DNA of 64,000 nt from Mordavella massiliensis (GCF_016902415.1 NZ_JACJLV010000010.1:1-64000), one strand, 5' to 3'; numbered from the stretch's first letter, positions 1 to 64,000 are shown. A program made the numbers and translations. Notes: a model not told the origin generated them from the sequence alone.

Positions 1-94
1 ATCTATAATAATATACAAAATAGAGAAGAAATCCAGAAATAGAGCGTTAGAATTGTGCAAAATGTTCAAACAATTTAAAAAATGGAGGGTGACT

Positions 95-1345
95 ATGAAA
101 GTAAACATTGAACGGATCCACTCCCGTCTGGAAGAAATCTATCAGTGCGGCAGAAAAGAAGACGGAACCTTTACTCGTATGGCGTATTCACCGGAAGACG
201 TAAAGGGAAGAGAAACATTTATGAATTATTTCCGGAAACTCGGGATTGAACCAAGAGTGGACGAGGCCGGAAATATCCACGCCAGACTGGAAGGAGAGGA
301 CCCGTCCCTTCCGGCGATCCTGACAGGATCCCATCTGGATACCGTTCCGGACGGCGGAAAGTATGACGGAGTAGTAGGATGCGTATCCGGCCTGGAGGCA
401 GTGGAAACCCTGGTGGAAAATGGAAAGAAACTCCGCCATCCGCTGGAAGTGATCGTGTTTACCGATGAAGAAGGATTCCGCTTTGGAAGCGGACTCTTAG
501 GAAGCGGCGCGATCTGCGGACAGGATCTGGACATCCGGGAGACAGACCTGGATCTTTATGGAAATGAGAGAGGCGAGGTCATCAAGTCCTACGGGATCAC
601 CGTGGCAGATGCACCAAAGGCCAGGATCAGACCAGAAGACGTACATTGCTTTATCGAGCTTCATGTAGAGCAGGGGGCTTCTCTTTATAAAAGTAAGACT
701 CCCATCGGAGTGGTCTCTTCCATCGCAGGTGTCAGCCGGTATGAGATCACCATCACAGGCGAGGCCAACCATGCAGGAAGTACCATTATGGCGGACCGGA
801 AAGACGCGCTGGTGGCTGCTTCCAGATTTATCGCACAGGTGCCGGAGATCGTAAAGGCAAATGGCAACGATTACACGGTAGCAACCGTGGGAACCATCAA
901 AGTACAGCCTAATTCCGTGAATGTTGTTCCCGGAAGCTGTACCTTCAATCTGGAGATCCGCGATCAGGACGCAGCGGTGATCGAGTGCATTGAGAAAAAT
1001 GCGAAAGCATATCTGGAACAGGTATGTAAGGAGATGGGCGAGGAGTACACATTTACCCAGATCTCCTATCATGAGCCGGCGCCCATGTCTGAATGGGTAA
1101 AAGCCGCGATTGAGACAGAGGTGCAGAAGATGGGCGTGGATTACAAGGTAGTCCCAAGCGGAGCCTTCCACGATTCTCTCATTATGACAAGCGTATTTCC
1201 TACCGGCATGATCTTTGTGCCAAGCGTGGACGGCATCAGCCACTCCAGGTATGAATTTACGGAAGATGCAGATATCGAACAGGGAGCGCAGCTCCTTTTA
1301 CAGACCATTTTAGAAGTAGATAACATGGATGACCATGTTAAATAA
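95..1345 (+). CDS. M20-family N-carbamoyl-L-amino acid hydrolase / allantoate amidohydrolase-like enzyme
   Basis: A 416-residue metal-dependent amidohydrolase of the hydantoinase/carbamoylase branch of family M20. Family members cleave N-carbamoyl amino acids, allantoate or ureido compounds in the cytoplasm with two metal ions. Visible motifs are GSHLDTVPDGGKYDG near residue 78 (metal His and Asp), TDEEGFRF near 122 (metal Glu), ELHVEQG near 187 and the late His in FHDSL and SHSRYEF. The start at 95 is preferred over an upstream in-frame ATG at 53 because GGAGGG lies just before it. It heads a co-directional run with a FAD oxidoreductase and EtfBA, suggesting removal of an N-substituent before oxidation. 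The exact substrate cannot be read from the sequence. Confidence 0.9.
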   Translation: MKVNIERIHSRLEEIYQCGRKEDGTFTRMAYSPEDVKGRETFMNYFRKLGIEPRVDEAGNIHARLEGEDPSLPAILTGSHLDTVPDGGKYDGVVGCVSGLEAVETLVENGKKLRHPLEVIVFTDEEGFRFGSGLLGSGAICGQDLDIRETDLDLYGNERGEVIKSYGITVADAPKARIRPEDVHCFIELHVEQGASLYKSKTPIGVVSSIAGVSRYEITITGEANHAGSTIMADRKDALVAASRFIAQVPEIVKANGNDYTVATVGTIKVQPNSVNVVPGSCTFNLEIRDQDAAVIECIEKNAKAYLEQVCKEMGEEYTFTQISYHEPAPMSEWVKAAIETEVQKMGVDYKVVPSGAFHDSLIMTSVFPTGMIFVPSVDGISHSRYEFTEDADIEQGAQLLLQTILEVDNMDDHVK

Positions 1346-1374
1346 AAAAGAAAAAAAGAAAGGCAGGTAATGGT

Positions 1375-2535
1375 ATGGAAAAGAAAAAGATTGGTATTAT
1401 CGGCGGAGGAATCTCAGGAGCATGTCTCGGATATCACTTAAGCCTTTATGATAACGCAGAGGTGATCGTATTCGAGAAAGATACCATCGGCGGAGCTTCC
1501 ACAGCAAAATCAGCAGGAACCGTATGTCTGTTTGACGATTCCTTAAGAAACAGATACTGGGACGTAAGACTTTACGGCTTTGAGTCCTATCTGAAGATGG
1601 AAGCAGAGGAAAAAGGAAGCGCAGGATTTGACAAGACCGGTACCTTAGTTGTTGCTACCAACGAGCAGGTAGAGGCTACCATCAAGACCGGGATCGCGCT
1701 TGCAAAAGCAGCCGGCTACAACGGCGAGTACATCACTGACAAAGACCGCATCAAAGAGATCCTTCCGGATATCTCCACAGAGAACATCCTGGGAGCAGGA
1801 TACACACAGGATGACGGATACTTTGACGGAACCATGATTTCCAACACCTATGCAAAGAAAATGCAGAAAAACGGCGGCACGATCAAGACCGGCGTGAAGG
1901 TAACAGAAGTGATCAAAGAAGGCGACAAGGTTACAGGCCTGAAAACAGACGAAGGCATTACCTATGACTTCGATGTTGTAGTAGACTGTACAGGACCGTG
2001 GAGCAAATTCACAGGAGATATGGTAGGACTGGATGTTCCGATCTGGCATACCAAGGCAGAAGCCTTCTTCCTGTGTCCTCCGGGAAAGAAATTAAGCTAC
2101 ACCTTCCCGGTACTGAAATATCCTGAGTTCTACGCACTGAGAGCAGGAGACAACATCTTTATCTGCAAGTCCCACCTGTCCATGGATCTGAACAACCCGA
2201 TGCATGCAGGCCAGTGGGATCCGGACAAGCTGCCGGCAACAGGCGGAACCGATGACTACTTCATCGACTTCCTGTTAGACCAGCTGGAAGCAAAGGTTCC
2301 GGGCATCGTAGACAGCGGACTGGTTTCCTCCTGGCTGTCCTACAGAGCAGAGCCAAAAGACTTCCTTCCGATCCTGGGCGAGACCCCGGTAGAAGGATAC
2401 TACCTGGCAACAGGATACGGCGGAAACGGCGTTATCGAAGCTCCTGCATCCAGCAGAGACCTTGCGAAACTGATCATGCGCGGAGAGTCTACTCCACTTC
2501 TGGAGGACTGGGCATTTAAGCGTCTGATGAAATAA
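1375..2535 (+). CDS. FAD-dependent oxidoreductase, D-amino acid oxidase/sarcosine oxidase-like (DAO family)
   Basis: A 386-residue flavoprotein. The N-terminal FAD-binding Rossmann motif GIIGGGISGACLG is at about residues 7-19, and the C-terminal DAO-fold segment GYGGNGVIEAP closes the FAD site. Family members oxidise the C-N bond of secondary or D-amino acids or N-methyl glycines. It lies 29 bases after the amidohydrolase and 28 bases before etfB, so transfer of electrons to Etf rather than to oxygen is the natural inference in an anaerobe. The substrate is unknown; an amino acid released by the upstream gene is a reasonable guess. Confidence 0.88.
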   Translation: MEKKKIGIIGGGISGACLGYHLSLYDNAEVIVFEKDTIGGASTAKSAGTVCLFDDSLRNRYWDVRLYGFESYLKMEAEEKGSAGFDKTGTLVVATNEQVEATIKTGIALAKAAGYNGEYITDKDRIKEILPDISTENILGAGYTQDDGYFDGTMISNTYAKKMQKNGGTIKTGVKVTEVIKEGDKVTGLKTDEGITYDFDVVVDCTGPWSKFTGDMVGLDVPIWHTKAEAFFLCPPGKKLSYTFPVLKYPEFYALRAGDNIFICKSHLSMDLNNPMHAGQWDPDKLPATGGTDDYFIDFLLDQLEAKVPGIVDSGLVSSWLSYRAEPKDFLPILGETPVEGYYLATGYGGNGVIEAPASSRDLAKLIMRGESTPLLEDWAFKRLMK

Positions 2536-2563
2536 GTAAAAGGGAACGGAGAGAAGAATAGAT

Positions 2564-3358
2564 ATGAATATAGCAGTTCTGATTAAACAGGTTCCGGTTT
2601 CAAACGATGTGTCTGTAGATCCTGAAACACATGCCCTGGTGCGCGCAAGCTCAGAAGGAATGATCAATCCTTCCGACTTAAACGCCATCGAGGCGGCGCT
2701 TGTCCTGAAAGAACAGACAGGCGGCAAGGTAGTGGTATTTACCATGGGACCTCCGGATGCGGAAAAATCATTAAGAGACGCTATGGCACTTGGATGTGAC
2801 GAGAGCTGCCTGATCACCGACCGGGTATTCGGCGGTGCAGATACCATCGCGACTGCGAAGGTTCTGGCAGAAGGAATTAAGAAATATGGTACATTTGACC
2901 TGATCATGGGCGGAGCGCTGTCAGCAGACGGCGCTACCGGCCAGGTAGGAGCCATGGTTGCAGAATACCTCGATATTCCGCATGTCACAGAGATCCAGGC
3001 TGTTTCTTATGACGAGAGCGAGCCGGACAAGGTAACAATTTTGAAGAAGTTCCAGGGACTGGATCTGACCATCAAGGCGGCGCTGCCGGCGCTGGTAAGC
3101 GTAAACTTCGGAGCCAATGAGCCAAGACTTGCCACCCTTCGTACCAAACGTGCGGCAAAGTCCAAACCGCTGGCTACCTATACCAATGCTGAGATGGGCA
3201 TGGATCCGGAGGAAATCGGTCTGAAAGGATCTCCGACCATCGTAACAGACTCCTTTGAGCCTGAAAGCGACAGGAAGGCAGAGTTCCTGACAGGTACACC
3301 GAAAGAACTGGCTGAAAAACTGAAAGAGTTAATTGAGACGGAGAAAGGAAAAGAGTAA
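2564..3358 (+). CDS. etfB: Electron transfer flavoprotein subunit beta
   Basis: A 264-residue EtfB. The N-terminus MNIAVLIKQVPVSNDV and the internal segment LIMGGALSADGATGQVGAMVAEYL are typical of the family, which binds AMP or a second FAD. It forms a heterodimer with EtfA and carries electrons from a flavin dehydrogenase to another carrier. Its stop overlaps the etfA start by one base (TAATG), so translation is coupled. The adjacent FAD oxidoreductase is the likely electron donor. Confidence 0.96.
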   Translation: MNIAVLIKQVPVSNDVSVDPETHALVRASSEGMINPSDLNAIEAALVLKEQTGGKVVVFTMGPPDAEKSLRDAMALGCDESCLITDRVFGGADTIATAKVLAEGIKKYGTFDLIMGGALSADGATGQVGAMVAEYLDIPHVTEIQAVSYDESEPDKVTILKKFQGLDLTIKAALPALVSVNFGANEPRLATLRTKRAAKSKPLATYTNAEMGMDPEEIGLKGSPTIVTDSFEPESDRKAEFLTGTPKELAEKLKELIETEKGKE

Positions 3359-4335
3359 TGGCTAAGGGAATTTGCGTATACGCAGAAAATTATAATGGAA
3401 AAATTGAGCCTGTCACAGCAGAACTGATCTCCGCAGCACACAGCATCAAAGAAACAACAGGCGAGCCGATCCAGGTGATCGTTGCCGGAGAAAAGTGCGA
3501 AGCTCTTACAGATCAGTTAAAGCAGTCAGGCGCAGATGAAATTTATGCAGTCAAGACAGACAGAGACTGTGCATTTCAGGATGACGCGTTAAGCCAGGTG
3601 ATCGCCGATATGCTGAAGAAGATCGATCCTTCCAGCGTGCTGGTACCGGCAACACCTATGGGACGCTCCATCTTCTCCAGAGTGGCAGTGAAGCTGAACT
3701 GTGGACTTACCGCAGACTGTACAGAACTTCTGGTGGCACAGAGAGAAGACGGCACTTACTATATCAAACAGAACAAGCCTTCCTTTGGCGAGAATGTATT
3801 CGTTACCATCGTGACCAAAGAAGGTTATTATCCCCAGATGATGACAGTAAGACCGGGCGTTTATACTCCTTATGAAGGAGAAGGATCTGCAGAAGTGACG
3901 TATTTTGATGATATTGCACTTCCGGCTTCCAAGATTGAGGGTGTCGGAGCAGTTCCTGCAGAAGCAGAAACAGACAGTATCCTTGCGGCTGAAGTGGTAG
4001 TCGTAGGAGGAAGAGGGGCCGAAGAGCCGGAAAGCTTTGCACTTTTGAAAGCATTTGCGGACAAGATCGGGGCTGCCATCGGTGGAACAAGACCGCTGGC
4101 AGATACAGGCCAGATCCCATTCCAGAACCAGATCGGACAGACCGGATTTACCATCCGTCCGAAGATCTGTATCTCACTGGGAGTTTCCGGCGCGATCCAG
4201 CACACGGAAGGCATCAAGGATACCAAGCTGATGGTTGCCATCAACACAGATGAGAATGCGCCGATTTACAACATTGCCGACTATGGAATTGCGGCAGATT
4301 TAAATGAGGTGCTGAAAGAATATTTAGAGTTGTAG
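3358..4335 (+). CDS. etfA: Electron transfer flavoprotein subunit alpha
   Basis: A 325-residue EtfA. The C-terminal FAD-binding domain is clear: GGTRPLADTGQIPFQNQIGQTG, read in pieces around residues 240-262, then SLGVSGAIQHTEGI and the closing NAPIYNIADYGI. No N-terminal ferredoxin domain is present, unlike some clostridial EtfA proteins. It pairs with the preceding EtfB. Expression is probably coupled because the start codon overlaps the etfB stop. Confidence 0.96.
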   Translation: MAKGICVYAENYNGKIEPVTAELISAAHSIKETTGEPIQVIVAGEKCEALTDQLKQSGADEIYAVKTDRDCAFQDDALSQVIADMLKKIDPSSVLVPATPMGRSIFSRVAVKLNCGLTADCTELLVAQREDGTYYIKQNKPSFGENVFVTIVTKEGYYPQMMTVRPGVYTPYEGEGSAEVTYFDDIALPASKIEGVGAVPAEAETDSILAAEVVVVGGRGAEEPESFALLKAFADKIGAAIGGTRPLADTGQIPFQNQIGQTGFTIRPKICISLGVSGAIQHTEGIKDTKLMVAINTDENAPIYNIADYGIAADLNEVLKEYLEL

Positions 4336-4361
4336 TCCCCCCATAATATATAATGCAAAAA

Positions 4362-4450
4362 AGAAGGATTGCTGTTATACTGTATATGACGGCAATCCTT
4401 CTGAACGTGGAAAAGCCGGCAAGCAGGCAAAAGATCCGTCTTTCGCCTGC
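4362..4450. other. Two adjacent stem-loops between etfA and the nitroreductase gene
   Basis: The first inverted repeat is AGAAGGATTGC at 4362-4372 with GCAATCCTTCT at 4392-4402. It is preceded by an A-run and is not followed by a T-run, so it would be a proper intrinsic terminator only for a leftward transcript. The second is GCAGGCAAAAGA at 4423-4434 with TCTTTCGCCTGC at 4439-4450 (one mismatch). They may stabilise the etf mRNA 3' end or attenuate read-through into the nitroreductase gene. Confidence 0.6.
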
Positions 4451-4492
4451 CTGGTATAAATCATTTATATTCAATAGAAAGGAAGAATCATT

Positions 4493-5017
4493 ATGGAATT
4501 ATTAGACATCATGAGAAACCGCAGGAGTATTCGTAAATACACAGAAGAGGATATCCCGGAAGAGAGCCTTACCAAAGTGCTGCAGGCAGGTCTTCTTGCA
4601 GAATCCGGAAAAGCGATCCGTCCCTGGGAGTTTATCGTAGTAAGAGACAGAGCTATGCTGGATGAACTGTCCGGTTGCCGGGAAGGCGGCGTTGCGATGC
4701 TCAAAGAAGCAAAATGCGCCATCGTTGTGATCGGAGACGCTGACAAGCAGGACGTATGGGTAGAAGACTGCTCCGTAGCTATGACCAACATGCACCTGAT
4801 GGCAGACCATCTGGGACTGGGAAGCTGCTGGATCCAGGGAAGACTGCGTAAAGCTGACGCGGATACAACTGCAGAGGAGTATGTACGCGCAAGACTTGGA
4901 TTCCCGGAGAACTACAAACTCCAGGCTATCCTGTCTCTTGGTATGCCTGCTGCAAAACCGGCCGCTTACGAGCTTGACAAGCTGCCGATGGAGAAGGTAC
5001 ATTACGAGAAGTTCTAA
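4493..5017 (+). CDS. Nitroreductase family protein (FMN)
   Basis: A 174-residue small nitroreductase. The N-terminal RNRRSIRKYTEEDIP motif contributes FMN phosphate contacts, and the segment HLMADHLGLGSCWIQGRLR is the usual dimer/FMN helix. Such enzymes reduce nitro compounds, quinones or other electrophiles with NAD(P)H; physiological substrates are mostly unknown. A good ribosome site (AAAGGAAGAA) precedes the ATG. It follows etfA in the same direction after 157 bases holding two hairpins, so it may be only partly co-expressed with that operon. Confidence 0.9.
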   Translation: MELLDIMRNRRSIRKYTEEDIPEESLTKVLQAGLLAESGKAIRPWEFIVVRDRAMLDELSGCREGGVAMLKEAKCAIVVIGDADKQDVWVEDCSVAMTNMHLMADHLGLGSCWIQGRLRKADADTTAEEYVRARLGFPENYKLQAILSLGMPAAKPAAYELDKLPMEKVHYEKF

Positions 5018-5052
5018 GGATGGAAGATCCTTTTGGAACCAGGAGAAAAAAG

Positions 5053-5085
5053 GCCGGCGCTTTTGATAAGCGCCGGCTTTTCTTC
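5053..5085. terminator. Bidirectional intrinsic terminator
   Basis: A 10-bp stem GCCGGCGCTT / AAGCGCCGGC with a 5-base loop, followed by TTTTCTTCT on the plus strand and preceded by an A-run. It serves the nitroreductase gene and, from the other side, the convergent MATE gene. Confidence 0.9.
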
Positions 5086-5100
5086 TGTGTAGAACTGCAT

Positions 5101-6471
5101 TTAATTCTGGCTTGCGGGTATCCCCGATAGAAGCCGCTTCTTCCTCTGCCAGTAGTAAGGCGCCAGCAAAAGCAAAGTAGCGCCCCAGGCCAGAGGATAG
5201 CTGTACAGCAGAGTCGACAGCTCTCCGGTCATGGGGGTGACAAATAAGATCCAGGACAGCCGGATGATCAGTACGCCGCCCATGGTAATGCATACCGGGA
5301 TCAGTACGTCGCCGATGCCCCGGAGCGCGCCGGAGAAGATCTCGACAAAGATGTAGATCACATAGCTGGGAGCGATGGTGCGCAGCATGTATACCCCGAT
5401 GTCCACCACATTGGGATCGGTGGTAAATGCGTAATAAAGCGGACGGCAGCAGGTGAACAGGAAGATCAGAAGGCCGCCGCATAAGCCAAGAGACATGCCC
5501 AGACAGACGCGCACGCTTCTCTGGATCCGGTCATACTTTCTGGCACCGTAGTTCTGGCCTGCAAAGGTGGCGATGGTGATCCCGAAAGATCCGGTGATGG
5601 TCCAGAAAATGGCGTCCACCTTTCCGAAAGCCGCCCAGGCCGCCGCCGTATCTGTTCCAAAGTTGTTGATGGCGGTCTGTATGATGATATTGGAGATGCT
5701 GTAGGCGCAGGACTGGAGTCCGCCGGGCAGGCCGATGCGGAATTCGGATCGCAGAAGGTCCGGATGGATCCGGATGGCGCGCAGCTTTAAGCGCAGCATA
5801 TCGTAGGACTTCATCAGCGCCCGGGAGACCAGGCCTGCGCTGACGGCCTGGGAGATCACCGTGGCGATGGCCGCGCCTGCGATGCCCATGCCAAGGCCCA
5901 CAACGGCAACCAGGTCCAGGATGATATTTAAAATACAGCAGATGATCAGGTAATAAAGCGGACGCCTGGAATCTCCCAGAGCCCGCATGATGTAAGATCC
6001 CATATTGTAGATCAGGGTAAAAATGATGCCCAGGAAGTAGATCCGAAGGTACAGCGTGGAATCTGCGATGGTATCTTCCGGCGTTTTTAAAAGCCGCAAA
6101 AGACCGGGCGTGGCAAACCAGCCGATGATGGAGATGAAGATGCTGGCTATGATAGAAAATGCATAAGCTGTATGCAGACCTTTGTTCAGGTTTTTCTCAT
6201 CTTTTGCGCCGTAAAACTGGGCGATGATCACACTGGCTCCGGCGGACAGGCCGGTAAAAAAGCCAATGACAAAGTTGGAAAGCACGGCGGCGGATCCGCC
6301 TACGCTTGCCAGAGCCTGTTTCCCCACAAAACGGCCCACAATGACTGCGTCCACAGTATTGTACAGCTGCTGGAACAGCGTTCCCACCATGATCGGGAAG
6401 AAAAAAATCAAAAGCTGTTTCCAGATCACGCCTTCGGTAATCGGATTCGAAGCCCTGCTCTTAGTGTTCAT
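5101..6471 (-). CDS. MATE family efflux transporter
   Basis: A 456-residue multi-antimicrobial extrusion (MATE) protein with about 12 hydrophobic segments arranged as two similar halves; each half carries a P-V-x-N/D-like first helix (TVDAVIVGRFVG early, AAWAAFGKVDAIFWT later). MATE proteins export cationic compounds in exchange for H+ or Na+. The start at 6471 (MNTKSR) is chosen over an upstream in-frame ATG at 6537 because GGGGGA lies 8 bases before it. It is transcribed alone and is divergent from the gene at 6624. The exported substrate is unknown. Confidence 0.93.
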   Translation of the reverse strand: MNTKSRASNPITEGVIWKQLLIFFFPIMVGTLFQQLYNTVDAVIVGRFVGKQALASVGGSAAVLSNFVIGFFTGLSAGASVIIAQFYGAKDEKNLNKGLHTAYAFSIIASIFISIIGWFATPGLLRLLKTPEDTIADSTLYLRIYFLGIIFTLIYNMGSYIMRALGDSRRPLYYLIICCILNIILDLVAVVGLGMGIAGAAIATVISQAVSAGLVSRALMKSYDMLRLKLRAIRIHPDLLRSEFRIGLPGGLQSCAYSISNIIIQTAINNFGTDTAAAWAAFGKVDAIFWTITGSFGITIATFAGQNYGARKYDRIQRSVRVCLGMSLGLCGGLLIFLFTCCRPLYYAFTTDPNVVDIGVYMLRTIAPSYVIYIFVEIFSGALRGIGDVLIPVCITMGGVLIIRLSWILFVTPMTGELSTLLYSYPLAWGATLLLLAPYYWQRKKRLLSGIPASQN

Positions 6472-6562
6472 ACCAAATTCCCCCATGATTCTTATCTTCT
6501 GACATTTTTCCAGATATCCCTGCAAAAAACGGGACATCTTAAAATATCATAGCATTAATAAA

Positions 6563-6591
6563 TTGCTTTATAAAGAGATTTTTGCTAGAAT
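6563..6591 (+). promoter_or_regulatory. Sigma-A-type promoter for the 6624 gene
   Basis: TTGCTT at 6563-6568, a 17-base spacer, and TAGAAT at 6586-6591. The predicted transcript would begin about 25 bases before the start codon at 6624. Confidence 0.65.
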
Positions 6592-6623
6592 AAGAAAGAA
6601 ATTATCATATGAGGAGAGGTTTC

Positions 6624-7205
6624 ATGAAAAAGTATGAAGAACCCCGGTATCAGTGGGGGGAGATCTGTGAACATATCTACCCGTGGGTGAAAAAAGAACT
6701 TACGGACACCCAGGCCCTGAACGGAAAGCATTTCTCTGAAAAGGACGCGCCGGTCGTGGCATTTCTGGGAGACCTGAAGATTATATTTGTAATAAAGCGT
6801 CAGGAGGACACCTATGAAGTGCTGAAGGACTCCATGCTTCCGCCGGACTGCGATATCCTGGAGCTTTATCACAAGGCCTGTGAAAATCTGGTGCGGGATG
6901 TGGAGTTCGTGATCGGAAATACCTGGTACGGAGCTTTTGCGATCCTGGCAGACGGGCACAATGAGGCCAGCGCGGTCTGCTTAAAGCACATCTGGCAGGT
7001 ATGCGTCGACAAACTGAAGGATGATCTTGTCATCATCGTGCCGGCAAAGGATACGGTATTGTTTGCTCCGGCAGGACAGCCGCAGGTGGTGGAAAAGATG
7101 GAAGAGCACGCCAGAAGTGCCTATGAGCAGAGTTATGACCGGATCGGCATGGAGAAGTTCTGTTTCCTGGCGGACAGAAGAGAATTGATCGTATATGAGA
7201 AGTAA
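6624..7205 (+). CDS. Conserved hypothetical protein, unrecognised soluble family
   Basis: A 193-residue soluble protein with no signal peptide or membrane segment. I do not recognise it securely. The second half (FVIGNTWYGAFAILADG, then a run of beta-strand-like and helical segments ending VPAKDTVLFAPAG) resembles the small Clostridia-restricted DUFs with a DUF1444/DUF5688-type pattern, but this is only an impression. The start at 6624 is supported by GAGGAGAGG. The gene lies 21 bases before uppP and may be co-transcribed with it. No function is assigned. Confidence 0.7.
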   Translation: MKKYEEPRYQWGEICEHIYPWVKKELTDTQALNGKHFSEKDAPVVAFLGDLKIIFVIKRQEDTYEVLKDSMLPPDCDILELYHKACENLVRDVEFVIGNTWYGAFAILADGHNEASAVCLKHIWQVCVDKLKDDLVIIVPAKDTVLFAPAGQPQVVEKMEEHARSAYEQSYDRIGMEKFCFLADRRELIVYEK

Positions 7206-7226
7206 GATCACGGAGGGAAAAGGGAA

Positions 7227-8054
7227 ATGTTAGATATTTTAAAAGTAATCATTCTCGGAATTGTAGAAGGAATTACCGAGTGGCTTCCGGTCAGCAGTAC
7301 CGGACATCTGATCCTGGTGGGGGATCTGTTATCGCCCAGTATGAGCGAAGAATTCATGGAGATGTTCAACGTAGTGATCCAGCTTGGCGCCATTATGGCG
7401 GTGGTTGTGCTGTATTTCCATAAGCTGAATCCGTTTTCGCCGACAAAAACCCAGCGGCAGAAAATGCTGACCTGGCAGATGTGGATCAAGGTAGTGATCG
7501 CGTCCGTCCCGGCCGGCGTAGTGGGCCTCCTCTTTGACGACGTGCTGGACCGGCTGTTTTATAAGCCCCTTCCGGTGGCAGTGATGCTGATCGTCTATGG
7601 TATCTTATTCATTATTGTAGAGAACCGGAATGCAGGAAGAAAACCAAATGTCACCAAGATCTCGGAGCTGTCTGTGCAGATGCTGCTCTGGATCGGATTC
7701 TTCCAGATGCTGGCGCTGATCCCGGGAACCTCCAGATCAGGAGCCACCATCGTAGGCGCCCTGATCATCGGCGTATCCAGAGAGGTGGCGGCAGAGTTTA
7801 CTTTCTTCTTAGCCATCCCGGCGATGTTTGGCGCAAGTCTTCTGAAGCTTGCCAAGTATGGATTTGCCTTTACGGCGGGAGAATTCGGGCTGCTGCTTCT
7901 GGGATGCCTGGTTTCTTTCGGCCTGTCGATCGTAGCCATCAAATTCCTGATGGGATACATTAAGAAAAATGACTTTAAGATCTTCGGATATTACCGGATC
8001 GTCCTGGGTGCTCTGATCATTCTGGTGTCTCTGGTACAATTGATTATCGGATAA
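7227..8054 (+). CDS. uppP: Undecaprenyl-diphosphatase UppP (BacA family)
   Basis: A 275-residue polytopic membrane enzyme that dephosphorylates undecaprenyl pyrophosphate so that the lipid carrier can be reused in cell-wall synthesis. Both diagnostic motifs are present: EGITEWLPVSSTGHLIL around residues 14-30 (catalytic Glu and Ser) and PGTSRSGATIVGALI around 164-178 (catalytic Arg/Ser). Length is normal for the family. Raised dosage of such genes gives bacitracin tolerance in other bacteria. Confidence 0.96.
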   Translation: MLDILKVIILGIVEGITEWLPVSSTGHLILVGDLLSPSMSEEFMEMFNVVIQLGAIMAVVVLYFHKLNPFSPTKTQRQKMLTWQMWIKVVIASVPAGVVGLLFDDVLDRLFYKPLPVAVMLIVYGILFIIVENRNAGRKPNVTKISELSVQMLLWIGFFQMLALIPGTSRSGATIVGALIIGVSREVAAEFTFFLAIPAMFGASLLKLAKYGFAFTAGEFGLLLLGCLVSFGLSIVAIKFLMGYIKKNDFKIFGYYRIVLGALIILVSLVQLIIG

Positions 8055-8057
8055 TGC

Positions 8058-8085
8058 TTGCATTTTCCTAAGAACGTGTTATAAT
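8058..8085 (+). promoter_or_regulatory. Sigma-A-type promoter for the amino acid ABC operon
   Basis: TTGCAT at 8058-8063, a 16-base spacer, then TATAAT at 8080-8085, about 65 bases before the binding-protein start. A small imperfect hairpin (TGCATG...TATGCA) lies in the leader. Confidence 0.7.
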
Positions 8086-8150
8086 TATGAGAACGGTTGC
8101 ATGTTTATGCATCCGTATGTATCTGAAAGGAAAATGGAGGGACAGGAATT

Positions 8151-9026
8151 ATGAAGAAGAAATTAGCATTAGGCCTGGCGCTGGTTCTGGCCTGTGGGAC
8201 ACTTGCCGGATGCGGCGGAAGTTCAGAGGAAGGAAAGGATAGCGCAGAAAGCGGAGCAACGACAGCCAAGGTGATCGATGTTGATCTGACGGATGAAGAA
8301 TATGCATTCGGCGTGGACAAAGATCAGCCGGAACTTCTGGAGCAGGCGAACGCATTTATCGCAAAGGTCCTGGAGGACGGAACCTTTGATGAGATCTGCG
8401 ACAAGTATTTCGGCGACGGCGAGCCGGAAGCAGTGCAGTCTGCAGAGCTGGATACTTCCAAGGATCAGCTTGTGGTAGCTACCAATGCGGCTTTTGAACC
8501 CTTTGAATATACACAGGGCGATAATTATTACGGGATCGATATGGAACTGGCAGCCCTTTTTGCAGAAGAGCTTGGACAGGAACTGGTGATCCAGAACATG
8601 GATTTTGATGCGGTATGTCTGTCTGTCGGACAGCATAAATGTGATATCGCAATGGCCGGTCTTACCATCAATGATGAAAGAGAAGAACTGGTAACCTTTA
8701 CGGATTCTTATTATCAGGCGTCTCAGCGTCTGATCGTGCCAAGCACAGATACTTCTTTTGATGACTGTGCAGATGCGGACGCGGTGGCAGCAAAGCTTGC
8801 AGAGCTTGACTCTTCCGATTCCGTCGGCGTACAGCAGGGAACTACCGGACAGTTCTATGTAGAAGGCGATGCAGACTGGGGCTTTGAAGGACTTCCGGCA
8901 AAATGTGTACCATATAAGAATGGTTCTCTGGCAGTGCAGGATATGCTTCAGGGCAAGATCCAGTACGTGATCATCGATGCGGCTCCGGCAGCAGCGATCA
9001 CAGAAGCCATCAACGAAGTGCAGTAA
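8151..9026 (+). CDS. Polar amino acid ABC transporter substrate-binding lipoprotein, apparently circularly permuted
   Basis: A 291-residue lipoprotein with signal peptide and lipobox LAGC (Cys21). It belongs to solute-binding family 3, but the order of segments is unusual. The stretch at about residues 43-88 (LTDEEYAFGVDKDQPELL, then FIAKVLEDGTFDEICDKYFG) is what normally forms the extreme C-terminus. The canonical N-terminal start (DQLVVATNAAFEPFEY) comes only at about residue 105. The protein then ends just after the hinge-like VIIDAAPAAAI. So the usual C-terminal helices have moved to the front, consistent with circular permutation. It is encoded just before its permease and ATPase. Confidence 0.9.
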   Translation: MKKKLALGLALVLACGTLAGCGGSSEEGKDSAESGATTAKVIDVDLTDEEYAFGVDKDQPELLEQANAFIAKVLEDGTFDEICDKYFGDGEPEAVQSAELDTSKDQLVVATNAAFEPFEYTQGDNYYGIDMELAALFAEELGQELVIQNMDFDAVCLSVGQHKCDIAMAGLTINDEREELVTFTDSYYQASQRLIVPSTDTSFDDCADADAVAAKLAELDSSDSVGVQQGTTGQFYVEGDADWGFEGLPAKCVPYKNGSLAVQDMLQGKIQYVIIDAAPAAAITEAINEVQ

Positions 9027-9053
9027 GAAGCGTTTCAGTAAGAAGAAAATGAA

Positions 9054-9094
9054 AAGGAAGGCGGCAGTTGGTCTGACAGCGCCTTCCTTCTTTT
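9054..9094 (+). terminator. Intrinsic terminator/attenuator after the binding-protein gene
   Basis: AAGGAAGGCG at 9054-9063 pairs with CGCCTTCCTT at 9080-9089, followed by CTTTT. It lies between the binding protein and its permease, so it would lower transporter mRNA relative to the more abundant binding protein. Confidence 0.8.
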
Positions 9095-9108
9095 AAGAAG
9101 GGAAAGTA

Positions 9109-9819
9109 ATGGGCAATTTTAGTCAGAAAGTAGAGAGATTTATCGAGATATTTCTGGACCAGAACGGCTATGTAAGAGTCGTGGAAGGTCTGCAGAATAC
9201 GCTGCTGATCGCGGTTACCGGCCTGCTGATCGGTATCCTGATCGGAACCTTGATCGCGACCGTGCGGGTAATCCCCAAGTATAAGCGGCTGCCCCGGATC
9301 CTGAACGGGATCTGCAGCTTCTATGTGGCGCTGTTTCGGGGAACGCCGACAGTGGTTCAGCTGCTGGTATTCTACTATGTGCTGCTGCCTCTGATCGGCT
9401 GGCAGATCACGGGAGTCCAGGTGGCGATGCTGGTATTCGGACTGAACAGCGGAGCGTACATATCTGAGATCATGCGAAGCGGAATCCAGTCTGTGGATCC
9501 CGGACAGATGGAGGCAGGCCGTGCGGTGGGACTCGGCTTTGGCACGACTATGAAAAAGATCGTGATCCCCCAGGCGGTGAAAAATATCCTGCCTACGCTG
9601 GGAAATGAATTTATCGCGCTGATCAAAGAGACATCCGTAGTCAGCTTTGTCGGAGCGGCGGATCTGTACGTAGCGTTTAACTACATCGGAAGCAACAGCT
9701 ATGAGTTCATGGTTCCGTATCTGGTGATGGCGCTGATCTACATTGCGCTGGTACTGATCATCACGCTGTTGATCAAATTATTGGAAAGGAGCCTGAAGAA
9801 GAGTGATCGAAGTAATTAA
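9109..9819 (+). CDS. Amino acid ABC transporter permease (HisM/GlnP family)
   Basis: A 236-residue inner-membrane permease with about five transmembrane helices. The BPD-transporter EAA-like loop is visible as [23 protein letters not shown], which contacts the ATPase. An N-terminal segment with [15 protein letters not shown] is typical of the polar amino acid subgroup. The 3' end overlaps the ATPase gene by 17 bases, indicating translational coupling. With the preceding lipoprotein and following ATPase it makes a complete importer. Confidence 0.94.
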
Positions 9820-10630
9820 CCTCAGGAAAAGCTTTGACGGCACAGATGTGCTGAAAGATATCAATATCACCATCAATAAAGGGGATATCGTGGCTGTGCT
9901 TGGACCTTCCGGCTCCGGAAAGAGTACCTTTCTCCGGTGTCTGAACTGTATGGAAGACCCGACCGGCGGAAGCATCATCTTTAACGGCGTGGACATTGCT
10001 GATATGAAGGTGGACATCAATGTGCACCGCCGCCATATGGGAATGGTATTCCAGCATTTTAATCTCTTTCAGAATAAAACGGTGCTGCAGAACATCATGC
10101 TGGCTCCTGCATACCTGAAATGTCAGGACCTGAAGAAAGCGAAGCGGAAAAACCGGATGATCCGTCTGAAAAATGCATTCCGCGGCGCGGATAAGCTGGA
10201 ACTCGTGCCGGTTGATACGACGAAAGAAGAGATCATGAAGGAGACGAAAGAGCAGGCCATGGAGCTTTTGCGGCGGATCGGCCTGGACGATAAGGCAGAC
10301 GTTTATCCGTCTACTCTGTCCGGCGGACAGAAGCAGAGGGTTGCGATTATCCGTTCCCTGGCCATGAATCCGGATGTGATTCTGTTTGATGAGCCGACCT
10401 CCGCTCTGGACCCGGAGATGGTAGGCGAAGTGCTGGAACTGATGAAAGAACTGGCCCGGGACGGCATGACCATGGTGGTGGTGACCCACGAAATGGGATT
10501 TGCAAGAGAAGTGGCGTCCAGAGTCATTTTTATGGACGACGGACAGATCAAAGAAGAAGCGCCTCCGGAAGAGTTTTTTGAAAATCCGAAGGAACCAAGG
10601 CTTCAGGACTTTTTGTCCAAGATCTTATAA
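9803..10630 (+). CDS. Amino acid ABC transporter ATP-binding protein with an extra internal segment
   Basis: A 275-residue ATPase that powers the transporter encoded upstream. Walker [10 protein letters not shown] is near residue 34, the signature LSGGQKQR is near 172, and Walker [16 protein letters not shown] follows. It begins with GTG at 9803, inside the permease gene. Compared with the usual 240-250 residues it carries about 35 additional, highly charged residues after the Q-loop ([15 protein letters not shown]...[10 protein letters not shown]). This insertion sits in the helical domain facing the permease. Confidence 0.94.
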
Positions 10631-10654
10631 AAAGAATATTTGCGGAAAAAGAAA

Positions 10655-10690
10655 GAAGAGACAGGATAATTCCCGCCTCTTTTTTCTTTT
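10655..10690 (+). terminator. Probable intrinsic terminator of the amino acid ABC operon
   Basis: An A/G-rich arm GAAAGAAGAG pairs with CTCTTTTTTC beyond a GC-containing loop, ending in a T-rich run. The stem is imperfect, so the call is tentative. Confidence 0.45.
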
Positions 10691-10740
10691 GAACGCATCA
10701 ACGCAAGGGAAAATATGTCATAAAAAGGTAACAGTCCTGT

Positions 10741-11151
10741 TTATATCGGAAGTTCCAGATAGATGTCTTTTCCTTCTTTGATGGAAATCACGACTTTTCC
10801 GTGCTGGATCTGTGTCACGGCGCCCGCGACACTGACTGCTGCCGGCTGAGAGGATTCGGCAGGATCAGCTTCCGGTTCCGGCTCCTCTTCAGGTACGGAA
10901 TCTTTGTATCCTTCAACATTGTCTGGGGTTAATGGGGATAAAGAATCGCTGGTTTTGGTCAACTTCGCGCCCAGTACCTGTCCGATCGTCAGGCAGCCGT
11001 CCAGGGTAAGGAGTCCGGAATCTACCAGTTCATCGAAAATAGCCGGATCCTCCAGGTTGGCGGCCTCGATGGTGATGCCTGCCTCTGCGCGGCAGCATAA
11101 CACGGCCGGATCATTTACATGTGCTTTCGCAGTTTCTGCTGTAATAGACAT
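10741..11151 (-). CDS. Small protein resembling the N-terminal part of D-proline reductase proprotein PrdA / PrdE
   Basis: A 136-residue acidic soluble protein. The first 75 residues (MSITAETAKAHVNDPAVLCC, then NLEDPAIFDELVDSGLL and LTIGQVLGAKL) recall the start of PrdA and its short paralogue PrdE from proline-reducing clostridia; this is from memory and unverified. A proline/glutamate-rich linker (EEEPEPEADPAESSQPA) separates a C-terminal beta-rich tail. The start at 11151 is fixed by AAGGAGG 8 bases upstream. No prdB, prdC or selenocysteine gene is nearby, so a role in proline reduction cannot be claimed. Confidence 0.6.
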   Translation of the reverse strand: MSITAETAKAHVNDPAVLCCRAEAGITIEAANLEDPAIFDELVDSGLLTLDGCLTIGQVLGAKLTKTSDSLSPLTPDNVEGYKDSVPEEEPEPEADPAESSQPAAVSVAGAVTQIQHGKVVISIKEGKDIYLELPI

Positions 11152-11287
11152 TGTGATTACCTCCTTATTCATATCTGTTATTAAGTATAGTCTTCCGAGA
11201 AGGAGATGACAAATTGCTTTTTGTAATGTACAAAGTCAGCAATAGAAAATGTCTATAACAGTGGAAATATGCAGGAAATATCCGCAT

Positions 11288-11965
11288 TTATAACTGGCAG
11301 AGCAGCGTCTCTCCATGAACTGCCTTCCAGTCATTCATGAACTGTTCCACAGCGCCGTCAATATGAGGCTGGGAGATTGCGGATATGAGGATGGAGGGAT
11401 CCATGGTGGCAGTCTGTGCTCCGGCCAGGAATGCCCGGTCGACCTGTCCTGCGTTTTTAAAGCTGGCGGCCAGGATCTGGGTCGGATAGCCGTAAAGGGC
11501 GATCATTTCTGCCAGAGACGCGATCACATCATCCGGATCGATCCCTAGATTTTCCATGCGGTTAAAATAGGGAGCGATATAGTCTGCGCCTGCCTCCATA
11601 GCCAGGAAGCCCTGCTGTTTGCTGTATACTACAGTACCGGTGATGGGGATGCCCTTTGCTTTCATGGCCTTCATGGCCTTCAGGCCTTCCAGGGTAACCG
11701 GAACCTTTACAAAGACATTGGAATCTACTTTTTCCATGATAGCGTCCGCGTCCCGGACCATGCCTTCGGCGTCCGGAGCGGTCACCTGGATGTGAAGCGG
11801 GCTGTCCATACCGATGATGGAACGGATCTCTCTCATGTGCGCGAAGAAGTCCACATTTCCTTCCCGTTTTACGATGGACGGATTGGAAGTTACTCCGGCA
11901 ATGGGGAAAATCTCGCAGCAGCGGCGGATGTCGTCAAGGTTGGCAGTGTCTAATAAGTATTTCAT
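11288..11965 (-). CDS. Transaldolase-like fructose-6-phosphate aldolase (FSA/TalC family)
   Basis: A 225-residue class I aldolase of the small transaldolase family. The family motifs are GVTSNPSIV near residue 24 and NVFVKVPVT, with the Schiff-base lysine at about residue 87. Members split or form fructose 6-phosphate, or act as transaldolase, moving three-carbon units. It lies downstream of the DeoR gene in the same direction, with 35 bases between, and is divergent from an FGGY kinase; the three together suggest a sugar catabolic unit. Confidence 0.92.
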   Translation of the reverse strand: MKYLLDTANLDDIRRCCEIFPIAGVTSNPSIVKREGNVDFFAHMREIRSIIGMDSPLHIQVTAPDAEGMVRDADAIMEKVDSNVFVKVPVTLEGLKAMKAMKAKGIPITGTVVYSKQQGFLAMEAGADYIAPYFNRMENLGIDPDDVIASLAEMIALYGYPTQILAASFKNAGQVDRAFLAGAQTATMDPSILISAISQPHIDGAVEQFMNDWKAVHGETLLCQL

Positions 11966-12000
11966 AATGAAACCTCCTGATATGATAAAAAGTATTCGTG

Positions 12001-12750
12001 TTATCTGGCAATCGTGATCCGGATGCCCTGGCTTTCCAGAAAAGCGGTTTCCTCCGGAGAGATCCCTTCGTCTGTGATGACTTCGTAAACCTGATCAAGA
12101 CGGAGAAAGGATACGGCTCCGGGGCGTGAAAATTTTCCGGAGTCAGTGAGCACATAAATGTGTTCGGCGGAAGCGGCCATGGCGCTTAAGGTATCGGAAC
12201 GGGTCATGTCGTCTCCGGTAAATCCGAAATTACGGGAATAGCCGTCTGTGCCGGTGAACAGTTTATCTACATGAAAGGCGCCGGCAGCCGCTTTGGTCAG
12301 AGGTCCTACCAGGGACTGGCTCTGGCTCTGCAGGATACCGCCCAGCAGGATTAGCTGGACGTTGGTATATTTGCGGACGTACTCGGCCAGGCAGACAGAG
12401 TTGGTCACGATGGTCACATTTTTTCTTGTCCGTGCCAGTTCTTCCGCAAATAAGATACAGGTGGAGCCGGTCTCGATCATTACCGTCTCGCCGTCGCTGA
12501 CGCAGTCCGCCGCGGTTCTGGCGATCCGCTGCTTGAGATCCGGGTGAAAGGCCATGCGGTAAAAAATATTTCCGGGATCATTGGGAACCGCGTATCCCCG
12601 TTCCCGCTTTAGCATGCCCTTTTCCTCCAGAAGATCCAGGTCCTTGCGGATGGTGACCTCCGAAGTATGGAGTTTTTCCGCCAGAATGGAAACTTCTGTT
12701 TTCCCGTGGGTGGTGATATATTCCAGAATAGCGTTGTGGCGTTCCTTCAT
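12001..12750 (-). CDS. DeoR/GlpR-family transcriptional regulator
   Basis: A 249-residue repressor-type regulator. The N-terminal winged helix-turn-helix (KERHNAILEYITTHGKTEVSILAEKL, here in two parts, then EVTIRKDLDLLEEKG) is followed by the DeoR sensor domain, which senses sugar phosphates (VMIETGSTC, GTDGYS motifs). The ATG at 12750 has GGAGGG 7 bases upstream and is preferred to the in-frame TTG two codons earlier. It probably controls its own operon with the aldolase and the divergent sugar kinase. Confidence 0.92.
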   Translation of the reverse strand: MKERHNAILEYITTHGKTEVSILAEKLHTSEVTIRKDLDLLEEKGMLKRERGYAVPNDPGNIFYRMAFHPDLKQRIARTAADCVSDGETVMIETGSTCILFAEELARTRKNVTIVTNSVCLAEYVRKYTNVQLILLGGILQSQSQSLVGPLTKAAAGAFHVDKLFTGTDGYSRNFGFTGDDMTRSDTLSAMAASAEHIYVLTDSGKFSRPGAVSFLRLDQVYEVITDEGISPEETAFLESQGIRITIAR

Positions 12751-12779
12751 AAGCAATCCCTCCTGCCTGTTCTGTAGTT

Positions 12780-12808
12780 ATCCTATCAAAATTATTTATA
12801 TATGTCAA
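12780..12808 (-). promoter_or_regulatory. Promoter of the deoR-aldolase operon
   Basis: On the minus strand: TTGACA (plus-strand 12803-12808), 17-base spacer, TAGGAT (12780-12785). This is close to the sigma-A consensus. Confidence 0.75.
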
Positions 12809-12817
12809 TAGAATAAG

Positions 12818-12829
12818 TTTCGTACGAAA
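12818..12829. promoter_or_regulatory. Candidate DeoR operator palindrome
   Basis: A perfect 12-bp palindrome, TTTCGTACGAAA, lies just upstream of both divergent -35 boxes. Its place and symmetry fit a shared operator for the adjacent DeoR protein. Confidence 0.55.
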
Positions 12830-12847
12830 GAAAAATATATTTCAAAA

Positions 12848-12876
12848 TTTACATATCTGCTGGAATGTGATACGAT
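12848..12876 (+). promoter_or_regulatory. Promoter of the FGGY kinase gene
   Basis: TTTACA at 12848-12853, 17-base spacer, TACGAT at 12871-12876; the start codon follows about 40 bases later. It is divergent from the deoR promoter. Confidence 0.6.
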
Positions 12877-12916
12877 TAATGTACAATGAGAACAGGAATC
12901 AGGAGGAATCTGGCAA

Positions 12917-14428
12917 ATGGGAAAATATCTGATATCACATGATCTTGGCACATCCAGCAACAAAGCTTCTTTGTTTTCCACAGAGGGAAAGCTGATCGAC
13001 AGCTATACTGTTCCCTATGATGTGCATTTCTTTCATAAAAATTATGCCCAGCAGGATCCGGAAGACTGGTGGGGAGCGGTCTGCAAAGCCACCAGGGAGA
13101 TCGTAAAACAGATCGACCCGGAGGAGGTGCTGGCCATTTCCTTTTCCTCGCAGATGCAGGCCTGCATTGCCGTGGATGAGAAGGGAACGGTGCTTTATCC
13201 TGCCATGATCTGGGCGGATCACCGTGCGGAGGCGCAGGCAGAAGAACTGACCCGCAAGATCGGTTTTGACCGGATGTATGAGATCAACGGCCATCGGGTA
13301 AGCCCCAGCTACAGCATCGAAAAACTGATGTGGTTAAGGGAAGAGAAGCCGGAGATTTATGCAAAAACTTACAAAATGCTGCTGGCAAAGGATTATATCA
13401 TCTGTCGGCTGACTGGGGAGTTTGTGACCGATTATTCCGAGGCATCCGGGACAGACGCCTTTGACCTGCGGCATCTGAAGTGGTCAGAAGAGATCCTTGC
13501 AGCGGCCGGGATCGACAGAGAAAAGATGCCGGAGCTTCATGCCTCTACAGACGTGATCGGCAGCCTTACAAAAGAAGCGGCCGAAAGCCTGGGCCTGACC
13601 TGTGAAACAAAGGTGGTCTGCGGAGGTGGGGACGGACCCTGTTCGGCTCTTGGCGCAGGAAGCATCAAAGACGGGCAGATGTTTTTATCTTTTGGTACGT
13701 CTGCATGGATTGCCGGTACGTCCGGCGAAGTGAATCTGGATCGGGAAAAGACCCTGATTGGATTTGGCCATGTGGTGCCGGGCAAGTACATGCCCTGCGG
13801 CACTATGCAGGCCGCGGGAAGTTCCTACTCCTATATCAAAGAGGCTCTCTGCGCGGAAGAAGTCAGGCAGGCAGAAGAGACCGGGGAATCGGTGTATGAA
13901 TTATTGAACCGGCTGGTACTGCAGTCGCCTCCGGGAGCGAAAGGACTGATCTTTCTTCCCTATCTTCTGGGAGAGCGAAGCCCCAGGTGGAATCCGGATA
14001 CGTCCGGCAGTTTTCTGGGCATCCGGATGGAACATAAGAAATGCGACTATGTGCGGGCAGTGCTGGAAGGGATCGCCATGAACCTTTCCGTGATCCTGGA
14101 AGCCCAGAGGGAGCACATGGAAGGAAAAGAACTGGTGCTGACCGGCGGCGGGGCGAAAGGAGATGTGCTGGCGCAGATCCTTTCCGATGTGCTGGGCGTG
14201 CCGCTTCACCGGCTGGATCATGTGGAAACGGCCACATCAATTGCAGCGGCGGTGATCGCCGGCGTGGGCGTAGGCGTTTTTAAAGATTTTTCCGTGGTCG
14301 ATCAGTTTGTGAAGACAGATAAAACTTTCTATCCGAGGGAGGAATACCGGGAGATATACGACAGGCAGAAGAAGTTGTTTGAACTGGGGTATCAGTGCCT
14401 GCTGCCGTATTACCGGGAGGATGCATAG
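12917..14428 (+). CDS. FGGY-family carbohydrate kinase (xylulokinase-like)
   Basis: A 503-residue sugar kinase. The N-terminal phosphate-binding loop is HDLGTSSNKASLF. The mid-protein FGGY_N features (MIWADHRAEAQAEEL) precede the C-terminal ATP-binding domain with LSFGTSAW, LLGERSPRWNPD and LTGGGAKGD. Enzymes of this family phosphorylate xylulose, ribulose, gluconate, erythritol or glycerol; the layout is most xylulokinase-like but the substrate is not certain. It is divergent from, and probably controlled by, the DeoR regulator, and with the transaldolase-like enzyme could feed a ketose into central metabolism. Confidence 0.9.
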   Translation: MGKYLISHDLGTSSNKASLFSTEGKLIDSYTVPYDVHFFHKNYAQQDPEDWWGAVCKATREIVKQIDPEEVLAISFSSQMQACIAVDEKGTVLYPAMIWADHRAEAQAEELTRKIGFDRMYEINGHRVSPSYSIEKLMWLREEKPEIYAKTYKMLLAKDYIICRLTGEFVTDYSEASGTDAFDLRHLKWSEEILAAAGIDREKMPELHASTDVIGSLTKEAAESLGLTCETKVVCGGGDGPCSALGAGSIKDGQMFLSFGTSAWIAGTSGEVNLDREKTLIGFGHVVPGKYMPCGTMQAAGSSYSYIKEALCAEEVRQAEETGESVYELLNRLVLQSPPGAKGLIFLPYLLGERSPRWNPDTSGSFLGIRMEHKKCDYVRAVLEGIAMNLSVILEAQREHMEGKELVLTGGGAKGDVLAQILSDVLGVPLHRLDHVETATSIAAAVIAGVGVGVFKDFSVVDQFVKTDKTFYPREEYREIYDRQKKLFELGYQCLLPYYREDA

Positions 14429-14494
14429 GAGGAGATAGAGAATCTGCAGTCCGGGAAGTAAAGTGGGTTTTGGTGTAAATATATAGTGACATAC

Positions 14495-14524
14495 AAAAAG
14501 AAGCGGTTTTGCCGCTTCTTTTTT
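14495..14524. terminator. Bidirectional intrinsic terminator
   Basis: AAAAAGAAGCGG / CCGCTTCTTTTTT with a TTTTG loop. It ends the kinase gene on the plus strand and the convergent sugar ABC operon on the minus strand. Confidence 0.92.
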
Positions 14525-14540
14525 GAATACTGATAGACAC

Positions 14541-15236
14541 CTACCAATTGACATAACCTTTTACATCTAATATATACTCCGGCGGCAGATATTCCCGGGG
14601 AATCTCAAGGGTCCAGAGACCTGCCCACAAAATTCCCAGGCAGGCCAGTATAATCACGGCGCCTGCAAGGCCTCTTTTGTAAGCCCGGCTCTGCAAGTGG
14701 AAGAGATTCCAGGTTCCCAGAGCCATGAAAGCCAGCAGAACAAAGAGACACACAGCCATTCCCGGCAGCTGTTTCTTCAGTTCCTGGAGCTGCTCCGCGT
14801 TGACTCCGGAGAGCATCCGGCTCTCCCCGTCCTCCTGAACGACCACCAGGTCGCCGTCCTCCAGGGGATACACGGACCACCGCACGATCTGAAGCGGCAG
14901 GCCGTCATCATCCAGTTGTTCCGGGACCAGCGCCATATCCTCTGCCGTTTCGATCGGCCACACTTCTTTTGTATGAGCCACCAGCTCCATTCCGAATAGC
15001 CCTTCCTGTTCCTCCACATAGAAAACCGTTGAGGGATCTTCTCCATAACAGGACAGAGGGATCCGGGCAAGCCGCATCGCCTTTTCTTCTTCACTCTGGC
15101 TGCCTCTGACCACTTCTACCGGTATCCGCATCAGCCGTTCTACATGGAACGAGATCACCGTACAGAGCAGAAGCAGCACCAGAACCACACATCCGGCATT
15201 CCAAATCTTTTTCTTTGTCATCTTTATCATCCCCAT
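14541..15236 (-). CDS. Membrane protein of unknown function at the end of a sugar ABC operon
   Basis: A 231-residue protein with one N-terminal membrane anchor (about residues 10-30), an extracytoplasmic acidic domain of about 120 residues, and two or three further hydrophobic helices near the C-terminus (MAVCLFVLLAFMALG, then AGAVIILACLGILWAG). I do not recognise the family. It overlaps the permease gene by 10 bases and is the last gene of the leftward operon, so it is probably made with the transporter. Its anchored outer domain could help the transporter or act on the same substrate, but that is inference. Confidence 0.7.
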   Translation of the reverse strand: MGMIKMTKKKIWNAGCVVLVLLLLCTVISFHVERLMRIPVEVVRGSQSEEEKAMRLARIPLSCYGEDPSTVFYVEEQEGLFGMELVAHTKEVWPIETAEDMALVPEQLDDDGLPLQIVRWSVYPLEDGDLVVVQEDGESRMLSGVNAEQLQELKKQLPGMAVCLFVLLAFMALGTWNLFHLQSRAYKRGLAGAVIILACLGILWAGLWTLEIPREYLPPEYILDVKGYVNW

Positions 15237-16003
15237 AAAACATCCTTTAATCCGTCTGTCAGTTCTTCTCTATAGTAGAGGAAAAAGAAGGTAACCGGCA
15301 CCAGACACAAAAGACCGCAGACCGACTGGATGCCGATATCTCCCTGTGAGACTGCCGCCAGAAATACAGACAGCGGATAGTCCTGCTCTCTTTCCAGAAA
15401 GATCATGGGCTGCTCAACCATATTCCAGCTTTCCGTGAAGGTGAGGACAAACAGCGTAACAACTGCCGGCTTGGCAGCTGGCGTGATGATATACCGGATC
15501 AGCTGCAGCTGATTTGCCCCGTCTATCCGCGCTGCATCCAGACTGCCGTCCGGCACGGCCCGGAATACAAAGGTAAGCCATACCGTTCCAAATGGCGAGA
15601 ACACTGCCGGAATGATCAGCGCCTTCCAGCTGTTCAAAAATCCCAGCATTTCCAACAGAATATAATTGGGCAGCAAAGTCACCTGGATCGGCAGAATCAT
15701 AAAGAGAACAAAAACCGCAAACCAGAACCTGTCTCCGATAAACCGGTATTTCGCAAACGCCGTACCTGCAAGGCAGGAAATCAAAGTCTGCCCTGCTGCG
15801 ATCAAAAGACACATCCCAAGGCTTCTGAAAAACCTGACCAGGTATTCCGGCCTTCCAAGCAGCACTTCATAGTAGCTTAAGAAAGAGATTCCGTCTCCGG
15901 CAGTATATACCGAACGAAACAGCATATAGAGGACCGGAAATAAAAACAGCAGCGCCAGCAGGAAAAGTGCCGGCAGACTCTTTTTCCCTTTGTTCCTATC
16001 CAT
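15227..16003 (-). CDS. Carbohydrate ABC transporter permease (MalG-like)
   Basis: A 258-residue inner-membrane permease of the carbohydrate uptake type 1 family with six predicted helices. The EAA loop is seen as LDAARIDGANQLQLIRYIITPAA. It overlaps the MalF-like gene by 8 bases and the following membrane-protein gene by 10 bases. There is no ATPase gene in the operon; in Firmicutes a shared MsmK/MalK-type ATPase encoded elsewhere usually serves such systems. Confidence 0.93.
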   Translation of the reverse strand: MDRNKGKKSLPALFLLALLFLFPVLYMLFRSVYTAGDGISFLSYYEVLLGRPEYLVRFFRSLGMCLLIAAGQTLISCLAGTAFAKYRFIGDRFWFAVFVLFMILPIQVTLLPNYILLEMLGFLNSWKALIIPAVFSPFGTVWLTFVFRAVPDGSLDAARIDGANQLQLIRYIITPAAKPAVVTLFVLTFTESWNMVEQPMIFLEREQDYPLSVFLAAVSQGDIGIQSVCGLLCLVPVTFFFLYYREELTDGLKDVLWG

Positions 16004-16853
16004 ATGCCCGCCTCCTTTTCACAAGCCGGTACACGGCATATCCAGCCGCGCTCACCAGAAGAAGCATTGCCAGGATGCTTACTGCGGCCGCAGAAATTTT
16101 CTGGTAATTCAGATTCCGGATATTGTTGTTCATAAAATGCTGTAGCAGATAAATGCTGTCATCCGGATAATTTCCACCCAGAAGGAATGCCTCTCTGTAA
16201 CAGCGGAATGCATTCATTACCGAAAGGACCAGCGTAAAAAGAACTGCCGGGATCAAAAGCGGCCAGGTGATGAACCGGAACTTCTGCCATTCCCCTGCTC
16301 CGTAAAGGGCCGCATACTCGTAATATTCTCCAGGGATCATCTGCAGTTTTGCAAAATAAATTAACACATAATACCCGATAAACCGCCAGAAATACAGAAT
16401 GCACAGAATCCAGAAAGCAGCAGAAGTATGGAGCCAGTCTGTCCCCTGCATTCCTGTCAGCGTCAACATCCGGTTCAGGAAACCACTGTCCCCGCAGAAA
16501 AACTGTACTGCCAGAACAATGGACGCTATGGGCATGATCATCGGATATAAGAAGGATAACCGGAGAAATGTCACTCCTCTTGCCACATGCCGCAGAACAA
16601 CAGATAATCCGACTGCCGCTCCTAAAGTTACCGGCACTGTAACCAGCATATAGCGGCAGGTATTCTTCACTGCCAGCAGGAACATTTCATTTTCAAAGAG
16701 TTCCTGGTAATTTACCAGCCCTACAAACTCCCGTTTTCCGATCCCAAAGGAAACGGAATACCAGCAGGTGATCAGAAACGGTGCGAAATAAAACACCAGA
16801 AAGCCAAGTAAAGCCGGAGACGCCAGCAAAAATCCATTGTTCCGCTTTTTCAT
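15996..16853 (-). CDS. Sugar ABC transporter permease (MalF-like)
   Basis: A 285-residue permease of the MalF/UgpA family with six predicted helices, partner of the overlapping MalG-like protein. The EAA-type loop is EYYEYAALYGAGEWQKFRFITWPLL, read in two parts, near residue 190. The start at 16853 (MKKRNNG) has GAGGGTGG upstream; a longer in-frame reading from 16952 runs into the preceding gene and is not supported. It lies 29 bases after the binding-protein gene. Confidence 0.92.
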   Translation of the reverse strand: MKKRNNGFLLASPALLGFLVFYFAPFLITCWYSVSFGIGKREFVGLVNYQELFENEMFLLAVKNTCRYMLVTVPVTLGAAVGLSVVLRHVARGVTFLRLSFLYPMIMPIASIVLAVQFFCGDSGFLNRMLTLTGMQGTDWLHTSAAFWILCILYFWRFIGYYVLIYFAKLQMIPGEYYEYAALYGAGEWQKFRFITWPLLIPAVLFTLVLSVMNAFRCYREAFLLGGNYPDDSIYLLQHFMNNNIRNLNYQKISAAAVSILAMLLLVSAAGYAVYRLVKRRRAYG

Positions 16854-16882
16854 AATACCACCCTCTTTTCCGGCCAGGCACA

Positions 16883-18157
16883 CTATTCCAGAACCTGGGT
16901 ATTGTAATTTTCCCAGGCTTTTCCGGCCGCTGCAGATAATTTTTCTCTCCACACAGCTTCATAATCTGTCGCCGGGCCATAGATCAGACGGGATGCATCC
17001 ATCACCGCCTGGTAGAGATCCGCTTCAACACCTACCGGAAAATACGCTCCGTCAATGGTAAGAAATACGTCTCTGACCATTTCCAGGCTGTCTGTATCAA
17101 GAGACGGGAATCTGGCCGCTAAAGCGCTTTCCTGCACCGGCAGTTCCGTTCCCAGTATCCCGTCTACAAAAGTTCCAATGCCTTGCTCCTGGCGGGCGGA
17201 TTTGATCTCATCATTTAAGAACAGCATCAAAAACCGGTAGGCCTCTTCCTTATGATCTGAAGACATCCCCACTGCCCCAAAGCAGCGAATGGCCGCCATC
17301 CGGTTCCCCTGGATATCCGGAATGATCCGGGCCGATCTCATCTGGGGCATCCCGGTCGTGGCAAAGTTCAGATCCGTGATCTGATATCCTTCCCCTGTGT
17401 TTTCTAATCCGCTTTCGACCCATTGAAGCTTTTTCAGCAGGAAATTCATGCCAAAAGTCTCCCATGCTTCCTTGTCGAACAGCACCTTTCCTTCATCATA
17501 ATCTGCCGCAGGCTGGAACCAGTTGCCGCTGATATTCTCCAGTCCGTACATCGCCGCTTCAAATCCGGGATCCGCCGCACCTTCTGCCTTTGCAAGCCAG
17601 TCTTCCAACGTATCCGTCTCTGTAACCGGGATTTCTTCCTGATCGGAAGCCAGGATGTTAAAATTGCAGGACAGGGGTATGATATATTGCTGTCCCTGAT
17701 ATTTTCCGGGCAGGAGGAACTCCTCCCGGTAAGTTCCTTCCTCCCAGTAGGAATCGGACTCCATATAGCGGTCCAGGGAAGCAAGCGCGCCGCTCTGCAT
17801 TGTCTTATAAGGATTGGAAAAAAGCGGGGCTTCCATCTGGGTCGCCCCGTCACTGGCGCTGTTGATCAGATAAACATCTGGTCCTTTCCCTGCCATGATC
17901 TGGGTGCGCAGGCGTTCAATCTCCAGTTCCCGTTCTTCCCCGTCAGCAGGAAGTTCCCGTATCGTGATGGAAACCTGCGGAGTCTGTTCTTTCATATATT
18001 TTGCCGCTTCTTTGACCTGATCCTGGAACTGCGGCTCGATCAGCACTTCCAGTTCCTTTTCCGCACCGGATGATTCATTGCAGCCACCCAACAAAAACAT
18101 AACAGATAACAGAAAGAAACAGAGTTTTATATTCAGTCTGTTGATCAAAACAATCAC
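16883..18157 (-). CDS. Sugar ABC transporter substrate-binding lipoprotein (family 1)
   Basis: A lipoprotein of about 424 residues with a signal peptide ending in the lipobox LLGGC (Cys about 26). The remaining sequence has the family 1 binding-protein pattern (KGPDVYLINSAS early; YRFLMLFLNDE late). The start is uncertain: an ATG at 18181 lacks a ribosome site, while GTG at 18157 follows AGGAAAG and TTG at 18148 follows AAGGTG; GTG is used here. It is the first gene of the leftward operon with two permeases and a membrane protein. The ligand is unknown. Confidence 0.88.
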   Translation of the reverse strand: MIVLINRLNIKLCFFLLSVMFLLGGCNESSGAEKELEVLIEPQFQDQVKEAAKYMKEQTPQVSITIRELPADGEERELEIERLRTQIMAGKGPDVYLINSASDGATQMEAPLFSNPYKTMQSGALASLDRYMESDSYWEEGTYREEFLLPGKYQGQQYIIPLSCNFNILASDQEEIPVTETDTLEDWLAKAEGAADPGFEAAMYGLENISGNWFQPAADYDEGKVLFDKEAWETFGMNFLLKKLQWVESGLENTGEGYQITDLNFATTGMPQMRSARIIPDIQGNRMAAIRCFGAVGMSSDHKEEAYRFLMLFLNDEIKSARQEQGIGTFVDGILGTELPVQESALAARFPSLDTDSLEMVRDVFLTIDGAYFPVGVEADLYQAVMDASRLIYGPATDYEAVWREKLSAAAGKAWENYNTQVLE

Positions 18158-18221
18158 CTTCTTTCCTTCATCAAAATCCATTATTATCTAAAAATTTACA
18201 TATATATATTGCCTTATCTAA

Positions 18222-18250
18222 CAAATACAGCAAAAAAGAGGTTTTGTCAA
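18222..18250 (-). promoter_or_regulatory. Possible promoter of the leftward sugar ABC operon
   Basis: Minus-strand TTGACA (plus-strand 18245-18250), 17-base spacer, and TATTTG (18222-18227) with an upstream TG pair. The -35 box is perfect, the -10 box weak. Between here and the cobalamin riboswitch the DNA is AT-rich and holds no gene. Confidence 0.45.
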
Positions 18251-18389
18251 TAGATTATCAAAAATAGTGTTTTTTGCCTAAAATATAGAAAATATACACT
18301 AAAAGATAGTCATAGGAAATGGCTATAAGATTATGAAAATTATCAATTGGGATATCATCCAGTCCCTGTGATAAGATGAATCTGTAACA

Positions 18390-18541
18390 TATATAGTGAT
18401 GCCAAGGCATTGAAAAGGGAATCCGGTGAGAATCCGGAACAGCCCGCTCTACTGTGTGATGGATGCATGTTCCAAAGCGCCACCTGGGGACAGGGAAGGC
18501 GGAGCCTGCAGATGAGATCGAGTCAGGAGACCTGCTATATA
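18390..18541 (+). promoter_or_regulatory. Cobalamin (B12) riboswitch
   Basis: The conserved core is clear: AAAAGGGAATCCGGTGAGAA starting near 18412, ATCCGGAACAGCCCGCTCTACTGTG read in parts, then GGGACAGGGAAGGCGG, GATGAGATCGAGTCAGG and AGACCTGC. The closing stem P1 is TATATAG (18390-18396) with CTATATA (18535-18541). It is followed by a strong terminator, so B12 binding probably turns off transcription of the corrinoid methyltransferase cluster downstream. Confidence 0.95.
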
Positions 18542-18556
18542 TGAAGATGATTTTTT

Positions 18557-18604
18557 CGGTGGGGAAAGGACAGCGTTTACGCTGGACTTTTCGCACCGTT
18601 TTTT
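18557..18604 (+). terminator. Riboswitch expression-platform terminator
   Basis: A long stem, CGGTG...CACCG from 18557 to 18598 with inner GGAAAGG/CTTTTC and AGCG/CGCT pairing, followed by six T. It lies between the cobalamin riboswitch and the DUF1638 gene and is the likely off-switch. Confidence 0.9.
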
Positions 18605-18634
18605 GACTTATAAGGATTAAAAAGGACAGGAAAT

Positions 18635-19396
18635 ATGCGCTATAAACTAATTGGCTGCAAAATATTCGAACGCGAAATAGCGAGTGTCACATACCAGTGC
18701 AAGAATCAGATAGATGTTACTCTTTTAAAGCAAAAATTACATAACAGGCCTCAAAGGCTGCAAAAAACAATACAATCTGTAATTGATGCAATTGACGAAG
18801 ATAATGATCTGTATAGTAATACGACGTCTGAAACCCCGTTTGATGCAATTTTATTAGCTTATGGGTTGTGTTCGGGTGCAGTCAGTGGATTGAGCAGCAA
18901 ACAATATCCCCTTGTAATACCTCGTGTTCAAGATTGTATTTCTCTTTTTATGGGAGACCGGGTAAAGTATGAAGAATACTATAAAAATCATGTTGGTACG
19001 TATTATTACACACCTGGGATCGTAGAACTGTGTGATGCGGTAAGATTGGATGATCAGTGGGAACAGAGATACTATTTTCATCTGAAAAGGTTCAACGGTA
19101 ATAAAAAGAAAGCACAGAAGGTTGTTGAAATCGAAAAGAGCTTAACAGATAATTACAGGTCATTAACTTATATAAAATGGGATGAGCTTCCTTTTCCGGA
19201 ATATGAAAAGAAAGTAGAAAAAAAGGCAGGAGATAAAAACTGGACGTATGATCTCGTAAAAGGGAAAAATACATTGTTGAAAAAACTGGTAGACGGAGAA
19301 TGGGATGAAGAAAATTTTTTATTTGTTCCGCCGAAACAGTATGTGACCGAGAGCTATGACGAAGATGTGATTACAGTAATGACAGAAAAAGACTAA
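18635..19396 (+). CDS. DUF1638 domain protein, first gene of the corrinoid cluster
   Basis: A 253-residue soluble protein. The start MRYKLIGCKIFEREI, the segment LLAYGLCSGAVSGL and the segment IPRVQDCISLFMGDR match the DUF1638 pattern, a family repeatedly found beside corrinoid methyltransferases but without a proven activity. Conserved cysteines are in IGCKIF, YGLCSG and QDCISLF, which could bind a metal. The gene is noticeably more AT-rich than its neighbours, which hints at a separate origin. It is the first gene under the B12 riboswitch. Confidence 0.85.
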   Translation: MRYKLIGCKIFEREIASVTYQCKNQIDVTLLKQKLHNRPQRLQKTIQSVIDAIDEDNDLYSNTTSETPFDAILLAYGLCSGAVSGLSSKQYPLVIPRVQDCISLFMGDRVKYEEYYKNHVGTYYYTPGIVELCDAVRLDDQWEQRYYFHLKRFNGNKKKAQKVVEIEKSLTDNYRSLTYIKWDELPFPEYEKKVEKKAGDKNWTYDLVKGKNTLLKKLVDGEWDEENFLFVPPKQYVTESYDEDVITVMTEKD

Positions 19397-19414
19397 GGAC
19401 AGAGAGGAGACGGA

Positions 19415-20392
19415 ATGGACATTGAGATTATATCCGGTTTCCTTGGAGCCGGGAAAACCACTTTTTTAAACCAATATCTTCCTCTTCTCTCCGGGAAGAC
19501 GGCGGTGATTGAAAATGAATTTGGAGACGTGGGACTGGATGGAGATCTAATCCGGGAGAAGGTGCCGGTGAGGGAACTGTATGCAGGATGTATCTGTTGT
19601 ACGCTGGCCATCGATTTTCGCCAGAGTATCCGGGAAATTGCAGAGACATATCAGCCGGACCGCATCGTTATTGAGCCGTCGGGGATTGGAAAGTTGTCAG
19701 ATGTAATCAAGGCCTGTGAGGATGCAAGAGAGAAAGACGGTGTGGAACTTTTAGTTACCAGAAGGATTGTGATCGTAGACGGGGAAGCTTACGAAGAAAG
19801 CGTAGAAGGGTTTGGAGCATTTTATCTGGATCAGATCCGGAACGCACAGATGCTGTTTGTGAGCTGGCTGGAGGGCCTGGAAAAAGAGAAGCAGGAGAAG
19901 ATCCTTACAGATATCCGTGAACAAAATCAGGAAGCTCTTATTTATGCCGGGGATTTTCGCCAGCTGGACGGACAGGAACTTTTGCATTTACTGGAACTTT
20001 CGGAACAGAAGCAATCCGGAAAGACAGTAGATGAACAGCGGGAAGAGGACGTTTTTTCTTCAGGCATTCTATTTTCCAGTATTTCTTTTACAGATCTGCC
20101 GAAAATATCTAAGGAAGAGATGGAAAAGAAACTGGAGAGCTTAAGGGCGGGGAAATATGGCCGTGTCCTTCGGGTGAAAGGACTGGCAGAGATGCCGGAT
20201 GGAGAGAGATATCGTTTTGACCTGACGCCGGGACATACGGAACTTAAGAAAGTGGATCCATTACCGGGAGATACCGGAGAAAGAAAAGTGGTCATTATTG
20301 GAACTGGACTTGACCGGGCAGGACTGGAGACGCTGTTTCTGGGGAAGCAGAAAGTCCGGCTGCCAAAAAAGGGAATGACAGGGAAACGATGA
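19415..20392 (+). CDS. CobW/COG0523-type GTP-binding protein
   Basis: A 325-residue P-loop GTPase. The P-loop GFLGAGKTTF is at residues 8-17, and the COG0523 metal motif C-x-C-C (GCICC, Cys59, Cys61, Cys62) is present, with the Walker B/E-S-S-G-like segment IVIEPSGIGKLSD after it. Family members insert or deliver metals (Zn, Co, Ni) to client enzymes using GTP. Its place between DUF1638 and UroD-type methyltransferases suggests a role in loading zinc into a methyltransferase or handling cobalt/corrinoid, but the client is unknown. It follows DUF1638 by 18 bases. Confidence 0.9.
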   Translation: MDIEIISGFLGAGKTTFLNQYLPLLSGKTAVIENEFGDVGLDGDLIREKVPVRELYAGCICCTLAIDFRQSIREIAETYQPDRIVIEPSGIGKLSDVIKACEDAREKDGVELLVTRRIVIVDGEAYEESVEGFGAFYLDQIRNAQMLFVSWLEGLEKEKQEKILTDIREQNQEALIYAGDFRQLDGQELLHLLELSEQKQSGKTVDEQREEDVFSSGILFSSISFTDLPKISKEEMEKKLESLRAGKYGRVLRVKGLAEMPDGERYRFDLTPGHTELKKVDPLPGDTGERKVVIIGTGLDRAGLETLFLGKQKVRLPKKGMTGKR

Positions 20393-20524
20393 GGGAAAGC
20401 TTGTTTAAAAAGGGGAGGATGTGGTACACTCGAGAAAGAGCGCCTGGATGGCGGCAGTCCGGGCGGCAAAAGACGCGGAAAAAGTATTGTTTGGAAATAC
20501 ATAAAAGAAAAAGGAGGGCTTACC

Positions 20525-21394
20525 TTGGGAGAGATTAAAGATTTTAACTGTACCTATGATAATTCAGCCGGGATAAACGGCGAAGTGACGGAAGGTCTTG
20601 GCCTTACCTTTCCAGACGCCTATCTCCATGCAGACACCATGGCGAAACTGTCCAGGGCTCTGAAAGAGCATGACGGCGCGGCTTTCTGTGAGCTGCCTTT
20701 TTGCCATACAGTAGAGGCGGAAGCCATGGGAGGCCTGGTGAATTACGGAAATGACAAGACGGGTCCCCGGGCAAAGGAGTATATCTGTACGAAGCCGGAA
20801 GAATTGCTGGAGCTGCAGCCCATTGATTTTAGCAAAGGAAGGATCCATGAAGTCCTGCAGGCCTGCCGGATGCTCCGGGAGCAGGGCGAGCATGTGGTGC
20901 TGCAGGTATCCGGTCCATTTACCATCCTGAACGTACTGATCGACGCCCGGTATGTTTTCAAAGCTATGAGAAAACAGCCGGAAGTGATGAAAGAGGTATT
21001 CTGGAAACTGGGAAATGAAGTGTTAAGATTTATGGAAGAAGCAAAAAAATACGGAGTGGATCTGATCAGTTACGCAGATTCTTCCGGCGGAGTAAATATT
21101 CTGGGGCCAAAGATGGCTGAACAGGTGGTGGAGGATTTCACTTATGAATTTTTAAAACAGGTGGAAGGGCTTGCGGATGAACACACGATGATCCTGCTCT
21201 GTCCCAAAACCACATTTGCGCTTCTGGGAACCGGACACGGGAAACTGAAGGATCATCTGACCGAGACCGGGATCCGCTATGGCGAAGCCTGCATCCGGAT
21301 GACGGGCAAGGCAAAGTTCGCGGGCCAGATGTGCATCAAAAATGTGGGATATGAACTGGAAAATGGTATCTTTAAAGAACTGGTATTAATTTAA
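20525..21394 (+). CDS. UroD/MtaA-family methyltransferase-like protein with altered zinc motif
   Basis: A 289-residue member of the uroporphyrinogen decarboxylase superfamily, the group that includes corrinoid-dependent methyltransferases such as MtaA and MtbA. It starts with TTG at 20525 after a strong GGAGGG site. Features are LTFPDAYLHADTMAKLSRAL, FCHTVEAEAMGG and a TIM-barrel pattern with SYADSSGGVNILGPKMAE. It is shorter than its relatives here (339-372 residues). The usual zinc motif His-x-Cys-Gly is replaced by Leu-Leu-Cys-Pro, and further Cys residues occur near the C-terminus (EACIRM, GQMCIKN). It directly precedes the corrinoid protein gene and may be the component that differs in substrate or partner. 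Confidence 0.85.
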   Translation: MGEIKDFNCTYDNSAGINGEVTEGLGLTFPDAYLHADTMAKLSRALKEHDGAAFCELPFCHTVEAEAMGGLVNYGNDKTGPRAKEYICTKPEELLELQPIDFSKGRIHEVLQACRMLREQGEHVVLQVSGPFTILNVLIDARYVFKAMRKQPEVMKEVFWKLGNEVLRFMEEAKKYGVDLISYADSSGGVNILGPKMAEQVVEDFTYEFLKQVEGLADEHTMILLCPKTTFALLGTGHGKLKDHLTETGIRYGEACIRMTGKAKFAGQMCIKNVGYELENGIFKELVLI

Positions 21395-21411
21395 GATGAG
21401 GAGGAACTGCG

Positions 21412-22062
21412 ATGAGCTCAAAAGAAGAATTGTTAAAACGGCTGTCGGACGGCGTATTTGAGATGGAGGAAGATGACGTGGCGGAAGCGGCCCAGGAATA
21501 TCTGGATGCAGGCTATCCTGCTTTCGACGGGATCATGGACGGACTGGTAGACGGAATGAACCGGGCCAGTGAAATGTATGAGCAGGAGGAATATTTCGTA
21601 ACCGATGTGCTGCTCTGCTCTGACGCCATGTATGTGGGGCTGGATATTCTGCGGCCTTATCTGCCGGAAACGAAGGACGACCACAAGGTGAAGGCCGTCA
21701 TTGGCGTAGTGGAGGGCGACACCCACGATATCGGAAAGAATCTGGTAAAGATTATGATGGAAACCGCCGGTTTTGAGATGATCGATCTGGGAAGAGACGT
21801 AGAACTGCAGAAATTTGTGGATACAGCCAAAGAAGAGCATGCAGATATTGTATGTATGTCCACCTTGATGACTACCACCATGGGCGGTATGGAGACGGTG
21901 ATCCATCTGCTGGAGGAGGCCGGGATCCGCGATCAGGTCAAGGTCATGATCGGCGGCGGACCGATTTCCCAGAAATACGCAGATAAGATCGGTGCGGACG
22001 GCTATTCCCAGAATGCGGTGGAAGCAGTAAAACTGGCGAAGAGCCTGATGAAGATTGCATAG
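21412..22062 (+). CDS. Corrinoid (B12-binding) methyl carrier protein, MtaC/MttC-like
   Basis: A 216-residue two-domain protein. Residues 1-90 are the helical cap domain (EYLDAGYPAFDGIMDGLVDG, EEYFVTDVLLCSDAMYVGL). The rest is the B12-binding Rossmann-like domain with the cobalt-ligand motif GDTHDIGKN (His105), then STLMTTTM and IGGGPIS. Such proteins carry a methyl group on cobalamin between a demethylating and an accepting methyltransferase. It sits between two UroD-family genes and upstream of its probable reactivator, RACo. Confidence 0.96.
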   Translation: MSSKEELLKRLSDGVFEMEEDDVAEAAQEYLDAGYPAFDGIMDGLVDGMNRASEMYEQEEYFVTDVLLCSDAMYVGLDILRPYLPETKDDHKVKAVIGVVEGDTHDIGKNLVKIMMETAGFEMIDLGRDVELQKFVDTAKEEHADIVCMSTLMTTTMGGMETVIHLLEEAGIRDQVKVMIGGGPISQKYADKIGADGYSQNAVEAVKLAKSLMKIA

Positions 22063-22074
22063 GAGAAAGAAGAA

Positions 22075-23094
22075 ATGTTGACACCAAAAGAGAGACTGAA
22101 ACTCATTTTTGAAGGCGGACATCCGGACCGGCCGGCATGCATCTGTCCGGGGGGCATGATGAATATGGTGACAAAAGATCTGATGGAGGAAGTGCAGGTC
22201 TATCTGCCGGAGGCTCACACGGACGCAAGAAAGATGGCGGATCTTGCAAAGGCTGTCTATGAGAAGGGCTGCTTTGAAAATTTCGGCGTTCCCTTCTGCA
22301 TGACAGTAGAAGCCGAGGAAATGGGCGCGAAAGTGGATATGGGCACCAACATCTATGAGCCCCATGTGGTGGAATATGTGATCGATTCTGTCAGCGAGGT
22401 GGACAGGCTGACGCCGGTAGACGTAACCAGGGGCAGGGCCAAAGTGGTGACGGACGCGATCCGCATTTTAAAGGAAGAGACAAAGGACGTCCCCATCGTG
22501 GGAAATCTGACCGGGCCGGTGAGCACGGCGAGTTCTGTGATGGAGCCGGTTAATTTCTACAAAGAACTGCGGAAAAAGAATGAAGAGGCCCACCGGTATA
22601 TGGAATTTATCACCGATCAGCTGATCGCTTTCGGGCGGGCGCAGATCGAGGCGGGCGCAGATGTGATTGCCATCTCCGATCCCAGCGGGACGGGCGAGAT
22701 CCTGGGGCCAAAATATTTTGAAGAGTTTGCGGTCACTTATATCAACCGGCTGCTGGGCGGGCTCCAGAAGGAGAAGCTGGGGACCATCGTTCATATCTGC
22801 GGGCAGATGAGTCCGGTATATAAAGAGATTAACGAGGTAAAGAGCAGCGCCTTAAGTTTTGATTCCATCGTGCCGATGAAGGAGGCAAGAAAACATCTTC
22901 CGGACCGCGTGCTGATGGGGAATGTCAGCACTTATGCTCTGGAGTTTGGCGATCCGGAGCGGGTGAAGATGCTGACAAAGAGCTGTATCAAGAGCGGATC
23001 TGATATTATCGCCCCGGCCTGCGGCCTTGGGATGAAATCTCCGCTTGTAAATATTCAGGCGATCCTTGCCTGTATGCAGGAGGACGAAAAGTAA
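22075..23094 (+). CDS. UroD/MtaA-family corrinoid methyltransferase
   Basis: A 339-residue UroD-superfamily protein. The zinc-binding His-x-Cys appears in IVHICGQMSP near residue 240, and the distal Cys in IAPACGLGMKSP near 315; this is the pattern that activates the methyl-accepting thiol in MtaA/MtbA. The N-terminal MLTPKERLKLIFEGGHPDRP is also typical. It begins 13 bases after the corrinoid protein gene and overlaps the RACo gene by one base, so it is tightly co-expressed. It may transfer methyl from the corrinoid protein to an acceptor, but neither substrate nor acceptor is known. Confidence 0.92.
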   Translation: MLTPKERLKLIFEGGHPDRPACICPGGMMNMVTKDLMEEVQVYLPEAHTDARKMADLAKAVYEKGCFENFGVPFCMTVEAEEMGAKVDMGTNIYEPHVVEYVIDSVSEVDRLTPVDVTRGRAKVVTDAIRILKEETKDVPIVGNLTGPVSTASSVMEPVNFYKELRKKNEEAHRYMEFITDQLIAFGRAQIEAGADVIAISDPSGTGEILGPKYFEEFAVTYINRLLGGLQKEKLGTIVHICGQMSPVYKEINEVKSSALSFDSIVPMKEARKHLPDRVLMGNVSTYALEFGDPERVKMLTKSCIKSGSDIIAPACGLGMKSPLVNIQAILACMQEDEK

Positions 23095-24707
23095 TGGCCA
23101 GGATTTGGATCAGACAGACGGGAAAGAGCATTTCCTGCCAGGAGGGCGCCAATCTCCTGGACGCCCTGCTGGAGGGCGGGGCATTTGTGGATAATCCCTG
23201 CAGTGGCAAGGGAATCTGTGGCAAATGTAAAGTGCGGATCTGCCAGGGGGAATTGCCCGCCATGTCTGAAACGGAGCGGGCGCTTCTGAAACCGGAAGAG
23301 ATAGAAGCCGGGATTCGCCTGTCCTGCATGATCGATGTGAACGGGACCATGGAAGTGGAGCTTCTGAAAAAAGAACGGAAGCACGAAGTGCTGACAAAGG
23401 GATATATCCCTGCATTTGAAAAAGATCATTTTGACGAAGGATACGGGATCGTGATCGACATCGGCACCACAACGGTGGTGACAGCGCTGGTGGAACTTTC
23501 CACAGGACAGGAACTGGCAAGCGCGTCCATGATCAATGCTCAGAAGCATTACGGGCTGGATGTGCTGACCCGGATCACTTATGAATACGAGCACCCGGAG
23601 ACCGGAGTGAAAGATCTTCAGGAAGCGATCGTACAGTCCGTGAACGGCATGATCGGGGAGGTCTGTGAAGAGGCGGGCGTTTCCAGAGAAGAGATCCGGG
23701 AAATCGATGTGGCGGCGAACTGTACCATGACACACATGCTGCTGGGAGTAGATGCAAGAAGCATCGGCAGGTCCCCGTACCGGCCGGAGTTTACGAAGGC
23801 ACAGGAACTCCCTGCATCCCGGATCGGCATCGAAGCAGGAAAAGATACGGTTCTTTACTGCCTTCCTCAGGTGTCGGCCTACATAGGGGCAGATATTGTG
23901 GCAGGGACCTATGTGTGTGAATTGCAAAAAGAAAAAGGGCATGTTCTGTTTATCGATATCGGTACCAATGGCGAGATCGTTCTGACCAGTAACGGGCGGA
24001 TCCTGTGCTGTTCCTGCGCGGCAGGACCGGCCCTGGAGGGCATGAACATCAGCGCCGGCATGCGGGCGGCGCAGGGCGCCATCGAGGATGTGAAGATTAC
24101 AGAAGAGGGTGTGAAGATCCAGGTGATCGGCAACCGGGAAGACGACAGGCAGGAGCCGGCAGGCATTTGCGGAAGCGGGATTCTGGCAGTGGTGAAAGAA
24201 CTGTTGCGTACCGGCCTGGTAAAAAAGACTGGAGCCTTTATCAAGAAGGACAGGCTCTCCCCGGAGGATTACCGGTTTCCGATGCTTCAGCTGAACGGGA
24301 CCAAACGGGAATTCATCCTTCATGAGAAGCCGCAGATCCTGGTGACCCAGGGAGACGTGCGTCAGGTGCAGCTGGCGAAAGGCGCGATCCTGTCCGGGTT
24401 CACAGCCCTTCTCAGGGAAGCGCAGATCGACATGGAGGATCTTGACAAGGTGATGATCGCCGGCCAGTTCGGCGCCCATCTTCCGGCGGATTCTCTGATT
24501 GGAACAGGAATCCTTCCGGATGCGGTAAAAGATAAGCTGGTGTATGTGGGCAACTCTTCCAAGACAGGAGCCTACATGGCGCTGATGTCAAAAAAGGCGA
24601 AGCAGGAGATGGAAAAACTGGCAGAAGAAATGGAATATATGGAACTTGCAGAAACGGAAAATTACGAGAGGATCTTTACAGACAGCATGATATTTCCGAC
24701 GTTTTAA
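23094..24707 (+). CDS. RACo-type ATP-dependent reductive activator of corrinoid proteins
   Basis: A 537-residue protein. The N-terminal [2Fe-2S] ferredoxin domain has Cys36, Cys42, Cys45 and Cys78 (NPCSGKGICGKC ... RLSC). The rest is the DUF4445/ASKHA-like domain, with IDIGTTTVVTALVEL, CTMTHMLLG and FIDIGTNGEIVLTSNG as ATP-binding segments and IAGQFGAHL near the end. RACo proteins use ATP to drive reduction of inactive Co(II) to Co(I) on the corrinoid carrier. The gene overlaps the preceding UroD gene by one base and the next begins 11 bases later. Confidence 0.94.
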   Translation: MARIWIRQTGKSISCQEGANLLDALLEGGAFVDNPCSGKGICGKCKVRICQGELPAMSETERALLKPEEIEAGIRLSCMIDVNGTMEVELLKKERKHEVLTKGYIPAFEKDHFDEGYGIVIDIGTTTVVTALVELSTGQELASASMINAQKHYGLDVLTRITYEYEHPETGVKDLQEAIVQSVNGMIGEVCEEAGVSREEIREIDVAANCTMTHMLLGVDARSIGRSPYRPEFTKAQELPASRIGIEAGKDTVLYCLPQVSAYIGADIVAGTYVCELQKEKGHVLFIDIGTNGEIVLTSNGRILCCSCAAGPALEGMNISAGMRAAQGAIEDVKITEEGVKIQVIGNREDDRQEPAGICGSGILAVVKELLRTGLVKKTGAFIKKDRLSPEDYRFPMLQLNGTKREFILHEKPQILVTQGDVRQVQLAKGAILSGFTALLREAQIDMEDLDKVMIAGQFGAHLPADSLIGTGILPDAVKDKLVYVGNSSKTGAYMALMSKKAKQEMEKLAEEMEYMELAETENYERIFTDSMIFPTF

Positions 24708-24718
24708 GGAGAATGCGT

Positions 24719-25837
24719 ATGGAATATGAAGAACTGAAACGACTGATGAACGAGCAGAAGGTGGAAATGACGGCAGAGGAACGGATGAAGGCTTATAACG
24801 CAGGGGAGGAAGTGGATCACATCCCCTATACCCTGCAGGCGCCGGATCCGGCCATGGCGGACATTTTCGGATTCACCACCACACAGTTTGCGAAAGATTT
24901 TGAAGTGAAGAGCGAAGTGATCCGGAGAAGAAAAGAAGAATTCGGACTGGACAGCTTCAATGTGGGGCTGGGATTAAAGACCATCGGCGGCGCGCTGGGG
25001 TCGAAGCTTGCCGCGCCGGAGCATGGCATCGACTATGTGGCAGAGCATGTGTTACAGGATTATGCGGATTTTGACAAACTGGAAGTCACAGATCCCTATA
25101 AGAATCCGGTGCTTGCGCCCATCCTGGAAAGCGCGAAGCGTCTGAAGGAGAGGTTCCCGGATGTGAGCATGACCACCAGCGTGGCAGGCCCGATGTCAAC
25201 GGCTATCGCTGTGCGCCCTGTGGAAAAGGTTCTGAAAGATACCCGGAAAAATCCGGAGATGCTGCATAAGCTTCTGGATCTGACAGTGGAATGTTCCCTG
25301 AAATGGTTCGAGGCATTTGCCCGCGAGTTCGGGCCGGTGGCCACGAATTTCTCGGACCCTGTGACCTGTATGGATGTGATCAGTAAGCCGCAGTTTGATG
25401 AATTTTCACTGCCCTATATCAAAAAGCTGATCGACGGGACGGAGAAGATCATGGGATCCCGGCCCGGCGCGCATATCTGCGGAAAGACCAGTCCCATCTG
25501 GAAGGATCTGGCGGATGCAGGGCTGTTTTCTTTTAGTATTGATAACTGCGAGGATCTGGAAGTGGCGAAGAAAGCAGTGGGAGACCGGATGCGGATCGCC
25601 GGAAATGTGCCGCCGGTGGACGTGATGAAGGAGGGAACCATCGACGACGTGATCGCTTCCTGCAGGGAATGTCTGGAAAAATGTGCTGATAATCCGGCCG
25701 GGTACATCCTGAACACCGGATGCCAGCTGCCTATCGGCACGCCAAAAGCCAACGTGGAGGCGTTCATCTACGCGGCCAGGAAGTACGGCAGAGGCGCGAG
25801 GCTGGGAAAGATGCCGCGAGGGCTGGAAGAAGAATAA
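24719..25837 (+). CDS. UroD/MtaA-family corrinoid methyltransferase
   Basis: A 372-residue UroD-superfamily protein. Zinc ligands are recognisable in GAHICGKTSPIW near residue 250 and in NTGCQLPIGTP near 340. The start at 24719 is chosen because AAGGAG is 7 bases upstream; the ATG at 24713 is too close to it. It is the last gene before a strong terminator, so it closes the B12-regulated operon. Its closest relative in the window is the lone UroD-family protein at 34920 (both have HxCGKT and TGC motifs). It could be the substrate-specific demethylase or the second methyltransferase. Confidence 0.92.
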   Translation: MEYEELKRLMNEQKVEMTAEERMKAYNAGEEVDHIPYTLQAPDPAMADIFGFTTTQFAKDFEVKSEVIRRRKEEFGLDSFNVGLGLKTIGGALGSKLAAPEHGIDYVAEHVLQDYADFDKLEVTDPYKNPVLAPILESAKRLKERFPDVSMTTSVAGPMSTAIAVRPVEKVLKDTRKNPEMLHKLLDLTVECSLKWFEAFAREFGPVATNFSDPVTCMDVISKPQFDEFSLPYIKKLIDGTEKIMGSRPGAHICGKTSPIWKDLADAGLFSFSIDNCEDLEVAKKAVGDRMRIAGNVPPVDVMKEGTIDDVIASCRECLEKCADNPAGYILNTGCQLPIGTPKANVEAFIYAARKYGRGARLGKMPRGLEEE

Positions 25838-25854
25838 AAAGAACTGATGCGATA

Positions 25855-25886
25855 CAGGCCGGGGATGCCACCCCGGCCTGATTTTT
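25855..25886 (+). terminator. Strong intrinsic terminator of the corrinoid operon
   Basis: CAGGCCGGGG / CCCCGGCCTG (10 bp, 6-base loop) followed by ATTTTT, 18 bases after the last methyltransferase gene. Confidence 0.95.
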
Positions 25887-25904
25887 GCCACTCCGGTCCG
25901 TTTT

Positions 25905-25933
25905 TTGACAGGGGAAACGGGGATTGTTATAAT
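25905..25933 (+). promoter_or_regulatory. Perfect-consensus sigma-A promoter
   Basis: TTGACA at 25905-25910, 17-base spacer, TATAAT at 25928-25933. It fixes the start of the next gene at 25953, because the longer in-frame reading from 25905 would begin inside the -35 box. Confidence 0.93.
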
Positions 25934-25952
25934 AAAGAGGAGCAAGAAAGGG

Positions 25953-26612
25953 ATGAGAACTTTGAATCGTATATCTGTTTACATTCTGAAGCGGTATCTG
26001 CTTCTTTTTTTGGGCCTTTCTATCATGGCCTTTGGAGTGGCGTTTTCGATTAAGGCGGAACTTGGCACCTCTCCGATTTCCAGTGTACCCTACGTGGTGA
26101 GCCTGTTTGCCCCGCTGACGGTAGGGACAGCTACCATACTTATGCACTGCGTGTTTATCCTGCTGCAGATTCTGATCCTGAGGCGGCAGTATCACCCGAT
26201 CCAGCTGATGCAGCTGCCGGTGGCGTTTTTCTTTGGATATCTGACGGATTTTGGCGTGTGGGCTGTGCAGGGGATCAGCTGCAGCGCCTACTGGCAGCAG
26301 TGGATCGTCTGCTTCATCGGAATCCTGCTGGTAGCCACGGGCGTCAGCCTGGAGGTGAAAGCCGGCGTGGTGGTGCTGGCCGGCGAAGGCGTGGTACTCG
26401 CTATCTGCAAAGCATTTCCGAAGATCAAATTCGGCTACATGAAGGTGGGGTTCGATGTGACGCTCGTCGTTATGGCATGCGTGCTGTCGTTTGTATTTAT
26501 TGGGCACCTGGAAGGCGTGCGGGAAGGCACGGTGGCGGCGGCCGTATTGGTGGGGCTGATCGCAAAGCGGATTGGCAAAGTACTGGAACGGTGGAATCTG
26601 GAAAAGGAGTAG
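25953..26612 (+). CDS. YczE/YyaS/YitT-family integral membrane protein
   Basis: A 219-residue membrane protein with about five hydrophobic segments. The N-terminal motif FGVAFSIKAELGTSPISSVPYVVS is the hallmark of this family, and VSLEVKAGVVVLAGEGVVLAI repeats the pattern in the middle. Function is not established; the family is sometimes found near transport or stress genes. It has its own consensus promoter and its terminator overlaps the stop codon, so it is a monocistronic unit. Confidence 0.88.
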   Translation: MRTLNRISVYILKRYLLLFLGLSIMAFGVAFSIKAELGTSPISSVPYVVSLFAPLTVGTATILMHCVFILLQILILRRQYHPIQLMQLPVAFFFGYLTDFGVWAVQGISCSAYWQQWIVCFIGILLVATGVSLEVKAGVVVLAGEGVVLAICKAFPKIKFGYMKVGFDVTLVVMACVLSFVFIGHLEGVREGTVAAAVLVGLIAKRIGKVLERWNLEKE

Positions 26613-26632
26613 GGATTCCCTACTCCTTTTTC
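26602..26632 (+). terminator. Intrinsic terminator overlapping the stop codon
   Basis: AAAAGGAGTAGGGA / TCCCTACTCCTTTT forms a perfect inverted repeat that includes the TAG stop and ends in TTTTT. Confidence 0.92.
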
Positions 26633-26797
26633 AGGACAAAATCGTATTGTTTTTTGTGCGCCTCCGTGGTATGATGAGTTCACATCAAAATCCTGGATTT
26701 TTATCTTCTTAAAATTCTAATATCCAGACTTCATTTATGGCAGTTCAGCCAGAGATACCTTGTTTTGATGAATTTAAATTGAAAAGAGGAATGCCCT

Positions 26798-27811
26798 ATG
26801 GGAAAAACAAATGTAGCGGTTAATCGTTGGCTGGCAGACAACGAGCGTTTTGCCGACCTGTTTAATGGTTTCATGTTTCATGGAAAGCAGATCATTCAGC
26901 CAGAGGATCTGGAAAATCTGGATCGGGAAGCAGATATCTTGATCACAGATAAAAGTGGGAAAACACGAGGGGTACAGAGATATCGGGATATCATTAAAAG
27001 ATGGAAGAAGGATATGAAGCTGGTAGTTCTGGCGTGTGAATCACAGAATAAAATCCATTATGCAATGCCGGTGAGAAATATGCTTTATGATAGTCTCGCA
27101 TATACAGACCAGATCCAGGAAACATGGCGGTGGCAGAAAAAGGGAAGTATAATGACTGGAGAGGAGTTCCTTTCCAGATTTCGCCGCGGGGATAAAATCT
27201 ATCCGGTAATTACGCTTGTCTTTTATTATGATGTGAAAAAATGGGATGGAGCAGTGGATTTATATGGAATGTTTCCGGAAATGCAAGATGGGGAGATGAA
27301 GGATGTGTTACACAAATTTGTGCCCAATTATTGGATCAATCTGGTGGATGCCGGGGAGATTGAGCGAGTGGAGCACTTTCGCACAGATTTACAACAGGTA
27401 TTTGGCATGTTAAAATATAGAAATAAAAAAGAGGAATTACAGCAATATATTCATCAGAATCAGGAATATTTCAGCAGTGTAGATGTGGAGACATATCAGG
27501 CGCTGGGAGAGTTCCTACATATGGAGAAGGAGTTGGAAAAGATGGCAGATGTAAGGAAGGGGGAAAAGGTTGATATGTGTCAGGCGTTGAAGGAATGGTA
27601 TGCGGATGGCGTGGAAGAAGGTAGAAGTGAGGGCAGAAGTGAAGGCAGAAGCGAAGGCAGAAGCGAGGGCAGAGCAGAACTGTTGAAAGAATTGATTGAT
27701 AAGAAGAGAAAGAAAGGTCTGTCTGTGGAAGAGATTGCGGATATCCTGGAAGTGGATGCTAAGACTGTTCGGGAGCTGGCGGGAAAGGATGTAAATAGAA
27801 AAAGGAAATAA
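26798..27811 (+). CDS. Rpn-family recombination-promoting nuclease (PD-(D/E)XK, transposase_31-like)
   Basis: A 337-residue protein of the Rpn/transposase_31 type. The nuclease core is seen in EADILITD and VVLACESQNKIHYAMPVRN (Asp and E-x-Q catalytic positions). The C-terminal third holds a charged tandem repeat of E-G-R-S followed by KKGLSVEEIADILEVDAKTV, the small helical tail common in these proteins. Rpn proteins cleave DNA and raise RecA-independent recombination in E. coli; in Clostridia they occur in many copies. Gene flanks show no terminal inverted repeats that would mark a transposon. Confidence 0.85.
   Translation: MGKTNVAVNRWLADNERFADLFNGFMFHGKQIIQPEDLENLDREADILITDKSGKTRGVQRYRDIIKRWKKDMKLVVLACESQNKIHYAMPVRNMLYDSLAYTDQIQETWRWQKKGSIMTGEEFLSRFRRGDKIYPVITLVFYYDVKKWDGAVDLYGMFPEMQDGEMKDVLHKFVPNYWINLVDAGEIERVEHFRTDLQQVFGMLKYRNKKEELQQYIHQNQEYFSSVDVETYQALGEFLHMEKELEKMADVRKGEKVDMCQALKEWYADGVEEGRSEGRSEGRSEGRSEGRAELLKELIDKKRKKGLSVEEIADILEVDAKTVRELAGKDVNRKRK
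27617..27676 (+). repeat. Five tandem 12-bp repeats inside the Rpn gene
   Basis: Five in-frame units of the form GARGGYAGAAGY encode repeated Glu-Gly-Arg-Ser. Two neighbouring units (27641-27664) are identical, which suggests recent slippage, so copy number may vary between strains. Confidence 0.9.
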
Positions 27812-27923
27812 ATGCGTCCTGGTATCGAAATTATTTATTAGTCCTTCTTTGGCGTTGGTGGTATAGTTATATGAAATGACACGGATTTTTTAAAAGAAAT
27901 TGTATCACTGAAGGAGGAAGACT

Positions 27924-29117
27924 GTGGCAAACGAATTACCAAAGAATTTTGAAGAATTTGCGGATGCCCGCCGCGCGGGATTTTTGAAAATGAAAGAGGT
28001 AAAGGATCAGGGGAAACAGGTATGCGGGATGTTCTGTCAGTATACCCCGGCAGAGATCATTCACGCCGCCGGGCTGAAACAGGTGGCTCTTTGCGGACGC
28101 AGCCATTTGCCGATCAAAACTGCTGAGACCAGGCTTCCGGCAAATCTCTGCCCGCTGATTAAGGCAAGCTTCGGGCATGTGCTGGAGGACAGCTGTCCAT
28201 TTGCATATTTCTCGGATATTGTTGTAGGAGAGACAACCTGTGACGGAAAGAAGAAAATGTATGAGCTTCTGGGGGAATATAAACCGATGCAGGTCATTCA
28301 CCTGCCCAATGTTCCGGATTATGACCGTTCCCTGGAAATGTGGGTGTCAGAGGTCCGGAAATTTAAGGAAGGGCTGGAGGAACATTTTCATATCACTATT
28401 ACGGATGACATGCTGAATGCGTCCATTGTCTGGAATAATAAGCTCAGGACCCAGCAGGCCCGGCTTTACGAGTTGGGCAAGTATGATCCGCCGGCGGTTA
28501 CCGGTGTGGTTATGAACGACGTGACGGACGGCCTGCAGTTTATGTTTGATGACGAAGCAAAATATGAAAAAATATCTTCGATCATTGAGGAATGTGAAAA
28601 GAATTGGAAGGAAGGGAAATATCCGGTGGAACCGGATCCGACCCGGCCAAGGCTGATCGTATCCGGGGGCGGATATGTGGCAACCAATGAGAAGACTATT
28701 AATGTTATGGAAGAACTGGGAGCGTCTATAGTCTGTTACGAAGGCTGCTGTGGAATTTCTTCGCTCAGGCGTACTGTAGATGAGGACACCAGCCGCGATC
28801 CGATCGTACGTATCGCGGAAAAATATCTGGAGGTACCCTGCGCAGTAGTTTCGCCAAATACGAGACGGATGGAGCAGGTGGCAGATACTATTGACGAGTG
28901 GAAGGCAGACGGCTATGTCAGCATTACTCTTCATTCCTGCAATCCATTTGCCATTGAAACGGAAAATCTGAGACGTTTGTGTGAATCCAAGGGAATCCCG
29001 CTGCTGCATATCCAGACGGACTTTACTCCCGGTGACGAAGCACAGATCCGTACCAGGATCGAAGCGTTTATCGAGATGATCCGGGAAAGCAAAAAGGAGG
29101 CATTGACACATGAATAA
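27924..29117 (+). CDS. 2-hydroxyacyl-CoA dehydratase D-type / double-cubane iron-sulfur protein
   Basis: A 397-residue protein of the HgdB/FldC family. Cysteines likely to bind the iron-sulfur cluster are in VCGMFCQYTPAEI, LPANLCPLIK, DSCPF and the family motif ETTCDGKKKMYELL. It starts with GTG at 27924 after GGAGGAAG. Members dehydrate 2-hydroxyacyl-CoA with radical chemistry or, in the double-cubane group, perform other low-potential reductions. It overlaps the next, homologous gene by 8 bases. No activator gene of the HgdC type is next to it. Confidence 0.88.
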   Translation: MANELPKNFEEFADARRAGFLKMKEVKDQGKQVCGMFCQYTPAEIIHAAGLKQVALCGRSHLPIKTAETRLPANLCPLIKASFGHVLEDSCPFAYFSDIVVGETTCDGKKKMYELLGEYKPMQVIHLPNVPDYDRSLEMWVSEVRKFKEGLEEHFHITITDDMLNASIVWNNKLRTQQARLYELGKYDPPAVTGVVMNDVTDGLQFMFDDEAKYEKISSIIEECEKNWKEGKYPVEPDPTRPRLIVSGGGYVATNEKTINVMEELGASIVCYEGCCGISSLRRTVDEDTSRDPIVRIAEKYLEVPCAVVSPNTRRMEQVADTIDEWKADGYVSITLHSCNPFAIETENLRRLCESKGIPLLHIQTDFTPGDEAQIRTRIEAFIEMIRESKKEALTHE

Positions 29118-30201
29118 GAAGACACTTCAGGAGTTGATCTCAAACTGTCATGCCGCCGGCAAAAAAACAGCAGTTTCTTTTTGCTCCCATGTTCCGCAGG
29201 AGATTCTTGAGGCAGCGGGGATCTGCAGCCTGCGGCTTCCTTATGTGGGGGGAGTAGATGACGCGGCGTCTCACATACTTGTAAGCAATGTCTGTCCCAT
29301 CGTAAAAAATGTATGTAATGTGTGCGAGGACTCTGCGCTTGCTGACGTGGATTTGATTTTTGCGGAAACCTCCTGCGATGGAAAGAAGAAAATGTATGAA
29401 CTGCTTTCCGATCAGAAGCGGATTTATTTTTATCAGGTAGGACAGGGGGCAGACCGGGAATACGTAAGACCTCTGATCAAGTCAGAGGTAAAATATCTGA
29501 TCAGAGAACTGGGAAAACGGTTTGGCGTCCGCATCACAGAAGACGACATACGTGAAGCTGCAAAGCTCGTTAATGAAGAAAGACAAAGTATTCTGGATCT
29601 TATGGCGATCCAGAAAGCAAAGCCCGCTGCCGCATGGGGCACGGAGATTTTCAGGGCGCTGGAAGAACACCGGACAGTTCCGGATATCAGAGAGCGTATC
29701 GCGGCAAACAGGAAGACAAAAGAGGAGTTGCTTGCCCAAAAAAGTCCTGTTGGAAAAAGCGCCAGAAGGGTTCTTGTCACGGGCTGCCCTATGAGCGGCG
29801 TGTATGAAAAAATCGCAAGTACCATAGAATCCAACGGCGGCGTGGTAGTTGCCTTTGAAAACTGTGAAGTGATCAAATCCGCAATCCGTCATTTTGATAC
29901 AGAAAATGAGGACATCATGGAAGCCTTTGCCGACTGCTATCAACAGACGGCCTGCGCGATCATGTCCCCTAATACTGTGCGGTTTGATCTGATCCGGCAA
30001 CTGACAGACGAATACCAGGTCGACGGGGTGCTGGATGTCACGCTGCAAACCTGCCATCCTTATACGGTGGAGCGGGATAAAATGATGCGGTTGTGCAGAG
30101 AAGAACTTGGGATTCCGTACATGGCGGTAGAAACCGATGTGACAGATTCGGATGCAGGGCAGCTCGCAACAAGAATAACAGCGTTTCTGGAAATGATCTG
30201 A
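29110..30201 (+). CDS. Second 2-hydroxyacyl-CoA dehydratase-like subunit (paralogue of the previous gene)
   Basis: A 363-residue protein of the same fold as its upstream neighbour: VSFCSHVPQEILEAAGI, NVCPIVKNVCNVCEDS and ETSCDGKKKMYELL match the first gene's motifs in order. The pair therefore looks like an alpha/beta heterodimer formed by duplication. It has additional cysteines (VCNVC, GCPMSG, ENCEV) that could ligate clusters. The overlap of 8 bases indicates translational coupling. Substrate is unknown. Confidence 0.86.
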   Translation: MNKKTLQELISNCHAAGKKTAVSFCSHVPQEILEAAGICSLRLPYVGGVDDAASHILVSNVCPIVKNVCNVCEDSALADVDLIFAETSCDGKKKMYELLSDQKRIYFYQVGQGADREYVRPLIKSEVKYLIRELGKRFGVRITEDDIREAAKLVNEERQSILDLMAIQKAKPAAAWGTEIFRALEEHRTVPDIRERIAANRKTKEELLAQKSPVGKSARRVLVTGCPMSGVYEKIASTIESNGGVVVAFENCEVIKSAIRHFDTENEDIMEAFADCYQQTACAIMSPNTVRFDLIRQLTDEYQVDGVLDVTLQTCHPYTVERDKMMRLCREELGIPYMAVETDVTDSDAGQLATRITAFLEMI

Positions 30202-30208
30202 TGAACAG

Positions 30209-30247
30209 ATGGGGACGTAGACCTTTGCAAAAAGTCTACGTCCCCAT
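30209..30247. repeat. REP-like GGGGACG hairpin, copy A
   Basis: A perfect 14-bp stem ATGGGGACGTAGAC (30209-30222) / GTCTACGTCCCCAT (30234-30247) with an 11-base loop. It lies just after the dehydratase pair. It shares its core and loop sequence with copy B and its GGGGACG end with copies C and D. Confidence 0.85.
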
Positions 30248-30293
30248 TCACACTTTGTTCACATTTTGAAATGTTTTAATATCCTAAGATATT

Positions 30294-30665
30294 TTATAGT
30301 GCAGCAATAACTTCAATCTCACACAACGCATGCTTGGGTAGTGTTTTTACAGCGACGCAGGTCCTGGCCGGTCTTGAAATAAAGTATTTTGCATATACCT
30401 GGTTAAAAGCATCAAAATCATCCATATCAGCAATAAAGCAGTTGGCTTTGATAACTTTGTCAAAAGAAGTACCGGCAGCTTCCAGCATGATGCCGATATT
30501 ACGGCAGGCCCGGTCTGTCTGCGCTTCGATGGTGTGGACGTGAAGCTCCCCGTCAGAAGGTTCTACACCAATCTGGCCGGCAGTAAAAAAGAATCCGTTA
30601 TGTGTATACCCTTGTGAATAAGGCCCGTTGGAGGCAGCAATTTTGTCTGTAGTAATGATTTCCAT
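30294..30665 (-). CDS. RidA/YjgF family reactive intermediate deaminase
   Basis: A 123-residue protein of the RidA family, which hydrolyses reactive enamines/imines such as 2-aminoacrylate formed by PLP enzymes. Motifs are GPYSQGYTHNGFFFTAGQIG near the N-terminus, the catalytic Arg in SRPARTCVAV, and the closing LPKHALCEIEVIAA. It is monocistronic, convergent with the dehydratase pair and divergent from the beta-galactosidase gene. Confidence 0.94.
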   Translation of the reverse strand: MEIITTDKIAASNGPYSQGYTHNGFFFTAGQIGVEPSDGELHVHTIEAQTDRACRNIGIMLEAAGTSFDKVIKANCFIADMDDFDAFNQVYAKYFISRPARTCVAVKTLPKHALCEIEVIAAL

Positions 30666-30737
30666 AGTAAATCCGTCCTTTCTTTATACTTTTGAGTATA
30701 GCGTAGCATGAGGCGGAGAGGAAAGCAACCGGTACCG

Positions 30738-30781
30738 GGTACACCCTGAAATTCAATTTGGTACACCCTGAAATGCAAATT
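30738..30781. repeat. Two tandem 22-bp direct repeats next to REP-like copy B
   Basis: Two adjacent 22-base units (30738-30759 and 30760-30781), both beginning GGTACACCCTGAAAT, differ at about three bases near the end. They run directly into the hairpin of copy B. Confidence 0.85.
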
Positions 30782-30814
30782 GGGACGTAGACCTTTGCAA
30801 AAGGTCTACGTCCT
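30782..30814. repeat. REP-like GGGACG hairpin, copy B
   Basis: A 13-bp stem GGACGTAGACCTT (30783-30795) / AAGGTCTACGTCC (30801-30813), almost identical to copy A at 30209. It lies in the divergent region before the beta-galactosidase gene. Confidence 0.85.
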
Positions 30815-30821
30815 ATGTTAA

Positions 30822-33935
<3,114 letters not shown>

Positions 33936-33943
33936 ACAGACCA

Positions 33944-33988
33944 GGAGGTCCATTCCGAATTACTTCGGAGTGGACTCCCTTCTTTTCC
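33944..33988 (+). terminator. Intrinsic terminator after beta-galactosidase
   Basis: GGAGGTCCATTCCGAA pairs with TTCGGAGTGGACTCC, then CTTCTTTT. The rest of the 226-base gap to 34161 holds no gene that I can see. Confidence 0.85.
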
Positions 33989-34160
33989 CATGCTATAATG
34001 TGCCCAAAGCATTATATTTCTGACAGTTCTTTTGCAGTTGATCCGTGTCTGATATTCTTTTTTCAAGAAATTTCAATGCTTTTATTCCAGGTAAACAGCA
34101 GAGAGATTTCTGAAAAAGGTAAGGGAAATCTCCTGCACAACAAAAAAGGAGGAGATTTTT

Positions 34161-34918
34161 ATGGGTAACACGTATACCACGGAATTGCCGTCAGCAAACA
34201 GGATTTTTAAATCCAGTGTTTTTACGATGCTGTACAGCGATCCCAAAGAGGCGCTGCAGTTGTATAATGCGGTAAATGGAACTGAATATAAGGATCCTGA
34301 ACTTCTGGAAATTAACACACTTGAGTATCCGATTTGTATTCGGTTATGACCAAAGACCACGACCTGTATTCGGAGAAGATGATTTCCATTCCGGCGCCCC
34401 GGTTTGTGATCTTTTATAACGGGGAAAAGAAGCGGCCGGAGCAGGAAGTGCTGCGGCTGTCTGACGCGTATTTTATCAGGGAAGAGCACCCGGCGCTGGA
34501 ACTGGAAGCGGTCATGCTGAATATTAATGCAGGAAATAACCCGGAATTATTAAAAGCGTGTAAGTCACTGGGAGAATATGCGGAATATGTGGCAAAAGTG
34601 CGCCGGTATGCAAAGGACATGGCTCTTGCGGAAGCGGTGGAACGTGCGATCACAGAGTGTATCCAGGAAGGGATCCTTGCAGATTTTTTGGAGAGGAACC
34701 GGGCAGAGGTGAAAAAAGTGAGTTTATATGAGTATGATGCAGAGAAGCACATGCGGCAGGTGCGGGAAGAAGCAAAAGAAGATGGGCGGATGGAACTTTT
34801 GCAGGAGCAGATTGCAAAGAAACTGGAAAAGGGTCTGTCTGTTCAGGAGATTGCGGAGGCTCTGGAGGAAGAACCGGATACCATCCGTAATTTGATCACG
34901 CATAAGAAAGAGGGATAA
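34161..34918 (+). pseudogene. Broken Rpn-family nuclease gene (frameshift plus internal deletion)
   Basis: The first 55 codons (34161 to about 34330: FKSSVFTMLYSDPKEALQLY, GTEYKDPELLEINTLEYP) are the typical start of Rpn-family proteins. The frame then stops at 34347. The rest of the family pattern continues in a different frame from about 34346 to 34918 (SEKMISIPAPRFVIFYNGEKK; tail KGLSVQEIAEALEEEPDTIRN). The part between, which normally carries the catalytic D...E-x-Q residues, is missing. It therefore cannot make an active nuclease. A good ribosome site (AAGGAGGAG) still precedes 34161. Confidence 0.85.
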
Positions 34919-34919
34919 T

Positions 34920-35984
34920 ATGAGAGCACATCCACATCCGGCGGATCAGATGACGCCGGTGGAACGAAAGAAAGCGCTAGAGGAAGGAAGGGACTTTGAC
35001 CGGTATCCGGCGGTCCCTTTTATGAGTGAGTTTAAATGTCTGTTTACCGGGATCGGCGTCTGGGATTTCTGGCACGATCCGGTTAAGATGGCAGAGGCGG
35101 AACTCCGGGTGTTTGAAAGGTTCGGACAGGACCGGATCGTGATCGGTCCCAATACCCGGGGGATTGCCGAGGCGCTGGGAGCAGAATATGTTTACCCGGA
35201 AAATGGCGTGCCCTACGCGGGCCGGCCAAAGCTGTCGGATTACGGGATGCTGGAAGGGATGGAACCGGTGGACGCAAAAAGCAATCCCAGAATCCGGGAT
35301 TTTGCCCGGGCGGCGGAGCTTCTGATGGAAGCCGCGGGAGAGATCGTGCCGGTGGAGGCGAGTATCGGCGGTCCTTTTACGCTTGCGGCAAATTTGCGGG
35401 GCGTTGAACTTCTATTGAGAGATCTTAGGAAATGTCCCCTGGAGGTGCAAAAAACCCTGCGGCTTATAACGGACAGTCAGAAAAGCTGCATCGATATGGC
35501 TGCGGAATACGGGCTTGGCATTGCCATGGCGGATCCGGTGGCCAATCCGATGCTGGTTGGGCCGAAGATCTACGAAGAGTTTGTGTTCCCATACACCAAA
35601 GAGCTGACCGATTATGCATTTTATAAAACCGGGAAAAAGGTTTCTCTCCACATGTGCGGCAAGACCAACAGCATCTGGAAGTATCTGGCAAAGTACGAGT
35701 TAAATGAGATCAGCCTGGATAATATTGTGGATCTTGAGGAGGCTGCTAAGGATCTGGGAAGATTTGTACCAATCGCCGGTAACGTAGACCCGGTAGAGGT
35801 GATGCTGAACGGAACTGCGGACGAGATCAGGGAGGCGGTTGCGCGCTGTATCGGAATGGGTGAAAAGGCGGAAAAAGGATATACGCTGACCACCGGCTGT
35901 GATATCCCGGAGACCACCAGGCCGGAGCAGGTGGACGTTTTTATGGATGCGGCAAGGGAGTATAGCCGGAACTGCCACTTATAG
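34920..35984 (+). CDS. Stand-alone UroD/MtaA-family methyltransferase
   Basis: A 354-residue UroD-superfamily protein. The zinc motif is SLHMCGKTNSIWKYL near residue 244, with the distal Cys in LTTGCDIPETTRP near 327. The start at 34920 lies two bases after the stop of the broken Rpn gene, and no strong ribosome site of its own is visible apart from AAAGAGGG. It is most similar in motif to the protein at 24719. There is no corrinoid protein gene beside it; it might use the carrier encoded at 21412 or one elsewhere. Confidence 0.88.
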   Translation: MRAHPHPADQMTPVERKKALEEGRDFDRYPAVPFMSEFKCLFTGIGVWDFWHDPVKMAEAELRVFERFGQDRIVIGPNTRGIAEALGAEYVYPENGVPYAGRPKLSDYGMLEGMEPVDAKSNPRIRDFARAAELLMEAAGEIVPVEASIGGPFTLAANLRGVELLLRDLRKCPLEVQKTLRLITDSQKSCIDMAAEYGLGIAMADPVANPMLVGPKIYEEFVFPYTKELTDYAFYKTGKKVSLHMCGKTNSIWKYLAKYELNEISLDNIVDLEEAAKDLGRFVPIAGNVDPVEVMLNGTADEIREAVARCIGMGEKAEKGYTLTTGCDIPETTRPEQVDVFMDAAREYSRNCHL

Positions 35985-36129
35985 AAAAAGACAATAAATA
36001 TAAAAATATATTAGAATTATTGATTTGTTGCCACATTGCAATAATGTTAAACTTATGTCGAGTACGGATAGGCCGAGTCGGATTTTTAAGAAGAACAGCA
36101 TACCCGAAAAAAGACAGGAGGAAAATATT

Positions 36130-37428
36130 ATGAAGAAGAAATGGCTGAGCGCCCTGCTGGTTACAGCTATGGTGACCGGTCTGGCGGCAGGATGCGGCAA
36201 CAATGGAGAAGAAGAACCATCCGAAGAAGGCGGCAAGACACTGGAAGTGTGGCTGGCTCCACTGGATGATGATACGGAGAAAAACTGGGGAGACCTGCTT
36301 GGCGACTGGGAAAAAGAGCATGACTGTACCGTCGACATTACAGTAATCCCGTGGGATAAATATCAGGAAACCTATTCTACAGCAATGAGCTCCGGCGAGG
36401 GCCCGGATGTAGGATATATGTACAATGAGATGATCCTTCCTTATATTGAGTCCGGTGCGATCGTAGATATGACCGACTACATTACCGAGGAAGACGAGGC
36501 AGAGTACAAATATCTGCAGAACGGATATATGATGGACGGACAGTATGGCTGGCCGCTGGTAACAGGCGTTCCTTTCGTGCTGTATTACAATGTGGATATC
36601 TTAAATGAACTGGGCGAGCAGCCGCCGGAAACCTGGGATGATTTCGTAAGAATCTGTGAGAAGGCAACTCAGGATACCGATGGCGACGGCGAGATCGACC
36701 AGTACGGATATGCGGTTGGTATGAACACCACAGATATCGGACCTACACAGATCCTGAACGCATACTACTACAGCGTACTGTGGCAGAATGGAAGCAACAT
36801 TTACAATGACGATATGAAGAGTGTAAGATTTGCGGACGAAGCAGGAACAGAAGCGATGACCTGGATGAAAGACCTGACCCAGTACATGAATCCTGACTTC
36901 ATGTCCTACTCCTGGTCTGACGCATTCTCCACTATTTTCGGAGAAGGAAAGGCTGCCTTTGGCGTAAACCGTTCCGCACAGACAGACGAGACTACTTATG
37001 CAGAGTCTTATCCGGATCTGAACTGGGATTATGTGACATCTCTGAAAAATGTTGATTATGGCACATTCGGAGCAACCGACAGCCTGACACTGATGTCTGA
37101 CGCTGACGATCCGGATCTGGCTATGGAATTTATCAAGTATGTGACCGGCGCTGAGTTTATGGAGCAGTACCACGCAAAATGCCCGGGCGCTGCGCTGACT
37201 AACAGCGAGCCTTATGTCGGCGATCCGAAGATGGAGCGCATCTATACAGAGGATACAGATAAATGGCACGGCATCCAGGTTGGACCTTGCGGAGATGAGA
37301 TCCTGACACAGCTTGCTGCAGATCTTCAGGGAATTATGACCGGAGAACTGACGGTAGAAGAAGGACTTGCAGAGGCAGAGGAGTATTCCAACCAGCTGCT
37401 GGATGAATACTGGGCAGATAAAGAATAA
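36130..37428 (+). CDS. Sugar ABC transporter substrate-binding lipoprotein (family 1)
   Basis: A 432-residue lipoprotein. The signal peptide ends in lipobox LAAGC (Cys about 20), followed by an acidic linker. The mature part has the family 1 pattern (VDITVIPWDKYQETYSTAM, GPDVGYMYNEMI, IVDMTDYI). The start at 36130 has AGGAGG upstream and is preferred to a longer in-frame reading from 36025. It heads a set with MalF- and MalG-like permeases and a DUF4091 glycosidase, suggesting a glycan or oligosaccharide ligand. Confidence 0.94.
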   Translation: MKKKWLSALLVTAMVTGLAAGCGNNGEEEPSEEGGKTLEVWLAPLDDDTEKNWGDLLGDWEKEHDCTVDITVIPWDKYQETYSTAMSSGEGPDVGYMYNEMILPYIESGAIVDMTDYITEEDEAEYKYLQNGYMMDGQYGWPLVTGVPFVLYYNVDILNELGEQPPETWDDFVRICEKATQDTDGDGEIDQYGYAVGMNTTDIGPTQILNAYYYSVLWQNGSNIYNDDMKSVRFADEAGTEAMTWMKDLTQYMNPDFMSYSWSDAFSTIFGEGKAAFGVNRSAQTDETTYAESYPDLNWDYVTSLKNVDYGTFGATDSLTLMSDADDPDLAMEFIKYVTGAEFMEQYHAKCPGAALTNSEPYVGDPKMERIYTEDTDKWHGIQVGPCGDEILTQLAADLQGIMTGELTVEEGLAEAEEYSNQLLDEYWADKE

Positions 37429-37459
37429 TTGAACGAAAAAAGTAAGATAAAAAAGAAAG

Positions 37460-37487
37460 GCCCACGGTTGGTGGGCTTTTCTTTTCT
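37460..37487 (+). terminator. Intrinsic terminator/attenuator between binding protein and permeases
   Basis: GCCCAC / GTGGGC with a GGTTG loop followed by TTTTCTTTTCT. It would make the binding-protein mRNA more abundant than the permease mRNA. Confidence 0.9.
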
Positions 37488-37510
37488 CTGTAGTATAAGG
37501 AATTGAGAAG

Positions 37511-38398
37511 ATGAAGAAAAAAACAGGAATCAAAAAAATCGAGCCATATCTGTATATTACGCCGATCACACTGATCCTGGTGTTGTTCGTGATCGGATCG
37601 GTGCTGATCTCGCTCACGCTGGCGTTTACCAAATATAATATCATTACGCCGCCGGTATTCCGGGGCATTGATAACTATACCAGGATTCTGGGGGACGCAA
37701 AGTTTTTAAAAGCCCTTGGAAATACTTTGAAACTGCTGGTCTATATCGTGCCGCTGCAGATGGTGTCCGGTATCCTGATGTCGGTATTTCTGCTGGCGAC
37801 CAGGAAACGGCTGCTGGGAAAGATCGCAAACTGCGTGATCTTCATTCCCTTCCTCTGTTCCAATGCGGTGGTCGGCGTGGTCTGGAGACAGCTTCTGAAC
37901 GGCAAGATCCCGCCGGTGGAGTGGTTCTTCGGTCTGTTTGGTATCGAGCCTTCCATGCTGCTGGGAGATTCTAAAACGGCGCTGATCACGGTGGCGATGG
38001 TGGCGATCTGGAAATGGATGGGGTATTATTCTGTCATTTATCTGTCGGGGCTGATGTCTATTCCCACTACCTGTTATGAGGCGGCCAGGGTGGACGGAGC
38101 GGGAAAGATCCGGTGCTTCTTTTCCATTACGCTTCCGATGCTGAAACCGACGATCATATTGACTCTGTTCCTCTGCGTGACCACGTCACTCAGGAATTTT
38201 GAGCTGATCTTCAACCTGACCGGAGGCGGTCCCAACAATGCCACCACCGATCTGGTGATGTACGCATATACGCTGTGCTTCCGGACCAGCGCTTCTGCCG
38301 GATATGCCATGGCGGTTTCCAACGTGTTGTTTGTAGTTGTGCTCATCATCGGTCTGATGCAGCAGCGGCTGCTCAGAAGAGATGCGTCAGAATTATAA
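37511..38398 (+). CDS. Sugar ABC transporter permease (MalF-like)
   Basis: A 295-residue MalF/UgpA-type permease with six predicted helices. The EAA loop is YEAARVDGAGKIRCFFSITLPML. A short positively charged N-terminus (MKKKTGIKKIEPY) precedes the first helix. It pairs with the MalG-like gene starting 12 bases downstream. No ATPase gene is in the cluster. Confidence 0.94.
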   Translation: MKKKTGIKKIEPYLYITPITLILVLFVIGSVLISLTLAFTKYNIITPPVFRGIDNYTRILGDAKFLKALGNTLKLLVYIVPLQMVSGILMSVFLLATRKRLLGKIANCVIFIPFLCSNAVVGVVWRQLLNGKIPPVEWFFGLFGIEPSMLLGDSKTALITVAMVAIWKWMGYYSVIYLSGLMSIPTTCYEAARVDGAGKIRCFFSITLPMLKPTIILTLFLCVTTSLRNFELIFNLTGGGPNNATTDLVMYAYTLCFRTSASAGYAMAVSNVLFVVVLIIGLMQQRLLRRDASEL

Positions 38399-38410
38399 GG
38401 AGGGGTGAAA

Positions 38411-39232
38411 ATGCAGTTGGCAAAAAGATTTGTAAAAGCAGGTGTTTCGGATATCGTACTGATCGCGATCATCATTATGAGCATTTTCCCGTTCATTTAT
38501 ATGTTCATGATGTCCTTTAAATCTACGATCAATGCGTTTGACTTTGATTTTTCCCTGGACAAGCTGACACTGGAGCAGTATGTGAAGGTATTCCAGGTAG
38601 ATAATTTTGAGCGTTATATTTTCAATAGTGTATTTGTGGCCGTGGCAGGCGTGATCCTGACTCTGGCGGTATGTTCTCTGGCAGGTTTTGCCTTCGCCAA
38701 GATGGACTTTAAGGGGAATAATAAATGGTTTATTTTCCTGGTGCTGACTCTGATCGTGCCTTCGGAAGTGATCATTGTGCCGTTGTTCCTGATCGCGAGA
38801 GGACTGGGGTGGCTGAATATGTACCGGGCGCTGATCCTGCCGCTGCCCACGGCGTTTGGCGTGTTCATTATGCGGCAGGCTATTCTGGACGTGCCCTCGG
38901 ATCTGATCGATGCGGCAAAGATTGACGGATGCGGCAATTTTAAGACTTTTATCCGGGTGGTGCTGCCGGTGGTGCGCTCTTCTCTGCTTGCGCTGGCAAT
39001 CTTTACCTTTGTGGGCGCATGGAACAATTTCCTGTGGCCTCTGGTTGCCTGCTCCAAGGAAGAGATGAAGACGCTGCCGCTGGCCTTAAGCCTGATGAAG
39101 ACCCAGTATAATACCGATGTGGGACTGACCATGGCCTGTGCGGTGATCAACTTCCTGCCGCCTTTCCTGTTCTACATTTTCATGCAGAGCAAATTTAAGG
39201 AAGGTATGACCATGGGCGGAGTGAAAGGATAA
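38411..39232 (+). CDS. Carbohydrate ABC transporter permease (MalG-like)
   Basis: A 273-residue MalG/UgpE-type permease with six predicted helices; the EAA loop is LIDAAKIDGCGNFKTFIRVVLPV. The ATG at 38411 is favoured over the GTG two codons earlier because AAGGAGG is then spaced 7 bases away. It completes the second sugar importer in the window, which must borrow an ATPase encoded elsewhere. Confidence 0.94.
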   Translation: MQLAKRFVKAGVSDIVLIAIIIMSIFPFIYMFMMSFKSTINAFDFDFSLDKLTLEQYVKVFQVDNFERYIFNSVFVAVAGVILTLAVCSLAGFAFAKMDFKGNNKWFIFLVLTLIVPSEVIIVPLFLIARGLGWLNMYRALILPLPTAFGVFIMRQAILDVPSDLIDAAKIDGCGNFKTFIRVVLPVVRSSLLALAIFTFVGAWNNFLWPLVACSKEEMKTLPLALSLMKTQYNTDVGLTMACAVINFLPPFLFYIFMQSKFKEGMTMGGVKG

Positions 39233-39241
39233 ATTTAGGGG

Positions 39242-39269
39242 TTGCGTTTTTCTTTTCTTCCAGTATGAT
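39242..39269 (+). promoter_or_regulatory. Possible promoter of the DUF4091 glycosidase gene
   Basis: TTGCGT at 39242-39247, 16-base spacer, TATGAT at 39264-39269, about 30 bases before the start codon. Confidence 0.5.
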
Positions 39270-39301
39270 GTAGGATAGAGATCTATGAAGGAGACGGCTT
39301 T

Positions 39302-40987
39302 ATGGTGAAAACACAGACAGAAATCAACTACGAGATGAAATTATTAAGTTCCCTGGACAAGGTATTTCAGGACGAGACGCCGGTCTACCGCCCGGAGTGC
39401 ATGAAGTTAAGCGCCCTGTGGGGAGAGACGGTGTCTTATCAGGCAGCCTACACCGGCGACTTCTTTATGCGGGAGCGACTTCAGGTGCAGGTGGTGTCAG
39501 AGATCGCAGACGCCGTGCGGGTGCGGACTGTGGAACAGGTGCCGGTAGGACGGGCCACCAACGGGATCGTGGATGATAATTACTTAAAGACCACCTCCGG
39601 ACTCTATCCGGATCTTCTTCGGGATCTTCCGGAAGACCGGAAAGTGATCGTGTGCTCCCGCCAGTGGAGAAGCCTGTGGATCGATGTGAAGGTCACAGAT
39701 CAGATCCCGGCAGGGGATTATGAGATTGAGATCCGTCTTCTGAAAGAAGAGGAGCCGGTCTGCTCCTGTATTGTAAAACTTCATGTGATCGGGACCGCGC
39801 TTCCGAAGCAGGAGATCATGCATACAGAGTGGATGCATGCCGACTGCCTGGCGGATTATTATCATGTGCCGGTATTTTCTGAGGAGCATTGGCAGATCCT
39901 GGAAAATTTCTTTGCGGAATATGTGGATCGGGGCTGCAATATGATGCTGGTGCCGTTATTTACCTCTCCTCTTGACACAGCGATCGGTCTGGAGCGGACC
40001 ACCACCCAGCTGGTAGAAGTGGAGGTAAAGGACGGACAGTATAGCTTCGGATTTGACAAGGTGAAGCGCTGGATCGACCTGTGCCGGAAATACGGCATCG
40101 AATATTTTGAAATGTCCCATCTGTTCTCCCAGTGGGGTGCGAAATATGCGCCCAAGGTGGTGGCAAAGGTGGATGGAAAAGAAGAAAAGATCTTCGGCTG
40201 GCACACACCGGCTGTGGGCGAGTACACCAATTTCCTGCACGCCTTTCTTCCACAGCTGATCGGAAAGCTGAAAGAATGGGGCATTGCGGAACATACGTAT
40301 TTCCATATCTCCGATGAGCCAAGAGAAGAGCATCTGGAAAGTTACCGGGCGGCCAAAGAATCCTTGGGAGATCTGCTTTCCGGTTTCCATACCTTTGACG
40401 CGCTTTCCAGCTATGAATTCTATAAGCATGGTCTGGTGGACAAACCGATCCCGGGCAACAATGAGATCGAAGAATTTCTGGAGCACGGCCTGACAGATAT
40501 GTGGACCTATTACTGTACCGGACAGTTCTATGAAGTAAGCAACCGCTTCATGTCCATGCCTTCTGCAAGAAACAGGATTTATGGCATACAGCTGTATAAA
40601 TACGATATCATCGGGATCCTGCACTGGGGCTATAATTTTTACAACACCCAGTTTTCCATTGAACATATCAATCCCTATGAGGTGACAGACGCAGGCAATG
40701 CATTCCCGGCCGGGGATCCTTTCCTGGTCTATCCGGGAAAGGACCGTCATCCGGAAGAGTCGATCCGTATGATGGTACATTATGAAGCACTGACAGACCT
40801 TCGGGCATGTAAGCTTCTGGAGAGCCTGACCTCTAAGGAGCATGTGATGGAACTGATTGAGGAGGATCTGACGGAACCTCTGACCTTCCGGAAATATCCG
40901 AAGTCAGACATGTATCTTCTGACCCTCAGAAACCGGATCAACCGGGAGATTGAGAAGTTTGTAAAGGACACAGCTAAGGGAGACTAA
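39302..40987 (+). CDS. DUF4091 / GH123-like glycoside hydrolase
   Basis: A 561-residue protein without a signal peptide. An N-terminal beta-rich domain (to about residue 165) precedes a TIM-barrel-like region. The segment YFHISDEPREEHL near residue 334 holds the paired Asp-Glu typical of GH123 beta-N-acetylgalactosaminidases, which use substrate-assisted catalysis. DUF4091 proteins are related to that family. Location after a sugar ABC transporter supports intracellular processing of an imported, perhaps N-acetylated, oligosaccharide. Enzyme specificity is not proven. Confidence 0.85.
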   Translation: MVKTQTEINYEMKLLSSLDKVFQDETPVYRPECMKLSALWGETVSYQAAYTGDFFMRERLQVQVVSEIADAVRVRTVEQVPVGRATNGIVDDNYLKTTSGLYPDLLRDLPEDRKVIVCSRQWRSLWIDVKVTDQIPAGDYEIEIRLLKEEEPVCSCIVKLHVIGTALPKQEIMHTEWMHADCLADYYHVPVFSEEHWQILENFFAEYVDRGCNMMLVPLFTSPLDTAIGLERTTTQLVEVEVKDGQYSFGFDKVKRWIDLCRKYGIEYFEMSHLFSQWGAKYAPKVVAKVDGKEEKIFGWHTPAVGEYTNFLHAFLPQLIGKLKEWGIAEHTYFHISDEPREEHLESYRAAKESLGDLLSGFHTFDALSSYEFYKHGLVDKPIPGNNEIEEFLEHGLTDMWTYYCTGQFYEVSNRFMSMPSARNRIYGIQLYKYDIIGILHWGYNFYNTQFSIEHINPYEVTDAGNAFPAGDPFLVYPGKDRHPEESIRMMVHYEALTDLRACKLLESLTSKEHVMELIEEDLTEPLTFRKYPKSDMYLLTLRNRINREIEKFVKDTAKGD

Positions 40988-40990
40988 TAG

Positions 40991-42754
40991 ATGAAGTATG
41001 AACATATCGAGCCGGGAATTTTTCATTCCCGGCCCAACCGGTTTATTGCAAAGGTGGAGATTGGCGGCAGGGAAGAAACGGTGCATGTAAAGAATACCGG
41101 GCGCTGCAGGGAGCTTCTGGTGCCGGGTGCGAAGGTGTATCTGGAGCGCTCCGGGAACCCGGATCGGAAGACGAAGTGGGATCTGATCGCAGTAGAAAAG
41201 GGAGAGCGGATGATCAACATGGATTCCCAGGCTCCCAATGTTCTGGTAAAAGAATGGCTGGAAGCGGGCAATCTCTTCTGCGATCTTGCCAGGATCCGGC
41301 CGGAATATACCTATGGAAATTCCCGGTTTGACCTGTATGTGGAGGCGGACGGGCAGAAGATCCTGATGGAAGTCAAAGGCGTGACCCTGGAAGAAGACGG
41401 CCGGGTGCGGTTTCCGGATGCGCCAAGTGACCGGGCGGTGAAGCATATGGAAGAATTAAAAGAGGCGGTCAAAAACGGATATCAGGCTTACGTCTTCTTT
41501 GTGATCCAGATGAAAGGGGTCCGCTTTTTTACCCCGAATACCGATACCCATCCGGAATTTGCCAGAGCCTTAAAGGAAGCGGCAGATGGCGGCGTACAGG
41601 TGCTGGCTTACGATTGCCTGGTCTCTCCGGAGGAGGTTCATATCGCGGATCCGGTGCCGGTAGCGCTGGAAAATCCGGCGCTCTACGAGATGGCAGATCC
41701 GCTGGTTGGCTGGTACAGGGAGCATAAGCGGGATCTCCCCTGGAGAAAAGATCCGGACGCCTACCGGGTGTGGGTGTCAGAGATCATGCTGCAGCAGACC
41801 CGGGTGGAAGCGGTAAAGCCCTACTACGAGCGGTTTTTAAAGAAACTTCCCACGGTCCGGGATCTGGCCGATGCAGAAGAAGACGTGCTTTTGAAGCTGT
41901 GGGAGGGCCTGGGATATTATAACCGGGTGCGGAACATGCAGAAGGCGGCCAGACAGATCATGGTGGATTTCGGAGGAAAATTTCCGGAGACGTATGAGGA
42001 GATCTGCTCGTTAAAAGGCATCGGAAGCTACACGGCGGGCGCCATCAGCGCCTTTGCCTACGGCCTTCCAAGGCCTGCAGTGGACGGCAATGTGCTGCGG
42101 GTGGTCATGCGTCTTACCGGAAGCCACGCGGATATCATGAAGCAATCGGTGAAGCGTAAGGTAGAAGATGCGCTCCAGGAAGTGATCCCCAAAGACGCGG
42201 CCAGCGACTTTGATCAAGGGCTGATCGAACTTGGCGCCATCGTCTGTGTGCCAAACGGAAGTCCCCGCTGTGAGGAATGTCCGCTTGCTTCCATTTGTGA
42301 GGCCAGGAAGCAGGGACTGACCGGGGAAATCCCGGTGAAGAGTAAAGCGAAGGCAAGAAGGATCGAGAACCGTACCGTACTGCTCTTTAAAGATCATAAA
42401 GAACTGGCTGTCCGCAAGCGTCCTGGAAGAGGGCTGCTTGCCGGGCTCTATGAATTTCCCAATGTAGAGGGACATCTGACAATGGATGAAGTGACAGCGT
42501 ACTGCAAAGAGATCGGCCTTGCGCCGGTCCGGGTACGGCCTCTGGAAAACGCAAAACATATCTTCAGCCATATTGAGTGGCATATGACCGGATATGAGGT
42601 CCTGGTGGATGAACTGGAAAAAACGAATGAGAAAGGATTTCTATTCGCTCTGCCGGAAGAGATCGGGAAAAAATATTCCATCCCGTCTGCATTTGAGGTT
42701 TATGTCAGACATGCAGGAATCGAGAAAGGGATCGGCGGTCAGGAAAACGTATAA
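40991..42754 (+). CDS. SfsA-MutY fusion protein (DNA/RNA nuclease-like domain plus A/G-specific adenine glycosylase)
   Basis: A 587-residue fusion. Residues 1 to about 228 match SfsA (NRFIAKVEIGG, HVKNTGRCRELLVPGAKVYL, MEVKGVTLEEDG, RFPDAPSDRAVKH). From about 235 on it is a complete MutY: catalytic Glu in WVSEIMLQQTRVE, helix-hairpin-helix LKGIGSYTAGA near 341, catalytic Asp in PAVDGNVLR, a four-Cys iron-sulfur loop near 417-435, and a C-terminal NUDIX-like 8-oxoG recognition domain. MutY removes adenine opposite 8-oxoguanine. SfsA is implicated in sugar regulation and nucleic-acid binding or cleavage. There is no frameshift or stop at the junction. Confidence 0.93.
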   Translation: MKYEHIEPGIFHSRPNRFIAKVEIGGREETVHVKNTGRCRELLVPGAKVYLERSGNPDRKTKWDLIAVEKGERMINMDSQAPNVLVKEWLEAGNLFCDLARIRPEYTYGNSRFDLYVEADGQKILMEVKGVTLEEDGRVRFPDAPSDRAVKHMEELKEAVKNGYQAYVFFVIQMKGVRFFTPNTDTHPEFARALKEAADGGVQVLAYDCLVSPEEVHIADPVPVALENPALYEMADPLVGWYREHKRDLPWRKDPDAYRVWVSEIMLQQTRVEAVKPYYERFLKKLPTVRDLADAEEDVLLKLWEGLGYYNRVRNMQKAARQIMVDFGGKFPETYEEICSLKGIGSYTAGAISAFAYGLPRPAVDGNVLRVVMRLTGSHADIMKQSVKRKVEDALQEVIPKDAASDFDQGLIELGAIVCVPNGSPRCEECPLASICEARKQGLTGEIPVKSKAKARRIENRTVLLFKDHKELAVRKRPGRGLLAGLYEFPNVEGHLTMDEVTAYCKEIGLAPVRVRPLENAKHIFSHIEWHMTGYEVLVDELEKTNEKGFLFALPEEIGKKYSIPSAFEVYVRHAGIEKGIGGQENV

Positions 42755-42803
42755 CAAAAGAAGGGCTCTGCAGTCACAGACTGCAAAGCCCTTCTTTTGT
42801 TAT
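42751..42803. terminator. Bidirectional intrinsic terminator
   Basis: A long inverted repeat, ATAACAAAAGAAGGGCT / AGCCCTTCTTTTGTTAT, with inner TGCAGT/ACTGCA. It overlaps the stop codon of the fusion gene and serves the convergent hemerythrin gene as well. Confidence 0.93.
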
Positions 42804-42810
42804 GCGTATT

Positions 42811-43233
42811 CTACAGGCGTTCGTTGCTTTCGCGCATATTCTTATACTCGGCAACGGAACGGTCAAACCCCTGAATATGGGTGTAGAACCAGTCTACGAT
42901 ATTTTCCTGGACCTTCTGTACAAAGGCGTTGGACGGACCTTCCTCTTCCTCCAGCATCTCGTCTAATTCTTTGATGGTCTGGCGGAATGCCTCATGTTGT
43001 TCACGGTGTTTGGCAAATCCGGGATATTCGATCTCTCTTTGCAGCTGCTCTTCTGCTGAAAAATGGAAATCTGTATAATCCGCCAGATAGTCCAGTGTCT
43101 TGACTGCGACCGCTTTGTCATTGCTCTGCTCGCAGCTTTCCAGCAGTTTGTTCATCCGATCGATCAGCTCTTTGTGTTGGGAATCGATCATCTCATTTCC
43201 GGTTACCAGATTGTCAGTAAATTCTGCGTACAT
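42811..43233 (-). CDS. Bacteriohemerythrin
   Basis: A 140-residue single-domain hemerythrin. The di-iron ligands are visible in order: His in IDSQHKELID, His in YTDFHFSAEEQL with the Glu, two His in FAKHREQHEAF, and His plus Asp in YTHIQGFDR. Such proteins bind O2 at a di-iron centre and in anaerobes are thought to sense, store or remove oxygen. The gene is alone, with a ribosome site AGGAGAAAC before the ATG. Confidence 0.95.
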   Translation of the reverse strand: MYAEFTDNLVTGNEMIDSQHKELIDRMNKLLESCEQSNDKAVAVKTLDYLADYTDFHFSAEEQLQREIEYPGFAKHREQHEAFRQTIKELDEMLEEEEGPSNAFVQKVQENIVDWFYTHIQGFDRSVAEYKNMRESNERL

Positions 43234-43275
43234 AGTAGTTTCTCCTTCCTGTAAATAGGTGTTTTTTTATTCCAT

Positions 43276-43944
43276 TTATACCGGCTGCTTCATCAGCTTT
43301 GGAACCTTCTTTTCCTGCAGCACATAGACCAGAGGATAAACCAGGAGCGCGATGGCAAAAGCAGCGAACACGTCCGTGGCGGAGTGCTGTTTTAAGAACA
43401 CCGTAGATAAAATGATCAGTGCGGTCAGGATGTAGGCGCCTGTGCGGACGGCCCGGTGTTTTTTCAGTCTGCTGCTGTGGGCGATGGCGATCGCCGCACC
43501 CAGTGAATTATACACATGCAGGCTTGGCAATACGTTGGTGGGCGTATCTGTGGCATATATGATCTGTACCAGCTGTGTAAAGAGGTTCTGATGGTCAAAA
43601 GACGCAGGGCGTAAGTTCTGACCGTTCGGGAAGAAGGTACAGATGATAAGGAACAGAGTCATGCCGGTGATGGTAAATGCTGCCAGCCGGTAAAAACTCT
43701 GCTTTTCTGTGAAGAAAAAGTAAAGTCCGGTGGCGGAAATAAAAAAGAACCATAAAAGATACGGCACCACAAAGTATTCAACAAACGGGATATAAGGATC
43801 CAGAGGAGAGTGTACCATGGTATATCGTACACCCGTCCGGTGTTCCAGCCAGGTAAACCAGGGCATATAGATCAGCACATACAGAAAGACCCATGCATGG
43901 CTGTATTTTTTCAATAGTTTTCCGGTTTTTTTCCAGATATTCAT
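43276..43944 (-). CDS. PAP2-family membrane phosphatase / inositolphosphotransferase-like protein
   Basis: A 222-residue membrane protein with about six helices. The PAP2 signature motifs are LPSLHVYNS near residue 140 and KQHSATDVFAAF near 188, giving the catalytic His pair and Asp. Soluble-side residues before the first motif are variable. Such enzymes dephosphorylate lipid phosphates or transfer head groups; the exact lipid is unknown. The neighbouring lipid kinase gene in the same direction supports a role in phospholipid turnover. Confidence 0.88.
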   Translation of the reverse strand: MNIWKKTGKLLKKYSHAWVFLYVLIYMPWFTWLEHRTGVRYTMVHSPLDPYIPFVEYFVVPYLLWFFFISATGLYFFFTEKQSFYRLAAFTITGMTLFLIICTFFPNGQNLRPASFDHQNLFTQLVQIIYATDTPTNVLPSLHVYNSLGAAIAIAHSSRLKKHRAVRTGAYILTALIILSTVFLKQHSATDVFAAFAIALLVYPLVYVLQEKKVPKLMKQPV

Positions 43945-44039
43945 CTTGCTTACTCCCTTTGCAAATGTTTTAAGTATTCAGTATTTCCGGATTCCTCAAG
44001 GATTATAACATGAAAAAAAAGAATCAACAACCGAGTTCA

Positions 44040-44960
44040 CTATTTGTTAATAAATTTCATGAGAAGTTTTTCTTTTTCCAGGCAGACTTTGATCCGTTTT
44101 TGTCGAAGAACGGGTTCTCCGTCGGTGTGGACCGGAAGTTCTTCCTGGCTGATGAATTCCGCGCTTTTGCAGGTCAGCGTGTAGATGCCCGGGAAATGGG
44201 TGTGAAGACCGAAGAACGCGGTGGGTAAAAGCAGCAGGAGGACCAGTTTGGGAAGTCCGGCCACTGCTATGATATTCAAGGTCCCGTCTTCGCAGTCTGC
44301 CTTTGGGCAGAAGCGAAATCCGCCTCCCTCAAAGGGCAGGTTCATGGCGGCTGCAAAATAGACCTTTGACAGAGCAAGCTTTTTTCTGCCGTCCAGAAGG
44401 ATCGTCATCTTTCCGGGACGCAGGAAAAAAAGCAGCTGGAGCGCCACGCCTGCATAGGTCAGCTTTCCCAGGTGCAAAAGATTGAAGATGGCTTTCAGTT
44501 TTGAGACCATGACCTGATGGCAGACGGCCGCGTCAAAGCCAAGTCCGGCGCTTACGATGAAGCGGCGGGACTGTCCGTTATAGCGGATGCATCCAATGTC
44601 CACCGGCCGGACCGGCGCGGTCAGGATCTTTTCCAGCGCTTCTTTTGGATCTGCGGGGAGTCCCAGGCCGCTGGCCAGATCGTTGCCGGAGCCAAGCGGG
44701 AGATAGCCCAGTTCTGTCTGCGACAGATGGCAGATCCCGTTCAGCACTTCATTTACCGTGCCGTCGCCTCCAAGGACGATCAGAGTATGGCGTGCTCCGT
44801 CCGAAGTGATCTCCTTTGCAATCTTTGTGGCATGCGTCTGGTATCTGGTAAAATGCACCTGATAGGGCAGTTCCTTCTGATCCAGAAGCGGTCTTAATTC
44901 CCGCCAGGTTTCTTTTCCAAGTCCGGACCTGGCGGCCGGATTGACGATAAAATGATACAT
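44040..44960 (-). CDS. Diacylglycerol kinase-family lipid kinase (DgkB/YegS-like)
   Basis: A 306-residue kinase. The catalytic-domain motif VLGGDGTVNEVLNGI is near residue 65, with LPLGSGNDLASGLGLP after it; NPAARSGLGKETW at the start is the usual N-terminus. Members phosphorylate diacylglycerol or related lipids in the membrane. It lies 24 bases downstream of a TetR gene in the same direction, which may regulate it. Confidence 0.93.
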   Translation of the reverse strand: MYHFIVNPAARSGLGKETWRELRPLLDQKELPYQVHFTRYQTHATKIAKEITSDGARHTLIVLGGDGTVNEVLNGICHLSQTELGYLPLGSGNDLASGLGLPADPKEALEKILTAPVRPVDIGCIRYNGQSRRFIVSAGLGFDAAVCHQVMVSKLKAIFNLLHLGKLTYAGVALQLLFFLRPGKMTILLDGRKKLALSKVYFAAAMNLPFEGGGFRFCPKADCEDGTLNIIAVAGLPKLVLLLLLPTAFFGLHTHFPGIYTLTCKSAEFISQEELPVHTDGEPVLRQKRIKVCLEKEKLLMKFINK

Positions 44961-44984
44961 GAAAAGCTCCTTTCCCCCGGGGCG

Positions 44985-45587
44985 TTAAAACAATCCGTCC
45001 AGGTAGACTTTTAAGGATCGTTCCATGTTTCGTTCAAAATCAGCCTCCCCGTTTTTCAGACACCAGTCGAAGACATTTCCGATGACGATGATCCGGATGT
45101 CGCTGGTCACATCTTCCAGGGGAAGCGGCAAGGTGATCACGCCGGCATCCATGGCCCGTTTCAGATAATCGTGTACGGTAACGATCGGGTAGGGACGCTC
45201 GGTCCGGGTCAGCGGGTTCAGGGACTGGTTCTTGGGGGTGTAATAGTTGGACATAAAGGCAACCCCCAGTTCCCGGCAGTAATGGACATAATTTAAGTAC
45301 ACGCGGATGATCGCTGTCTTGGCCTCTTCGGCATTTCCGGGCAGATCCAGATAATCCGGATTAATGCTTGGCTGCTCTTCAATATAATAGGACAGCAGAT
45401 CGTCTTTGGTCTTAAAATGATGATAAAAGCTTCCATTGGATACGCCCGCTGCCTCGCAGATATTTTTGATGGACAGAGCTTCATACCCCTGTTCCTGCAG
45501 GATCTGTTTGGCGGCATTGAAGATCCGGGCCTTTGTCTCCCGTGATTTTTGCTGCTGCCTGGAAAGCTCCTGTGCATTGATCTCCAT
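44985..45587 (-). CDS. TetR/AcrR family transcriptional regulator
   Basis: A 200-residue regulator. The TetR DNA-binding domain is at about residues 15-65 (ARIFNAAKQILQEQGYEAL, then EAAGVSNGSFYHHFKTKDDLL). The C-terminal ligand domain is not diagnostic. It is divergent from the tex gene and co-directional with the lipid kinase. Target genes are most likely itself and its neighbours. Confidence 0.93.
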   Translation of the reverse strand: MEINAQELSRQQQKSRETKARIFNAAKQILQEQGYEALSIKNICEAAGVSNGSFYHHFKTKDDLLSYYIEEQPSINPDYLDLPGNAEEAKTAIIRVYLNYVHYCRELGVAFMSNYYTPKNQSLNPLTRTERPYPIVTVHDYLKRAMDAGVITLPLPLEDVTSDIRIIVIGNVFDWCLKNGEADFERNMERSLKVYLDGLF

Positions 45588-45688
45588 ATAAAAAACCCCT
45601 TTTAACGATATTTTAAAGCTGTGTCCAGTATACCATGGAAGCCTTGTTTTTTCAAGAAAACAGAGTGAACTCGGTATGTGGCGGAAGG

Positions 45689-45717
45689 TTGCGAAAAAGG
45701 GGAATATTCGCTATAAT
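45689..45717 (+). promoter_or_regulatory. Promoter of the tex gene
   Basis: TTGCGA at 45689-45694, 17-base spacer, TATAAT at 45712-45717, about 35 bases before the start codon. Confidence 0.8.
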
Positions 45718-45751
45718 TAATCTCGGTGTATTATAGAAAGGATAACAAAAA

Positions 45752-47908
45752 ATGGATATAAATCAGAAGATTACAGAAGAGCTTGGCGTAAAGAAATGGC
45801 AGGTGGATGCGGCAGTCAGCCTGATCGATGAAGGAAATACCATCCCCTTTATCGCAAGATACCGCAAAGAGGCGACCGGAACCCTGGATGATGAGCAGCT
45901 TCGGACCCTGTTTGAACGGCTTACCTATTTAAGAGGGCTGGAGGAGAAAAAGGAACAGGTGCTGGGAAGCATTGAGGAGCAGGGAAAGCTGACAGATGAG
46001 TTAAAGGCGCAGATCCTGGCGGCAGAGACCCTGGTTGTGGTAGAAGACCTGTACCGGCCCTACCGGCCCAAGAGAAGGACCAGGGCTTCCATTGCAAAGG
46101 AGAAAGGCCTGGAGCCTCTGGCTGCCCTGATCACGCTGCAGAAAGCGGACCGCCCCTTAGAAGAGCTGGCGGCAGAGTATGTGGATCCGGAAAAAGGAGT
46201 GGAGACGCCGGAAGATGCTCTGGCAGGCGCAAGGGATATTATCGCAGAAAATATTTCCGATGAGGCGGATTTTAGGAGCTGGATCCGGAAAGCCACGATG
46301 AAAAAGGGAAAGATCGTTTCCACGGCAAAGGATCCGGAGGCAGAGTCTGTCTATGAGATGTATTATGAATTTGAAGAGCCCGCAGGGAAACTGGCGGGAC
46401 ACCGGATACTGGCTTTGAACCGGGGCGAAAAGGAAAAGTTCCTGAATGTAAAAGTGGAAGCTCCGGAGGAAGAGATCCTGCGCTATCTGCAAAAACAGCT
46501 GGTGCGCGAGGAGAATCCCTACACCACGCCTTTTTTGCAGGAAGCGGTTCAGGACAGCTATAAGAGACTGATCGCCCCGGCTATTGAGCGGGAGATCCGG
46601 AATGAACTGACGGAAAAAGCGGAAGACGGCGCGATCCAGGTATTCAAGAAGAATCTGGAGCAGCTTTTGATGCAGCCGCCCATTGTGGGGCAGACGGTTC
46701 TTGGATGGGATCCGGCCTTCCGGACCGGATGTAAGCTTGCGGTGGTAAGTCCCACCGGGAAAGTGATCGGCACAACCGTTATCTATCCAACGGCTCCGAC
46801 GACGCCGAAAAAGATCCAGGCATCCAAAGATCTCCTGAAAAAGATCATTGAAAAATATCATGTGACACTGATCTCTCTTGGAAACGGGACGGCCTCCCGG
46901 GAATCGGAGCAGTTTATTGTAGAACTGTTAAAAGAGATCCCGCAGAAGGTGCAGTACGTGATCGTAAGCGAGGCCGGGGCGTCTGTGTATTCGGCCAGCA
47001 AGCTTGCCAGCGAAGAATTTCCCAAGTTTGATGTGGGACAAAGAAGCGCTGCTTCGATCGCAAGGCGGCTGCAGGATCCGCTGGCGGAACTGGTGAAGAT
47101 CGATCCCAAGGCAATCGGCGTGGGACAGTACCAGCATGATATGAACCAGAAGAAATTAAGCGAAGCCCTCTCCGGCGTGGTGGAATCCTGCGTCAACCGG
47201 GTGGGCGTGGATTTAAATACCGCTTCGGCTCCGCTGCTTTCATACATTTCCGGTATATCCGGGACGATCGCGAAGAACATCGTTGCCTGGAGAGAGGAAA
47301 ACGGTAAATTTACAGACAGAAAACAGCTGCTGAAGGTGCCCAAACTTGGCCCCAAAGCATTTGAACAGTGCGCCGGATTCTTAAGGATCACGGACGGAGA
47401 CGAGCCGCTGGACGCTACAAGTGTGCATCCGGAATCCTATGAGGCCGCCAGAAAGCTTCTGAAAAAGCAGGGATACGGTCCGCAGGACATTAGAAATGGC
47501 AATCTGACCGGCCTTTCCCTTACGATCCGGGATTATGGAAGACTGTCAGAAGAACTGAAGATCGGCGAGATCACCTTAAAGGACATCGTAAAGGAACTGG
47601 AAAAACCGGGAAGGGATCCAAGAGATGAGATGCCCCGTCCCATTCTGCGCACGGACGTGCTGGATATGAAGGATCTGAAAGAAGGCATGGTGTTAAAAGG
47701 CACGGTCCGGAACGTCATTGATTTTGGCGTGTTTGTGGATATCGGCGTGCACCAGGACGGTCTGGTCCACATTTCCGAGATCAGCGAGAAGAAATTTATC
47801 AGACATCCGCTGGAAGTGGTGCATGTGGGCGATGTGGTGGATGTGAAGGTGCTGAGCGTGGATCTGAAGAAGAAGCGGATCCAGCTTACCATGAAGGGAA
47901 TCTCCTAA
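45752..47908 (+). CDS. tex: Tex-family RNA-binding transcription accessory protein
   Basis: A 718-residue Tex protein of normal length. Order: N-terminal helical Tex domain (IPFIARYRKEATGTLDDEQLR), YqgF/RuvX-like domain (VLGWDPAFRTGCKLAVV), helix-hairpin-helix repeats (NIVAWREENGKFTDRKQLL, VPKLGPKAFEQCAGFLR) and a C-terminal S1 domain (VLKGTVRNVIDFGVFVDIG). Tex binds nucleic acid and associates with transcription complexes. It is followed 22 bases later by a YitT gene. Confidence 0.96.
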   Translation: MDINQKITEELGVKKWQVDAAVSLIDEGNTIPFIARYRKEATGTLDDEQLRTLFERLTYLRGLEEKKEQVLGSIEEQGKLTDELKAQILAAETLVVVEDLYRPYRPKRRTRASIAKEKGLEPLAALITLQKADRPLEELAAEYVDPEKGVETPEDALAGARDIIAENISDEADFRSWIRKATMKKGKIVSTAKDPEAESVYEMYYEFEEPAGKLAGHRILALNRGEKEKFLNVKVEAPEEEILRYLQKQLVREENPYTTPFLQEAVQDSYKRLIAPAIEREIRNELTEKAEDGAIQVFKKNLEQLLMQPPIVGQTVLGWDPAFRTGCKLAVVSPTGKVIGTTVIYPTAPTTPKKIQASKDLLKKIIEKYHVTLISLGNGTASRESEQFIVELLKEIPQKVQYVIVSEAGASVYSASKLASEEFPKFDVGQRSAASIARRLQDPLAELVKIDPKAIGVGQYQHDMNQKKLSEALSGVVESCVNRVGVDLNTASAPLLSYISGISGTIAKNIVAWREENGKFTDRKQLLKVPKLGPKAFEQCAGFLRITDGDEPLDATSVHPESYEAARKLLKKQGYGPQDIRNGNLTGLSLTIRDYGRLSEELKIGEITLKDIVKELEKPGRDPRDEMPRPILRTDVLDMKDLKEGMVLKGTVRNVIDFGVFVDIGVHQDGLVHISEISEKKFIRHPLEVVHVGDVVDVKVLSVDLKKKRIQLTMKGIS

Positions 47909-47930
47909 GAAGGAAAGAGAGGTTATAGAT

Positions 47931-48818
47931 ATGGGGACGAAGAAAAGGAAACTTGCAGGGACCGTGATCGGCGTTGTGGGCGGAAATGCCCTGATCGCCT
48001 TTGCGGTAGCCGCGTTTATTGTGCCACAGGGAATCATCATGGGCGGAGCCACAGGTATCGGACTCCTTCTTAGCAGGATCATCCCGCTGCCGTTGTCCAT
48101 GCTGGTGCTGACCGTGAACGCGGCGCTGTTTATCTGGGGAACCATAGTGTTGGGAAAGAAGTTTGCTGTGACGACCATCGCAAGCACCTTCCTGTATCCG
48201 GCATTTCTGCAGGCGATCCAGATGATCCCGGGGATCACAAAACTGACCGATAATATCATGCTGTCCGCTCTGTACGGCGGCGTGATCCTGGGAGCCGGGA
48301 TCGGGATGATCGTAAGAGTGGGGGCTTCCACAGGCGGAACCGACATTTTTGCTTTGATCTTTAATAAATGGTTCCACATTCCGGTGGCCGTTCTCTTGTA
48401 TGTGGTAGATTTCCTGGTGCTGGGAAGCCAGATCTTTGATTCTACTTCGGAGCAGGTGCTGTACGGTATCATTACGCTGGTGCTGGAAACTGTGTTCATG
48501 AACAAGATCATGCTGTTTGGAAAGGCGCAGATCCAGGTATTTATCATCTCTGAGAAATATGAGGAGATCAAGGAGAAAGTCTTAAAGGATGTGGACGCGG
48601 GAGTGACCATGTTCTATATCGAGACCGGGTATGACGCGAAAGAACAAAAAGGCGTGATGTGCGTGCTCCAGAACCGGAAGCTTTTTGCAGTGCGGGAACT
48701 GGTGCAGTCCATTGATCCCAAGGCGTTTATCACCGTAAGCCAGATCAACGAGGTCAGCGGCCGCGGATTTACCCTGGACCGGGTGTACGAAAAAGGCGGC
48801 CCGCAGGCAGAAAATTAA
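47931..48818 (+). CDS. YitT-family membrane protein with DUF2179 domain
   Basis: A 295-residue protein with five predicted helices (GNALIAFAVAAFIVPQGIIMGGATGIG is typical) and a C-terminal cytoplasmic DUF2179 domain (QIQVFIISEKYEEIKEKVL, DKDV-like DAGVTMFYIETGYDAKEQKGV). The family is widespread in Firmicutes, often in several copies; its function is not settled. It is co-directional with tex and probably co-transcribed. Confidence 0.92.
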   Translation: MGTKKRKLAGTVIGVVGGNALIAFAVAAFIVPQGIIMGGATGIGLLLSRIIPLPLSMLVLTVNAALFIWGTIVLGKKFAVTTIASTFLYPAFLQAIQMIPGITKLTDNIMLSALYGGVILGAGIGMIVRVGASTGGTDIFALIFNKWFHIPVAVLLYVVDFLVLGSQIFDSTSEQVLYGIITLVLETVFMNKIMLFGKAQIQVFIISEKYEEIKEKVLKDVDAGVTMFYIETGYDAKEQKGVMCVLQNRKLFAVRELVQSIDPKAFITVSQINEVSGRGFTLDRVYEKGGPQAEN

Positions 48819-48909
48819 TGGCAGAATGGGGAAAAAGGGTAGGAATCCTGTCTCTTTATGTATATAATGGTAAGTAAGAATACCAGGGGAAAATGAAAGG
48901 AGAACAGTT

Positions 48910-50190
48910 GTGAAACGAGAGGATGAAAAATATCAGGCATATGTCCAGATATTAAAGGAAGAACTGGTTCCGGCAATGGGGTGTACGGAGCCGATCGCCC
49001 TTGCTTATGCGGCGGCAAAAGCCAGAGAAGTGCTGGGCGAGATTCCGGATGAGGTAAAGGTAGAGGCCAGCGGAAGTATCATCAAGAATGTAAAAAGCGT
49101 GATCGTGCCAAATACCAATCACCTGAAGGGGATCCCGGCGGCGGCGACGGCAGGGATCATTGCAGGAAAAGCCGAGAAAGAGCTGGAAGTGATCGCAGAA
49201 GTTACAGAAGAACAGATCGAAGAGATGAAGGAATTTCTGAAGACCAGAAAGATCACGGTAGAGCACGTGGATCACGGCATTACATTTGAGATCATTGTTA
49301 CAGTGACAAAAGGGGATTCTTATGCAATGGTAAGGATCGCCAATTATCACACCAATATCGTACATATTGAAAAAGATCACAAAGTACTTCTGGACATCCC
49401 GGTGGAAGGGGAGAACGAGGAAGGACTGACAGACAGAAGTCTTCTGGATGTGGAGGATATCTGGGACTTTATCAATACGGTAGAGATTGATGATATCCGG
49501 GAAGTGATCGGCCGTCAGATTGAATATAATACAGCGATCGCAGACGAAGGGCTGCGGGGAGATTACGGCGCGAATATCGGAAGAGTCCTTCTGGAAACTT
49601 ATGGAGACGCTGATGTAAAGGTACGCGCAAAGGCGCGCGCGGCTGCAGGATCCGATGCCCGCATGAACGGCTGCGAACTGCCGGTTATCATCAACGCGGG
49701 AAGCGGCAACCAGGGCATGACCTGTTCTCTTCCTGTTCTGGAATATGCCAAAGAATTCAATTCCGGAGAGGACAAGACCTACCGTGCGCTTGCGCTTTCT
49801 AACCTGGTGGCGATCCATCAGAAGACCGGTATCGGAAGATTGTCCGCATACTGCGGGGCAGTCAGCGCCGGAGCTGCGGCAGGAGCCGGTATTGCCTACC
49901 TGTGCGGCGGCGGATATGAAGAAGTGATCCACACTGTTGTAAATGCGCTGGCCATTGTGTCCGGCATGGTCTGCGACGGGGCCAAGGCATCCTGCGCAGC
50001 CAAGATCGCCGAGTCTGTGGACGCCGGGATCCTGGGATACAACATGTACATCCGGGGACAGCAGTTCTATGCAGGAGACGGCATTGTTACCCGCGGCGTA
50101 GAGGCAACCATTCATAACATCGGAAGACTGGGGAAAGATGGTATGAGGGAAACAAATGAAGAGATCATTAAAATGATGATTGAAGAATAA
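48910..50190 (+). CDS. L-cysteine desulfidase / UPF0597-type serine dehydratase-like enzyme
   Basis: A 426-residue protein of the UPF0597 (YhaM/CyuA) family, related to iron-sulfur L-serine dehydratases. Conserved cysteines are in PAMGCTEPIALAYAAAKA, GMTCSLPVLEYA, SAYCGAVSAG and GMVCDGAKASCAAK; these bind a [4Fe-4S] cluster in relatives. Cysteine desulfidases release sulfide, ammonia and pyruvate from L-cysteine. The start is GTG at 48910 after AAAGGAGAA. A TATAAT at about 48864 may be its -10 box. Confidence 0.9.
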   Translation: MKREDEKYQAYVQILKEELVPAMGCTEPIALAYAAAKAREVLGEIPDEVKVEASGSIIKNVKSVIVPNTNHLKGIPAAATAGIIAGKAEKELEVIAEVTEEQIEEMKEFLKTRKITVEHVDHGITFEIIVTVTKGDSYAMVRIANYHTNIVHIEKDHKVLLDIPVEGENEEGLTDRSLLDVEDIWDFINTVEIDDIREVIGRQIEYNTAIADEGLRGDYGANIGRVLLETYGDADVKVRAKARAAAGSDARMNGCELPVIINAGSGNQGMTCSLPVLEYAKEFNSGEDKTYRALALSNLVAIHQKTGIGRLSAYCGAVSAGAAAGAGIAYLCGGGYEEVIHTVVNALAIVSGMVCDGAKASCAAKIAESVDAGILGYNMYIRGQQFYAGDGIVTRGVEATIHNIGRLGKDGMRETNEEIIKMMIEE

Positions 50191-50215
50191 ATGATGAAAA
50201 AAGGAGGTTTTCATT

Positions 50216-51100
50216 ATGGAAATCAGAGAAGGCTATATGCCATTTAAGGAGTACAAAACGTACTACCGGATTGTAGGAAAGAAGACAGGAAATAAAAAAC
50301 CGCTGGTCCTGCTTCACGGAGGACCGGGATCTACCCACAATTATTTTGAAGTGCTGGACCGCCTGGCAGAAGAGGACGGCCGTGAACTGGTAATGTACGA
50401 TCAGATCGGATGCGGCGAGTCCTATGTGGACAACCGTCCGGACCTGTGGAAGGCTGAGACCTGGATCGAAGAACTGAAAGCCATCAGAGAACATCTGAGG
50501 CTGGATGAGATCCATCTTCTGGGACAGTCCTGGGGCGGTATGCTGCTTCTGGACTATGTATGCAACTATAAGCCGGAGGGACTTAAGAGCCTGATCCTTT
50601 CCAGTACACTTCCGGCATCCTGGATGTGGGGCATTGAACAGCACCGTATGATCAAAGAACTTCCGCAGGAGATGCAGGACGCGATCGAGAAAGCTACTGC
50701 AAGCGGAGATTACAGCGATCCGGCTTACATGGCCGCTGAGACAGAATACATGCTCCGTCATGCGGCAGGAGCAGTGACAGAGGACTCTCCGGAGTGCCTG
50801 CGCCGTCCGGTGAAAAAAGGCGGAGAAGCTTACGTTGTAGGCTGGGGACCCAATGAGTACACACCGGAAGGAACCCTGAAAGATTACGACGTAACCGAGC
50901 AGTTAAAAGATATCAAGGAGCCGACTCTGGTGATCAACGGCGGAAACGATCTGTGTACACCGTACATTGCAAAATATATGTATGACCGGATCCCGAACGC
51001 TGAGTGGGAACTGTTCCGTACCTGCAGACATATGTGCTTTGTAGAGGACAATGACCGTTATGTAGAGCTGATGAAAGAATGGCTGAATAAGAACGATTAA
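50216..51100 (+). CDS. Proline iminopeptidase-family alpha/beta hydrolase
   Basis: A 294-residue cytoplasmic hydrolase of peptidase family S33. The oxyanion motif LLHGGPGSTHNYFE is near residue 33 and the nucleophile Ser is in LGQSWGGMLLLDY near residue 104; the late Asp (NGGNDLCTP) and His (CRHMCFVED) complete the triad. Family members release N-terminal proline or act on small peptides. It begins 25 bases after the desulfidase gene with a strong AGGAGG site. Confidence 0.93.
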   Translation: MEIREGYMPFKEYKTYYRIVGKKTGNKKPLVLLHGGPGSTHNYFEVLDRLAEEDGRELVMYDQIGCGESYVDNRPDLWKAETWIEELKAIREHLRLDEIHLLGQSWGGMLLLDYVCNYKPEGLKSLILSSTLPASWMWGIEQHRMIKELPQEMQDAIEKATASGDYSDPAYMAAETEYMLRHAAGAVTEDSPECLRRPVKKGGEAYVVGWGPNEYTPEGTLKDYDVTEQLKDIKEPTLVINGGNDLCTPYIAKYMYDRIPNAEWELFRTCRHMCFVEDNDRYVELMKEWLNKND

Positions 51101-51109
51101 TTTTTTACA

Positions 51110-51157
51110 CGCAAATGGGGACGGGGGATTTTTGAAAATCCCCCGTCCCCATTTGCG
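51110..51157. repeat. REP-like GGGGACG hairpin, copy C
   Basis: A perfect 23-bp inverted repeat (51110-51132 / 51135-51157) beginning CGCAAATGGGGACGGGGGAT, with only TG between the arms. It lies between convergent genes. It closely matches copy D at 62791 and shares GGGGACG with copies A and B. Confidence 0.9.
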
Positions 51158-51164
51158 CGTTCCG

Positions 51165-51884
51165 TTAATTTGCTTCGAATTCATCTTCCCGCATACGGTA
51201 TCCCACGCCCACTTCGGTGTAAATATACTCCGGCTGGGCGGGATTTTTTTCCAGCTTGCGCCGGATATTCGCCATATTGACCCGGAGGATCCGGTTGTTG
51301 CTGTCTGCATATGGTCCCCAGATGTTGGACATGATGGCGGAATAGGTCATAACTTTTCCGGAATTGCGCGCCAGGAAGGCAACGATCTTATATTCCACAG
51401 GAGTCAGGTGGACCGCTTCTCCATCCAGTGTGATAATGCGCCTGTCAAAATCAATGAGAAGGCCGCCGCACTGATAGGGATGGATGTACAGAGGAGAACT
51501 GGATTCCATGCGGTTGCTGTGCCTGAGAGACGCCCGGATCCTGGCCAGAAGTTCCGGCGTGCCAAAAGGCTTGGTAAGGTAATCGTCTGCGCCCAGGTCC
51601 AGAGCCGTAACCTTGTCCCGCTCATTGCTGCGGGCGGAAACGACGATGATGGGGCAGCTGGTCCACTGGCGGACAGAAGAGATGATCTCATTTCCGTCGA
51701 TGTCCGGCAGTCCCAGATCCAGCAGCACCAGATCCGGACACTGGGAAGTGATGAGCGCCAGGCCGGACTGCCCGGATGTGGCGGTATAAACCTTGTAATT
51801 ATTGGCTTTCAACGCCTTTGTCATAAAATCTAAAATGTTCTTTTCATCTTCGATGATCAGGATCGAACAGCTGGGTCCTATCAT
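51165..51884 (-). CDS. OmpR/KdpE-like response regulator
   Basis: A 239-residue response regulator. The receiver domain has the acidic pocket ILIIEDEKN, the phosphoacceptor Asp in LVLLDLGLPDIDGNE and the Lys in YLTKPFGTPEL. The C-terminal winged helix (LTPVEYKIVAFLARNSGKVMT; RVNMANIRRKLE) is KdpE-type. It overlaps its sensor kinase gene by 4 bases. No kdpABC potassium pump genes are adjacent, so its target is uncertain. Confidence 0.95.
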   Translation of the reverse strand: MIGPSCSILIIEDEKNILDFMTKALKANNYKVYTATSGQSGLALITSQCPDLVLLDLGLPDIDGNEIISSVRQWTSCPIIVVSARSNERDKVTALDLGADDYLTKPFGTPELLARIRASLRHSNRMESSSPLYIHPYQCGGLLIDFDRRIITLDGEAVHLTPVEYKIVAFLARNSGKVMTYSAIMSNIWGPYADSNNRILRVNMANIRRKLEKNPAQPEYIYTEVGVGYRMREDEFEAN

Positions 51885-52963
51885 AATGCTTTATCCTCCT
51901 TGGGAAGTGTAAAATAAAATTCTGCGCCGGCTTCGTGGTTCCTGGCCTCGATCGTGCCGCCGTGGGCCTGTACGATCGTATTGCAGATCGAAAGACCGAT
52001 GCCCATGCCCCGGTGGGCTTCCGTGGACGCAGGCCGGTCATAATGTCCGCTTAGGATCTCGGGCAGGATCTGGACGTCGATGCCCTTTCCGTGATCGATC
52101 ACGTGGAAGGTGACGGTATCGGTCTCTTCCGTGATCAACAGCCGGATCGGCTCCGTGCTTTCAGAGTGCACCACCGCATTTTCCAGAAGATTGATCAGCA
52201 CCTGCTCGATCAGCAGAGGATCCATGGGAACCATCAGCACCTGAGGCGGAACCTCTACGGTAAGCTTTGCGTCCGGTATCCGCTTCTTTAACCGGGAAAT
52301 GGCCTCGGATACGACCTCTTCTACCATGACCTCTGGCTCCTTGGCCACCTTTCCGCCGTCATTCTGGATGCGGGTCACAGAAAGGAGATTTTCCACCATG
52401 TTCAGAAGCCAGTGGGAATCTTCATTGATCGTTGATACCATATCCAGACATTCCTGTCTGGAAAATGCTTCCGGGTTTTCCATATAAGAGGCGGAAGCTC
52501 CGATGATGCTGGTAAGCGGGGTGCGAAGATCGTGGGAAACCGCCCGTAAAAGGTTGGCGCGGATCCGTTCTTTTTCTGCCTCGTTGATCTGCCGTTCCCG
52601 CTCGGCGATCATCTGCTCCTGCTTTTTCAGCCGGATGATCGCGGCACTTGCAAGAAGCGCGATCGTCAGCATAAAGATAAACGTAATAGGATATCCATTC
52701 AGTGTAAAGTTTACGGCAAAATAGGGATATGTAAAAAAGCAGTTGATACATACCACGCTGAAAAGAGCGGAAAAAATGCCGTAACCGTAACTGGCGGTAT
52801 GCTGCGAGATCAACAGGAGCGCCAGGATATAGATTAGCGCGATGTTCGCAGAATTGCGGCTGCTGGCAAAAAAGATCAGGAAGGCCAGCGCTGTTGCCGC
52901 CAACAGAAGAAGCAGGGTATATATGCAGTTGTTGGCTATTTTCCTTATTTTTTCATTTTTCAT
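51881..52963 (-). CDS. KdpD-like sensor histidine kinase without the N-terminal KdpD/USP domains
   Basis: A 360-residue membrane kinase. Four hydrophobic segments at about residues 10-110 match the DUF4118 region of KdpD. The HisKA motif has His in LRAVSHDLRTPLTSIIGAS, followed by N box LINLLENAVVHS, G1 DHGKGID and G2 GMGIGLSICNTIVQAHGG. The large cytoplasmic KdpD and universal-stress domains of full KdpD (about 900 residues) are absent. It overlaps the response regulator gene by 4 bases and is divergent from the deacetylase. Confidence 0.94.
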   Translation of the reverse strand: MKNEKIRKIANNCIYTLLLLLAATALAFLIFFASSRNSANIALIYILALLLISQHTASYGYGIFSALFSVVCINCFFTYPYFAVNFTLNGYPITFIFMLTIALLASAAIIRLKKQEQMIAERERQINEAEKERIRANLLRAVSHDLRTPLTSIIGASASYMENPEAFSRQECLDMVSTINEDSHWLLNMVENLLSVTRIQNDGGKVAKEPEVMVEEVVSEAISRLKKRIPDAKLTVEVPPQVLMVPMDPLLIEQVLINLLENAVVHSESTEPIRLLITEETDTVTFHVIDHGKGIDVQILPEILSGHYDRPASTEAHRGMGIGLSICNTIVQAHGGTIEARNHEAGAEFYFTLPKEDKAL

Positions 52964-53061
52964 AAAGCCATTATAGCATCAAATCTCCAAAGAGGGAATA
53001 TCCGATCATCAAAGAAGCATATATTACCAGTAAATGGCGGTACGGATCAGGAGCGGATGGA

Positions 53062-53820
53062 ATGAAAGTCAGAAATATTGCGGCAGGCTTGATCCTGTGT
53101 ATGGCTACCGCCGGGTGCGCCCGGTATCTGGCAGAGCATGCGGAAGTTTCCTCCAATGTAAATGGACGGGAGCTTCCTATTTCTTCTGTGGAGACAAAAG
53201 AGCCGAAAATTGCCCTGACCTTTGACGTGGCCTGGGAGAGCGCGGATCTGGAGGAGATCCTGGATATTTTGGACGAGGAAGAGGTGAAGGCCTCTTTTTT
53301 TGTGACCGGGGAATGGGCACAGAGTCACCCGGATCTGCTTAAAGAAATGGCGGAGGCCGGGCATGATATCGGCAATCATTCCCAGACCCACCGCAGCATG
53401 ACAGGGCTGTCCGAAGAAGAGAAGAAAAAAGAGATCCTGGAGGCGGGAGAAGCGGTTGAAACAGCCGCCGGAGTCCGGATGCATTTTTTCCGCGCCCCTT
53501 ATGACAACTATGACGACGAGGTGATACGGACCGCAAAAGCGCTGGGGTATGAGACTGTTTCCTGGAATGTGGATACCCTGGACTGGAAAGATTACGGAAA
53601 AGCGCACATTTTAGAGACCGTAAAAAAAGAAGGGGGATTTGAAAATGGGGCGATCATCCGGGCTCATGCAGGAACCAGATATATGGCGGACGCACTGCAG
53701 CCGCTGATCTGGGCGGGAAAAGAGGCCGGATGCCTGTGGGCGCCACTCTCAGAGATGGTTCGGCGGGAGGCCTATCATCTGGATGTGACCGGAAGGCAGA
53801 TCCCGGATCCGGAAAATTAG
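53062..53820 (+). CDS. Polysaccharide deacetylase (NodB domain) lipoprotein
   Basis: A 252-residue exported enzyme. A short signal peptide ends in ATAGC (lipobox Cys19). The NodB domain has the motif ALTFDVAWES, a variant of the usual TFDDG/TFDDGP with Val in place of the second Asp, the His pair in IGNHSQTHRSM, and RAPYDNYDDEV. Such enzymes remove acetyl groups from peptidoglycan or other polymers, and the family also includes the PdaB-type spore cortex enzymes, to which the FDVAWES variant is similar. It is divergent from the sensor kinase. Confidence 0.9.
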   Translation: MKVRNIAAGLILCMATAGCARYLAEHAEVSSNVNGRELPISSVETKEPKIALTFDVAWESADLEEILDILDEEEVKASFFVTGEWAQSHPDLLKEMAEAGHDIGNHSQTHRSMTGLSEEEKKKEILEAGEAVETAAGVRMHFFRAPYDNYDDEVIRTAKALGYETVSWNVDTLDWKDYGKAHILETVKKEGGFENGAIIRAHAGTRYMADALQPLIWAGKEAGCLWAPLSEMVRREAYHLDVTGRQIPDPEN

Positions 53821-53910
53821 ACAGATACACAAAAGGAAAAGTGTGATACAATGCTGATAGGTGCTTTGCCGCGGCGAAGCAGGACTGGAGACAGACGAGG
53901 TGAGAGAAAG

Positions 53911-54156
53911 ATGGAAAACAAAGTATCCGTAGTGAGTATTATTTTAAAAGATGAAGAGGCGGCGGGAAAAGTCAATGAACTGCTCCATGAATACCGGGAA
54001 TACGTGGTCGGCCGCATGGGGATTCCTTACCGGGACCGGGGGATTTCTATCATCAGCGTTGTGATCGACGCGCCCCAGGACGCCACCAGCTCCCTGTCGG
54101 GAAAGCTGGGGATGATCCATGGCGTGACTGCAAAGACGCTGACTGCGAAATTATAA
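53911..54156 (+). CDS. TM1266-like small regulator of iron-only hydrogenase systems
   Basis: An 81-residue ACT-like/NikR C-domain-like protein. The pattern VSVVSIILKDEEAAGKVNELL, then MGIPYRDRGISIISVVIDAP and LSGKLGMIHGV, matches TM1266-family proteins, which usually lie near [FeFe]-hydrogenase genes. The start at 53911 has GAGG upstream; a longer in-frame reading from 53851 is less likely. No hydrogenase gene is in this window. Confidence 0.85.
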   Translation: MENKVSVVSIILKDEEAAGKVNELLHEYREYVVGRMGIPYRDRGISIISVVIDAPQDATSSLSGKLGMIHGVTAKTLTAKL

Positions 54157-54182
54157 GAGAACGAAGAAGCGCCAGAGTCCGC

Positions 54183-54827
54183 CTAGATGCGGCGGATGCC
54201 GCTCTGGAGCTCTTCGGCCCATTTCTGCAGATTGTAAGTCCTTCCGCCGAACAGTTTTAAGATCACGCCGGTGGGATGGTCGGAATTGGCAAAAGCGTTG
54301 GCCTCATCGGTGTCTACGTGCATAGCCAGCGCAAAATTAGGGTCTACACGCACCACAACATCGGCAAAGATCAGTGAGCGCTCAAAACTTTCCATGATGA
54401 CAAAGACCTCATCCTTATCTTTTACCCGCATCTGCAGGGCCTGGAAAGGCGTCATATGGATGTGCCGTTTTGCCACAATGACTCCGTGGTCGATGTCAAT
54501 GGAGCCAAGCGGGCCGGTCAGCGTACAGCCGGGAGTATCCGCGGTATCGCCGGACTGGCGGATCACTGCAGGAACCCCCAGTTTCCGGGTGTCGGTCATG
54601 GAGATCTCCAGTTGCGTTTCGGAACGGAACGGACCAAGGATCGCCACATTTTCAAAGGTTCCCCTGGGGCCTGTAACAGTGAGGCGTTCTTCGGCCACAT
54701 ACTGTCCGGGCTGGCTTAAACTGGCTTTGAAGGTTAGTTCTTTCCCTTCTCCAAACAAAGCTTCAAAATCTTCCCGGCACAGATGGATATGTCTGGCGCT
54801 GGTTTCGATAGGGATGGAATAACTCAT
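54183..54827 (-). CDS. PduL-like phosphate propanoyltransferase / phosphotransacylase
   Basis: A 214-residue enzyme of the PduL family, which converts acyl-CoA and phosphate to acyl phosphate with zinc bound by histidines. The paired zinc motifs are TSARHIHLCRED near residue 10 and AKRHIHMTPFQ near 120; FKASLSQPGQYVA and GPFRSETQLEIS fit too. The start at 54827 (MSYSIPI) has AGGAGC upstream. No microcompartment shell genes or encapsulation peptide are evident, so it probably acts as a free cytoplasmic phosphotransacetylase. Confidence 0.9.
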   Translation of the reverse strand: MSYSIPIETSARHIHLCREDFEALFGEGKELTFKASLSQPGQYVAEERLTVTGPRGTFENVAILGPFRSETQLEISMTDTRKLGVPAVIRQSGDTADTPGCTLTGPLGSIDIDHGVIVAKRHIHMTPFQALQMRVKDKDEVFVIMESFERSLIFADVVVRVDPNFALAMHVDTDEANAFANSDHPTGVILKLFGGRTYNLQKWAEELQSGIRRI

Positions 54828-54926
54828 AAGCGGTGCTCCTTTCCTGTGCCCCTGATCCGGGGCCGGTTTAAGGATTATTTTAGCAGAGTAAAGCGCAGGT
54901 TTCAATGAAAATCAAGGAGGATTATA

Positions 54927-55766
54927 ATGAAGTTTACAAAGATGCAGGGATTAGGAAATGATTATGTGTACGTGGACTGTACCAGACAAGATCTTCCTGA
55001 TCCGGAAAAAACAGCAAGGATTGTCAGCGACCGGCATTTTGGGATCGGTTCTGACGGATTGATCCTGATCTGTCCGTCAGATAAGGCGGACTTTGAGATG
55101 CGGATGTATAACGCAGACGGTTCCAGAGGCGAAATGTGCGGGAATGGCATCCGCTGCGTAGCAAAATATGTCTATGATTATGGCCTGACAGATCAGACCT
55201 CCATCTCGGTGGAAACACTGGGAGGCATCAAATATCTGGATCTGACAGTAGAACATGGGAAAGTCAGTCTGGTAAAGGTAGACATGGGGACACCGATCCT
55301 GGAGCCTTCCAGGATCCCGGTAGCCGCTTCCGGCACCCGGGTGGTGGACGAGCCTCTGGAAGTAGAGGGAAAAGTATACCATATGACTTGTGTTTCCATG
55401 GGTAATCCACACGCAGTCATCTTTATGGACGATGTGGCAGGGCTGGATCTGGAAAAGATCGGACCTTCCTTTGAAAATCACGAGAGATTCCCCAACCGGG
55501 TCAACACAGAATTTGTGAAGGTGCTGGACCAAAATACAGTGGAAATGCGGGTATGGGAGCGGGGCTCCGGGGAAACCCTGGCCTGCGGCACGGGCGCCTG
55601 CGCTGTGGCCGTGGCAAGCATCCTGAACGGATATACAGAAGACCAGGTAACCGTCAGGCTGCTGGGCGGCGACCTGGAGATCTTCTGGGACCGGGCGGCA
55701 GACAAGGTCTACATGACAGGCCCCGCCAAAGTCGTATTTGACGGGGAGATCTGTCTGGAAGCCTAA
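54927..55766 (+). CDS. dapF: Diaminopimelate epimerase
   Basis: A 279-residue DapF that interconverts LL- and meso-diaminopimelate in lysine and peptidoglycan synthesis. The two catalytic cysteines are in [16 protein letters not shown] near residue 74 and [12 protein letters not shown] near 216. N-terminus [18 protein letters not shown] and FMDDVAG are also diagnostic. Its stop codon overlaps the stop of the convergent MerR gene by three bases. Confidence 0.97.
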
Positions 55767-56554
55767 CGACAGAGGATCTGCAGTTCTGTGCGGCGCTCCG
55801 TTTCCTGTTCTGTCTGGTGGATATCCGCCAGCAACAGTTCCAGGACAGGACCGGCGGGAGTGAGACCGTGAGCTTTGGCATAATCAAACATGGCGGGGAT
55901 GTAGATCTGGTTGTTATCAGAACTTCCATTATAGCTGACGGTCAGATAAGTACCGGCAGGAATGGTCTCATCCCCGCTTTTGTCGATGATAAATACCTGA
56001 GAGTAATCATGATATGCTCCGTTTCTGGCCTTGTTAAGCGGGATCACGGAGCCGATCCGGTTATTGCCGATGATGTACAGCTTATCCGGATTCTTATTGA
56101 TCAGCTGTTTGATCAGCATATCCATTTCCTCGTCGATCTGATAACCGGAAGGGATGGTGTAACAGCGGCGGGCCTTCAGTTCTTTTTGTTCGATCACGCC
56201 AAGAGGCTGGTTTTGGATCTCTTCCAGGACCTGGAGGCGGTCTTCGATATTTGCCTTCAGTTCCTCCAGCTTATTGACACGTTCCTGGATCACGGAAAGT
56301 TCCCGGGTCAGAAGTTCTTCGGTAGAGGAAAGGGTCCGGTTCTGCAGATAATCCTGGATCTGCGCCATGGAAAATCCAAGCTCCCGCAGGTCGCGGATCA
56401 CATTCAGCCGCCACAGGTCATGGATGTGGTACATCCGGTAATTATTTTCACCCCGGTGAGGTTTCAAAATGCCAAGTTCCTCGTAGTAGCGCAGGGAATC
56501 AGGGCCAACGCCGTACAGGCGGGATATTTCTCCGATACGGTAATAATGTTTCAT
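55763..56554 (-). CDS. MerR-family transcriptional regulator with effector-binding domain
   Basis: A 263-residue activator-type regulator. The MerR winged helix is at residues 1-70 ([24 protein letters not shown]), followed by the dimerisation helix ([24 protein letters not shown]) and a GyrI-like ligand domain of about 140 residues. The start at 56554 has AGGAGG 9 bases upstream; a much longer in-frame extension to 56827 crosses the tRNA region and is wrong. It shares three bases with the dapF stop. Confidence 0.92.
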
Positions 56555-56666
56555 ATGAGTCGTCCTCCTACCTGTCAGTGTACCACAGGAAGAGGGGGCT
56601 GGACAGGCGTTTTTGCAAAGGATTTTCCGGGTTGAGGAAAAAAATAAAAAAAATGAAAAAAAGGGG

Positions 56667-56694
56667 TTGATTTTTGTTAAAAAATTGGTATAAT
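56667..56694 (+). promoter_or_regulatory. Promoter of the tRNA pair
   Basis: TTGATT at 56667-56672, 16-base spacer, TATAAT at 56689-56694, 22 bases before the first tRNA. Confidence 0.8.
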
Positions 56695-56716
56695 AAAACA
56701 TGTTCGCTGGAAACAT

Positions 56717-56787
56717 TGCGGATTGGTGTAATGGCAGCACAGCAGACTCTGACTCTGTTAGTAGAGGTTCGAGTCCTCTATCCGTAG
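56717..56787 (+). tRNA. tRNA-Gln (anticodon CTG)
   Basis: A 71-base cloverleaf: acceptor TGCGGAT/ATCCGTA (with one G-T pair), D stem GTG/CAC, anticodon stem GCAGA/TCTGT with loop CTCTGAC giving anticodon CTG, and T arm AGAGG-TTCGAGT-CCTCT. The 3' CCA is not encoded. Confidence 0.95.
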
Positions 56788-56848
56788 TTCCTTGGCAGGG
56801 GCACCGGATACCTTGAAAGCAGAGCAAAAGAGGTATCTGGTCATTTAT

Positions 56849-56922
<74 letters not shown>

Positions 56923-56960
56923 TTTTTTCATGCAAAAATATAGGTTATAATCATATGAAG

Positions 56961-57003
56961 AAAAGGATCACTGCTTTTTCAAAAGCAATGATCCTTATTT
57001 TTC
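56961..57003 (+). terminator. Intrinsic terminator after the tRNA pair
   Basis: AAGGATCACTGCTTTT / AAAAGCAATGATCCTT with a two-base TC centre and a T-run (ATTTTTC). One mismatch in the stem. Confidence 0.85.
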
Positions 57004-57037
57004 TCTATTATGGAAAAGTCTATGTGAAGAATGTTTC

Positions 57038-57066
57038 TTGTCAGAAGCTGGTTGTTTTGATAGAAT
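57038..57066 (+). promoter_or_regulatory. Promoter of the holin-like toxin mRNA
   Basis: TTGTCA at 57038-57043, 17-base spacer, TAGAAT at 57061-57066. The predicted RNA would begin near 57072 with AGGCACTA. Confidence 0.8.
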
Positions 57067-57180
57067 AAATTAGGCACTATCAGAAAAACGGTAGGCGGTT
57101 AGTCCTTCGGCAGGGGGACTGGACCCTCTGATTACATAGAAATCTCCATAAGGAGAAATCTGGGAAAGGAGGGTAAGCTT

Positions 57181-57273
57181 ATGAGTGATTTTGAAATGCT
57201 TTCCCTCGTACTAATGATACTGAGTATCGTGGTAACGATTCTGATTGCATATATAAATCATACGAAAAAGTAA
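57181..57273 (+). CDS. Putative holin-like toxin peptide (type I toxin)
   Basis: A 30-residue peptide (starts MSDFEMLSLVLMILSIVV, ends AYINHTKK) with one hydrophobic helix and a short basic tail, matching the Hol-Tox class of small membrane toxins. GGAGGG lies 7 bases before the ATG. That site can pair with ACCCTC at 57123-57128, so translation may be blocked by structure. The gene has its own promoter and long leader and is opposed by an antisense RNA. It is too short for usual gene finders. Confidence 0.85.
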   Translation: MSDFEMLSLVLMILSIVVTILIAYINHTKK

Positions 57274-57309
57274 CCGCCCTCGTCCAAAGGAATGCGGTTA
57301 CTTTTCGTA
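57261..57309. terminator. Bidirectional terminator shared by toxin mRNA and antisense RNA
   Basis: TACGAAAAAGTAACCGC pairs with GCGGTTACTTTTCGTA (one bulged A). The core GTAACCGC/GCGGTTAC is followed by T4 on the plus strand and T5 on the minus strand, so RNAs from both sides can end here. It overlaps the toxin stop codon. Confidence 0.75.
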
Positions 57310-57358
57310 ACTTAAATATGAATTTGGACTAACCGCTTATCGGTAGTGCCTTTTTTCT
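57262..57358 (-). ncRNA. Predicted antisense antitoxin RNA
   Basis: A leftward RNA of about 95 bases predicted from its promoter at 57365-57393 and the shared terminator. It is complementary to the 3' part of the toxin mRNA and begins with the same AGGCACTA block as the toxin mRNA. It contains no convincing reading frame. Existence is inferred from promoter and terminator only. Confidence 0.65.
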
Positions 57359-57364
57359 ATATTT

Positions 57365-57393
57365 ATTCTAACAAAAGAATATCTGCCTGTCAA
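57365..57393 (-). promoter_or_regulatory. Promoter of the antisense RNA
   Basis: On the minus strand TTGACA (plus 57388-57393), 17-base spacer, TAGAAT (plus 57365-57370). It is stronger than the toxin promoter at the -35 box, as expected for an antitoxin RNA that must be in excess. Confidence 0.8.
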
Positions 57394-57484
57394 ATTTCAG
57401 CTGCACACTATATGAAATCTGAAATATTCTGGATTGGTCTTGACGTTATAATTATAATCCATTTTTTGTGTAAAAAAGTCAAAT

Positions 57485-58258
57485 CTACATATATCTGACT
57501 TCTAATTCTTTATGAGGTGTTGAACGTAGATATTTTACACTTGGATATCCCAGAACCAGCGTCATAGCCACTTTTTTCCCTTTGGGAACACAGATGGCCG
57601 TTCTGATCTTGTGCGAAATGTTTGCCGCCACTGTAAAAAAGCCACTGTATAAAACACCTAATCCATTTGCCTCTGCGACAAATTCCATATTTTGAGCGGC
57701 AAGAATACCGTTTGTTTTATCCTTTGCTAAAATAACAATAACGGCAGGTGCGTTAAAAAAGAAAAAATGATCAGTGATTTTAAGGTTTCGTGCCATAGGG
57801 ATAAAAAGGTTTGCGATTGGTTTAACAGACTGAAATAGTTTTACGGCCATTTTTTCGACAGCGTCTCTTTTTTCAATAAGGACAACATAGGATACATCCT
57901 GCATATTCTTGGCAGTGTGAGTAAATCTTCCCGCCTCTAAGATTTGTTCAATGACTTCTTTTGGTATTTCTGTTTTTTTGAAATTACGAATACTTCTGCG
58001 AAAACGGATTGCATTTAAGAGATCCAATGGGTTGAGTCGCACTTCATCTGTCTTTTCGATCTGCCCGCTCCCATATCCATTTATAGATATTGCCTTTTGA
58101 GGACAAACTGCTGAACATTGTCCGCACATAATACATTTGTCCATAATTATTTTTGCCTTGCCCTGACTGATTATAAGATTGTGTGAAACGCATACTCTGC
58201 TGCATAAGCCACATCCTGCACATTTATCTGTGTTTACTTTAACCTGATATTTTTTCAT
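57485..58258 (-). CDS. Nitroreductase with N-terminal 2x[4Fe-4S] ferredoxin domain
   Basis: A 257-residue fusion. Residues 1-60 hold two ferredoxin motifs (DKCAGCGLCSRVC and DKCIMCGQCSAVCP). The remainder is a nitroreductase domain (FRRSIRNFKKTEIP; FVAEANGLGVLYSGFF). The fusion suggests electrons come from ferredoxin rather than NAD(P)H. The gene is more AT-rich than average for the window. Substrate is unknown. The start has AAAGGAATTTCG upstream. Confidence 0.92.
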   Translation of the reverse strand: MKKYQVKVNTDKCAGCGLCSRVCVSHNLIISQGKAKIIMDKCIMCGQCSAVCPQKAISINGYGSGQIEKTDEVRLNPLDLLNAIRFRRSIRNFKKTEIPKEVIEQILEAGRFTHTAKNMQDVSYVVLIEKRDAVEKMAVKLFQSVKPIANLFIPMARNLKITDHFFFFNAPAVIVILAKDKTNGILAAQNMEFVAEANGLGVLYSGFFTVAANISHKIRTAICVPKGKKVAMTLVLGYPSVKYLRSTPHKELEVRYM

Positions 58259-58386
58259 CTCGAAATTCCTTTCGTTAAAGTTTTTAAGCCATTATATCAG
58301 ACTTGTTTCCTGAAAACAATCTTGGGAAAGAAAGTCGCTACCATGGATAATGCAATAGATTTGATATTGACGGGGGATCTTGTTCT

Positions 58387-58414
58387 TTGAAAATTATTTG
58401 TTCCATGATAAGAT
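58387..58414 (+). promoter_or_regulatory. Possible promoter of the HAD phosphatase gene
   Basis: TTGAAA at 58387-58392, 16-base spacer, TAAGAT at 58409-58414. The 281 bases between the divergent genes hold nothing else recognisable. Confidence 0.5.
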
Positions 58415-58538
58415 TAACATATGTTTTAGATGATTTTCATTTGGATAGTGAATTAGATATAGGTGGGAAATATTGCATGAAGAAATGCACATTTTATCCC
58501 ATAATAATCTTGAAGAAATGACATGGGAGAAACAAAAA

Positions 58539-59330
58539 ATGAACTACAAGATGATCGCAGTTGACATGGATGGCACCCTGTTGGACAGCAGAAAACAGAT
58601 TTCAGACGAAACGGTTCGTGCGGTCCGGCAGCTGGCAGAATCAGGTGTTTTGGTTGTGATTTCTACCGGAAGACCTGTCCAGGGAGTGGAAAAGTACAAG
58701 AAACTTCTGCATCTTACGGGCCCGGTGATCACTTACAATGGCGCCATGATCGTGGATGCCGGAACGGGGGAAACGCTGTTTGAACAGGGATTGCGGCCAA
58801 AGGACGCAAGAAAGATTATGGAATCAGGACTTCGGTACGATACCACGATGTGCATCTGGGCAGGGGGCCGTCTTTATGGGAATCAGATAAATGCCAAAAT
58901 GAATGATTATAAGAAGATTTCTGGGGTAGAACCGGTGCTGATCAAGGATTTTGACAGATTTTCTGATCAGAATATTACAAAAATCCTCTGGTACGATGAG
59001 CCGGGCAACCTTCGAAAGTGGACGGAAGACTTTGGAAAAGAAGAGTTTTCGCAGGTTACCTGTTGTATTTCCCAGCCTGTTTTTCTGGAGTTTTTTCACA
59101 GACAGGTATCAAAAGCCACGGCGATGCAGAAGATCGGCGAAAGATACGGCATCAGCCGGGAGGAGATGATCGCGGTGGGTGACGGGCCAAATGATATAGA
59201 GATGCTGGAGTATGCAGGACTTGGGATCGCTATGGGAAATGCGGCGGAAGAGGTAAAAAGACATGCAGGATCCGTTACCGTATCCAATGATGACGAGGGG
59301 GTACTGCAGGTGATCCGGAAATATTTTTAA
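58539..59330 (+). CDS. Cof-type HAD-IIB family phosphatase
   Basis: A 263-residue haloacid dehalogenase-type hydrolase. Motif I is AVDMDGTLLDS near residue 7, motif II ISTGRP, motif III Lys in VSKATAMQKIGERYGI, and motif IV GDGPNDIEML. The IIB cap domain occupies about residues 85-185. Such enzymes dephosphorylate sugar phosphates or similar small molecules. The start at 58539 (MNYKMI) is chosen because the homologous region begins there and GGGAGA lies upstream; an in-frame ATG at 58473 is the alternative. Confidence 0.92.
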   Translation: MNYKMIAVDMDGTLLDSRKQISDETVRAVRQLAESGVLVVISTGRPVQGVEKYKKLLHLTGPVITYNGAMIVDAGTGETLFEQGLRPKDARKIMESGLRYDTTMCIWAGGRLYGNQINAKMNDYKKISGVEPVLIKDFDRFSDQNITKILWYDEPGNLRKWTEDFGKEEFSQVTCCISQPVFLEFFHRQVSKATAMQKIGERYGISREEMIAVGDGPNDIEMLEYAGLGIAMGNAAEEVKRHAGSVTVSNDDEGVLQVIRKYF

Positions 59331-59390
59331 GGAACAGGGAAAAATCCTGATTGCTCCAAGAAGCATATGCTAAAACAAAAAGAGGCTTTT

Positions 59391-60494
59391 ATGGCATCTG
59401 TCAGTTTATGTATGATCGTCAAAGATGAGGAAGAAGTTCTGGACCGCTGTCTTTCCTGCTTTGGAAAGCTTGCGGATGAGATCATTATTGTGGACACTGG
59501 TTCCGGAGACCGGACGAAAGAAATTGCAGGGAACTACACAGATCGGATTTATGATTTTGTGTGGCGTGATGATTTTTCTGCCGCCAGGAATTACGGATTG
59601 GAAAAGGCGTCGATGGAGTACTGTATGTGGGTTGATGCAGACGATGTAATGACCGGAGCGGCACAGGAAGAATTTCTGGAACTGAAAGAAAGCATTTCTG
59701 TTGATACGGATATTATTATGATGCCGTATCAGACAGGATTTGACGAAGAGGACCGTCCGGTATTTACGTATTACCGGGAGCGGATCGTCCGCAATACGGG
59801 TGCATTTCGATTTGCAGGGAAGGTACATGAGACCATCCCTCTGCATGGCAAGGTGCAATATGAAGAAATCCCCATTGAACACAGAAAAATCAAAGCAGGT
59901 GATCCGGACAGGAACCTGAACATATACAGAAAGATGGAAGAGAACGGAGAAAAATTTGACAGCCGTTCTCTTTATTATTACGGGAGAGAATTGCTGACGC
60001 ACGGGGACTTTGAAAGGGCGGCCCGGGTTTTTCGGGCATTTTTAGACCGTCCGGACGGATGGATGGAGAATCAGATTGATGCGGCAAGGCTCCTGGCCAG
60101 ATGTCTCCGGGAAACAGGACGGGAGAAAGAAGCTTTGGAGGCATTGTTTTCTTCCTTCCGTTATGATGTACCAAGGGGAGAGACGTGCTGCGATCTGGGG
60201 AAATATTTTCTGGACAGGGGAAGGTACGAGCAGTCTGCTTTCTGGTACCGGCAGGCGCTTTTGGCCAAAAAGGCGGCGTCTTCCGGCGCGTTTGTGGAGG
60301 AGGACTGCTACGGGTTTCTTCCGGCCATTTCTCTGTGTGTCTGCTTTGACAGGATGGGCAATCAGGAAGAGGCGGAAAGATATAATGAACTGGCTGGCAG
60401 ATTCAAACCGGAGTCAGAATACGTCCGTTTAAACCGGCAATATTTTCATGAAAGAAGAAAGGACGGACAGAAACAAAATCCTGACATATATTAA
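59391..60494 (+). CDS. Family 2 glycosyltransferase with TPR-like C-terminus
   Basis: A 367-residue cytoplasmic enzyme. The GT-A domain has SLCMIVKDEEEVLDRCL, IIIVDTGSGDRT and the D-x-D motif in WVDADDVM near residue 86. From about 190 on there are helical TPR-like repeats (LYYYGRELLTHGDFERAARVF; CDLGKYFLDRGRYEQSAFWY). Proteins of this build glycosylate peptides or proteins. It ends 33 bases before the collagen-like gene with no terminator between, so the pair is probably an operon. The start at 59391 follows AAGAGG; an ATG at 59367 is possible. Confidence 0.9.
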   Translation: MASVSLCMIVKDEEEVLDRCLSCFGKLADEIIIVDTGSGDRTKEIAGNYTDRIYDFVWRDDFSAARNYGLEKASMEYCMWVDADDVMTGAAQEEFLELKESISVDTDIIMMPYQTGFDEEDRPVFTYYRERIVRNTGAFRFAGKVHETIPLHGKVQYEEIPIEHRKIKAGDPDRNLNIYRKMEENGEKFDSRSLYYYGRELLTHGDFERAARVFRAFLDRPDGWMENQIDAARLLARCLRETGREKEALEALFSSFRYDVPRGETCCDLGKYFLDRGRYEQSAFWYRQALLAKKAASSGAFVEEDCYGFLPAISLCVCFDRMGNQEEAERYNELAGRFKPESEYVRLNRQYFHERRKDGQKQNPDIY

Positions 60495-60523
60495 TAGGGA
60501 AACAGGAACTTGAAAGGAAGTCA

Positions 60524-61439
<916 letters not shown>

Positions 61440-61449
61440 GATAAGGAGA

Positions 61450-61495
61450 TAAGAGGAGGTATGCAATCCGTGAAAAGAGTGTATGCCTTCTCTTA
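61450..61495 (+). terminator. Possible terminator after the collagen-like gene
   Basis: TAAGAGGAGGTATGCA can pair imperfectly with TGTATGCCTTCTCTTA. No long T-run follows, so the assignment is weak. Confidence 0.4.
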
Positions 61496-61630
61496 CATTC
61501 CCCATTACTTATCGCATTTTTCTATTTTATCTTATCTCAATTTCCTATAATGAAATGTATATGTCCCGGATGGAAAATCATTTTCATAGTGTTATAATAA
61601 TGTTGCAATGATTCTAAAGAGAGGTGCAGC

Positions 61631-62791
61631 ATGGGACAAGTAATTTACAAAGAAAGAAAAAATACGAATTCTACAAAGTGGGACGATTGCCTGGAGAAGT
61701 TTGGCAAGGAGGACCTTCTGCCTCTGTGGGTGGCAGACATGGATTTTGAGGCGCCGGCCTGTGTGAAGGAAGCTTTGCAGAAATATCTGGATCAGGGAGT
61801 GTTTGGATATTATAAGCATTCCGACGGATATGAGCAGGCATTTATGAACTGGGAGGCATCCCATCATCAGTATCAGGTGGAAAAGGACTGGATCCGGTTT
61901 GCGCCGGGTGTAGTTCCTGCCATTAACTGGCTTCTTCATATTCTGACAAACGAAGGAGATCCGGTGTTGATCATGCCGCCGGTATATTATCCGTTCAAGG
62001 ATGCGCTGGTCAACAATCACCGGACCATTGTGGAGTGCCCGCTGATCCGCCGGGATACCGGATACGTGATGGATTATGAAGGATTTGAAAAAAGCATTGT
62101 GGAACAGGGCGTGAAACTTTTTGTGCTTTGTTCGCCCCACAATCCGGTAGGAAGAGTCTGGAAGGAAGAAGAACTCCGGAAAGTCATGGACATTTGTAAA
62201 AAACATCAGGTTTATGTGATCTCGGATGAGATTCATCAGGATCTGGAAATGTCCGGATATCATCACATCCCGACAGCTACTGTGGGAGACTATGATGAGA
62301 TCCTGGTGACGCTGACGGCGGCAACCAAGACCTTTAACCTGGCGGCCTGCCAGAATTCCATCGTGATCATTCCCGATGCAAAACTGCGGGAGCGTTACGA
62401 CGAATACCTGACCAGGATCCGCATCAGCGGCGGCAATTCCTTTGGGTATATCGCAGTGCAGAGCGCTTATGAAGAAGGCGCAGAATGGCTGAAAGAACTT
62501 CTGGGGATCATCGAAGGAAATTACCGCTATCTGCGGGAGACATTGGAAAAGGAACTTCCGAAGGTGTGGATTTCCAATCTGGAAGGGACTTATCTGATGT
62601 GGATCGATCTGGGAGCTTATGTCCGCCCGGAAGATATGGAAAAAGTCGTCCGTGATGACTGCGGACTGGCAGTAGATTACGGCGCATGGTTCGGAAGCGG
62701 AGAAAACGAGACATTTATCCGCGTCAATCTGGCCACCAGAAGAGAGAATATTGAACTGGCAGCAGAACGGCTGATTAAGGCAATAAAATAG
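61631..62791 (+). CDS. MalY/PatB-family PLP aminotransferase / cystathionine beta-lyase
   Basis: A 386-residue PLP enzyme of fold type I. Typical start DLLPLWVADMDFEAP; the Schiff-base Lys is in TAATKTFNLAACQ near residue 235; HNPVGRVW and SDEIHQDL are the cofactor contacts. PatB/MalY enzymes cleave C-S bonds of cystathionine or cysteine conjugates, releasing a thiol, pyruvate and ammonia. It is preceded by AGAGAGGTG and a TATAAT box at about 61595. The next gene is convergent. Confidence 0.94.
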   Translation: MGQVIYKERKNTNSTKWDDCLEKFGKEDLLPLWVADMDFEAPACVKEALQKYLDQGVFGYYKHSDGYEQAFMNWEASHHQYQVEKDWIRFAPGVVPAINWLLHILTNEGDPVLIMPPVYYPFKDALVNNHRTIVECPLIRRDTGYVMDYEGFEKSIVEQGVKLFVLCSPHNPVGRVWKEEELRKVMDICKKHQVYVISDEIHQDLEMSGYHHIPTATVGDYDEILVTLTAATKTFNLAACQNSIVIIPDAKLRERYDEYLTRIRISGGNSFGYIAVQSAYEEGAEWLKELLGIIEGNYRYLRETLEKELPKVWISNLEGTYLMWIDLGAYVRPEDMEKVVRDDCGLAVDYGAWFGSGENETFIRVNLATRRENIELAAERLIKAIK

Positions 62792-62836
62792 TTAACGGGG
62801 ACGGGGGATTTTCAGAAATCCCCCGTCCCCGTTAAC
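62791..62836. repeat. REP-like GGGGACG hairpin, copy D
   Basis: A perfect 21-bp inverted repeat (62791-62811 / 62816-62836) starting GTTAACGGGGACGGGGGAT with a TCAG loop. It overlaps the last base of the PatB stop and lies between convergent genes, like copy C. Confidence 0.9.
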
Positions 62837-62849
62837 ATTATAATGTCTT

Positions 62850-63194
62850 TTACAAAACTTTTTCTTTCAATTGATTTTTAATAGCTTGTTCGACGAAATT
62901 GTTTAAGGATATTTGATGTGATAAAGCATAAAGAGCGGCGGCTTTATGAAGCTCAGGGGAAATACGTACGTTAAAACCTCCTTTATAAGCCTTTTCAGGG
63001 GATATTCCTTCTTCCCGGCAAACAATCAAATAATCATCTACAGCATTGTGAAAATCATCTATTAAATCTTTGGCGTTTGTTCCTTCGTAAGAGATCAAAG
63101 CGCGGATTCCTACAACTTTTCCATAAAATATACCATCCGTTTCAGAAAATTCCACGGTTCCTGTGTAACCTTTATAAGATATAGTATTATTCAA
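62850..63194 (-). CDS. hicB: HicB-family antitoxin
   Basis: A 114-residue antitoxin. The N-terminal degenerate RNase H-like HicB domain (YKGYTGTVEFSETDGIFYGKV; ISYEGTNAKDLIDDFHNAVDDY) is followed by a C-terminal ribbon-helix-helix DNA-binding segment (GGFNVRISPELHKAAALYAL). It overlaps the hicA gene by 4 bases. It neutralises HicA and probably represses the operon by binding the palindrome at 63486. Confidence 0.93.
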   Translation of the reverse strand: MNNTISYKGYTGTVEFSETDGIFYGKVVGIRALISYEGTNAKDLIDDFHNAVDDYLIVCREEGISPEKAYKGGFNVRISPELHKAAALYALSHQISLNNFVEQAIKNQLKEKVL

Positions 63195-63445
63195 ATGAAT
63201 CCCTCCTGTTCCAGTTTTTTTATTAGATCTTTTACTTGATATGCCAGTAATTCTTTTCTTGGATGTGGTTTGTGAAGTAAGATAGGTGCATGATTTTTAC
63301 TTGTGAATATGACACGTGAACCACTGGTATGCCCTTTGTTTGATTTAGAATAAGAAAAAAATTGCAATAGAATTTCAGCCTCTTCAAAAGTGAAGTCACT
63401 TGGTCTTGATTTTAGTTTCTTTATAAGTTTCTCTTTTTTGCTCAC
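63191..63445 (-). CDS. hicA: HicA-family mRNA-interferase toxin
   Basis: An 84-residue toxin. The dsRBD-like HicA core is seen in KLKSRPSDFTFEEAEILL, TSGSRVIF and LLHKPHPRKELLAYQVKDLI. It starts with GTG at 63445, 8 bases after AAGGAG; a longer reading from 63490 has no ribosome site and would begin inside the palindrome. HicA cleaves mRNA when freed from HicB. The toxin gene comes first, the usual order for HicAB. Confidence 0.88.
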   Translation of the reverse strand: MSKKEKLIKKLKSRPSDFTFEEAEILLQFFSYSKSNKGHTSGSRVIFTSKNHAPILLHKPHPRKELLAYQVKDLIKKLEQEGFI

Positions 63446-63485
63446 AGATGAATCTCCTTTTATTATAAATGTGTTTCTTGATAAA

Positions 63486-63505
63486 TGCAACTATATATAG
63501 TTGCA
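63486..63505. promoter_or_regulatory. Palindromic operator of hicAB
   Basis: A perfect 20-bp palindrome with half-sites TGCAACTATA / TATAGTTGCA. It sits about 40 bases before hicA and includes a TATATA that could be the -10 box, so binding of HicB there would block transcription. Confidence 0.75.
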
Positions 63506-63612
63506 AAATATTTCGCCAATCTTAAGAATTTCCCGGTCTTTTGCTTAAGATTTGTCTGTCATAATGATGCCTGTTACAAGACGGATGCTATGGACAAGAA
63601 AGGATCAGACGG

Positions 63613-64000
63613 ATGAAGAATGTATTGGAATGGCTGGAACGCACAGCGCTTCGCTGCCCGGATAAGATAGCGGTGGACGATGGAAATGTGGTGCTAAGTT
63701 TTGAGGAACTTCGGGACCTGGCAAGAAGAATGGGATCGGGTCTCGCAAAGGAGACGCCCCCTGGCCGTCCGGTGGCAGTGTATCTTTCCAAAAGTTCTCT
63801 GGTGCTGGCGGCTATGATGGGAGTGGTATACGCGGGATGTTTTTATGTGATGATCGATCCGGAGCAGCCAAAGGAACGGGTACGCAGGATCTGCGATGTG
63901 CTGTGCCCGGAACTGGTGATCACCGATGAATACGGGGAAGAATTGTTCCGGGAGATACCGGGGAAGATCCCCACGGTCCGGATCGTGGATCTGATGCGTG
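63613..64000 (+). CDS. AMP-binding (adenylate-forming) enzyme, N-terminal part only
   Basis: The first 129 residues of an acyl/amino-acid adenylating enzyme; the rest lies beyond the right edge. The start MKNVLEWLERTALRCPDKIAV, then LSFEELRDLARRMGSGLA and YAGCFYVMIDPEQPKERV is typical of ANL-superfamily enzymes such as amino-acid-activating (NRPS or DltA-like) and acyl-CoA ligases. The ATP-binding STG...K loop has not yet been reached, so subtype cannot be decided. AAAGGA lies 8 bases before the ATG. Confidence 0.85.
   Translation, partial: MKNVLEWLERTALRCPDKIAVDDGNVVLSFEELRDLARRMGSGLAKETPPGRPVAVYLSKSSLVLAAMMGVVYAGCFYVMIDPEQPKERVRRICDVLCPELVITDEYGEELFREIPGKIPTVRIVDLMR

Follow-up and report, generated by a model that had tools for sequence, protein, structure and literature searches.

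A cobalamin-riboswitch operon of Mordavella massiliensis that is probably a type 1 mlp gene cluster with a predicted role in selenium or sulfur demethylation

The mlp gene clusters (MGCs) are a recently described and scarcely characterised cluster family, thought to strip methyl groups off selenium or sulfur compounds (Kountz and Balskus, 2023, preprint, PMC10418091). According to this preprint, 87% of the clusters co-occur with the selenocysteine (Sec) machinery, the Mlp2 of C. ljungdahlii methylates selenide in vitro and, as summarised there, an Mlp2 is needed for the use of dimethylselenide by Methanococcus voltae. C. drakei is named as a carrier of type 1, and the last five genes of its locus match the C. 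ljungdahlii order (PMC10418091). A His-Cys-Cys set of zinc ligands separates the sulfur/selenium methyltransferases from the O-methyltransferases, in which one or both cysteines are replaced (PMC10418091). Two other families have also been connected to corrinoid proteins: COG0523 subfamily 13, noted beside corrinoid methyltransferases in 2009, Clostridium botulinum included (Haas et al., PMC2770081), and DUF1638, for which there is genetic evidence in Phaeobacter, where it shows cofitness with a RamA-like activase (PMC5764234).

The window analysed here comprises 64,000 nucleotides of M. massiliensis, a gut bacterium of the Lachnospiraceae (GCF_016902415.1, NZ_JACJLV010000010.1:1-64000), with positions counted from its first letter. 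An earlier note on this DNA had described a riboswitch with its terminator, seven co-directional genes and a closing terminator, and all of these elements are present, the seven open reading frames running in one direction from 18635 to 25837:

18377..18553, + strand: cobalamin riboswitch aptamer (RF00174, 111.1 bits, gathering score 31.5, E 5.6e-27)
18557..18604, + strand: rho-independent terminator, the riboswitch expression platform (hairpin 18557-18598, -27.7 kcal/mol, then six T)
18635..19396, + strand: DUF1638 protein, 253 aa (PF07796, 121.7 bits)
19415..20392, + strand: COG0523 (CobW-type) G3E GTPase, 325 aa, with a GCICC motif (PF02492, 118 bits; PF07683, CobW_C)
20525..21394, + strand: gene C, short UroD-fold protein, 289 aa, TTG start (URO-D, partial, 90 bits)
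21412..22062, + strand: corrinoid-binding methyl carrier protein, 216 aa (PF02607, B12-binding_2, and PF02310, B12-binding)
22075..23094, + strand: gene E, MtaA-like UroD methyltransferase (URO-D; PRK06252, 422 bits, cut-off 244)
23094..24707, + strand: RACo/Ram-type ATP-dependent corrinoid reductive activase, 537 aa (Fer2, RACo_middle and RACo_C_ter)
24713..25837, + strand: gene G, UroD methyltransferase (URO-D, 196 bits)
25855..25880, + strand: closing intrinsic terminator of the operon (10-bp stem with 9 GC pairs, then ATTTTT)

The families named in that note (DUF1638, CobW-type GTPase, three UroD proteins, corrinoid carrier and RACo) are borne out by Pfam and NCBIfam models, with the corrinoid protein scoring 203 bits against TIGR02370, under its 215-bit cut-off. 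The description as a B12-riboswitch-controlled corrinoid system that has only UroD-type methyltransferases and no demonstrated substrate is likewise supported. All three UroD proteins belong to the URO-D family as claimed, with the refinement that the leftmost, C, is short and lacks the zinc histidine, while the longer E and G match MtaA/CmuA-type models and not the heme-pathway HemE. A HemE role was discarded, all five UroD matches of the genome being MtaA-like and none lying near the HemE cut-off where checked.

Minimum-energy folding together with duplex scoring gave a possible pairing of -24.4 kcal/mol between the riboswitch and the 5' arm of its terminator. The usual cobalamin riboswitch is of the OFF type, and such a switch would repress a B12-dependent system precisely when B12 is plentiful, which is odd for the explanation preferred below. 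Of 19 related loci sampled, eight have a cobalamin riboswitch ahead of the cluster, each together with a COG0523 gene, and in at least seven of the eight the riboswitch stands directly before that gene. Ahead of the mlp clusters of C. drakei and C. carboxidivorans, the other strand carries a glycine riboswitch (L069 5740-5829 and L072 5624-5712). Directly behind the operon terminator there is a consensus TTGACA-17-TATAAT promoter with extended TG (25905-25933), placed before a gene for a YczE-like membrane protein, which Merdimonas faecis likewise retains next to its cluster; the sigma-70 consensus promoter at 25905 is the start of the next transcription unit.

The gene set of an MGC is present in the operon (C, E, G, the corrinoid protein and RACo). 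Its three UroD proteins match MtaA (4ay7) at E-values of 4e-49 (E), 1e-22 (G) and 3e-14 (C), and membership was judged by these matches, not by exact per-protein identities under the >25% identity rule of the preprint (PMC10418091). The core genes, 20525-25837, share one direction with no divergent gene between them and a largest gap of 17 bp, where the definition allows up to 2 kb, and no THF methyltransferase homologue lies within 20 kb, since the PF00809 matches are on other contigs only. In a tree that included MtaA (4ay7) and took a HemE fragment as outgroup, E is in one clade with the Mlp3 of C. drakei (support 98/98), C is in the Mlp1 clade (100/100) and G is in a broad clade with the C. 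drakei Mlp2 (99/96), yet in a subclade of its own. The G-type clade stands outside a group (MtaA,(C,E)), with C and E as sisters, which is the published Mlp topology (PMC10418091). Topology and clades together identify C as Mlp1, E as Mlp3 and G as a member of the Mlp2 clade. The C. drakei locus has the order COG0523, C, Mlp2 (UroD), corrinoid protein, E, RACo, and identity to its orthologues reaches 67% for E and 62% for C; between G and the Mlp2 of C. drakei it drops to 32%, so that the substrate of G may differ. Judging from these features, the operon is probably an mlp gene cluster of type 1.

A search for E-type proteins in 85,000 species genomes returned 440 relatives, which makes the type 1 cluster widespread, although its substrates have hardly been tested. 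Among the 80 loci kept, the corrinoid protein (77/80), RACo (75/80), the C-type protein (73/80) and an Mlp2-clade UroD (72/80) were found in most, a COG0523 gene in 29 and DUF1638 in nine. The earlier note had taken the arrangement to be undescribed, and had stated that this would fail if the UroD proteins fell within characterised clades with known substrates and the gene order were already known. With the UroD phylogeny and the gene-order survey now run, this is largely what happened: the cluster type is published (PMC10418091) and the UroD proteins fall in the Mlp1, Mlp2 and Mlp3 clades.

Aligned to MtaA (4ay7), the zinc motifs read H240-I-C242...C316 in E and H254-I-C256...C337 in G, and thus the His-Cys-Cys ligands of Mlp2 and Mlp3 that characterise type 1 are found in G and E. 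The signature of the UroD-type aryl O-demethylases OdmB and VdmB, a zinc-site cysteine replaced by a carboxylate or a non-ligand, is absent, both cysteines being kept in E and G. Conservation of this His-X-Cys...Cys site of thiol/selenol methyltransferases argues against O-demethylation, and it points to sulfur or selenium methyl groups and away from the methoxyaromatics, methylamines and betaine that had been put forward as test compounds. Gene C has lost the histidine of the motif, an exception also noted for some Mlp1 proteins (PMC10418091). Its Cys9, Cys226 and Cys270 are invariant among the 72 C-type sequences compared, and its AlphaFold2 model (pLDDT 93.5; 92.5 for the model of G) has its best PDB fold matches in the methyltransferase structures 4ay8 and 4ay7 (TM 0.65 and 0.63). 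The invariant cysteines and the confident methyltransferase-like model indicate that C is a real, conserved and divergent Mlp, the metal site of which is likely Cys-based. Selenocysteine inside the UroD enzymes was ruled out by a read-through scan of the 80 loci, with no in-frame TGA within any UroD domain. The G gene of Dorea phocaeensis (L053 12576-13690) is split by an in-frame TAG, not TGA, and otherwise intact, representing either a recent pseudogene or a sequencing error.

Besides G, the host genome has two more enzymes of the Mlp2 clade, U34 within the window and UroD_C88 on another contig. The features of the window relevant here are:

27924..29117, + strand: double-cubane-cluster protein (DCCP), in a separate transcription unit (NF040772, 436 bits, cut-off 350)
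29110..30201, + strand: second HGD-D/DCCP-like protein, overlapping the first (PF06050, 274 bits; NF040772, 314 bits, under 350)
34920..35984, + strand: U34, second Mlp2-clade UroD in the window, with H-M-C...C (PF01208, 211 bits; tree)
36025..37428, + strand: carbohydrate-type ABC solute-binding protein (SBP_bac_8, SBP_bac_1)
37511-38398 and 38405-39232, + strand: two ABC permeases (BPD_transp_1 in both)
39302..40987, + strand: GH123 protein (beta-N-acetylgalactosaminidase family) with the DE catalytic pair, HISDEP (PF13320, 374 bits)

U34 heads a tight co-directional set (34920-40987) with the binding protein, the two permeases and the GH123 enzyme, which has no apparent signal peptide and is apparently intracellular. 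The cluster (E plus C) is present in 8 of 145 relatives, and close homologues of U34 were found in five relatives, all within these eight cluster-positive genomes (chance ~1e-7, relatedness ignored). GH123 adjoins the cluster in five related loci (L040, L041, L047, L052 and L055), with the order corrinoid protein, C, E, RACo, U34, GNAT, GH123 in L052, and a sugar importer stands beside U34 in six loci beyond these five. Of the five, L041 belongs to Merdimonas faecis, a relative in culture that has both the cluster and the U34-GH123 locus. Linkage of the U34-importer-GH123 set to mlp clusters, beside them or within them, was seen in several Lachnospiraceae. Among the relatives, GH123 occurs in four of the eight cluster-positive and 11 of the 137 cluster-negative genomes (p = 0.004); it was rejected as a strictly cluster-specific gene on account of the latter, one of which has it with a sugar importer and no UroD. 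At L167 (genome G087, 3955-9543), GNAT, a sugar ABC importer and GH123 have no UroD with them; genes of the molybdenum-cofactor type lie alongside, and the genome has a Sec-containing SelD and no mlp cluster. The GH123 family consists of beta-N-acetylgalactosaminidases but has members with other beta-hexosaminide specificity too (PMC11087588), so the substrate of the glycosidase at the U34 locus is only presumptive.

UroD_C88 (L031 9099-15212, host contig C88) is accompanied by a putative membrane transporter, a MetQ/MetI/MetN-like importer and a double-cubane protein, and sets homologous to this locus stand inside, near or upstream of the cluster in several relatives. The double-cubane family, frequent in type 1 mlp clusters, was found near 15 of the 80 related clusters. 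Two proteins of the window that resemble Rpn-type transposase/nuclease homologues (26798-27811 and 34334-34918) have no Pfam match, and the first carries EGRS repeats near its C-terminus. The presence of two further Mlp2-clade enzymes, with a MetNIQ-type importer and with a sugar importer plus GH123 respectively, appears to be new.

With regard to selenium, the host genome encodes a SelD with a Sec codon in its GUAAK motif as well as tRNA-Sec, the Sec-biosynthesis trait of the type 1 selenium group. Among the relatives, seven of the eight cluster-positive genomes have selD, against 39 of the 137 that lack the cluster (Fisher p 0.0014, relatedness ignored), an association that rests on eight positive genomes, three of them from one genus. 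All seven SelDs of the cluster-positive genomes contain Sec, and the eighth genome, 83% complete, has tRNA-Sec. This pattern agrees with the co-occurrence reported in the preprint. We consider it reasonably likely, from the gene content and the predicted zinc sites, that the operon is a type 1 cluster acting as a corrinoid-dependent selenium/sulfur demethylation module, with methyl-selenium the likelier substrate and methyl-sulfur its main rival. The same cluster might have a purely methyl-sulfur job (methionine salvage, or the use of methanethiol or of a methylthio-sugar), selenium being incidental. The zinc ligands do not separate selenium from sulfur by sequence, MetNIQ carries methionine too, an importer of this type stands beside UroD_C88 and inside or near the clusters of several relatives, and a sulfur role has been proposed for ~10% of clusters (PMC10418091). 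However, the sulfur type is tied to genomes without selenium traits (PMC10418091), whereas this host has the Sec-containing SelD and tRNA-Sec and such SelDs are enriched among the cluster-positive relatives, so we regard this alternative as unlikely.

Much less room is left for an aryl-methyl-ether or other O- or N-demethylase feeding one-carbon metabolism. UroD-family O-demethylases (OdmB, VdmB) do exist, with the same overall module of methyltransferase, corrinoid protein and activase, but according to the preprint they lie outside the Mlp clades, and O-methyltransferases do not keep the full ligand set seen here (PMC10418091). The host genome, 99.9% complete and searched whole for methyltransferase families, speaks against it too. 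There is no match to MttB (PF06253) anywhere in it and no stand-alone THF/pterin methyltransferase, the only two matches to PF00809, both on other contigs, being interpreted as one dihydropteroate synthase and one MetH of 799 aa; as far as MttB-type and stand-alone pterin-binding methyltransferases are concerned, what the earlier note had said of the operon extends to the whole genome. No THF methyltransferase partner, a trait of the OdmB/VdmB clusters, is encoded on the contig. Acetyl-CoA synthase is also absent from the host genome, in a search that did score positive for three acetogens, and acetogenic use of the methyl group was rejected on these grounds. With neither acetyl-CoA synthase nor these methyltransferases, the host does not obviously send the methyl group to acetogenesis, and demethylation of O- or N-methyl compounds seems very improbable. 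No more credible is corrinoid-dependent methionine synthesis or repair, with the methyl group ending on homocysteine and bypassing methyl-THF: MetE and the Mlps share a fold, and in Phaeobacter genetic data link DUF1638 and RamA-like proteins with methionine synthase (PMC5764234), but the host already has MetH and the cluster is sporadic among the relatives, unlike a core biosynthetic route.

For the preferred selenium/sulfur demethylation module, G would use its Zn His-Cys-Cys site to bind the selenium or sulfur of a methylated selenide or sulfide and hand the methyl group over to the Co(I) of the corrinoid carrier; the product would be sulfide or, as a supply for the Sec-containing SelD, selenide. 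E, close to MtaA, would be the acceptor arm, moving the methyl group from methyl-Co(III) to a thiol acceptor, with C as a divergent third Mlp. RACo would reset Co(I) with ATP, and DUF1638 likely aids this corrinoid reactivation, given its co-fitness with the RamA-like activase in Phaeobacter. The COG0523 GTPase, the inclusion of which had been presented as a puzzle, has had precedent since 2009 (PMC2770081), and the traits of subfamily 13 are found in it (GCICC as the CXCC motif, PF02492 and a neighbourhood of corrinoid methyltransferases); it is most naturally taken for a zinc metallochaperone that would supply the Mlps.

A conserved hub could be formed by Mlp1, Mlp3, RACo and the corrinoid protein, with Mlp2-clade enzymes as interchangeable donor-specific spokes, of which the host genome would have three: G, UroD_C88 with its MetNIQ-type importer and double-cubane protein, and U34 with its sugar importer and GH123. 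The high identity of E and C to their C. drakei counterparts and the low identity of G fit an acceptor side that stays the same and a donor side that varies. On this view the conserved corrinoid hub stands apart from the three candidate donor enzymes, two of which come with an uptake system of their own, and specific substrate predictions follow. One of these concerns CH3-Se-beta-GalNAc, the selenosugar excreted by mammals, which restores selenoproteins in rats by a demethylation mechanism that the authors call unclear, suggesting the intestinal flora (PMC5372522). Uptake of the host selenosugar by the importer, release of methylselenol by GH123, transfer of the methyl group by U34 to the hub and delivery of selenide to SelD is a speculative scheme, hypothesised from gene context, and we hold it to be quite improbable as it stands, although no route to selenosugar use would be simpler than a GH123 beta-N-acetylgalactosaminidase together with a methylselenol demethylase. 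If true, the bacterial part of that use would have a specific candidate pathway in the operon at 34.9-41.0 kb.

The operon differs in make-up from the described clusters of its poorly characterised type, and its function is predicted. As in the type 1 MGCs of C. ljungdahlii and C. drakei, Mlp1, an Mlp2-clade enzyme, Mlp3, a corrinoid protein and a Ram/RACE activase are encoded in one direction with no THF methyltransferase nearby, in a Sec-using genome with an associated double-cubane protein and methionine importer. In contrast to them, the Mordavella operon begins with DUF1638, ends with a gene of a divergent subclade in the Mlp2 role, carries a cobalamin riboswitch and has extra Mlp2-clade paralogues elsewhere in the genome, a sugar importer and GH123 accompanying one of them; the text of the preprint mentions no riboswitch, sugar, glycosidase or CobW (PMC10418091). 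The Phaeobacter inhibens pair of RamA-like activase and DUF1638 (PMC5764234) resembles the operon in combining DUF1638, a RACo/RamA-like activase and a corrinoid protein, but belongs to a marine alphaproteobacterium, where a split methionine synthase is what it serves. To COG0523 subfamily 13 the GTPase is likened by motif and neighbourhood, the Mordavella gene having a cobalamin riboswitch upstream. The soluble coenzyme M methyltransferases MtaA and MtbA of Methanosarcina (4ay7) share the UroD fold and the His-X-Cys...Cys zinc site, although E and C are sister to MtaA and not inside it, in a tree that holds a single such enzyme. Unlike for MtaA and MtbA, coenzyme M use is not expected in a bacterial host. 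Finally, the SdmABC system for dimethylselenide demethylation in Methanococcus voltae and M. maripaludis is alike, by its description in the citing papers, in its corrinoid protein, Mlp2-type UroDs and use of methyl-selenium, and differs in being archaeal and in SdmC, described there as a coenzyme M methyltransferase (cited in PMC10418091, PMC11097638).
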